Shown here: positions 1 to 32,843 of the stretch, piece by piece
How positions within the stretch are numbered: the stretch's first letter is position 1
Layout: every line of letters starts with the position of its first letter
Virus record (IMG/VR): IMGVR_UViG_3300032288_001675
Span: 1-32,843 of that record
Source of the DNA: a virus
Length of the DNA stretch: 32,843 nucleotides
Strand: one strand, 5' to 3'
Position numbers and translations under genes: made by a program
The notes under the pieces: model-generated
The model's database searches: none
Told to the model about the DNA's origin: nothing
The model's input: the letters and a program-made list of their open reading frames with translations, nothing else

Positions 1-333
1 AATCTGGCCGTTTGGGGTTGAAAGAATTTCGCACTCACCCATAACATCACCATTTGGCTCAACCCAAAGCTTGCTGATAAGGTGGGAAGCCTGTGAAAGG
101 TGAATGGCATCATTTGGTGGGTGATCTAGGGCACCTACTAGAGATCTGTCCTTGATCTTCTCTTGGATAGCAGTTACCTGATTCTCTAATACCGCTCTTG
201 GATAGACTCTTCCATTATTGTTCTGTTCATCACACTTCTGGAACTTTCCCGTTAGCTTTACTTTCTTATCTGGGCCAGTTCCTTCGTTAATGACCTTTAA
301 TTTATCAAGTATTCTGTATTCTACTAGTAACAT
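1..333 (-). CDS. 21: Prohead core protease, T4 gp21-like (partial, N-terminal 111 residues)
   Basis: The reading frame starts at an ATG (331-333) and is open to the left edge, so only the first 111 residues are present. The translation shows landmarks of the T4 gp21 (S80-type) prohead protease: NNNGRVYPRAVLE at about residues 38-50, GALDHP with the candidate catalytic His at residue 71, SHLISKLW at about 83-90, and EILSTPNGQ at about 102-110. In the family this serine protease matures the prohead by degrading core proteins and trimming capsid proteins after I/L-x-E sites. The serine nucleophile normally lies further downstream and is outside the window. The gene follows three small head-core-like genes, matching the T4 order 67-68-21, so the scaffold and major capsid genes are expected just past the left edge. 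Recognition is by motif; I am confident in the family. Confidence 0.87.
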   Translation of the reverse strand, partial: MLLVEYRILDKLKVINEGTGPDKKVKLTGKFQKCDEQNNNGRVYPRAVLENQVTAIQEKIKDRSLVGALDHPPNDAIHLSQASHLISKLWVEPNGDVMGECEILSTPNGQI

Positions 334-335
334 AA

Positions 336-722
336 TTATTTCTTACCCTTCTTTTTAAATCCAGGTGTATTGTACTTCCCATGACGCTTCAATGTTCTTA
401 GGGAATATTTCTTTACGTCTTTGTATGGAATGCCTTCGCCAAACCCTTTAGCAACTCTTCCGCCTACCATCTGCTCATCGTCCTTGCCCCACTTTCTTTT
501 AGTAATGACATACAGACGATCAGCACCCTTGGTAGTAAATATTTGACCGTAGCCTCCCTTCTTTAGGGCAGTGGTAATTGACTTATAAACTCTTGCCCTG
601 GATGACTGAGCTTTGGTATGAAACTTCTTATTTGAATTAGAAGATTTCATCTTCTCTCTTCCGGCAGAGGACCCTTTTCCTTTGAAAGAGACTAGTTCGT
701 TTATTAAATTTAAGAGATTCAA
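336..722 (-). CDS. Small very basic protein in the prohead-core cluster, function unknown
   Basis: The protein is 128 residues, rich in Lys and Arg, with a lysine-rich C-terminus (GFKKKGKK). I do not recognise the family. A central stretch of beta character (GYGQIFTTKGADRLYVITKRKWG, in two halves around residues 57-79) looks folded, while the N-terminal 30 residues are Ser/Lys-rich and may be disordered. The longest start is a TTG at 720-722, overlapping the upstream stop as TTGA, with only a weak purine stretch before it. An ATG at 648-650 (residue 25) is preceded by GGAAGAGAG, a better ribosome-binding site, so the true protein may be 104 residues. It lies 2 bases upstream of the prohead protease gene, between it and gp67/gp68-position genes. 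A role in the head core or in binding DNA or acidic core protein is inference from charge and position only. Confidence 0.62.
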   Translation of the reverse strand: MNLLNLINELVSFKGKGSSAGREKMKSSNSNKKFHTKAQSSRARVYKSITTALKKGGYGQIFTTKGADRLYVITKRKWGKDDEQMVGGRVAKGFGEGIPYKDVKKYSLRTLKRHGKYNTPGFKKKGKK

Positions 723-1126
723 GGCTTCTTCTTAATCTTTTTACCTGGAGTCTTTTTGCCTAAAACAAACTTTTGATTTGTTCCAATCATCCCTGTAGTG
801 GTTCCGCACATCTCAGCTAGGACTTGTTTGGCTTCTACCAGTAAAGAATTTAATCTCTTTACTAAGTCTGAGATCTTGTTCTCTACAACTACAGCTTCGT
901 CAATGCTCTCCACTTCGGAAGGCTCTTCTTTGTTGGTGGCAAACCCAACAATACTCTCCACCATTGAATCAGGAACCTTAATATTTTTTATATTAAGGCT
1001 CTGACCCTTATTAACAGTTAGAGTCTTTGTAGGAGTTGGTTCCCCTGTCATCATGCCATTTAAAATTTGCTCTGATATATTGGCAAACTTAGCGGATGAC
1101 TTTATAGCCGCACCGTTAGGCATCAT
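719..1126 (-). CDS. Probable prohead core/scaffold accessory protein (gp68 position)
   Basis: The protein is 135 residues and not recognised by sequence. Residues about 60-110 are predicted to be helical (VESIDEAVVVENKISDLVKR, then a heptad-like LNSLLVEAKQVLAEM), and the C-terminus is basic (KKTPGKKIKKKP). It sits between a gp67-like acidic gene and the gp21-like protease, where T4 carries gene 68, a prohead core protein of similar length (141 aa). The segment ESIDE-AVV (cut after Glu77) fits the I/L-x-E consensus of T4-type prohead proteases, as expected for a processed core component. Two ATG codons are adjacent (1124-1126 and 1121-1123); the first is preceded by GAG about 8 bases upstream. 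The stop overlaps the next gene by 4 bases, implying coupled translation. The assignment rests mainly on position and size. Confidence 0.65.
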   Translation of the reverse strand: MMPNGAAIKSSAKFANISEQILNGMMTGEPTPTKTLTVNKGQSLNIKNIKVPDSMVESIVGFATNKEEPSEVESIDEAVVVENKISDLVKRLNSLLVEAKQVLAEMCGTTTGMIGTNQKFVLGKKTPGKKIKKKP

Positions 1127-1130
1127 AGAA

Positions 1131-1427
1131 TCACTCTTCTGATTCTTCTGAATCCTCTAGCTCTTCCTCGGTCTCCTCTTCGGCCTCGACTTCCTCTTCC
1201 TCATTTAGTCCTTCGCCAACGATATCAAAGTTCTCATTGATAACGTCTAGGAAGTAATCAACGTGCTCTTGGATTTTCTCTTCTGAGATTGGCTCCTCTA
1301 GGTGTGACTCGCAGAGGGGGCAAACGTGAGCTTGAGCCTGTGGGGCTTCGGTTGACTCTGAAATCTTGGCGGCTGGCTTACCGACAATCTGGCTGACATA
1401 ATCTTCAGTTAACTGGATTCCTCTCAT
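1131..1427 (-). CDS. 67: Acidic prohead core protein, gp67-like
   Basis: The protein is 98 residues with an extreme acidic tail: 17 of residues 76-98 are Glu or Asp. T4 gp67, a small prohead core protein, has a similar acidic C-terminus and lies in the same place, upstream of gp68 and gp21. Unlike T4 gp67 as I know it, this protein has a CPLC pair at residues 36-39 followed by His42 and His55, which could form a small metal-binding knuckle, and a helical segment (EEKIQEHVDYFLDVINENF). Possible prohead protease sites are KISE-STE and IVGE-GLN. The start is well supported: AGGAG lies 6 bases before the ATG, and a late-promoter-like octamer lies about 27 bases upstream. It is the first gene after the only 76-base gap in this part of the minus strand. 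The family call is inferred from composition and synteny. Confidence 0.66.
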   Translation of the reverse strand: MRGIQLTEDYVSQIVGKPAAKISESTEAPQAQAHVCPLCESHLEEPISEEKIQEHVDYFLDVINENFDIVGEGLNEEEEVEAEEETEEELEDSEESEE

Positions 1428-1453
1428 AAAAAACTCCTAATTGTTGTATACTA

Positions 1454-1461
1454 TATTTATC
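1454..1461 (-). promoter_or_regulatory. Candidate T4-type late promoter before the head-core genes
   Basis: The minus strand reads GATAAATA, 7 of 8 matches to the T4 late promoter octamer TATAAATA. The expected start site would leave a short leader of about 20 bases carrying AGGAG before the ATG at 1427. Octamers this close occur by chance in AT-rich DNA, so support comes mostly from its place in one of the few true intergenic gaps. Confidence 0.42.
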
Positions 1462-1469
1462 TATCACTC

Positions 1470-1491
1470 ATTATTAAATTTAATTAATAAT
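1470..1491. repeat. AT-only inverted repeat between the PAAR and gp67-like genes
   Basis: ATTATTAA and its exact reverse complement TTAATAAT flank a 6-base spacer (ATTTAA). The repeat lies just downstream of the PAAR stop codon on the minus strand and just upstream of the candidate late promoter. An all-AT 8-bp stem is a weak hairpin and no U-tract clearly follows it, so I do not call it a terminator. It may be a weak RNA 3' structure or simply low-complexity DNA. Confidence 0.4.
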
Positions 1492-1503
1492 TTTTAATTT
1501 ATG

Positions 1504-1794
1504 CTATCCTGAATATACATTCCTTGTAGGGTCGGTTACTTTAGCAACATCCCCACAAACTAATAAGTCAGTTTCCCTAAATAAGGGTGTATTACCTATA
1601 AATACTCTAGAGCTTCCCTGGCCTGCCGCACTAGGATGGGCACCATTGCCAGGGTGGTCTGGTGCTACCCCATAAATATCTCCGGTCACTACTGCTAGTT
1701 GCCCGCCAATAAAAACTTTGTGTGGGTTAACAGGCTCAGCAGCATGGGTTGCAGTGCTTAAATCACCTTTAATTATAGCGCGGAGGGGTGGCAT
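1504..1794 (-). CDS. PAAR-domain spike-tip protein
   Basis: The protein is 96 residues, the usual size of a stand-alone PAAR protein. It begins with MPPLRAIIKGD, the proline-led opening typical of PAAR domains, and contains repeated short Gly/Pro beta segments (HKVFIGGQLAVVTGD; SRVFIGNTPLFRETDLLVCGD). Histidines at about residues 17, 25, 47 and 53 and Cys80 could supply the buried metal site that such domains use to sharpen the tip. PAAR proteins cap the trimeric gp5/VgrG needle of contractile tails and secretion systems. The likely partner spike is encoded about 24 kb away (25408-26463), so the two would meet during baseplate assembly. The gene overlaps the end of the 996-aa gene by 26 bases and has no strong ribosome-binding site, which suggests translational coupling to it. 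Confidence 0.9.
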   Translation of the reverse strand: MPPLRAIIKGDLSTATHAAEPVNPHKVFIGGQLAVVTGDIYGVAPDHPGNGAHPSAAGQGSSRVFIGNTPLFRETDLLVCGDVAKVTDPTRNVYSG

Positions 1795-4759
1795 TTCTGT
1801 CTATTAGGGTAACGATTGTTGATTCATCATCGTCTAAAGTATCATAGGTCTCTTCTGACGATTGAGTTAATACATCCTTAATTTTTATGTTATTTCTAAA
1901 TCCTTCTGATAAAGAATTTAATAAAGTATTTGGCATATCAAATATTAATTCTCCCATTTTTTCAATTGGAATTCTTCTATAAATATCATACCAATAAAGG
2001 GAGGACGGGTTATGAGTTGTAATTAATTTATCTATAACCTCTCTTACTAAGTATGATGCACCGTGGGATGATACGGAAGAGACTTGATTATTGTAACTTC
2101 CATTTGCATAGCTATAGAAAGATTCTTTTAGCCAGTCTGCCTCAGAATCATACTTAAAAGTTAACGCTTGAGGATTTCTTTCTTCTAGTAATCCAACTTT
2201 AAATTCATTGTTTGAATTAGCTAGGTAATCTATCTTTAATGGATTTATCATTTCTTCATTATCTGATAGATGTATTGGTGAATATAAAGTTAATTTTCTA
2301 GTGACATAATCCTGATCAAACTGTTCTATCTTTGAGGATCCATTAAATGGATTAAATCTAGAACCCTTAACTGGCGTTATAATTAATGCAAATGGTATAT
2401 TTTTCTCGGTTATATTATTAGAGATTATGCTCTTATTATTATTTAGCTCATTAAATGCAATATCTTTTTGTTGATAAGTTAAGCTGGAAGAGTCTAATAA
2501 ATATTTTAATATAGAATCTTTAAAGTCTACATTTACTTTTGTAACTGAGAATCCATTTGTATTAGTGTGATCATCTATTAATGTCTGATCAGTTAGCAAA
2601 TCGTAAGTAGCTTTTATTTCTGTTATTAGTGGATTTTGTGTTGTAAAAGAACTAACTGAACTTAGATTTAATTTAAAGTACATGGGGGCTACATCATAAG
2701 TGAAGCTAATCCCAGACGTAAACTCAGTAACGCCAGAGGAAGACTTTGCTGTGATGTAGAACTTAGGGTCTTCATTTAAAATTGAAAGTGCTTCATACCT
2801 TCCCGCTGGAGTTATATATCTTAATGATAAATCTATATCATAAACCAGTGGAACATAGTTCCCATCAATTGTTTTTATTGGTAAATAGTATCCTGGACCT
2901 ATACCATTTTCTGCGAACACAGGATCTACGCTAGACGGATCCATGTATACGCCAGGATTAAATACCTTAAGATCTTTCAATTCATATGTTTCTGTTAAAA
3001 CATAAGTTTTTGCATTAACATCTTCATTTAGTCTTTTCTGCCTATTTAATAAATTTCTGTTTAATTCATTTATTGAAAAACTGAATGGATCAATTATATT
3101 ACTTTCAGCTACAGATAAAGCATAAGTTTCTAGTAAATTTTGAGTAGCTGGGCTAAAGGTTTTGAATTTATCGTTCTTTTGCTTCTCAGCTAATGAATGA
3201 TAATACTGTGGATCAAAATCATCTAAAGTGTTAGTGAGTATATGTTTATTTAAAGCTTGTAAAAAGAATGTGTTACTCACTCTGACACCAGCTATATCGT
3301 GTATATTACTAAATGATTGTAGTAAATTATCATTTATGGATACAGCTATTTTTTCTAGAGTTAAAGTCTGTAAAGGTGTTTCGCTCCAAGAGGAGTTTGT
3401 GTTGTATTTATTAAATATGTATTTTAATTCTTCTACTACAGCTTCTTTGAATATATCTAACCTGTAATTGTTTGTAACAAAATAGGATTCTCTAGTTCTT
3501 AAAACCTCATTAACAGAGAAGAAGTTTCTTCTTACATCATAAATACTATTGCTACTGTTATTTATTTTAGATACTACATTATTATTTGATTTCCCTAACT
3601 CTTCTTGAATGTTTATATTAGTTGATTTTTGATTATTTGATATCTGTTGAGTTATATTAGAAAATTCAGATCTAACAGTATTCGTTACTTGCCCAGTCTG
3701 GTTTGCGTTTGGCTCCCCCTGATTTCCGCCACCCCCAATTATTACACCCTGCAATACACAATTATTAACAACTTTTGGCGTGCAAGCTGTTTCACATTGA
3801 GATCTACTGCTGTAAGCATCAGTACAATTAGAAGGCCAATAAAATTGTCCTGTTTCTTGATCTCTTATTTGAGTGCATGGTACACAAGATTGAGAATAGA
3901 CTGTTCCAGTATACCCAGGTGGGCAAATTAAATTTGTTCTAGTGCATTTATACCTTGTTGCAGCACCCCCACCAGTTATTGGTCCAACTGGTCTCCTGGG
4001 CCTGGGTACTACTCCAGGTTGTGGGATTGTATCTTGTGGGCCTCTATATTGTCCGCCAACTGGTTTGGTTGTGCAGTTTCTAGTACTTCTGCAATTAAAT
4101 ATACAAGAAGCTAACGGCTCACAAGATCCTAATGTTTGATTAATGATAGGATTCCCGTTAGGCAGTCTTGAAGGGGGAATCCATTTACCCTTTGCATCCC
4201 GAAGGCAAGCTAAACATTCTTTCGTTACAATCGAACCCGTGGTTCTTACAGGTCCAGTTGTGGGTGGGCAAGGTCTCAAATTTGTTGTAACACAAATATA
4301 TAAGGACTCTTCTCCACCCCCAGGACGCCCTCCACCACCAGGACCACCAGGACCACCAGGACCACCTCCAGGGCCTCCAGGACCAATAGGAGGACAATCA
4401 AATGACATTGGTCTGCATCCGTGACTGCCATTACTATTGGCAACACACAATTCTCTTGAATCATGTATGCACCCAACTTCATTTTGTGCTGGATTCCCTC
4501 TTCCACTATCACAAGGACGGCACTCGTAGACTATTTCTTTAGGCCCTCGAAAAGGTTGTTCTACGGTCGGGGGGCATAACTCTTGCCTAACTTGAACACA
4601 TTTCCATTTAGGCTGATAAGGGTCTGGAAGTCTAAATATTTGATTACCTGGATCTGGTCCTGGTATTATAACATTTACTACTGGAGGAGTTATAATCTCC
4701 CCGGTTATTGGCTTTTGACCGGGAAGATATTCTCCACAGTTTGTAAATTTTAAATGCAT
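1769..4759 (-). CDS. Large cysteine-rich, Gly-Pro-rich virion protein of unknown family
   Basis: The protein is 996 residues with two very different halves. Residues 1-334 hold all 25 cysteines; residues 335-996 hold none. Beyond Cys8, the cysteines fall into three groups of eight (residues 54-122, 156-229, 272-334). Each opens with an aromatic residue, x, C-x(6-7)-CPP, and then C-x2-C after 12-17 residues. A stretch of eight Gly-first triplets (residues 126-149) separates modules 1 and 2, and a Pro/Gly-rich linker precedes module 3. Residues about 350-470 are Asn/Ser-rich and may be coiled coil; the rest looks like a mixed alpha/beta structural domain. There is no signal peptide. It lies between a fibre-like gene and the PAAR gene and ends inside the PAAR start, suggesting a peripheral baseplate or spike-associated protein. 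The function is unknown; binding to a host surface is inference. Confidence 0.78.
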   Translation of the reverse strand: MHLKFTNCGEYLPGQKPITGEIITPPVVNVIIPGPDPGNQIFRLPDPYQPKWKCVQVRQELCPPTVEQPFRGPKEIVYECRPCDSGRGNPAQNEVGCIHDSRELCVANSNGSHGCRPMSFDCPPIGPGGPGGGPGGPGGPGGGGRPGGGEESLYICVTTNLRPCPPTTGPVRTTGSIVTKECLACLRDAKGKWIPPSRLPNGNPIINQTLGSCEPLASCIFNCRSTRNCTTKPVGGQYRGPQDTIPQPGVVPRPRRPVGPITGGGAATRYKCTRTNLICPPGYTGTVYSQSCVPCTQIRDQETGQFYWPSNCTDAYSSRSQCETACTPKVVNNCVLQGVIIGGGGNQGEPNANQTGQVTNTVRSEFSNITQQISNNQKSTNINIQEELGKSNNNVVSKINNSSNSIYDVRRNFFSVNEVLRTRESYFVTNNYRLDIFKEAVVEELKYIFNKYNTNSSWSETPLQTLTLEKIAVSINDNLLQSFSNIHDIAGVRVSNTFFLQALNKHILTNTLDDFDPQYYHSLAEKQKNDKFKTFSPATQNLLETYALSVAESNIIDPFSFSINELNRNLLNRQKRLNEDVNAKTYVLTETYELKDLKVFNPGVYMDPSSVDPVFAENGIGPGYYLPIKTIDGNYVPLVYDIDLSLRYITPAGRYEALSILNEDPKFYITAKSSSGVTEFTSGISFTYDVAPMYFKLNLSSVSSFTTQNPLITEIKATYDLLTDQTLIDDHTNTNGFSVTKVNVDFKDSILKYLLDSSSLTYQQKDIAFNELNNNKSIISNNITEKNIPFALIITPVKGSRFNPFNGSSKIEQFDQDYVTRKLTLYSPIHLSDNEEMINPLKIDYLANSNNEFKVGLLEERNPQALTFKYDSEADWLKESFYSYANGSYNNQVSSVSSHGASYLVREVIDKLITTHNPSSLYWYDIYRRIPIEKMGELIFDMPNTLLNSLSEGFRNNIKIKDVLTQSSEETYDTLDDDESTIVTLIDRNATPPRYN
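3758..4600 (-). repeat. Three divergent 8-cysteine modules in the protein
   Basis: This is a protein-level repeat within the 996-aa gene. Module 1 has Cys at 54, 62, 80, 83, 97, 105, 115 and 122; module 2 at 156, 164, 182, 185, 213, 219, 223 and 229; module 3 at 272, 279, 292, 295, 312, 322, 326 and 334. The shared core is C-x(6-7)-CPP-x(12-17)-C-x2-C. Spacing after the core varies, so these are diverged copies and not a recent DNA duplication. Confidence 0.72.
4313..4384 (-). repeat. GC-rich Gly-Pro repeat tract (collagen-like triplets)
   Basis: The DNA carries tandem copies of a 9-base unit close to CCAGGACCA, coding eight consecutive triplets that begin with Gly (residues 126-149 of the 996-aa protein). 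It is a sharp GC-rich island in an AT-rich genome. It probably forms a flexible or polyproline-like linker between cysteine modules 1 and 2. It is too short and too Gly-rich for me to claim a collagen triple helix. Confidence 0.75.
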
Positions 4760-4760
4760 A

Positions 4761-7331
4761 CTACTTCAGAGTTAATACCGGCAGCTTCTGACTCAAGCTA
4801 GTAGATGCGCCATAACCTCTTGGTATTCCTACAACTTCAAATGTTACTGTCGGATATAATGTTGCACCAACAGCAGAGTTTCCATAAACATCATCTTCGT
4901 CTAGGAAGTCTGTATTGAAATCTTCAGCTATTTCTTTAGTTATAACTGCGAATCCGTTAAAGCTTATAATTGAGCCTCTAGAATTTCTTGTAGGCTGCCT
5001 GTAAAGATAAGGAGTTACAGCAGCACTTGTAGCTGTATCTGGTTGGACTGTTGCATCTATAGCATTCCATGCAACAAATATGGTAAATTCATAAGAGCCT
5101 TCAATATTGGCTTTTGAAATCCACACGTTTGAGATGCCAGCAGCCCCTGCTCCAAGACCCGCTGTTTCGTAGTCATTCTTGTGGCTTAGAGGAACGCAGT
5201 TATGTAGCTTTACATTTACTCTGTAATCCTCCATCCAAGAATCAACTTGTGACTTGTCAATTCTAATTGTTTTCTTTACCCAATAGAAGCTTACGAATCC
5301 GCCAATGGTGCTTGTAGTGACATCGGTGGCGGCTACAGGTGATGGAGCAGTCCCTCCTCCTGTCCCTACACTGTTTCCAAATGGGTCAAGTGCTCTTCTT
5401 AATTTTCTAGCAAATCTTCCTAGCTTTCTCTTTCTTCTTTGTATAATGTTTCCGCCACCTCCCCCCGTCCCAGGGCTAGTCGAGGTTCCTTGGACTTGGT
5501 ATTGCCCACCAAGAACCGGATAAGTTGAGAACAATTCCCCAACTCCAGAGATTCCTATCTGTCCTTCAGCTTGATAATCATAACCATATCCTGCAAAGTT
5601 ATAATCATCTGCCTTTCTTACGGCAAAGTTAATATAGTCATGAGGGAATTGTCCCCCGGCAAACAAACCCGTAGAATCTGCCCAATTAGCAATATCCCAG
5701 TCTGGGAGTTCACTTAAAGGTAAATCGCCAGGGTAATCATATATTTCTTTTACTTTACCTATAAGCTGTTGATCTGTAAGCCCAGGGAAATACTTTCTTT
5801 TGATAAAGCTCTTCAATGTTCCCTCTACTCCCCAAGACGTTCCTCCTTGAACATAACCAGCCGCTATAATTTTAGGTTGAATTGGTAATGAGTTTACTCT
5901 TGAATCTAAAGCTGTTATTTGTTGATTTATTTGTTTAGAAACTTCATCAACATAATTTTCTGTAACCACTGGATTAGCTAATGAAGCTGGTGGAGTCGCT
6001 GCCGCAAGACCTGACCTTTCATTGTAGCTTAGTTCCGTTGTTCTAAAGAATGGTCTAATATCAATTACATCATCAGCAGTTAGTATATTTGTTAGGCTAG
6101 TGTTGACGGACGCATTCTTCTTTACAAGTATGTAAGCAATTGGAAGTATTGATTGCCCAATTAAAGCAAAACTATTTGATTCAAGATTTTCAGATATTAG
6201 AGGAGTCAGATTTAAGAGGTCATCTGGTGAAGGGAATGATCCTCTTATCGTTCCGGCAGAGGTAGTGAAACCAGTATCCAAAGCAAGTTCATCTGAAATA
6301 TTTGGGAGGATCATCGGATTACCTTCCGAATCAACAATCCTAACCCCAGTCTTTGGTGCGCTGTTGGTTGTGGTTTTTAAGTTTACTCCAATTCCTGCTC
6401 CTCTTACAATACCTAAAGTAGCAGCATTTATCTTTGATGGGACATTATTTGAGTAGCGTGATATCGTAGCGGAGGATGCATCTATTGGCTTTGAGTATAT
6501 GAATAATAAATCTATTCTTTGATTAGCAATTAAATTTACTCTTTGGCCCGTTTCATCTATGTAATAAAAATCTTCTTCATTAAATGGAGGGATTTCAATT
6601 GTTAATTCTTCTGGAATATCAACAATAGATGTTCTAGTTATACCTCTCCATCTCTTTATAAACTCAGACTCTAAAGCTGGGAGGCCCATCCCTCCGAATA
6701 GGTCGGTGAAAGTTGTAGCAATTAAACTTGAAGCATTAGTATTATAAGCGGGGAATACACCACTTAAATTTGGGAATGGTGTATCACTTCCAAATATTAA
6801 CTGCGTTGATCTATACCCAGGTGAACCACTTAATAAATAGCTTGATCTTCCGTCTAGGTCTGTAACTGGAAATGTGAATGATCTTTCAAATAGACCATTC
6901 ATATTTGTTGCATTTGAAGATATATAAGTCTTAAATTTATTTAATATAGATTTTATTTCTGCATCTCTGTTTGTTTTTACAGAGTACTTATTGCTTTGAG
7001 CAATAGTAAATCCATCAATTTGAGTTAATTTTTGAAAAGCATCTATGTTATAAGCATCGTTTATTCTGGCACTATAACGTCCTGGGCGGACTCTCAGGAT
7101 GTTATCATTGCCTTCGACATAGGGCTGTAGCTCAGAGAAATTAGCTCTTCCTAAAGATTGAATTTGCTCAGGCTTGATAAGGTTAGCTACTTGATCCTTT
7201 AAGAAGTTACAGTTTTCCTGTAATTGCTTTAAAGGGATATTATCTACCTCGTAATAGTACGGATCGTTAGCCTTGAAATATCTAACAGGATCAGTATACT
7301 TAAAAACAGAATCAAAAAATTGTCCAGCCAT
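4761..7331 (-). CDS. Fibre-like virion protein with baseplate-anchor motif
   Basis: The protein is 856 residues. The N-terminus contains YYYEVDNIPLKQLQENCNFL (about residues 25-44), which matches in pattern the N-terminus of the upstream 1160-aa beta-helix protein and probably anchors both to the same virion site. Around residues 395-450 is a conserved-looking segment (VIDIRPFFRTTELSYNERSG) that I associate with large-phage structural proteins, followed by a short helix. Residues 615-665 contain two Gly-rich linkers flanking a strongly cationic amphipathic stretch (about 631-648). The C-terminal 180 residues look like a beta-rich domain (SFYWVKKTIRIDKSQ and following). Only 1 base separates its stop from the next gene. 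No enzymatic motif is visible. A short-tail-fibre or baseplate-peripheral role is inferred from position and architecture. Confidence 0.78.
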   Translation of the reverse strand: MAGQFFDSVFKYTDPVRYFKANDPYYYEVDNIPLKQLQENCNFLKDQVANLIKPEQIQSLGRANFSELQPYVEGNDNILRVRPGRYSARINDAYNIDAFQKLTQIDGFTIAQSNKYSVKTNRDAEIKSILNKFKTYISSNATNMNGLFERSFTFPVTDLDGRSSYLLSGSPGYRSTQLIFGSDTPFPNLSGVFPAYNTNASSLIATTFTDLFGGMGLPALESEFIKRWRGITRTSIVDIPEELTIEIPPFNEEDFYYIDETGQRVNLIANQRIDLLFIYSKPIDASSATISRYSNNVPSKINAATLGIVRGAGIGVNLKTTTNSAPKTGVRIVDSEGNPMILPNISDELALDTGFTTSAGTIRGSFPSPDDLLNLTPLISENLESNSFALIGQSILPIAYILVKKNASVNTSLTNILTADDVIDIRPFFRTTELSYNERSGLAAATPPASLANPVVTENYVDEVSKQINQQITALDSRVNSLPIQPKIIAAGYVQGGTSWGVEGTLKSFIKRKYFPGLTDQQLIGKVKEIYDYPGDLPLSELPDWDIANWADSTGLFAGGQFPHDYINFAVRKADDYNFAGYGYDYQAEGQIGISGVGELFSTYPVLGGQYQVQGTSTSPGTGGGGGNIIQRRKRKLGRFARKLRRALDPFGNSVGTGGGTAPSPVAATDVTTSTIGGFVSFYWVKKTIRIDKSQVDSWMEDYRVNVKLHNCVPLSHKNDYETAGLGAGAAGISNVWISKANIEGSYEFTIFVAWNAIDATVQPDTATSAAVTPYLYRQPTRNSRGSIISFNGFAVITKEIAEDFNTDFLDEDDVYGNSAVGATLYPTVTFEVVGIPRGYGASTSLSQKLPVLTLK

Positions 7332-7332
7332 A

Positions 7333-10300
7333 TTAGTTCCACTTCTCTAGGTCAAATGTATTTAGAGATCCTATACCTCTACCTCTTGGTTTTCCTCCAG
7401 AGATATTATTGTCTAGCACTACAGTATCACCACCAGCAAATTCATAATAGGGGTAGTAAATTGCTACTGTCTTAGCTAGACCGGATTTTCCTACAGTATT
7501 ATGTTTAGCATTTGCAAATAAGTTTGCAGCGGACTCATCAAGCAGAGCTCTTATTTCTCTTGGATTTGATACTACAGCAGAAGCGTAATAGAATGCTGAA
7601 GTTGTCACTCCATTCCCGCTTGCAACAAGTATTGATTTATAGAGTCCAGACACAGAGGAATCAATAATTATGTTAGAAGAGAACTGATAGCCTTGAGCAT
7701 AAACTTGTGGTATATATCCAGCCTGAGCCCCAGTCGCTACACCCCAGTTTATGAACGGATCTACAGAGAAATAAAGTCTAAAGGGTCCTTGGTTGGTAGC
7801 AGAGGCATTTCCAAATACGCTTGAAGTGTTAACTCCGTAGTAATCTAGAATTGACAAGCTGCTCGTATCTGGGGTTGAAGAAGGTGCTCCGCTTCCTCCC
7901 CAAGTTCCACTTGGCCCAAAGTAAGGTACAACTCCTGGGTAGTTTCCGCTTACTGAAACATACCTTGCAGCTAACTTTGATGAATCATTAATAATCCATA
8001 CGAATGTCTTTGAGCATAAACCATCAGTAGAGCTTCCATCATATATCACTGATGAAGCATTCCACCAGCCACAGGGGAAGTGTACGTTGTCTACATTTAC
8101 CTTTGATCCATTTAATGCCCTTAGACAAACTCCACCATAAGTCGTGGAGCTAAAGTTATTTGTAGCTGGATTTCCTATGTACCCACCTGCTGTCAGATTA
8201 TAATTTTGTGCTAGGTTATTATTATCTAATACATTATTATTTGTGTATAAACTTAATCCTAGATCATTATTTGGTAATGGTAATTCCGTGTAAAGATTTA
8301 CATCATTTGGATTTGGGTAGAATTGCACACCCCCTCCAGAAGTGTAAAGTTGTAATAAATAAGTTATTTGTGGTAAGTCTGGACCATAGTTTGAAAGAAT
8401 GTCATTGCCAAGAGCTGACCTCCCCCACAAATCATAATAGTGGCCCAGATCCTTCATGGCGATAGTGGATCCATGGTCAGCAACTAAGCAAGCTCTTGTT
8501 GAATGGAATTCAACAGAAGTATGGTTCTTCTTATCACCAAGATTAAATCCACTTATATCTAAAGTTCCGTTTCTTAATCTGTGTGGAGTAATTTCTAAGT
8601 TAGAGTTGTTATCGACAAGAGCATCAACTCCATATTGAGCAACAACAGTTGGGCCTTGAATCTTTATTGTTGAATTCTGATTAGCATAAAGTCCAGCTAA
8701 AGTTTGTTGAAAGTTTACAGAACTAGGCCCAAATAATTTTGTGACATAATCTTTAGTGCCTTGTAATGTTGCTTCTGAGTTATTGACTACTGACAATGCA
8801 CATCCAAAGTAACCTTGATTTGTTGAATTGAAAGAATCTGAATCATTAGTAATAGCTAAACTTATTGCCTTAAACTTTGAGTTAGAGTCAACCATTATGG
8901 AGGGGACAACATTCTCTCTAAGCACACCATCAATAGAGCTAAACGTGAACATCCCAAACGATTGATCACAAACAAATCGTTCATACTTATCTGGCATAGA
9001 AGCCATGTAAGTTGGTTCAAATACAGAATTAACTAATCTCAAATGCGCTCCATTTTGGAAGAAGGACATCTGATGGAATCTGTATGTAGAATTGTTATAG
9101 CCAGTTAAAGTTGGCCTGTAGCCTTCTTTGTTGTAATTAAGCTTAGAGTTTACTAAGTATATTCCTTCTTTTTGGTTATATTTGCAATTAAGTGAGTCAA
9201 TACTGATTGTTGAGTTAACCCCATCTAAACCAACATAGTTTCCATAGATGTTTATTCTTCCACTGTGATCTAAAGTGGAATTCTGAAGCACTACTCCAGC
9301 TTCCGTGTTAAGCTCAGAAATAAAATTGTGGGCGTGGACATATGCAGCTAAAGGGGCTACACCAGCAGGCGGATTAGCTTCAGTTCTTCCACCAAAAATT
9401 CTTGAGTTAACTGCTCTTAAACCAATATCATTTCTTGATAAGCAGAATAACCATGAGGCGGCAGGGACAGCAGAAACACCAATGTAAGAAAAATTGTAAG
9501 TATATAATGCACCACTTATGCTATAGAGATAATCTCTTTCATAAGTTGAGCTTAAATTCAACTCACTGTTAATTAGTTCTATTCCAATACCATAGTTACC
9601 TTGTGACTCTCTATCTAATTTATTGAAAAGTTTAGAAGACCATGTTCTTCCAACTCTGGTGCCGTCAGTATTGAACCCATAGTTTCTATAAGCTATGAAT
9701 CCTCTGGTTAAGGTAACTCTTGAATTGTCTGCATAGAGGCCAGCTTTTCTGCATCTAGCAACAGAACAGTTCTCCAGTACAACTACAGACTTTCTGATAT
9801 CTATTCCATTCTCTGTTCCATTGTAATTTCCACCACCATCTACAGTAAAGTTTCTTATATAGATTGGGCCATTACAATTATAAATTTTTATTTGATCTAG
9901 TCTATTACCATAAACTATTGGAACCGTTGGCCTAGTTAAACTATCTTCTTTCCAAAAAATCTCACTTCTAGAGAGATCATTCTCTTTTATAGTAGAGGCA
10001 TCATACCCAGTAATTTCATATGTATCTAAGTTTGATTCGTAGTTAGTAAACGCCACCACAGCACTGGGTTGGTCCCATCGAGTAAATGGCTGAACTACAT
10101 TGTTTCTCGCAGCCAGAGCAGCAGTTAATCTTTGATTTATACCTTGATATGGCTTGCGGCAGAAAACAGTTAAGTTGTTAGTAATTCTTGAGTCATAGCC
10201 AGAAACAATAGTTGTACCACTCATAACTGGGATATTTAAAGAAAGTATTTTTGCTTTCTTTAAATTAGTTGGAACTGATGGAACTTCAACAGTTGGTATA

Positions 10301-10815
10301 TTATCATTCAACGTTGAGTTATCATACAGAATAGATGAAGCTAAACCGTAAGCACCTCCAGCACTTTTCTCTTTATAAAATTCATAGAGATTAGTAACTG
10401 TATCCATTTTAGCAAAGTTTCTATTGATTATTTCAATAGAGCCTTTTGGTCCAAATGTTCTGTTTGATAAAGCTAGAGTCCCAAGGTTTCCAAAGCTTCC
10501 TACTTCAATAATGTAAGGAGCATTAATAACTTCTGGTAGTGAGTTTAAACAAGCACTTAAGGTTGTAAATATGTTTGTGTTGCACCCTGATGTAGCAGTA
10601 GCAGATACCACTAAAGCAAACCCATTAATTGATGAAGTCGGGTGCCCTAATCTCTCCCATAGTAATTGAGTTCTTTCATCTAGATCATATATTGGGAGAT
10701 TATCCTGTTCCCAGTTGTAAAAAGAACTAGTATCAAACTTGGTTACGTTAGGGGTCCAGCAACCATAAATCTTGTTAGAGCCTACGCTTGTATAAATATC
10801 ACTTACGTTTAGCAT
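7333..10815 (-). CDS. Parallel beta-helix tailspike-like protein
   Basis: The protein is 1160 residues. Residues about 33-57 carry FYNWEQDNLPIYDLDERTQL, the same anchor pattern (DN-I/L-P-x2-x-L-x-E) as the next protein downstream. From about residue 305 to 780 there are many short turns of a right-handed beta-helix of the pectate-lyase type, with alternating hydrophobic strands and Asn/Gly/Ser turns, for example IYIRNFTVDGGGN, VVVLENCSVARC, AGLYADNSRVTL and GIYLVNSKLNYN. Such folds in phage tails often bind or cleave surface polysaccharide. I cannot identify catalytic acids, so depolymerase activity is not claimed. The C-terminal 350 residues are Ser/Gly/Asn-rich, probably a trimerisation and receptor-binding region. 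The gene is in the block B operon, 4 bases after the 206-aa gene. Confidence 0.83.
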   Translation of the reverse strand: MLNVSDIYTSVGSNKIYGCWTPNVTKFDTSSFYNWEQDNLPIYDLDERTQLLWERLGHPTSSINGFALVVSATATSGCNTNIFTTLSACLNSLPEVINAPYIIEVGSFGNLGTLALSNRTFGPKGSIEIINRNFAKMDTVTNLYEFYKEKSAGGAYGLASSILYDNSTLNDNIPTVEVPSVPTNLKKAKILSLNIPVMSGTTIVSGYDSRITNNLTVFCRKPYQGINQRLTAALAARNNVVQPFTRWDQPSAVVAFTNYESNLDTYEITGYDASTIKENDLSRSEIFWKEDSLTRPTVPIVYGNRLDQIKIYNCNGPIYIRNFTVDGGGNYNGTENGIDIRKSVVVLENCSVARCRKAGLYADNSRVTLTRGFIAYRNYGFNTDGTRVGRTWSSKLFNKLDRESQGNYGIGIELINSELNLSSTYERDYLYSISGALYTYNFSYIGVSAVPAASWLFCLSRNDIGLRAVNSRIFGGRTEANPPAGVAPLAAYVHAHNFISELNTEAGVVLQNSTLDHSGRINIYGNYVGLDGVNSTISIDSLNCKYNQKEGIYLVNSKLNYNKEGYRPTLTGYNNSTYRFHQMSFFQNGAHLRLVNSVFEPTYMASMPDKYERFVCDQSFGMFTFSSIDGVLRENVVPSIMVDSNSKFKAISLAITNDSDSFNSTNQGYFGCALSVVNNSEATLQGTKDYVTKLFGPSSVNFQQTLAGLYANQNSTIKIQGPTVVAQYGVDALVDNNSNLEITPHRLRNGTLDISGFNLGDKKNHTSVEFHSTRACLVADHGSTIAMKDLGHYYDLWGRSALGNDILSNYGPDLPQITYLLQLYTSGGGVQFYPNPNDVNLYTELPLPNNDLGLSLYTNNNVLDNNNLAQNYNLTAGGYIGNPATNNFSSTTYGGVCLRALNGSKVNVDNVHFPCGWWNASSVIYDGSSTDGLCSKTFVWIINDSSKLAARYVSVSGNYPGVVPYFGPSGTWGGSGAPSSTPDTSSLSILDYYGVNTSSVFGNASATNQGPFRLYFSVDPFINWGVATGAQAGYIPQVYAQGYQFSSNIIIDSSVSGLYKSILVASGNGVTTSAFYYASAVVSNPREIRALLDESAANLFANAKHNTVGKSGLAKTVAIYYPYYEFAGGDTVVLDNNISGGKPRGRGIGSLNTFDLEKWN

Positions 10816-10819
10816 TGTA

Positions 10820-11440
10820 TTATCCGAATAATATTGTCCATCTAAAAATTAAACCAAAGTCACTAGTCTTTCTAATACTAGAGAAATATCTGTAAGCTAC
10901 AAGGATTGAGGCTTCTGGGGAAGCTCCGGTTGGATTTTTCATGAACAAACCTATTTCATTTAGGTTAGCTTCATTACCGTTTCTTGTTATATTATTACAG
11001 GAATCTTCGTCTATAAATATTGTGTATCTTACACTCCTGTCATCAACTCTTGTGACCTTAGTAAATGGGATCTTAGCAAACCAAGGAGTTGGCGAAGTAC
11101 TAAAGACTCCATTTTTTATTTGAGTAGCAGAGAATACACTTAAATTGCTGTCTGATGTAAGCCCAATATACTCTGACTGACTGCTTAATGGGCCAGAGAG
11201 TTGGAATGTAGAGCTTAATTGATTTCCTGCATTACCGCTTACACCAACCTGGAATCTATCAAGTTGATAGTCTAGTATGTTTGTAGCTCCAAGTCTTGAG
11301 TAGAGGTAAGAAAGGCCAACTCCGAATCCTGAAACAATGACGTTTTTATCGTCAAAAATTAATTCTTCGTTGCCGTCCTTAACTTTACTTATAGTTAAGT
11401 GGCCTTTAATGTTAAGAGATTCTACAAATGACTTTTCCAT
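10820..11440 (-). CDS. Virion structural protein of unknown role (fibre/baseplate periphery)
   Basis: The protein is 206 residues, mostly beta by pattern. The C-terminal third reads LNEIGLFMKNP, then ILVAYRYFSSIRKTSDFGLI and FRWTILF. I associate that pattern with small structural proteins encoded next to tail fibres in large tailed phages, but I cannot name the family. The N-terminus (MEKSFVESLNIKGHLTISKV) may be an amphipathic attachment segment. The gene lies between the 376-aa unknown and the beta-helix tailspike, with 1 base before and 4 bases after it. It may act as an adaptor linking fibres to the wedge. There is no strong ribosome-binding site before the ATG, so translation probably relies on coupling to the upstream gene. 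Confidence 0.72.
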   Translation of the reverse strand: MEKSFVESLNIKGHLTISKVKDGNEELIFDDKNVIVSGFGVGLSYLYSRLGATNILDYQLDRFQVGVSGNAGNQLSSTFQLSGPLSSQSEYIGLTSDSNLSVFSATQIKNGVFSTSPTPWFAKIPFTKVTRVDDRSVRYTIFIDEDSCNNITRNGNEANLNEIGLFMKNPTGASPEASILVAYRYFSSIRKTSDFGLIFRWTILFG

Positions 11441-11441
11441 A

Positions 11442-12572
11442 TTATCTAAAATTTAATTTTAATTTAACTAACACCCCTTCATTAGAGCCTAATCCATCAG
11501 CAAGAATTTTAATGCCAGCGGTTGGAGTCCCACCTATGGAAGTATCCTCATGATGGAGAACGTCATTCCAAAATGTAACTTTAGCCACTAACTTATATTT
11601 TCTAGTATTATTTAGATTATTCCAGGAATATGGAGGGGTTAAGCCAGAATTAAGCATTTGTTTTAAATCTAAACACCAAATGCCTATATGTTTAACTCCC
11701 CCAAGCAATGCCAAGGCAGCAGCGTCCCCTTTTTGAATACCGACACCAATTAAAATTGCTGGATTTGTGGAGAATCCTGTCGCACTGGTAATATATGGGC
11801 CAGCCGACAAACTAGTGACATTTATAGATTCATTTATTTTAATGAATCCTTTTTTATCAATTATTTGTTTTGAGTTGAATACTCCGCTCAGATTTCCTGA
11901 AACGACCGGAGCATTTAAGTTACTAGTAGAACTGAGCAGCCTGTAGGTTCCAATATTACCAGATGGGGGGTATCCCATAACATTCCACAGACTGCTGAAG
12001 TAAGTACTAGAGAATGCCGTGGATAGTAACCCGGCCAACGCAGGATCTAAAGTACCAGATAATATCCCGTATATGTACTGCTGAATAGTGTCGGGATCGG
12101 CGGCTGGATTCGCATAATGACCAAAATCTGAATACTCAAAACCCCTAAATAATTCAACGCTTGTTTTTGTTGAAGACCTTTCTAATCTTGCATCATAAAT
12201 AGAAGGGTAATTTGAAATAGAGCTATAGCTAGAAGATAATTGTAAATCAGTGGATGACGAGTGGTAAGACGAAGGGGATAGTGTGTTGTATCTTAAAGTA
12301 GTTAAAAACTGATCATTTAATAATGTAGCTTGTTGAGGAGATGTCGTGTACCCATAAAAATAAGCATAAATTGAATCTAGTATACCTATGAATTGATCAG
12401 ACACTATTGAATGCCCGTGCTGGAGAAATCCTTGCCCGTCCTTTCCTAAAGTTATTGCATTAAAAGTATAGTTAGAAGTGTCTAAGATTGCACTAGCTGA
12501 TGCAATAGAAGCTATAGCCGGATTTACGGTCAACACATCAGCTAATACTTCTCCAAATCCTGTAGTAAACAT
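11442..12572 (-). CDS. Virion structural protein, unknown family
   Basis: The protein is 376 residues, Ser/Tyr/Leu-rich, without transmembrane segments or cysteine clusters. The first 50 residues include an Ala/Ser-rich stretch (NPAIASIASASAILDTSNYT) followed by AITLGKDGQGFLQHGH. The C-terminus (HIGIWCLDLKQMLNSGLTPP and a following KYKLVAKVTFWNDVLHHED) looks like a beta sandwich. I do not recognise it. Position directly after the gp7-like wedge gene corresponds to where T4 places genes 8 and 9, so a wedge or fibre-connector role is plausible but unproven. One base separates it from the genes on each side. Confidence 0.7.
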   Translation of the reverse strand: MFTTGFGEVLADVLTVNPAIASIASASAILDTSNYTFNAITLGKDGQGFLQHGHSIVSDQFIGILDSIYAYFYGYTTSPQQATLLNDQFLTTLRYNTLSPSSYHSSSTDLQLSSSYSSISNYPSIYDARLERSSTKTSVELFRGFEYSDFGHYANPAADPDTIQQYIYGILSGTLDPALAGLLSTAFSSTYFSSLWNVMGYPPSGNIGTYRLLSSTSNLNAPVVSGNLSGVFNSKQIIDKKGFIKINESINVTSLSAGPYITSATGFSTNPAILIGVGIQKGDAAALALLGGVKHIGIWCLDLKQMLNSGLTPPYSWNNLNNTRKYKLVAKVTFWNDVLHHEDTSIGGTPTAGIKILADGLGSNEGVLVKLKLNFR

Positions 12573-12573
12573 A

Positions 12574-15500
12574 CTAAACTACTACCTCTACTGTATCTAG
12601 TGTCTTACCAGTTCCAACATAAGTTCCGCCAAGCCAAGAAGTATTTAATCTATAATCCAATCTAGATCCTCCTTGTGTTTGCATCACTCCACTTGTCTCA
12701 GTAGCATCTCTGCTTGCAAGACCAACTTGAACATTCTTTCCGCTGATATCATTAAAGAATCTAAACACTGATTTTAATTGCTCTTTAGTAACTTCCATTC
12801 TATACTCTCCACATTCACCTTCCTTGAATAGTGGGAGTCTAGACATCTTATTTAAAGTCATATCAGTCAAAGACACTTTATCCACAAGGAAAAAATTATT
12901 TAATCCATTCACGTTATCTGGAAGGAAGAATATATCAACAATGTATTGTTGGTCTTTTCTATGCACCTCTCCAAAAGAACCGTGATAGCTAGCATCTGTT
13001 TCTGTTACATTATTATAGGTGTCAAACAAGAACTCAAAAGTTGAAAAATCTGATTCTTCTAAAGTTAAAAGAGGACTGATAGAGTACGCTGCTCTAGTTA
13101 CAATATCTATACACCTTAATCTTCTTGTTTGCCCAGATATGTCTATTCTAGTTCTATCGTCCGTTGGGAAAGTGTACTTATAAACATACTTTTCCATGAT
13201 TTCTTCTATTTGAAGATTTCTACTGTGTTGCTCCCATTTACCGTAAAGTTTATTTCCACAGTATTGTAGGTTTAAATCATTAGGGGCATAGGACCAAATC
13301 TTTCCCTGCTCTTGCTTAGTATGGATCCAAATACCTATGGTCCTTCCCCCTAATGTTAAAGCGTCATTTGAACAAACTAAACCATTAATACTAAACTTAA
13401 ATAAATGGTTTGGTAACAAGAAATTTTTGTTTATTGGATAATTATTATCTTGTATAGTTCTTGTTATATCAACTCTCATTCTTGGGTAGCTAGTTAAGCT
13501 ATTTACCTTCAGGAATGTTCTATCAAACATATATTCAGATGCACTATCTGGTTTCTCGCTAATTGGTACTTTTACAACCGTAAATGAGTTTCTTGGCGAA
13601 GCACCAGAAACATTAATAAGATCAATACCAGAAATAATCCCAGAAGTGATCATATCCGGTGTTGATGGATTGAAGTATAGAGTGCTAGGTGAGTTGGCGA
13701 CGGTTGTCCCTGGGATTGATAGTACGTTTGAATTCTTTATCTCTACGACTGAGCTTAAGGAACTTACAACATATTGATTGTTTGCTATGTAATTAAGATC
13801 GTGATTGTAGATTAGCGGTCCATATGTATGAGATATAATATTGGCTCCGTCTCTTGTCAGTATGTCATCATTTAGAATATGCCTATTAAACTCTTTTGTA
13901 TAAGTTTGATACAAAAGATGCATATCCTTGCCAAAACTAAAGTTGTAATAATCGTATAGACTTATAGGGAACCATCCGCTCGCCTCTGTGGCTGAGTTCA
14001 CATAACTTGTAATATTATCTTTCCAATTTTCATCAGCCGTATAGCCTGTAGAAGTTATTACCGACGAAGCTTGGACAAACTTTTTCCTTTCATTTATAGA
14101 ATGCATTACATAGTAAATATCATTCAACTGACCTCTGTCAGTATAGTAATCTTTATATGTAAGATTCTCATGCCCTCTGCATTTAACTGTGCTGCTAACT
14201 GGGTAGCCGTATAAAATTGACGAAGTATTTAAACAGATTGAGTATACTTCTGGAAGATTCTTGTAGTCAGATATTGTTTGGAAAGAGTTAGAGCTTGGTA
14301 TGTATCCAAGGTAGATTCCAGAAAGGCTAGCTGATGGGTCAAATGAAACTGGCATATTGAATCCAGTTCTATTGTAGAATCCATTCATTGGCATTAGCTT
14401 TTCAAAATTTCTTCTTCTTACGGTATTTCTGGGTACATTTGTAACGACAGATGCGTTTGTAAGAAGAGGGTCTTGAGTGGATTGGATTGGCCCAGGGAAC
14501 ATTATATTGCCTGTTCCCGTGCTTCTCTTATATGAACTTACATTCAGTCCACTTGATTGATAGTTTGCAATCGTGCTTTGCTCCAGAGGTTCTATCTTAT
14601 CGTATCCTACCATATGGAGTCTTTGATCTTGGCTATTGCCCGTGTCGGTTACTGAAAGACTTAGGGCAATAATTGGTATTGCGTGGGCTGGAGCAAAATC
14701 ATTGACGACCTGACTGGCTAGAACAATTGCATCATCTGAGTCGTAGGTTGTCTCCTTCTTGCTAAAATCAAATGAAGAAGCATCTAGTATGGCTGTGAAG
14801 TGGGATGATTTTCCTGACCAAAGAGGAACGAATTCTAACTTTCTAGAATCTGCTTCTGATATAATATCAGAGAGATTAGGTGGTTGATTATAACCTGAAG
14901 TAAAGAACAACCAGCTAGAAGCTCTTGGTATGTCATCAACCAAGATTGTATTATTTTCTATGTATTCACCGACCTGTTCAGCAAAGTCTCTTCTAACACC
15001 AAAGCAAACTAGTCTATCAATGATTGTTAAAATCATCTCTTGATCTAGTTCAACATTTGCGTAGTAAGGGTATTCTTCAAAAGGAGGCACATTGTATGAT
15101 CTTCCTCTGTAGAAGAATTCACTACTCTGATTTGGTATGTTAAATTTATTTTTATGCGTTAAGTATATTTCATAGATTATTCTATCTGTTGCAATCTTAG
15201 CATTTTCCCTAATGTCATCTTCAGCATAGCCTTCAACAAGCATTCTTTGAGCTAACTCTCTTGTCCAGGTAATGTTAGATTTAAAATATTGTGATTCAGT
15301 TAACAGAGAATAGAATATTAAAAATGGAACATAAGATTCCCATAGCTCATTAATTCTTGGCTCTAGATTAAATATGCTTTTTGGGAAAAGAGTATTCAAA
15401 GCAAACTGTAAAGAGTTCTTTGTTCCTGCTTTTTTATAAACTTCGATTGCATTTCTTAGCTGAAGTCTCCATCTATCGGGGTTAGACCCGAAAAGCTTCC

Positions 15501-16461
15501 ATCCTATTAAATCTGCTAAGAATGGCAATAAGTTGTCGGGGCACTCTTGAATATTGTAAAGAGTTTTTAGCCTTTCAGTATTATCGCTCATATCGTAAGC
15601 TGCTAAAGACAACATTCTCAACAGCTTAGTGAAAGGCCCATTAGTAACCTTTGTCTCCTCTAAAACCCCATTTTGAACAGCTAAATCAAATCTATCGTAA
15701 ACAGTGAGGTCACTTCTATCTGAGTACAATGGGGAATAAATAATATCAATCCAAGTATTTAATTTATCTAATTGCTGCGTTCCACTAGTAAACTTTCCTG
15801 TAGCACTTAGGAACGTGTCTGGGATGTAATCATTAAACCCATTCTTAAACAAGTATTCTGATAAGCCTTTTAAGCAGTCATTTAGATATATTGTTTCGCC
15901 CTTATAAGACTTTTCTGCTAGTAAATTACAAACAAATGTTGACGGAGAATAGTTTACTCCACTGGTATTTAAAAAGTATAGCCAGGATATATTTTCTATT
16001 AGGTAGTCGTGCATTGAGGATGCACTATCACCCTGATTAAAATAAGAAGATGGCTTGTTTAAAATTATTGAGGGTAAAAGAGTACTGCTGATATATGTTT
16101 TAAATTCGTCTTCGGTTTTGAATTGTTTATAAGCTGTGTTAACTCTATCTAAGATAGTTAATTCAAAGTCTTCTGGCGTAATCTTTGTAAGCTCATTTTG
16201 TTTTATAAAAAATGTACAAATGCCAGAAAGAGTATTTATCCCATAATAAACAGATCCAGGTATTGAGCTTATGTTAAGTATTGACGATACATTATCACAA
16301 AAACTAATATGAGAATTTATTATCTGGTCTTTTAGATCTACTTCCGTTCCAAATGCTTGATTGTCATCATCTAATAAGTAACTAGGTATGATATACTGTA
16401 AAGCCTTGTAATAGGTAGGCTTAAAAAATTTCTGATCAGTGATGTAATTTTTAACAGACAT
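12574..16461 (-). CDS. 7: Baseplate wedge protein, gp7-like with tail-protein-I domain
   Basis: The protein is 1295 residues, somewhat longer than T4 gp7 (1032). Residues about 285-350 fit the phage tail protein I (P2 gpI) pattern: LPFLADLIGWKLFG, then DRWRLQLRNAIEVYKKAGT and NSLQFALNTLFP. In contractile tails this protein pairs with the baseplate J protein to form the wedge, and gp6 then gp7 is the usual order; here it directly follows the gp6-like gene with a 1-base TAATG overlap. After the I-like domain are a helical region (to about residue 520) and a long beta-rich C-terminal part with several probable sandwich domains, ending in a segment that could contact the peripheral baseplate. Domain recognition is good; equating the whole protein with gp7 is inference from order and size. 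Confidence 0.82.
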   Translation of the reverse strand: MSVKNYITDQKFFKPTYYKALQYIIPSYLLDDDNQAFGTEVDLKDQIINSHISFCDNVSSILNISSIPGSVYYGINTLSGICTFFIKQNELTKITPEDFELTILDRVNTAYKQFKTEDEFKTYISSTLLPSIILNKPSSYFNQGDSASSMHDYLIENISWLYFLNTSGVNYSPSTFVCNLLAEKSYKGETIYLNDCLKGLSEYLFKNGFNDYIPDTFLSATGKFTSGTQQLDKLNTWIDIIYSPLYSDRSDLTVYDRFDLAVQNGVLEETKVTNGPFTKLLRMLSLAAYDMSDNTERLKTLYNIQECPDNLLPFLADLIGWKLFGSNPDRWRLQLRNAIEVYKKAGTKNSLQFALNTLFPKSIFNLEPRINELWESYVPFLIFYSLLTESQYFKSNITWTRELAQRMLVEGYAEDDIRENAKIATDRIIYEIYLTHKNKFNIPNQSSEFFYRGRSYNVPPFEEYPYYANVELDQEMILTIIDRLVCFGVRRDFAEQVGEYIENNTILVDDIPRASSWLFFTSGYNQPPNLSDIISEADSRKLEFVPLWSGKSSHFTAILDASSFDFSKKETTYDSDDAIVLASQVVNDFAPAHAIPIIALSLSVTDTGNSQDQRLHMVGYDKIEPLEQSTIANYQSSGLNVSSYKRSTGTGNIMFPGPIQSTQDPLLTNASVVTNVPRNTVRRRNFEKLMPMNGFYNRTGFNMPVSFDPSASLSGIYLGYIPSSNSFQTISDYKNLPEVYSICLNTSSILYGYPVSSTVKCRGHENLTYKDYYTDRGQLNDIYYVMHSINERKKFVQASSVITSTGYTADENWKDNITSYVNSATEASGWFPISLYDYYNFSFGKDMHLLYQTYTKEFNRHILNDDILTRDGANIISHTYGPLIYNHDLNYIANNQYVVSSLSSVVEIKNSNVLSIPGTTVANSPSTLYFNPSTPDMITSGIISGIDLINVSGASPRNSFTVVKVPISEKPDSASEYMFDRTFLKVNSLTSYPRMRVDITRTIQDNNYPINKNFLLPNHLFKFSINGLVCSNDALTLGGRTIGIWIHTKQEQGKIWSYAPNDLNLQYCGNKLYGKWEQHSRNLQIEEIMEKYVYKYTFPTDDRTRIDISGQTRRLRCIDIVTRAAYSISPLLTLEESDFSTFEFLFDTYNNVTETDASYHGSFGEVHRKDQQYIVDIFFLPDNVNGLNNFFLVDKVSLTDMTLNKMSRLPLFKEGECGEYRMEVTKEQLKSVFRFFNDISGKNVQVGLASRDATETSGVMQTQGGSRLDYRLNTSWLGGTYVGTGKTLDTVEVVV

Positions 16462-18062
16462 TAGATGAAGTTGCTATTTATTGTTAAGTTGTTTAACTGA
16501 ATTATTTCATTAAAGTTAGACTTTATAGCCTCTGGAGTATTCTCTACGAATGCATATCTAATCTCTATGAGCGACAATAACCATTTGGTTAGATCTTGAG
16601 CTATGAATGGCTCACCAAATTCCATATTGTCTACGTTAAAGTATTCTAGTATTTTGTTCTTTACTTTTGAAACTAGTGAGCTTTCAAACTTTCTGTATTT
16701 CTCATCAAAGGTTACAGAAACAACTAAATCCAAAGTTCTTATTAAGCCATCAACTACTACTGGCTCATCAGTTAGCATCTTCTTTTCCTCAATTGCCTGA
16801 AGAAGTTGGAGCTTGTACTCTGGGGTGGCCCTTCTTAGTTGAAGGTTTGAAGCTTTTTCTAGGACAAACAAATCTATGATGTTTGCAGAAGAATAAGCTC
16901 TTCTAACAACAGCGTTTGCTTTTCCAGTTGAACCATAGTTTGAAATAAAACTGTTTACAAATGATTTGTAATCAGCTAGGGTTACTAATCTATCCTGTCT
17001 TCTGAATATTAAAGGAGCGTATCTTTTAGCGTGCTCAACTGTCTCTGCGTCTGATCCGCCAGTAGCGATGCTAACATTTTCTAGTACCCCATCTACGCTT
17101 TCGGTAATAACACCATTAGACATACTAAGCGTTAGTGGTACGTTGATTACCTCTTCAGCTATATTACCTCTAGTGCCTCCCCCAACTCTGTAAGTTACAG
17201 TATATGTATCTCCGACAGCAGGGGACAAACCTATCGTTGAATCGCCGAATAAAATTGTGGCTTTGAAATTATCATCTGTAGCTATTTCAAAAATTTTATC
17301 GTCAGAGCCGGAAGCAAAATAAACATTTTCTTCTTCCTTGTAAACTCCATTAGTGTCTACGGAACCCTCAATAAAAACTTGAGCACTTCTTTCGACATAT
17401 GGAGCCTGAGTTAGCTCTATACTCTTTATAACTTCTGGGGACAAAAATTGACCAGTTTCTATTACTAACGCGCCTTCCATTATTACTGCGTCAGTAATTA
17501 TTATTACGCCATCTTGAGCACTGACGCTAAAAACTAAATTAGTTGTATTGCTGTCTAAATCAACCGTTCCATTTGGCTGTAGCTTGTAAACTGTGTAGCT
17601 TAGAGGTGCGTTATCCTCAGGAGAAGTTATTGTAAAAGTTCTGTTCTCAGCCGATATCGTTATGGTGTTTGGGGATGGTAAAGATTCAGTGGTTTGTAAA
17701 GCTATTCTAGCATTAGCAGCGGCAGAGATAGGACCTTTCATTCTAATCCCAATTAGCTCTAGCAACTTTTTTACACTCTTTCTATCCTTGGCTGTTCTTA
17801 TAAAATTTTCATTAGCTAGATAGTCCGCTTTAATTGAGTTTATATGCCCAACGGCAGCCATCATTTCAATTAATAAAGTTCCAAAATCTGATTCACTAAA
17901 ATTATTGTAATCTAGAGGGAAAGTAGCTTTGGCATAATTTATTAAGGCTTCCCTAAGGGTATTAAAATCAGCCGCAGAATAATCTATCAGCTTCTCTTTT
18001 TCTCTTAAATCCTCTGGGATATACTTGAGGTAGTCAGAGGTTACTGTTCCTGAAAATGTCAT
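16461..18062 (-). CDS. 6: Baseplate wedge protein, gp6/baseplate J family
   Basis: The protein is 533 residues. The N-terminal 110 residues carry DFGTLLIEMMAAVGHINSIK and DYLANENFIRTAKDRKSVKK, typical of the gp6/J helical region that follows the wedge core. The middle is beta-rich and includes VGGGTRGNIAEEVINVPL, and then VSIATGGSDAETVEHAKRYA and FRRQDRLVTLADYKSFV, which are hallmark J-family segments. Wedge rings of this protein hold the baseplate together around the hub and rearrange at contraction. It follows the gp25 gene with a 4-base ATGA overlap and precedes the gp7-like gene, the canonical order gp25-gp6(J)-gp7(I). T4 gp6 is 660 residues, so this is a shorter form. Confidence 0.92.
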   Translation of the reverse strand: MTFSGTVTSDYLKYIPEDLREKEKLIDYSAADFNTLREALINYAKATFPLDYNNFSESDFGTLLIEMMAAVGHINSIKADYLANENFIRTAKDRKSVKKLLELIGIRMKGPISAAANARIALQTTESLPSPNTITISAENRTFTITSPEDNAPLSYTVYKLQPNGTVDLDSNTTNLVFSVSAQDGVIIITDAVIMEGALVIETGQFLSPEVIKSIELTQAPYVERSAQVFIEGSVDTNGVYKEEENVYFASGSDDKIFEIATDDNFKATILFGDSTIGLSPAVGDTYTVTYRVGGGTRGNIAEEVINVPLTLSMSNGVITESVDGVLENVSIATGGSDAETVEHAKRYAPLIFRRQDRLVTLADYKSFVNSFISNYGSTGKANAVVRRAYSSANIIDLFVLEKASNLQLRRATPEYKLQLLQAIEEKKMLTDEPVVVDGLIRTLDLVVSVTFDEKYRKFESSLVSKVKNKILEYFNVDNMEFGEPFIAQDLTKWLLSLIEIRYAFVENTPEAIKSNFNEIIQLNNLTINSNFI

Positions 18063-18505
18063 TGAATTTGTATCTGAGTATTAAATTTTACCATTTCTTC
18101 TGTTCTTAGGTTACAAAAGAGTTCCACCCTCATGCCATTATCCCCTTGCTCCATTACTTGCAATTTAGATATGGAAACTTTGCTAAAATATTTACTAACT
18201 GACTCATAAATTTCAGTTTTTACTTCATTAAAAAGCGTATCGTCTAATGGCTCCATAAGGTATCTTCTTAAGTTACACCCAAAATCTGGCCTCATAAACC
18301 GCTCGCCACGCTCAGTTTTAATGAATTGAGTAAGGTTAGATTTAATTAATTCTATACCCGCTAGCTTAGAAAAGTAACCTCTATATGGATTTTGAGGTAT
18401 TGGATAACCTATTCCTACATCCTTATCTAACTTTAAAGTTAATATATTCTTAGGAACTGATTGTACTACTTTCCCATAGATTTGAGTATTAGAGGGTATT
18501 GCCAT
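18059..18505 (-). CDS. 25: Baseplate wedge protein gp25 (gp25/W family)
   Basis: The protein is 148 residues, close to T4 gp25 (132). The centre shows the family signature: a helix (AGIELIKSNLTQFIKTERGE), RFMRPDFGCNLRRYLMEP and a second helix (DDTLFNEVKTEIYESVSKYF), followed by a beta hairpin. gp25 binds gp6 and the sheath end at the centre of the wedge and starts sheath assembly. The family was once called lysozyme-like, but its role in contractile tails is structural. It is the first gene of block B, downstream of the candidate bidirectional late promoter. No strong ribosome-binding sequence precedes the ATG, and a 7-bp inverted repeat with a 3-base loop lies in the predicted leader. Confidence 0.93.
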   Translation of the reverse strand: MAIPSNTQIYGKVVQSVPKNILTLKLDKDVGIGYPIPQNPYRGYFSKLAGIELIKSNLTQFIKTERGERFMRPDFGCNLRRYLMEPLDDTLFNEVKTEIYESVSKYFSKVSISKLQVMEQGDNGMRVELFCNLRTEEMVKFNTQIQIQ

Positions 18506-18512
18506 TTTATTA

Positions 18513-18537
18513 TTTAAGTATCACTTAAAATACTTAA
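18513..18537. repeat. Phased TTAAGT/ACTTAA half-sites and small inverted repeat before gp25
   Basis: TTTAAGT (18513-18519) and ACTTAAA (18523-18529) form a 7-bp inverted repeat around ATC. A further ACTTAA starts at 18532, so the half-sites begin at 18514, 18523 and 18532, exactly 9 bases apart. Another ACTTAA lies at 18560-18565 on the other side of the promoter octamers. The array could be a protein-binding site or an RNA hairpin in the gp25 leader. In AT-rich DNA a chance origin cannot be excluded. Confidence 0.45.
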
Positions 18538-18543
18538 TCCTAG

Positions 18544-18551
18544 CATAAATA
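18544..18551 (+). promoter_or_regulatory. Candidate T4-type late promoter for the opposite-strand 689-aa gene
   Basis: The plus strand reads CATAAATA, 7 of 8 matches to the T4 late octamer. The predicted leader is about 27 bases and includes AGGA upstream of the ATG at 18585. With the overlapping minus-strand octamer it forms a compact divergent promoter in the only gap between these genes. Confidence 0.52.
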
Positions 18552-18557
18552 TTTATA
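18550..18557 (-). promoter_or_regulatory. Candidate T4-type late promoter for gp25-gp6-gp7 block
   Basis: The minus strand reads TATAAATA, an exact match to the T4 late promoter octamer. It would give a leader of roughly 38 bases before the gp25 ATG. It overlaps by two bases an oppositely directed octamer at 18544-18551, and together they contain the 12-bp palindrome ATAAATATTTAT. Confidence 0.6.
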
Positions 18558-18584
18558 CAACTTAAAAAATAATAGGATTATACC

Positions 18585-20654
18585 ATGGCTAAAATTTCTG
18601 ATAATCTGAGCTTAAAAAGAAGTAGAGAGCCGAATCATTCTTTTATGAATTCAGAAGATATGTTCTTAAAAAGCTCCAAGTCAGCTTCTGCTTCAATAAG
18701 TGAGATAGGGCCATGTCTATACAAATATGATTCAAAATGCTTAACAACTAAATTTCAAGCATCATCTATAAACACAAATAACTTAACTTATAATCAAGAG
18801 AGAAGACCGTTTTTTGAAGATCAGTATGCTTGGCTAACAAATCAATACGATCCATCTACAACTCAATACCCAATCTACTATGGATCTGGAACATTAGCGT
18901 CTAATGAATACCCATATGCTGGTTTGCTTTCGACTGGCTTGGGGTATGCTATGGATATAAGTGCAGCAATATTAAATGGAAATCATGGCAGGAAAATAGA
19001 TGAATTTCAATCCAATATGTTTGGTAATGTGAGAAGACAATTTAAATTAAATACTTTTGAATTATCTAAAAATCTTAATGGCGCAATAGATTGGTGGAAT
19101 ACAAGACTTAATGCTAGTGATAGTTTAGAAGATGGAATTTTCATATCTCATAGGGGTACTGGCTGGGGAAGACAAATGTTTTTAGACCCAACTTTTTATG
19201 AGGGTTATGGATTAAACGCTGATAACGGATTGTTATCAAGATTATTCGGCGTACCCCCTGGAGCTACTGACGGAATCCCCATGAGTGCCACAATCCCACC
19301 TATCCCAAAAACATATCATAATATTCTCCCTGGGGGTGCTGGCGGCAACGATGCTATTTATAATTATGGTGGAGTTTTTAATTATCATACTTCTTCACAT
19401 TTGTTTATCATTGACGGACAAAATGCAATACCAATATACACAAAAGATTATGAAGAGGATGGTAAATACCATGTAATTCAAAGTTGTAGAAATGTTGAAT
19501 TCTTACAATCTGTTTCAGAAGGAGATTATTTCTCCCTAAATCCAAACGCAGCGTTTGAACTTGCTACTAATTTTGATGTTGATGCATCAGCAGATACAAA
19601 AACATATTCTACTTTTAAGAATAGTTTAGCTAGTGGAGACCTTGCTACTAATTTAAATTCAGCAGAGAGAGGTGGTAGTTATGATATTCTTGCTTTCAAT
19701 AAAAGCACAATATCATTTCAAAAGTTAGTAATGGATTTCTTAGGGGATGGAATACACAGAGTTGTAAATGCATTCTATCAACCATTTAGATACTATAAAG
19801 ACCAATACTATAATTATTCTTCTCTTACAGGACAATCAGTATCTGCAATGCTTGCAGCAGTCCCAGATACAAATATGCAGAGATTCTTAATTGGTGGAGG
19901 GTTTTGGATGGATTGTAGATTTGATAAAGTTTACACCTACTCCCCCCTAAGCAATCAGTTAATTGATTCTGATAATGTTTTTGTAAGTGGAATACAACTT
20001 TCTGCTTTAGGAAATGGAATCACAATTAATATGATTTATCCAGGAGGTTACCTGGATGAGAATAGTTATGTAAATTACAAATTTGAATATCTTAGTGGTG
20101 TAAATCCGCTGGGGGTGAGCAGTATTGCACAAAAATTCTTCAAAGGTAGTCCATACTATTTAAGTTCAAATTTATTATTTACAATACAAGAAAGAACTCC
20201 CAGTTGCCCTGGAGGTCTGCCTTCAATATGCGTAGCTCATGGATATTTACTAAATGACAAGGTATTCTCTGATCCATTTACAAAAGGATATAAAAAAGGT
20301 TATACCTTAAATTTAGTCTATAATCAGATAATAACAAGTGGAACTCCCGGTACAGCTAATTATGGAAGAGGATATGAATTATTCTTTAATCCAATATTCT
20401 CATCGACAGAGATAATTAACAGTCAATGGGGTATGAATGTAGTTGGTATGCAAGGAAATTTAGCATTCTGCGAGAAAGGATGGACTGCCTGTGAAGTTTT
20501 TGTTATAGTTGGAAAAGATAAAGAAGAAGTAATTGAAAAAATTCAATACCTAGTAAACAACTACAATATAGGAGAATTTATAGATCCTAAAGCAGAAATT
20601 CCTGACATAATTTATAATTATACCATGCCGTTTAAGGTTGGTAATGTATTCTAA
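18585..20654 (+). CDS. Large virion-like protein of unknown family, on the opposite strand
   Basis: The protein is 689 residues, rich in Asn, Ser, Tyr and Gly, and is the only complete plus-strand gene here. I do not recognise it. There is no signal peptide or membrane segment. The N-terminal 45 residues are Ser/Lys-rich and may be disordered; the rest is beta-rich, with many aromatic-Gly turns (HRGTGWGRQM, PYAGLLSTGLGYAMD, RFLIGGGFWMDCRF). Residues about 625-665 look like an alpha/beta unit (CEVFVIVGKDKEEVIEKIQY). AGGA lies about 8 bases before the ATG. It has its own late-promoter-like octamer and converges on the GH-like gene with overlapping stop codons. Composition resembles the neighbours, so recent acquisition is not obvious. 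A surface-exposed structural or receptor-binding role is a guess from position and composition. Confidence 0.72.
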   Translation: MAKISDNLSLKRSREPNHSFMNSEDMFLKSSKSASASISEIGPCLYKYDSKCLTTKFQASSINTNNLTYNQERRPFFEDQYAWLTNQYDPSTTQYPIYYGSGTLASNEYPYAGLLSTGLGYAMDISAAILNGNHGRKIDEFQSNMFGNVRRQFKLNTFELSKNLNGAIDWWNTRLNASDSLEDGIFISHRGTGWGRQMFLDPTFYEGYGLNADNGLLSRLFGVPPGATDGIPMSATIPPIPKTYHNILPGGAGGNDAIYNYGGVFNYHTSSHLFIIDGQNAIPIYTKDYEEDGKYHVIQSCRNVEFLQSVSEGDYFSLNPNAAFELATNFDVDASADTKTYSTFKNSLASGDLATNLNSAERGGSYDILAFNKSTISFQKLVMDFLGDGIHRVVNAFYQPFRYYKDQYYNYSSLTGQSVSAMLAAVPDTNMQRFLIGGGFWMDCRFDKVYTYSPLSNQLIDSDNVFVSGIQLSALGNGITINMIYPGGYLDENSYVNYKFEYLSGVNPLGVSSIAQKFFKGSPYYLSSNLLFTIQERTPSCPGGLPSICVAHGYLLNDKVFSDPFTKGYKKGYTLNLVYNQIITSGTPGTANYGRGYELFFNPIFSSTEIINSQWGMNVVGMQGNLAFCEKGWTACEVFVIVGKDKEEVIEKIQYLVNNYNIGEFIDPKAEIPDIIYNYTMPFKVGNVF

Positions 20655-22699
20655 ATTATTGACAAGTAATTAGATACTTTAGATTCGCCTAAACTATTCA
20701 ATAGATAATTTCTAAGATTATTATTGAAGTTTACATATGCATTGTAGAGTGCTGTTACCCAAGATTGTAACTTTGTATCATAAGAAGCCCAATTTAGTAA
20801 TGATAATATATCAGCGGTTGGAGATATAGAACCCACTAGTGCAGGGTCATAAATACAGCATCCACTTGTTCCTCCATTTGGCCTTATCCAAAAACAAATT
20901 GGTTTTTGAAGTAAGATAGGAGAATCCCTAAATGGCCCATCAGTAACAGCTAAGCTGGATAGATACCTAGGCGTCCCAACAAATGGGCTCTCATTATAGT
21001 CAGTGCTTTTTGTTATTGATCTTGGCATAAAAGCAGAGGCTGCGATAAACAAAGTCTCTTGAAGAGATGACAATATAAAGCTTGATGCATAATTTGGCGT
21101 ATTGTAATAATTATGACCTTTATACATATTTAAATCTTCTGTTAACTTTATTAACTTAGTAATTCTTTTATAGCAAGTTAACTCTCTAGTTAAATCTCCA
21201 TCAATATTAGCTAAAAGAGAATTGTAAATCTCTCCAGATAAGGATTGAATAGTGTCAAATAATCCAGAGATAGTGTAGTCGCTCCCGTCCCCTATAACCC
21301 CCCACCCACTTGATTTAGAGCTTGAAAAAGAATCTATTGGTGAATACCCCACAGAGAGAGATTTATATTCTGGAATAATCCTAGAAGACTCATAAACAGT
21401 TTCCCAAGCGTTATGGCCTTGCTCATCAAAATTGTTGTATCTAGCAAATGATGACCCATTGTAATTTTGTTCATCTTCTAAAATACTAAATTCTAATTTT
21501 TCAGGAATTGATTTAGATACTGAATACTTTCCAATGAATCCATCTGAAATAGTTTTTTCTTTTATAATACTTATATCCTTACTTTCTCTACAGTCACCAT
21601 CATCAAACAGTATTCCTTTTTTACTATTTAAAGGTTTTCTAGTGAATGACCTATCAACTAACCCTTCAATGACAATCCCAATATTAAAATCTTTAGAGAA
21701 TTTAAAAAGTTCATAAGGTGTTCCAATATGGTCAACAAACGAATCAATGATCATTATCGGCTTCCCAGTTTTTTGGGAAAAATCTTTTAAGGTTATATAA
21801 TTATTTATAAAACCTAAAAAAGTGAAATTTGAATTAATATGACAAACAAAATCAACAAGAGGTGTGAGTTGTGTTATAACCCCTGAGTTGTAGATATCTG
21901 GGTAGGTTGTGCCTGAGATATATGCGCTTGAAGCATTTATGTTTTTAGCACTGAATGTAGTTTTTTGTCTTGAGTTTTTAATAGAGTTTACTTTGTTTAT
22001 AGCCGACACTACAAATTGATACCCATAAGGTTCAGTTGGTAATATATTAACATCGTGCATCACTTCCCAAGCCAGAGTTCCAAAAAATTTTCCTGCGGTG
22101 TTTACCATGTCAGTCACATAAGCATCCCCACTGACTACCATTGAAGATGGATGTCTTGTAGGCATACCATTGTATACTCCCCAGTAATCCCAGTTATAAC
22201 TAAGATCATTTGAATTAATATTTGGGCATCTTTGCCACCTTTTAATCCCCCATGATACTGCCTCATAGATTGTAGATGGGTCAAAGTAACCTAATGAATG
22301 ATTAGTTGAACTTGTATCACCATCTGTATACCCATCAAATAAAACCCATTGAGTATACATTTTTTTATTGTTACATATTCTAGCTAAAGATTCGACATGG
22401 CTTAAATACTTATCTTTAAAATTAGCCCAACAATACATATCGCCATAAATTCTTACAAGATTTACACCAATATCTTTTAAGTATTGTATCTGCTCGTCAG
22501 CTTCGCTTGGGTCATAATATAACCAATTAGCTGTCTTGGTAGAGCCAGCAAAAGTCATTATGTTAGTATTTAAATTGTCTGTGTAAGGCATAAATGGTGC
22601 CACCAAACGAGGCATTTGACCAGATTGATTCCATTCATCTGTATGAACTTTATTGAATGTCGCCCCTCTACAATTAACAAAATATTTGGTGTCGCTCAT
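20651..22699 (-). CDS. Glycoside-hydrolase-like TIM-barrel protein, probably inactive
   Basis: The protein is 682 residues. The N-terminal 350 residues follow the course of a GH5-type (beta/alpha)8 barrel: a FVNCRGATFN opening, EADEQIQYLKDIGVNLVRIY (about residues 66-85), KKMYTQWVLFDGYTDG, FFGTLAWEVMHDVN (206-218), LVDFVCHINSNFTF (281-294), KPIMIIDSFVDHIG (313-326) and FNIGIVIEGLVDRS. In active GH5 enzymes the fourth strand ends in an Asn-Glu pair and the seventh in Glu; here these positions read His215-Asp216 and Asp319. The barrel may therefore bind carbohydrate without cleaving it. The C-terminal 300 residues are unrecognised and include a helix-rich end. It follows the LamG-like gene by 3 bases with GAG before its ATG, so both probably serve host-surface binding at the baseplate. 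The fold call is by motif pattern. Confidence 0.68.
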   Translation of the reverse strand: MSDTKYFVNCRGATFNKVHTDEWNQSGQMPRLVAPFMPYTDNLNTNIMTFAGSTKTANWLYYDPSEADEQIQYLKDIGVNLVRIYGDMYCWANFKDKYLSHVESLARICNNKKMYTQWVLFDGYTDGDTSSTNHSLGYFDPSTIYEAVSWGIKRWQRCPNINSNDLSYNWDYWGVYNGMPTRHPSSMVVSGDAYVTDMVNTAGKFFGTLAWEVMHDVNILPTEPYGYQFVVSAINKVNSIKNSRQKTTFSAKNINASSAYISGTTYPDIYNSGVITQLTPLVDFVCHINSNFTFLGFINNYITLKDFSQKTGKPIMIIDSFVDHIGTPYELFKFSKDFNIGIVIEGLVDRSFTRKPLNSKKGILFDDGDCRESKDISIIKEKTISDGFIGKYSVSKSIPEKLEFSILEDEQNYNGSSFARYNNFDEQGHNAWETVYESSRIIPEYKSLSVGYSPIDSFSSSKSSGWGVIGDGSDYTISGLFDTIQSLSGEIYNSLLANIDGDLTRELTCYKRITKLIKLTEDLNMYKGHNYYNTPNYASSFILSSLQETLFIAASAFMPRSITKSTDYNESPFVGTPRYLSSLAVTDGPFRDSPILLQKPICFWIRPNGGTSGCCIYDPALVGSISPTADILSLLNWASYDTKLQSWVTALYNAYVNFNNNLRNYLLNSLGESKVSNYLSII

Positions 22700-22702
22700 A
22701 AA

Positions 22703-25408
22703 TTACTCGCTAATAATTGGTTCCCATTCCAATGCTGGTATGTAAATGTTCTTAAAAAATTCCTTTGAAGCGTTAAAGTTTTTTAATACTTGATCTTCTG
22801 ACAGTGGTCTAGAATAAAGCTTAATACCACCTAAGAAACCTTTAAGTCCACTAATTATCCCTCCATACTGCCCGCCCATGAAGTTTCCTGTTTGCATACC
22901 ATCGGTATATCCACCTCCAATTATCCAAGGTGTAAAGTAGCTTCCTAGCTTTGGACCACTTCTTAGTTGGGTGGCATCGACAGTTGCCATAGAAGTTGGA
23001 TTATACTCAAAAGTATTCGGTCTTTTAATAGATGGAATTTTTAAGGTTTCTAGCTTTGGGTCAATACCAAAAACATCCTTATAACTAGAAGTTATTAATA
23101 CTTGACCATCACAATAGAAAGATATTTTATTTTTTATTGGATCGAATGTTAAAGTTATTTGACAGAACTCATTATTGCAAGCCGATAATGAGACACCATT
23201 CACTGATTGATTTACTGGGAATCTCATCCCATACCAAATGCTGCTATTTTGGTAGCAATTGTCAGTAATGTCTTTGAACTTGTTTATGAATCCAACACTG
23301 GAAGAATCATATGATTGTGTTGGTGCCAACACCAGACAAGTATCATCTATGTCATTCTCAGAATCTATGTTTGAAGGATATAAATCTTTTGTTAGTCTTC
23401 TGTCTCTTGAGAATCCAAAAATTAAGCCTCTGCAAACATCAGTAGAATCATCCTTCTGTAGATTTAAAATATCTTGTTGTTTTTGGGCTCCTAGAGATAG
23501 TCCTGTATTCTCATTAGCAAGAATTAATCTGTAGAGACCTGAAGCGGTGTAGTCTGCATTAAATCCTAATCCTTCGTTGTCTAAGTGGGGTGCATACACC
23601 CAAGCCTCAAATGTTGCTCCATTCTTGTTGTAAAGTAAATCTTGGAATTCTTTCTTTTGTGGTAATCTTATATAACTTCCAACTCCAGTTGGGTTTGTGG
23701 GATCAACACTGAGATGCTTCGTAATGCCCTCCAGGTAGGCTATGCCGACTCCTTTATTGAAGACCCTATTCGTCGTAGGAGCAACAATTTGAGCGTTTAA
23801 ACCAGCCCCTAAGAAAGAAGAGTTCTTGAGTTTAAATGTTGTGGAGGAAGGAGGTGCAATCTCAAAAGACAGCAAGTTATAAAGAGCAATAAGTCCTTCT
23901 GTTTCTACAGAAGTATTTATTGATAACTTTGAGTTTCTTGTGCCGGAAGGATTTGAGACTATTGATCCAAGACCTATGTCATTTAATAATAAGTGGTCTA
24001 AGGATATATCTTCTTCTTGCTTTACCTGCTCAACAAAAGTTATTTCAATAGGGAGTATTACACCAGAAACATCGTCTTGATCTATTACAAGTCTTCTTTG
24101 CTTCTCCAAATCCATTTTAAAGTTTATGCCTTGTAGATACGAAAAGTCATTAATTGGAATCTCTCCTGCTCTATACAAGGCTCCCTTGCCGTAAGAAATA
24201 GGAACTTTTACTGCCAACTCTATTTGCTTCTTTCTCTTGTTTATCTTTTCGAGATAGTGAGCAGACTCAGACAGCATAACTTGTTGAAGGTTATTGATAA
24301 TTGCGCTTCCGAGTTCTTGCTCTATGGCAAGCTGAATTTCTCCAGAAACATCAAAAACTTTTCTATTTCTTTGTCCTATCAGGCTTTGTAGCAATTCATC
24401 CTTTTCATAGAATTCTCTCATGGTTATAGAGTCATCTATTATTCTGTCATCGAATATGCTATCAATATAATATTTTGCGTCATCCAGGGTAAAGTCTTTT
24501 CCTCTTCCTCCTAGATTTGGATCTTGATCTAAACGCCAGATTTGATTTTTTTCTATGCTATCAATCTTTTGCTGAATATCGAAAAGTACTGGGAATGTTC
24601 CACTGGTTTGAGAATCGTAGTAAAGTCCATCAATAGACAGCAAGAACTTCCCGTTGATTGATACTGGTGGGCCATAGGATAGTCTGAGCAATTCCTTCTT
24701 TCTTCCTGGGGGCGAGAACCTTGTTAGGCTTGGGAAAGAATCTAAGACCTCATCGCTGTATTGAGGCTCTAAGCTGGGGTCTGCTGCTCTTCTTGCTAGC
24801 TCTCTGTCTATTGATTCCTTGAAAGCTAAAAGACTGTTTAAAAGTGTGGTTGCCTCATCTAAAGCTCTCATGTCGCTAGCCATTAGGCCACGAACATACT
24901 CATCATAACCGTCTTCTGTGTAAGTGTCTCTTATTATGTCTTGCGAGTCTCTTTTTATATTGCCTAGTATTCCAAGCTGTCTCAAGCAATCGACTAGTCT
25001 TTCTATGTTTGCAGCAATAGATTGAATATTATTATAAAGAGTTGTAGCAAATGCAGTTGCCGCACCAATAAATTCAGCTATCTCCGTCAGGAAAGATCCA
25101 GGCTCAGTTCCATACTTAAACCATCTGCAAACATAAACTTCTTCTCCGTCCTCATTTGTAACTACGTCAATACCAAATAACCAGAGAATGTTCTTTTTTA
25201 TTCTTTTTATTAAATTATTTGCTTTGTCTATGCCATCCTGAGTTGCTGCACTCATAGCCCCTAATATATTCCCAGGGAGCAAAGAAAGTAATTCTTCCGT
25301 TAAATCTGTTAGGCAAGAAGGTAGTCCAAAAGATCCTCCTAAGGACTGAATAGGACTGTCGCCATTATTGACAGATTGAACAAAATTAGATGTGTCGAAC
25401 TTGACCAT
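22703..25408 (-). CDS. Baseplate-associated protein with C-terminal LamG/ConA-like lectin domain
   Basis: The protein is 901 residues. Residues about 1-420 are mostly helical with probable coiled coil (for example RALDEATTLLNSLLAFKESI). Residues about 420-560 form a beta-rich connector. From about 590 to 885 there is a concanavalin-A-like/LamG_3 jelly roll, with ATFEAWVYAPHLDNEG, CQITLTFDPIKNKISFYCDG, a final IGGGYTDGMQTGNF and GGIKLYSRPLSEDQVLKNFN, the usual closing strand of such domains. LamG-like domains bind glycans or proteins. It starts through a TAATG overlap with the spike gene, so it is translated with it, and lies before the GH-like gene. This suggests a baseplate adhesin linked to the hub. 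The lectin fold is well supported; its ligand is unknown. Confidence 0.8.
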   Translation of the reverse strand: MVKFDTSNFVQSVNNGDSPIQSLGGSFGLPSCLTDLTEELLSLLPGNILGAMSAATQDGIDKANNLIKRIKKNILWLFGIDVVTNEDGEEVYVCRWFKYGTEPGSFLTEIAEFIGAATAFATTLYNNIQSIAANIERLVDCLRQLGILGNIKRDSQDIIRDTYTEDGYDEYVRGLMASDMRALDEATTLLNSLLAFKESIDRELARRAADPSLEPQYSDEVLDSFPSLTRFSPPGRKKELLRLSYGPPVSINGKFLLSIDGLYYDSQTSGTFPVLFDIQQKIDSIEKNQIWRLDQDPNLGGRGKDFTLDDAKYYIDSIFDDRIIDDSITMREFYEKDELLQSLIGQRNRKVFDVSGEIQLAIEQELGSAIINNLQQVMLSESAHYLEKINKRKKQIELAVKVPISYGKGALYRAGEIPINDFSYLQGINFKMDLEKQRRLVIDQDDVSGVILPIEITFVEQVKQEEDISLDHLLLNDIGLGSIVSNPSGTRNSKLSINTSVETEGLIALYNLLSFEIAPPSSTTFKLKNSSFLGAGLNAQIVAPTTNRVFNKGVGIAYLEGITKHLSVDPTNPTGVGSYIRLPQKKEFQDLLYNKNGATFEAWVYAPHLDNEGLGFNADYTASGLYRLILANENTGLSLGAQKQQDILNLQKDDSTDVCRGLIFGFSRDRRLTKDLYPSNIDSENDIDDTCLVLAPTQSYDSSSVGFINKFKDITDNCYQNSSIWYGMRFPVNQSVNGVSLSACNNEFCQITLTFDPIKNKISFYCDGQVLITSSYKDVFGIDPKLETLKIPSIKRPNTFEYNPTSMATVDATQLRSGPKLGSYFTPWIIGGGYTDGMQTGNFMGGQYGGIISGLKGFLGGIKLYSRPLSEDQVLKNFNASKEFFKNIYIPALEWEPIISE

Positions 25409-26463
25409 TAGTCTAGATTATCAGTTAAAGTTGGGTCTGGGGTAATCGGATTTGGGCTTCCAGCAAATCCAGAATTTAAATAGACACCCGCATTTCCTTC
25501 TATTTCCGTAGTGGCATTGCTAGTTATATTTGTTATTCCATTACTATACATAAATGTTCCGGCATCCGAATTCATATTAATTAGGGGTGCATCCATATTT
25601 ATAGATACTCCAGCTTTTAAGTTAATTATTGGGGCCTGAACACTTACAGTCCCAGTTTCGTCTATCCTAACCCTTACTAACTTTGTGGTAATAAATATGT
25701 TGCTAGTTACACCTCTGACAGAGATGTTAACATCTCTGTTTTGGCTAATAATATTAACGTCCCCACCGTCAACTGCTGGGTTTAATACGTTGGTATTAAA
25801 AAGGTCACTAGAGTAATTAATAATATCAATATGACCACCATTACCAACGACTAATTGAGCCTTCCCCTGGTGTGACACACAAGATATCGAGTTCTGAGCA
25901 GTTATACTAATTGATCTGGTTTCATTAGAAGAGTTGCCACCAGAACTTATTGTTATGCCGTCATCGTGCTCATTAAACAAGGCTATAGAATCATTTTTTA
26001 ATGAGTCACTAAGAAGAAGCATTTTACCCTTAGTTGATTTAAGGGCTACCGTGTCGATTATGTTGTCTGATTTAAAAATGTGATTCATTTTTAAGCCAGC
26101 ACCAAATTGATTTTCAAAAGTAACTCTTCTTCCTAAAGTTGACTCATCTGGGTATACTTGCTTTTTGTTTGGAAAAATATCTTTTGGTTGTTTAACACTG
26201 TTTGATTCAGCCTTTTCAATAACTGTAGACAAGTAATAATACTTCTCATCCGTATCCCTAAAAACTAAAACAACACTTCCTGGGTCTGGTAAAGCAAGAA
26301 CTCCTCCATATCCTACAGAATAAAAAGGGCTTGTGTAAGTAACTACAACATCCTCTGTCAGTCCTTCTGGCATTGTTATTTGAACATAGAATTGACCATC
26401 CACAGGTCTCTTGTATGTCTGTATGCCCCCAGGGCCTAAAACTTTTCCTTTATAAATGTTCAT
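25408..26463 (-). CDS. Baseplate central spike, gp5/VgrG-like, without lysozyme domain
   Basis: The protein is 351 residues. Residues 1-85 resemble the OB-fold of gp5/gpV/VgrG spikes (GQFYVQITMPEGL, YGGVLALPDPGSVVLVFRDT, KYYYLSTV). After a linker, residues about 160-335 show short alternating hydrophobic repeats with Asn/Gly turns (VRVRIDETGTVSVQAPIINL, SINMDAPLINMN, ITNITSNATTEIEG), consistent with the triple-stranded beta-helix stalk. T4 gp5 carries a lysozyme domain between these parts; there is no room or motif for it here. The trimer would sit on the gp27-like hub encoded just upstream (ATGA overlap) and carry the PAAR tip. A TATAAATA octamer lies 29 bases upstream of its ATG, inside the hub gene. 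Confidence 0.88.
   Translation of the reverse strand: MNIYKGKVLGPGGIQTYKRPVDGQFYVQITMPEGLTEDVVVTYTSPFYSVGYGGVLALPDPGSVVLVFRDTDEKYYYLSTVIEKAESNSVKQPKDIFPNKKQVYPDESTLGRRVTFENQFGAGLKMNHIFKSDNIIDTVALKSTKGKMLLLSDSLKNDSIALFNEHDDGITISSGGNSSNETRSISITAQNSISCVSHQGKAQLVVGNGGHIDIINYSSDLFNTNVLNPAVDGGDVNIISQNRDVNISVRGVTSNIFITTKLVRVRIDETGTVSVQAPIINLKAGVSINMDAPLINMNSDAGTFMYSNGITNITSNATTEIEGNAGVYLNSGFAGSPNPITPDPTLTDNLD
25718..25739. repeat. Perfect 22-bp palindrome inside the spike gene
   Basis: The 11-base arm ACAGAGATGTT is followed immediately by its exact reverse complement, centred on GTTAAC. It falls in codons for about residues 242-249 (NRDVNISVR). The match is complete over 22 bases and stops at the next pair. 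With my rough base composition, about 0.03 such palindromes would be expected by chance in a window of this size, so it stands out. Confidence 0.85.
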
Positions 26464-28517
26464 TTGTTCTCTGTGCCTTGCTTCAACTCATTATTTATAG
26501 TAGATGGAAATATTACTTCTCCAGTATCTGGTTTTATTTCTGGATTAACATATCCAAATTGCCTTTGTAAAGAAAACTCTGAATAACAATCTGTTTTTGT
26601 GATTACATGACGAAATGAAAGTAAATTATAGTATCCAGTTAAGAATGAATTATCGTCAAAAGGTTTAACATTAAAAACATTATTATTATCGCCAACTAAA
26701 AAACAAAGTAATCCAAGAACTCCAAGATTTGATATTTTAAAATAGGGTAGAGTTCTTATTGACATTAATATAACACTCTTTCTCATTACATCATTTATTT
26801 CTTTTGCAGAAATTTCTGCTGACAGAGTAGAAAAATATTTTATTACAACTCCAACATCTTGTTTTGTCATACCCTTTAATATAGCATCTAAATCTACATT
26901 TTTATCAAACAAAGGGCTAGATGAGTATATGCGTTTAACTTTAGATATAATTTCTTCTCTAATATTTCGTTCATTTATATTTTGTTGATTTACACCAACA
27001 TTTTGAAGATCTTGTGTATTTTTATTATTATTTAAATCTTTTAGACTTTCATATTGTTTTAATAGTTTAATTAAGTCTGGCGTGTTTACATAAGTTGTAA
27101 CTGTCTCTGGTTTAAATCCAATTCCCTTAAGAAGACCAAAGTACCCTGGTTCGTTCTTAATGTTTAAAGAAATTATGTTTCCATTTTTATTTGAAAAATT
27201 AAAAACAGGAATTGCGTTAGGTGTAGAATTTAATTTGTTTGCATCTCTTCTAAAGTCATCTTCATTTACAGCTATCAAATCATTATACTCATTTTCATAC
27301 TTTTCATTTTTATACTTAGCACTGTCGAAAGTAGTTGCAATACAATTAGTTTCTGTTCTAAAATTTCTATCTGGGTATAAAAATTTTTTTAATAACCTAG
27401 AATCCCCAAAAACTATAGTTGGTTTAAGTTCATCTATAAATTTATATTTTTTCCACAACTCTAATAATTTGTAGTTGTTTTCTATTACAACTCTATTTTG
27501 AAACCCAACTGTCGTTGATCCCTTTGCAGAAAATAACTCATTTAATTTAGAACTTAAAGTGTTGATTGGATTGAAAGGATCTGGGACTGTAACATTTGGA
27601 TTAACTTCACAAACTAATTTTAATTCTATTTCTTTGGGAGTTTCTATATTTTTTGTCTCTATTTGATGAAGTGTGAATGGGTAAGTGACTAAATTTTTTA
27701 TTACTTCTTCTTGATTTTTCTTTGATAAAACAACATTTGCTTTGACTCCTAGTTCTTTTAGCGCAGCATCGTCTGCTTTACCTTTAAAAAAATATTCAAG
27801 ACTCTTCACAGAATAATTAGGTTCAACATCAGGAAGAATACAAATAGTTTGCATCTCAGAAATAGAAAATAGGTACTTATTTACTAAATTTTGTAATGCG
27901 TAATTTACTTCATTAAGTTTTTTAAGATTTTCTATTTTTATTATTTGTGATTGTGAAATAGTTACTCTTTGTTTAATTGCAGTTCCGCTGTTTATTCTAG
28001 ATTCATATCCTACGCTTCTCATATATGAATTTCTAAGAAGCATTCCTTCCGCTGGGACAAACTCTAAGGTTATTATTTTAACACCCGATTCTGTCAATAT
28101 AAAATTAGCAGTCTTCAAACTGCAAATGAAGATTCCTCCCCACTCTTGTAAATTGTCTCCAATTCCAAAAGAAATAAATATTGGTTTACTAGAATATACC
28201 CCTTCTTCGTTCGTTGTGTTTCTGTAAATCTCATTCTCTATAGTATTCTGTAAATAATACTTTTCAAAAGGAAGATTAGATTCTAAAAACTTTAAAGTTA
28301 AAAAAGATTGATCTTTTTGTTTATCTGATCCAAACTGATAAGAAAGTTCTAGTAGATTACTATTCTGTTTTCCAGGGTAATGGATAAAAGACATTCCCTT
28401 TTCTTGAGTGCTAAGTTGATCTATAAAATTAGATACTTTTTTAGCTAATGAAAATTTATCAGCTACTTCTCTTGAAGCAGTTAAAAAAATGTTTGCTGTA
28501 AAGACTTTAGAACTCAT
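26460..28517 (-). CDS. Baseplate hub protein, gp27-like
   Basis: The protein is 685 residues, much longer than T4 gp27 (391). Order and pattern support a hub: it directly precedes the OB-fold spike gene (ATGA overlap) and follows the gp53-like gene (ATGA overlap). Residues about 100-190 contain beta segments of the tube-like hub fold (GGIFICSLKTANFILTESGV, KIITLEFVPAEGMLLRNSYM). The C-terminus has FLTGYYNLLSFRHVITKTDC, a form I associate with gp27/gpD hubs. The middle, about residues 260-560, is Lys/Asn/Glu-rich and mainly helical and probably accounts for the extra length. The hub trimer adapts the sixfold tube to the threefold spike. No enzymatic motif is visible. Fold assignment is moderately secure; the role of the insertion is unknown. 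Confidence 0.78.
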   Translation of the reverse strand: MSSKVFTANIFLTASREVADKFSLAKKVSNFIDQLSTQEKGMSFIHYPGKQNSNLLELSYQFGSDKQKDQSFLTLKFLESNLPFEKYYLQNTIENEIYRNTTNEEGVYSSKPIFISFGIGDNLQEWGGIFICSLKTANFILTESGVKIITLEFVPAEGMLLRNSYMRSVGYESRINSGTAIKQRVTISQSQIIKIENLKKLNEVNYALQNLVNKYLFSISEMQTICILPDVEPNYSVKSLEYFFKGKADDAALKELGVKANVVLSKKNQEEVIKNLVTYPFTLHQIETKNIETPKEIELKLVCEVNPNVTVPDPFNPINTLSSKLNELFSAKGSTTVGFQNRVVIENNYKLLELWKKYKFIDELKPTIVFGDSRLLKKFLYPDRNFRTETNCIATTFDSAKYKNEKYENEYNDLIAVNEDDFRRDANKLNSTPNAIPVFNFSNKNGNIISLNIKNEPGYFGLLKGIGFKPETVTTYVNTPDLIKLLKQYESLKDLNNNKNTQDLQNVGVNQQNINERNIREEIISKVKRIYSSSPLFDKNVDLDAILKGMTKQDVGVVIKYFSTLSAEISAKEINDVMRKSVILMSIRTLPYFKISNLGVLGLLCFLVGDNNNVFNVKPFDDNSFLTGYYNLLSFRHVITKTDCYSEFSLQRQFGYVNPEIKPDTGEVIFPSTINNELKQGTENK
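26492..26499 (-). promoter_or_regulatory. Possible internal late promoter before the spike gene
   Basis: The minus strand reads TATAAATA, an exact match to the T4 late octamer, inside the 3' end of the hub gene and 29 bases before the spike ATG. This spacing is close to that of the candidate at 1454-1461. Several exact octamers are expected by chance in 33 kb of AT-rich DNA, so this is tentative. Confidence 0.33.
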
Positions 28518-28807
28518 ACTAAGCTTGGGATTTTTATTTGATCTCCAACATTTAACTGTTGTAAAGGATCACTGATATTATTGTACCAACAAATAAGCCA
28601 ATCTAATTCTGGAGTATTGTAAAAAAGGTAAGATATTTTATCAGCTCGATGTTCATATCCAGGCTGAACCACGCCTACAGTAAAATCCAGCGACTTCAAA
28701 TTGCTAGTAAACTTTTGGAATTCATCTGAATTTATATTTGTAGATATTTTTTTTGTTCTATGAATAGCCTGATATGAATCAATGGCTAAATGATTTTTAT
28801 ATTTCAT
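28514..28807 (-). CDS. 53: Baseplate wedge protein, gp53-like with LysM-type end
   Basis: The protein is 97 residues. Its C-terminal half reads YEHRADKISYLFYNTPELDW, LICWYNNISDPLQQLNVGDQ and IKIPS, the pattern of the T4 gp53/LysM-like baseplate proteins, in which a short LysM-type unit follows the sequence R-x-D-x-I-S-x-x-x-Y. T4 gp53 (196 aa) clamps wedges together around the hub, and shorter versions exist in other phages. It lies between the tube-initiator-like and hub genes, with 3 bases before it and a 4-base ATGA overlap after it, supporting co-assembly. In this setting the LysM unit is more likely a protein contact than a peptidoglycan binder. Confidence 0.88.
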   Translation of the reverse strand: MKYKNHLAIDSYQAIHRTKKISTNINSDEFQKFTSNLKSLDFTVGVVQPGYEHRADKISYLFYNTPELDWLICWYNNISDPLQQLNVGDQIKIPSLV

Positions 28808-28810
28808 ATC

Positions 28811-30055
28811 TTATCTTCCAATTAGACCATTATATGGGTCCATGTTGTTTTCTTCAAAGACAGCTTCCCAACCAGATATATTGTCACCCTTAATCTTATC
28901 AAATGATTTAAAGTTTGAGAAATCTCCAATTCTGGTTTCAGCTAAATCCATTGTTAAATTTATACCTCTAGGAAATAGAGTCTCTGCCTCATAACCAGCA
29001 GCCTCATCTATTTCAATATTAAATGACTTTGTGATACATGGTATTGCATTATACATTGGACCATGAGTTAATCTAACTAATGGTGGTCCATATACAGTGT
29101 TTTTTGAATCATTCTTAACACTAGATCTAACTAAGTTAATCCAATAGATTATAGAATTTATTGCTTTATTAATTTTTTTAATATTTTCATCAGATTTAGG
29201 CATTCCAAAATTACTAAGACCAAAATTTGAATCAAATATGTTAGATTGATAAGAACTTGGAAAAACTTTATTATTAAAATATTTTCTATGTATAGCACCA
29301 TGATCTACTGGCGAAGAAATATCACTTTGAGTAAATTGTGACATATCCGATTGTCTATTATTGTAATCAGAAAAATGTTTAAAAAATTTGTTATCAATAC
29401 CCTCTTTAGAAAGCATTTCCAATATATGCAATAACTTAAAAGAAAATGAAAGTTTTAAAACTCTAGATTCTGCTCCCATGTAAGCAAAAATTTGACTGCT
29501 TCTAGATAATAAAGAATAATCAGTTAAATTAGATTGTTGGCTTTCTACAACTTTTAAATTTTCAGTAAATGGAAGAAACGCTCTTTTTGATCCTTCCGGT
29601 GTCTGAAACTCAAACATTAAATGTGATCTTTCTTCTAATTTTCTTTTAATAAATTGTTTAGTTATATCAGAAGCTTTTAGTGACAGTTTAGCCCCTGGGT
29701 CCAACTCTTTCCCGGTGGTATCCTGCCCATTTTGGGGAGATGCAGGATTTCTTATCTCATACTGATTGAGCTCATTACTACCATTTGAATCCAGTATAGA
29801 AATTTGATTTGCTATTATTGGATTCATTACATCTGGGATTGCTTCTCTAGCTCTTTCTTGCTCTGGGGTTGTATCCCCTTGCCCTGGCCCTCTTCGACCA
29901 AGACGAACTCTTCCTACTTGATCAGTCCCTTGTTTCCCTACTCTTACTCTAGTAGTATTTTGTAATCTGAAGGATCCTAAGATAGGATCTTTTCCTCTTT
30001 GAAGTTTTGTATCAGACTTACCAGATTTAAAATATTTTTCTAATATGTCTACCAT
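28811..30055 (-). CDS. Tail tube cap/initiator-like baseplate protein (gp48/gp54 type)
   Basis: The protein is 414 residues. The first 140 are Gly/Arg/Gln-rich and probably disordered (RVRVGKQGTDQVGRVRLGRR). Residues about 150-410 look like a tail-tube fold split by a helical insertion: FEFQTPEGSKRAFLPFTENL, SRVLKLSFSFKLLHILEML, and later VYGPPLVRLTHGPMYNAIPC, ITKSFNIEIDE and GINLTMDLAETRIGDF. The pattern PPLVRLTHG...IPCITKSFNIEID resembles the T4 gp54/gp48 and tube protein strands. These proteins cap the hub and start tube polymerisation. It follows the tape-measure gene, as gp48 and gp54 follow gp29 in T4. I cannot decide between gp48 and gp54, and only one such gene is present here. Nine bases separate it from the tape-measure stop. 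Confidence 0.78.
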   Translation of the reverse strand: MVDILEKYFKSGKSDTKLQRGKDPILGSFRLQNTTRVRVGKQGTDQVGRVRLGRRGPGQGDTTPEQERAREAIPDVMNPIIANQISILDSNGSNELNQYEIRNPASPQNGQDTTGKELDPGAKLSLKASDITKQFIKRKLEERSHLMFEFQTPEGSKRAFLPFTENLKVVESQQSNLTDYSLLSRSSQIFAYMGAESRVLKLSFSFKLLHILEMLSKEGIDNKFFKHFSDYNNRQSDMSQFTQSDISSPVDHGAIHRKYFNNKVFPSSYQSNIFDSNFGLSNFGMPKSDENIKKINKAINSIIYWINLVRSSVKNDSKNTVYGPPLVRLTHGPMYNAIPCITKSFNIEIDEAAGYEAETLFPRGINLTMDLAETRIGDFSNFKSFDKIKGDNISGWEAVFEENNMDPYNGLIGR

Positions 30056-30064
30056 ATATTATCC

Positions 30065-32032
30065 TTATTGTGGCTCTCTCATAGACGTAAGCCCTTGGCC
30101 TACACCTATTAGTGTATTGTCCCCTACCGCTGGAACTTTCATGATTCCCTCTAATAAAATTGCATGGCTTCTTAAAACATTAGTAATTCTCTCAACATTA
30201 TCAGAATTTAATTTTTGAGTTCTTTGAGATTCAGTTGTTAAGTTTATAAATCTCTCTAATGTGTCACTTAAATCTTTTTTAAGTGAGTTACTTAAGTTTT
30301 TTCTTTCTGAATCTTCATCAATGTTTTTTCTAGCATTTAACATTGATGCTAATAATACATTTAATTTTGCAATAACATCTATTTCTACATTTCTTTCTAA
30401 TTTTGCTTTTTCTGTAAATTGATCTTGCCCTTCATTAGTTTTTTCAATTTTCTTAAACTTTTTATTTGTTTCTTCAAAAAGGTTTTTAAATTGGTTAGTT
30501 TGATCTTCATTAAGTCTTATATTTCTTTTGTTTAATTGGTTAAAAAACTTTGCCTCATCATCTAAATTGCTAAATACAAAATTAATTTTTTGATCCTTAA
30601 TATCATTAATAAATTGTCCTAATGAATCTGAGGACTTTAATAAATTTTCATCAAGAATTGTTAAAGCTAGTTCAATATCTTTACCGGCATCTACTATAGG
30701 AGAACCTTCCTTACTCCTAAGGCTTCTTAGTAGTGTATCCATTTCAGCATTAAAGCTTTGAAGGTTAATTGCCCCCGCAGAATATTGTTCATTTAATGAT
30801 ACTATGTCTTTTTTTCCTTTATTTAATTCTTCTATTACTTTTGTGTAGTTTTCTAAAAGTTCTGGGTCCTTTAGCGCAAAATTAGCATTCTGAAAATTTT
30901 GCTGGGCTTGAACTTGCGGAACCACACGTTTTAATCCTTCAGCAATTAAATCAAATGCCGGTGCAAGAGCCTCAGTAACTGTCCCAAGTCCTTTCAATGC
31001 TCCGGTTGTTAACTGAATAGCATCTTTCATCCCAGTTAATTCATCAAGGTTATTGTTAGATTTTCTTCTCTCTTCTTCAATTACAGACTTCATAGTTTTA
31101 TCCACAGCATTTGCGTCTGCTGTAAATTTTGCAAATGCATCATCAGCACCAGGACCAGTAATTTTTTGTTGCTCAGTTAAATTTTGCACTGTTTGTTGAG
31201 CAGCATATAATGTTTTTAAATTTAAGTTTTCTAATATTCTTGTTTTTACAAATTCACTTGTTCCCCCAGTTAGGGTATCTAAACTAGATCCAAGTTTACT
31301 ATAAAGTTGTTCCAGCAGTCCTGGTAATTTAGCTACATCTGATTCTGTTTTTATTGCCTGGACAATTTCTTCAGTGCCAGTCATTAGTCTATTAGAATAT
31401 TGATCTGTGGATATAATAAATTTTAATAACTCACTTCTCATATTCTCTGGTAATGCAATCGCCATCCCAGCCATAGCATTTGTTATTCTTTCTGCTCTTG
31501 CTGGATCGTTAGCAATTATACTGTTTATCTGCATTTCTTCTGAAATAGCATCAAGTGCTTTTACTAATGAATTGATGCTGACTAATTGATTCTTAGAAGT
31601 TTCTCTTAGTGATCTAGCAAGTTGATCTTGAGCTTTTACGCTTCCCCCAGTCATTCCATAAAGATCAGTAAATACTTTTCTGCTTAATTGAGTATCAACT
31701 CCAGTCCTTCTTAATTCAGACTGTAAACTTAATAACTCATCTCCAGTTGCTCTAATACCTGAGTCAAAGTTAGCAACAACTTCTTTCATGTTTTCTAGTC
31801 TAGAGCCCTCAGTTCTATTTAATTGATTTTCTAGAAAAGTTAATGCTTTGGAGTAGTCTAAACTAGATCTTGCTAATGTTTCTTGTATTTTAAAAGATTC
31901 TGTTACTGATTTAAAATATTGGATTGATGGAATTGATGCAGAAATATACTCATTTAAAGTACTAAACATTTCCTTAAACTGCTGACTAAATGCAGTTGTT
32001 ATTGGTGCTACTAATTGATCTATCCCAACCAT
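30065..32032 (-). CDS. Tape-measure protein candidate (gp29-like position)
   Basis: The protein is 655 residues, almost entirely helical by pattern, with long heptad-like stretches (for example QLNRTEGSRLENMKEVVANF and KTMKSVIEEERRKSNNNLDE) and no cysteine. It has one moderately hydrophobic segment near residues 335-360 (TGALKGLGTVTEALAPAFDL), which may be a membrane-active element. T4 gp29 is 590 residues and sets a tail of about 100 nm; at about 0.15 nm per residue this protein would set a similar length. It is followed by the tube-initiator-like gene, as in T4 29-48-54. No peptidase or lysozyme motif is seen. An alternative is another helical hub protein, but size, order and composition favour a tape measure. 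Confidence 0.78.
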   Translation of the reverse strand: MVGIDQLVAPITTAFSQQFKEMFSTLNEYISASIPSIQYFKSVTESFKIQETLARSSLDYSKALTFLENQLNRTEGSRLENMKEVVANFDSGIRATGDELLSLQSELRRTGVDTQLSRKVFTDLYGMTGGSVKAQDQLARSLRETSKNQLVSINSLVKALDAISEEMQINSIIANDPARAERITNAMAGMAIALPENMRSELLKFIISTDQYSNRLMTGTEEIVQAIKTESDVAKLPGLLEQLYSKLGSSLDTLTGGTSEFVKTRILENLNLKTLYAAQQTVQNLTEQQKITGPGADDAFAKFTADANAVDKTMKSVIEEERRKSNNNLDELTGMKDAIQLTTGALKGLGTVTEALAPAFDLIAEGLKRVVPQVQAQQNFQNANFALKDPELLENYTKVIEELNKGKKDIVSLNEQYSAGAINLQSFNAEMDTLLRSLRSKEGSPIVDAGKDIELALTILDENLLKSSDSLGQFINDIKDQKINFVFSNLDDEAKFFNQLNKRNIRLNEDQTNQFKNLFEETNKKFKKIEKTNEGQDQFTEKAKLERNVEIDVIAKLNVLLASMLNARKNIDEDSERKNLSNSLKKDLSDTLERFINLTTESQRTQKLNSDNVERITNVLRSHAILLEGIMKVPAVGDNTLIGVGQGLTSMREPQ

Positions 32033-32033
32033 A

Positions 32034-32534
32034 TTATTCCTCTAGTAAATTTTCTGTTGTTCTTCTAAATTTTTCTATGTTTATGGTTACTTTTTTTAAG
32101 TTGCCAACCCATCTTAAATTTAATGTTCTAAAGTTTTCTTTCTTTAAGAAAGACTGTAAGACTCTTGGCCTTGCATGGTAATCACATCTTTTTTCTTTAG
32201 CATAGAAAGTTTTAACGACTGCTCTAAACAAAGAATCTGATAGAGAATCTATCAAAAACACATTTAATAGCATATTTAACTTTGTAGAGGGGAATGTTAC
32301 TCCTCCACCAGTTCTCCTACTGGAGACAACAATACCCATTCTTTCAACACCAGATTTATGGTGTGAGATAGTGGTTCCGTCATCTTTTTTTAAGTAAGTT
32401 AACAATATGATATCCCCTGGCTCCAAGCCTAAATTTGAAGTAGAAACTATCCCATAGTTGCCTTGATAAGGGAACAGCAACTGTTCTATCTTCTTTTGGT
32501 TGGCTTCTCTTTCTTTCTTAGTCTTAAAGTCCAT
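32034..32534 (-). CDS. Unknown small protein at the head of the tail operon
   Basis: The protein is 166 residues. The N-terminal 30 are charged helix (KTKKEREANQKKIEQLLF). Residues about 38-80 look like a small beta-barrel (GLEPGDIILLTYLKKDDGTT, RMGIVVSSRRTGGGVTFPS), after which come LLNVFLIDSLSDSLFRAVVK and KRCDYHARPRVLQSFLKKEN. I do not recognise the family. It ends 1 base before the tape-measure gene, where many phages encode a tail assembly chaperone or a minor hub protein; that link is positional only. The ATG has no ribosome-binding sequence, and the 62 bases upstream contain an A7/T7 palindrome but no clear minus-strand late octamer. Confidence 0.68.
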   Translation of the reverse strand: MDFKTKKEREANQKKIEQLLFPYQGNYGIVSTSNLGLEPGDIILLTYLKKDDGTTISHHKSGVERMGIVVSSRRTGGGVTFPSTKLNMLLNVFLIDSLSDSLFRAVVKTFYAKEKRCDYHARPRVLQSFLKKENFRTLNLRWVGNLKKVTINIEKFRRTTENLLEE

Positions 32535-32535
32535 G

Positions 32536-32543
32536 TATAAATT
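32536..32543 (+). promoter_or_regulatory. Weak candidate late promoter for the right-edge plus-strand gene
   Basis: The plus strand reads TATAAATT, 7 of 8 matches to the T4 late octamer, 53 bases before the ATG at 32597. It overlaps the start of the minus-strand gene leader. The gap of 62 bases is AT-rich enough for chance matches, so this is low confidence. Confidence 0.25.
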
Positions 32544-32546
32544 ATA

Positions 32547-32564
32547 TATTTTTTTAAAAAAATA
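32547..32564. repeat. T7A7-centred 18-bp palindrome between divergent genes
   Basis: TA, seven T, seven A and TA form a perfect palindrome midway between the two divergent start codons. Runs of A and T can bend DNA or melt easily and may be part of a shared control region. Such low-complexity palindromes arise readily in AT-rich DNA. Confidence 0.5.
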
Positions 32565-32596
32565 AGTTCGTTTTGTCTATATTTAATTCTATTAAA

Positions 32597-32843
32597 ATGA
32601 GTAATTTAGAAACTGATCTGATAGATCTTATGGATACTTTAGAGTTCACTATATCTAAAGATTTCCTTAATAAATGGAAGTTTAAATATGGTGAAAGATT
32701 AATAAGATTATTTCAGATAAAGATATTAGATGCTTTAAAGAAACAAAAACCCATAAAACTTAAGAATTTAACTAAGTTTTTAGTAGTAGATTCAGGGTTT
32801 AATTTGGAAGTAGTAAAGAATTTCTACTTGGATATTGAATTTG
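32597..32843 (+). CDS. Unknown protein, N-terminal 82 residues (cut by right edge)
   Basis: An ATG at 32597-32599 opens a frame that stays open for 82 codons to the window end in about 70% AT sequence, which suggests a real gene. The product is rich in Leu, Lys, Phe and Ile and looks helical: LETDLIDLMDTLEFTISKDF, LIRLFQIKILDALKKQKPIK and FNLEVVKNFYLDIEF. I do not recognise it. It is divergent from the tail operon, has no clear ribosome-binding sequence and lacks its C-terminus here. The lysine-rich, helical character would fit a small regulatory or assembly protein, but nothing specific supports that. Confidence 0.55.
   Translation, partial: MSNLETDLIDLMDTLEFTISKDFLNKWKFKYGERLIRLFQIKILDALKKQKPIKLKNLTKFLVVDSGFNLEVVKNFYLDIEF

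Follow-up and report, generated by a model that had tools for sequence, protein, structure and literature searches.

The 32.8-kb IMG/VR virus fragment analysed here (the window) encodes on its minus strand a 996-aa protein with 25 cysteines (Table 1). These are found at positions 8, 54, 62, 80, 83, 97, 105, 115, 122, 156, 164, 182, 185, 213, 219, 223, 229, 272, 279, 292, 295, 312, 322, 326 and 334, and the last 662 residues are free of cysteine; the probability by chance of all 25 falling within the first 334 residues is 7e-13. Apart from a lone Cys8, they fall into three modules with eight cysteines each, which open with WKC-x7-CPP, YIC-x7-CPP and YKC-x6-CPP, respectively, followed in each case by C-x2-C. 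The full module pattern can be written as aromatic-x-C1-x6/7-C2-P-P, C3-x2-C4, C5, C6, C7, C8. Both the grouping and the opening motif agreed with the first-pass annotation of this DNA, whose interval for the modules (3758–4600) runs exactly from Cys334 to Cys54. The cysteine content of the protein was 2.5 %, compared with 0–2.0 % in the other proteins of the window that were examined, the second-highest value belonging to a 98-aa ORF with two cysteines; among the large proteins of the window it alone stood out (0–1.5 % in the others).

Table 1. Features of the cysteine gene and its immediate neighbours in the window
Feature	Coordinates	Strand	Basis
996-aa protein: N-terminal motif with lone cysteine, three eight-cysteine modules and C-terminal domain	1769..4759	-	
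N-terminal motif with lone Cys8, residues 1-20, FTNCGEYLPG	4700..4759	-	
Cysteine module 1, residues 52-122; inferred disulfides 54-115, 62-122, 80-105, 83-97	4394..4606	-	Cysteine co-loss in homologues; strand-strand-helix in full-length model
Gly/Pro linker, residues 123-153, 81 % G+P, model confidence low	4301..4393	-	
Cysteine module 2, residues 154-229; inferred disulfides 156-223, 164-229, 182-219, 185-213	4073..4300	-	Cysteine co-loss; full-length model
Gly/Pro linker, residues 230-269, 40 % G+P, model confidence low	3953..4072	-	
Cysteine module 3, residues 270-334; inferred disulfides 272-326, 279-334, 292-322, 295-312	3758..3952	-	Model of residues 268-337, pLDDT 91.7; cysteine co-loss
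Connector, residues 335-405, low confidence	3545..3757	-	Full-length model
Cysteine-free C-terminal domain, residues 406-996 (~590 aa)	1772..3544	-	~30 % identity across the family
PAAR-motif gene; 26-bp overlap with the 3' end of the cysteine gene	1504..1794	-	
856-aa structural neighbour, upstream of the cysteine gene; query for syntenic homologues	4761..7331	-	

Genes for a protein matching GPW_gp25 (E=1e-9), a gp6 homologue and a P2-gpI-like protein were found upstream of the cysteine gene, which lies in a contractile-tail cluster with gp25, gp6 and spike genes as expected of a baseplate protein; longer frames of 278–290 aa contain the PAAR match in the relatives L002, L007 and L114. What supports the label of tail protein used in the first-pass annotation is this gene context (gp25, gp6, P2-gpI-like and PAAR neighbours). 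Modular tail fibres and baseplate proteins whose genes lie close to PAAR spikes likewise combine, within a baseplate gene cluster, a conserved structural part with variable modules that are probably exposed, but here neither the C-terminal domain nor the modules had a significant PHROG, Pfam or PDB match.

The 996-aa protein had no meaningful match in Pfam, PHROGs, NCBIfam or PDB sequences, whether used as a single query or as a 46-member family, and PDB sequence searches returned sub-threshold noise only. The whole protein gave no match by tblastn against 50,697 cultured phage records or in a first scan of IMG/VR viral contigs, and tblastn with single modules gave no credible match in phages. 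No recognisable family member was present within 41 kb around the gp6 gene of the 595-kb phage LR756511. The statement in the first-pass annotation that the module is not known from any phage family was borne out for PHROGs, cultured phage genomes and BFVD, and searches on cysteine-rich phage tail repeats found no earlier description in the literature collection covered. Homologues were reached solely via synteny, using the 856-aa upstream neighbour as query in IMG/VR. This search yielded 55 viral loci, in most of which the next gene encoded a homologue built in the same way; a profile scan returned 50 partly overlapping loci. One relative (L161) is located on contig NZTP01000017.1, which was binned with a flavobacterial Altibacter MAG; this may be a hint to the host or a contamination, and host assignment from the contig was not accepted, as it may reflect a binning error.

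The lone N-terminal cysteine (CG-x-PG) was present in all 44 complete core-family homologues, and the motif C[G/R]-x(1-4)-P was found at 43 of the 44 starts examined, whilst the C-terminal domain usually contained zero or one cysteine. Between these two elements the number of modules, carried on Gly/Pro linkers, varied from none to five or more. The first-pass annotation had held that homologues lacking the eight-cysteine pattern would speak against a real domain; some homologues (L041, L122 and L127) indeed had no module at all, but the spacing was conserved wherever modules occurred. In L147, the cysteine part (29 cysteines; 3285–4769) and the C-terminal part (no cysteine; 4803–6743) were separate ORFs in different frames, which suggests that the cysteine region can exist as a gene of its own, unless the split is an assembly frameshift.

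In order to compare the modules slot by slot, an HMM built from seed modules was used to segment 101 module copies, which share ancestry both within proteins and between relatives (so that a shuffle probability would be no more than indicative), and the presence of each cysteine was scored. C2 and C8 were both missing in 40 of the 101 copies; two apparent discordances (L025 and L052) were a parsing artefact, C8 being present. C4 and C5 were both missing in 25 copies, with a single discordant case (L121, module at residue 252), and C1 and C7 were jointly absent in six copies once two assignments had been corrected by eye. C3 and C6 were retained in all 101 copies, an invariance that is partly built into the HMM. 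Segmentation artefacts were mended by reading the sequence, and concerned C2/C8 and the last-module C1 in L025 and L052 and one slot in L133. When kin copies were grouped, 55 clusters resulted, of which 21 lacked C2/C8 and 15 lacked C4/C5, all concordantly (the L121 copy excluded). The total number of N-terminal cysteines was odd in all 44 complete homologues and took 11 values (1, 5, 7, 9, 11, 15, 25, 33, 35, 37 and 45). The simplest reading of the paired loss and of the odd totals is that a full module would contain four disulfides, C1–C7, C2–C8, C3–C6 and C4–C5, with one N-terminal cysteine left unpaired. The proposal that these are real domains of the disulfide type is strongly supported by the paired loss across homologues.

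Structure prediction for module 3, based on a 38-sequence alignment, gave two strands (3–10 and 20–27) and a helix (52–58), with C6 located within the helix and C7 just past it; this placement is compatible with a helix clamped onto both strands. A full-length model (46 sequences, pLDDT 72) had the strand-strand-helix arrangement in all three modules and a largely ordered C-terminal domain, the linkers being of low confidence. The module model was ordered, and not disordered as would have told against the modules in the first-pass annotation. At E <= 0.001, Foldseek found no match for module 3 in PDB or BFVD, or for the full-length model in PDB.

Module content differed between close relatives. 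Relatives with C-terminal domains 86–87 % identical differed by a whole module (L021 vs L008 or L017; L005 vs L047): L021 and L008, at 87 % identity in this domain, nevertheless have 15 and 9 cysteines, and L005 and L047, likewise at 87 %, have 15 and 11. Mean identity over 69 pairs was 0.64 for the C-terminal domain, 0.63 for the upstream structural protein and 0.46 for the N-terminal cysteine region. The C-terminal domain thus matches the upstream structural protein in conservation, whereas the cysteine region is far less conserved; we infer that this domain forms part of the virion structure and that the array lies exposed. Linker length varies too: the near-identical phages L119 and L120 have a 16-residue difference in a GPTTTGPTGPSTGG-type collagen-like linker.

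The first-pass annotation had offered three explanations for cysteine arrays in a phage tail, namely metal binding through the C-x2-C pairs, resemblance to an extracellular matrix or host protein, and oxidation after lysis. A reduced, metal-stabilised knob holding zinc or another metal would suit the cytoplasm, C3-x2-C4 resembles a zinc knuckle, and the four cysteines retained in the minimal module (C1, C3, C6 and C7) would suffice for one site. Binding through C-x2-C, however, predicts the joint loss of C3 and C4, which was not seen; C4 was instead lost together with C5 whilst C3 stayed, in 25 of the 101 copies. Losses moreover occurred in twos, not fours, six-cysteine modules of two types were common and no significant zinc-ribbon profile match was obtained, so that metal binding is disfavoured and we regard it as very unlikely. 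Under the second explanation, the module would be an extracellular host domain, Kunitz-like or of another type, that the phage has captured or imitates, with a role as inhibitor or mimic. Kunitz domains have disulfides I–VI, II–IV and III–V, and in their core the first cysteine is paired with the last and a middle cysteine with the penultimate one, in a C-x3-C that follows [FY]-x5. The proposed C1–C7 and C3–C6 bonds would correspond to I–VI and III–V of Kunitz/BPTI (PF00014), and the module shares the [YF]-x5-C-x3-C end; the four-cysteine core nonetheless lacks an equivalent of II–IV, and the eight-cysteine form adds C2–C8 and C4–C5. The best score with the Pfam Kunitz profile (E=0.1, 13.2 bits against a cut-off of 21) came from one four-cysteine module of the relative L005, with no match in the 996-aa window protein. 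Several Kunitz chains were among the weak, non-significant PDB profile matches, but influenza B HA2 scored equally, and the best Foldseek match of module 3 in PDB had an E value of 1.9, with no Kunitz domain among the matches listed. The eight-cysteine profile, which worked on the phages as a positive control, had no match in 149 genomes from the family of one relative-bearing MAG, and the four-cysteine profile had none in 198 genomes from the phylum of this MAG. With no significant match in Pfam, PDB sequences or Foldseek, and no trace other than a sub-threshold likeness to the C-terminal motif of Kunitz domains, a host origin or mimicry appears highly improbable; the Kunitz likeness is a resemblance, not membership.

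This leads to the question of redox state. By inspection, the 996-aa protein has no signal sequence and must therefore be made in the reducing cytoplasm, and the proposed disulfides would not be expected to form in this bacterial compartment, where the tail assembles. Oxidation after lysis would be the default. The Agrobacterium phages Milano and 7-7-1 have virions with extensive disulfides, and in Milano some of these need reduction before the tail can contract (PMC10811340, PMC12796354). The phage studied here would be alike in being a large contractile-tailed phage with a disulfide-rich virion protein made in the bacterial cytoplasm, as judged from sequence covariation. In Milano and 7-7-1, however, the cysteines occur throughout sheath, baseplate and capsid, with bonds both between subunits and within chains, whereas the 996-aa protein has tandem small knots in one protein whose neighbours are mostly cysteine-poor; enrichment of cysteine across many structural proteins, as in Milano-type virions, was not seen in the window. 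The cysteines might, as in the Milano sheath and baseplate network, cross-link adjacent subunits instead of forming knots within modules. Cys38 of the Milano short tail fibre, which is bonded to baseplate wedge proteins (PMC10811340), provides a precedent for such bonds, and the lone N-terminal cysteine would be a natural candidate; paired loss inside single modules and the parity of each chain nevertheless indicate intramodule bonds, which, together with the cysteine-poor neighbours, makes cross-linking quite unlikely as the main use of these cysteines. It also seems unlikely that the disulfides are formed before lysis, via an oxidising host compartment or a phage thiol oxidase. A catalyst would make it easier to form so many disulfides within one chain that lacks a signal sequence. 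Evr1_Alr (Erv1/Alr oxidase) had no match in 15 records of relatives, but these are fragments and the control genomes gave no match either, so that this negative carries little weight.

We consider probable, taken as a whole, the explanation that the 996-aa protein belongs to the baseplate or a tail fibre of a contractile-tailed uncultured phage, placed in the virion by gene order, and that it bears an exposed array of disulfide-knotted modules which is oxidised after lysis. The C-terminal domain of ~590 aa would be the conserved, virion-integrated part and the N-terminal third a beads-on-a-string array of small modules. Each module would consist of a β hairpin with a helix held above it by C3–C6 and C1–C7, trimmed by two optional disulfides, C2–C8 and C4–C5, and modules would be gained, lost and shortened in whole disulfide units. 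The protein would be synthesised and assembled in the reduced state in the cytoplasm and oxidised upon release of the virion. The exposed, fast-evolving array would most likely serve as a protease-resistant spacer or as an adhesive decoration meeting the host surface, and the lone conserved N-terminal cysteine is probably kept for a bond with another subunit. A bolder version, which we put forward tentatively and hold to be possible rather than probable, is that the modules represent a disulfide-knot fold family not described before and restricted to a large uncultured phage group, forming an exposed array that evolves by whole knots or disulfides and passes from floppy to rigid through the redox change at lysis.

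Arrays of this sort, made up of small disulfide knots, are characteristic of secreted proteins of eukaryotes. The module described here has no counterpart in the databases that were searched, and its cysteines are gained and lost two at a time among related phages. A knot array on a phage tail-cluster protein, with a copy number that varies among close relatives, raises the question of how and when the phage oxidises its particle. The co-loss of cysteines yields a complete and testable map of the bonds in a domain family that has no solved relative, and the module would offer a compact redox-dependent domain for structural work.

Several other proteins of the tail cluster were noted. A single 689-aa ORF (18585–20654) lies within the cluster on the opposite (+) strand and had no informative Pfam match. 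Near the prohead-protease end of the cluster, an acidic 98-aa protein (1131–1427, minus strand) has a C-x2-C that was invariant in 46 of 46 aligned sequences, a possible metal site. The two large upstream proteins encoded on the minus strand at 4761–7331 and 7333–10815 have in common an N-terminal motif of the E-x-D-N-x-P-x3-L type, which is perhaps a common baseplate anchor. The latter protein (1160 aa) has ten cysteine columns, two of them invariant, that are retained in half or more of its homologues.

Follow-up and report, generated by a model that had tools for sequence, protein, structure and literature searches.

A perfect 22-bp palindrome within a phage tail-spike gene, probably a coincidence of codon choice

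The DNA analyzed here (the window) is the whole stretch of 32,843 nucleotides at positions 1 to 32,843 of the IMG/VR virus record IMGVR_UViG_3300032288_001675. A perfect 22-bp palindrome lies at positions 25718 to 25739, inside the gene for a 351-amino-acid central spike protein of the gp5/VgrG type (25408 to 26463, minus strand). The spike gene belongs to a long block of minus-strand genes, which also includes gp25-like and gp6-like baseplate wedge proteins and a PAAR-like protein. The last of these is small (1504 to 1794) and matched phrog_281 with an E value of 2.2e-08; its match to the Pfam family PAAR (E value of 3.3e-05) was below the curated cutoff. It is encoded approximately 24 kb from the spike gene and is possibly the spike tip.

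The preliminary description had placed the palindrome in a spike coding sequence, and this was borne out by the family profile, with Foldseek matches of a low-confidence model in agreement. When the spike family profile (alignment A1, with 15 relatives out of 22 loci having a spike match) was compared with the PDB, it matched 9gtr_q (E value of 9.3e-09), 8gra_I (6.6e-07), and 7aef_q (3.8e-06). By this profile similarity to solved spikes, the protein was assigned to the gp5/VgrG type. The structure model, which bears on the trimeric OB-fold and beta-helix architecture of such spikes, was of low to modest confidence (mean pLDDT of 64.2 and pTM of 0.37). In a Foldseek comparison it had 24 matches with an E value of ≤0.001, all listed as spikes or baseplates of injection systems, VgrG proteins, pyocins, or phages, with TM-scores to the query length of approximately 0.2 to 0.3. 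At an E value of ≤0.01, the Pfam family Phage_base_V was found in 2 of the 16 family members and DUF2345 in 6 of the 16. The likeness to the central spikes of contractile injection systems (PDB 9gtr, 8gra, and 7aef) consists of the family profile and the fold matches, whereas the window protein is a divergent member that by itself reached no Pfam family at an E value of 0.01.

The palindrome, ACAGAGATGTTAACATCTCTGT, is its own reverse complement with a spacer of 0, exactly as first described. No other perfect spacer-free palindrome in the window is as long; the runner-up (32547 to 32564) has arms of 9. On the minus strand it encodes NRDVNISV, residues 242 to 249 of the spike, and it is placed approximately 720 bases after the gene start. 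These residues directly precede the better-modeled C-terminal region of the spike (residues 251 to 330, block pLDDT of 74 to 87). The earlier suggestion that they fit a beta-helix repeat was sustained only in part: the residues align with residues of relatives, but in the model, positions 242 to 249 are not part of any strand.

Spacer-free palindromes with arms of at least 11 are expected 0.019 times per 32,843 bases from the base composition, 0.017 to 0.027 times per window under Markov models of order 1 to 3 (300 simulations each), and 0.022 times per window when the proteins of 21 ORFs are held fixed. For this codon-preserving expectation, 21 of the 26 listed ORFs were used, and the 5 that overlap larger opposite-strand genes were left out. 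Given the range across the models, the value of about 0.03 per window in the preliminary description was a fair estimate. The 22-bp palindrome is therefore nominally rare, yet it is the most extreme member of a group that was picked after looking. When spacers of 0 to 8 were allowed, perfect inverted repeats with arms of at least 10 numbered 3 in the window, the palindrome included, versus 0.49 expected. Two of them, the palindrome and the repeat at 10234 to 10265, had arms of at least 11, versus 0.12 expected, and at least 2 were obtained in 1 of 120 simulations. This excess is small, and it is a result against pure chance.

Perfect inverted repeats, defined by arms of at least 10 and a spacer of up to 8, have been surveyed in 118,019 genomes (PMC13155455). 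In that survey, the repeats lie mostly between genes and near gene starts and ends and are more common than in shuffled controls. Viruses had a mean of 1.93 inverted-repeat bp per kb, and 48.57% of the 67,654 viruses had none (PMC13155455). The palindrome fits the definition given in the survey and, unlike the majority of the repeats described there, is intragenic. The 3 repeats of the window amount to 66 arm bases, or approximately 2.0 per kb, which is near the 1.93 of the survey if spacers, which it may count differently, are set aside.

The frequency of palindromes was also determined in related loci. In 54 loci (L002 to L055; 699,333 bases), which include some near-identical contigs, 3 spacer-free palindromes with arms of at least 9 were found versus 4.3 expected, 1 with arms of at least 10 versus 1.15 expected, and 0 with arms of at least 11 versus 0.31 expected. 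A less redundant count over 655,550 bases of 98 loci, cut in 50-base blocks that can split a palindrome, gave 3 with arms of at least 9 versus 4.1 expected. When spacers of 0 to 8 were allowed, the 54 loci had 5 repeats with arms of at least 10, and 3 of these were one repeat in the near-identical loci L025 to L027. The phage group does not favor spacer-free palindromes. The palindrome has an expectation of 0.02 per window but was chosen afterwards, and the related loci are at the chance level; it is thus read as a coincidence.

The protein sequence offers a basis for the symmetry. The motif DVNI, coded by GAT GTT AAC ATC, is self-complementary, and in NRDVNISV complementary codons are available for the residue pairs N and V, R and S, D and I, and V and N. 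From the protein alone and the codon usage of the phage, 6 to 7 of 11 pairs are most likely at NRDVNISV, and all 11 have a probability of 0.00079. With G-U pairs allowed, the mean rises to 8.5 of 11, and all 11 have a probability of 0.049. A perfect 22-mer is possible with the codons in use at only 23 of 10,520 codon-boundary sites, among which the NRDVNISV stretch ranks 3rd in the chance of having one. When the spike gene was shuffled synonymously, a palindrome at 25718 to 25739 appeared in 14 of 20,000 shuffles. The protein sequence singles out this site for symmetry without raising the total expectation of the window. The Ile codon in the palindrome, ATC, is the rarest of the three (89 of 782), which counts against an account by ordinary codons. 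For comparison within the same gene, a second DVNI motif (residues 235 to 238; 25750 to 25761, minus strand) is coded by GACGTTAATATT, which is not a perfect palindrome.

At the mRNA level, folding predictions give the palindrome a stem of 9 bp capped by a UUAA loop. Such a stem-loop might function as an RNase processing site or as a translation pause before the beta-helix stalk, an explanation that agrees with the stable hairpin predicted and with its site just ahead of the better-modeled C-terminal region, but that we consider very unlikely. The 62-nt fold around the palindrome had a z score of -3.71, and none of 200 shuffles folded as well, but any palindrome folds well; the 82-nt fold had a z score of -2.01, with 8 of 200 shuffles folding as well. 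Against a function, among 6,557 windows of 60 nt on the same strand, 21 other stretches that do not overlap had a lower predicted energy. No Rfam match at the gathering threshold was obtained for the whole window, and a tRNA scan gave nothing supporting a tRNA. Of the hairpin before the stalk-coding part claimed earlier, the stem was borne out as a prediction, whereas a selected RNA function was unsupported.

The relatives bear on the same question. Altogether, 98 loci were gathered via the gp6-like gene and spike alignments, some being one contig fetched twice. A spike match was present in 66 of the 98, and merging identical proteins left 41 distinct relatives, which include some near-identical phages or partial copies, such as L031; L018 and L021 share one protein with different starts. 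The spikes of the relatives are approximately 22 to 34% identical to that of the window. At the aligned 22 bases, none of the 41 had a perfect palindrome. The mean was 4.27 of 11 pairs (largest, 8) versus 3.02 at shifted positions, and with G-U pairs allowed, it was 5.85 versus 4.90; the slightly higher pairing at the aligned site is a point against the reading as a coincidence. In Watson-Crick pairs, 40 of the 41 had only 2 to 6 of 11, which speaks against a functional stem-loop, and L004 had 8. With G-U pairs allowed, 38 relatives had 4 to 7 pairs, one had 8, and two had 9.

The motif DVNI is kept in 4 of the 41 relatives (L004, L087, L088, and L090), and all four differ synonymously from the window, a further point against a functional stem-loop. 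AAC and ATC are used in none of the four; Asn is coded by AAT, and Ile is coded by ATA or ATT. In RNA, G-U wobble is still possible for AAT opposite GTT and for ATT opposite GAT. These relatives pair at 8, 6, 6, and 4 of 11 positions by Watson-Crick pairs and at 9, 9, 8, and 7 with G-U pairs. L087 and L088 have identical residues at the site (NSDVNIAV) and 3 synonymous differences. As a check, the preliminary description had proposed looking for synonymous conservation within the palindrome; the available relatives, approximately 22 to 34% identical, show synonymous change inside it instead, the kind of outcome that the description had named as refuting.

L004 ranks second among the relatives by score and, at 32%, is closer than the other 14 relatives of alignment A1; it deserves separate consideration. 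Its 8 of 11 pairs and the apparent swap between the arms, from AGA..TCT to TCT..AGA, resemble a compensatory double change and favor a functional stem-loop. However, given its own protein, at least 8 pairs have a probability of 0.055, and the 9 of 11 with G-U pairs have a probability of 0.26. In 63 nt of L004 RNA, the DVNI stretch is predicted to pair with a neighboring NVNI stretch instead. In 34 nt around the site, only the outer 4 hairpin pairs form, and the fold is no better than shuffles (z score of -0.10; 78 of 200 fold as well). The AGA/TCT swap was thus discounted as evidence of compensatory evolution: the pairing has a probability of 0.055 (0.26 with G-U pairs), L004 is one of 41 relatives examined, and its RNA is predicted to fold otherwise in 63 nt. 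In general, the 41 relatives (approximately 22 to 34% identical) did not show the compensatory pairing of a conserved cis-acting RNA element.

Closer relatives were sought as well. Single-protein queries with the spike and two neighbor genes found none in viral_contigs, and the spike query found none in genome_contigs or the phages collection. L002 and L003, the nearest by gp6 (73% and 70%), had no spike match, and no spike relative above approximately 34% identity was found. Since the relatives are only approximately 22 to 34% identical, the synonymous test is coarse and blind to recent lineage-specific selection. For the same lack of relatives above approximately 34%, a lineage-specific element is still conceivable: a stem-loop of the mRNA in the nearest kin, kept by codon swaps (AGA..TCT to TCT..AGA in L004), would set the timing of cleavage or of translation where the spike passes into its beta-helical stalk. 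We regard this version as highly doubtful.

Some dyad targets are about 22 bp in size. The two-fold symmetry of the palindrome is perfect across 22 bp, as would suit an operator, a recombination (inversion) site, or a nuclease target, and the preliminary description had suggested a dyad binding or cleavage site. This suggestion found no support. The 22-mer occurs once in the window even when up to 3 mismatches are allowed, and its 11-mer half-site, with up to 1 mismatch, occurs only as its own two arms; as the window is a fragment, a partner elsewhere in the phage is conceivable. The exact 22-mer had no match in viral_contigs or genome_contigs. An occurrence elsewhere of the 22-mer or its half, the other check proposed at the outset, was accordingly found neither in the window nor, for the exact 22-mer, in these collections. 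In addition, the site is intragenic, far past the gene start, and promoter-like matches in 25000 to 27000 were at the level of shuffles (8 versus 8.3). A DNA dyad with a function is therefore most improbable. An inversion site and a 22-bp endonuclease target were each considered and were unsupported, with no repeated site in the window.

On the plus strand, the stem is followed by TTT, as it might be in a terminator for antisense transcripts. However, the T run is short, and a terminator scan of 25000 to 27000 did not list the palindrome but listed 2 others. Moreover, the single larger plus-strand gene ends at 20654, 5 kb off, which leaves an antisense terminator with almost no probability. 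An artifact of assembly or amplification must also be weighed, as chimeric joints give rise to inverted sequences. The reading frame is open across the palindrome and the residues on both sides of it align with those of relatives, both of which argue against a fold-back chimera, so this origin is extremely improbable.

Taken together, codon choice in an ordinary tail-spike gene very probably produced the palindrome by coincidence, a coincidence eased by the protein sequence, and we infer that the palindrome has no function. The C-terminal part of the spike uses motifs such as DVNI, in which D codons can complement I codons, and V codons N codons, across the central GTT/AAC. The flanking N-R and S-V codons happen to complement too, making 22 bases alike on both strands. 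The mRNA may form a short stem-loop there, with no sign of use or selection.

Palindromes in coding sequence have been reported elsewhere. The mitochondrial genes of Nematomorpha have numerous coding palindromes of up to 284 bp, both arms of which encode conserved protein regions (PMC6649704). The likeness lies in perfect inverted repeats within coding sequence, with the protein kept, whereas here there is a single 22-bp case at the chance level. In itself, the palindrome is of little importance. However, self-complementary peptide motifs, such as DVNI coded as GAT GTT AAC ATC, raise the odds of coding palindromes at particular places. Palindromes at such places therefore need to be weighed against the protein sequence as well as the base composition.

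Several other features of the window were noted. An AT-rich perfect inverted repeat, ATTTAAAGAAAG, lies at 10234 to 10265 within the gene for a 1160-amino-acid protein (7333 to 10815); its arms of 12, with a spacer of 8, are longer than those of the palindrome at 25718 to 25739. Five large proteins (996, 856, 1160, 682, and 901 amino acids), encoded at 1769 to 10815 and 20651 to 25408, had no above-cutoff Pfam match and no PHROG match at an E value of 0.01. For the gp6-like wedge gene (16461 to 18062), 54 IMG/VR relatives were found, 49 of which were 59 to 73% identical in the best segment. In the phage collection, 152 records matched it, all at less than 60%, and the best ranked was LR756511.1, a 595-kb uncultured phage record (26.9%). 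The spike diverges far more than the gp6-like protein; in L004, the gp6-like protein is 64% identical and the spike approximately 32%.

Among the 21 ORFs taken as genes, only one is on the plus strand, an ORF of 689 amino acids at 18585 to 20654. Its product had no PHROG match at an E value of 0.01, no PDB match at an E value of 0.1, and one Pfam match below the cutoff. The ORF is placed between the gene for the 682-amino-acid protein and the gp25-like gene. In the ORF list of L004, a 707-amino-acid gene directly adjoins the gene at the gp25 position, and the gene at 18585 to 20654 may therefore be an insertion here.
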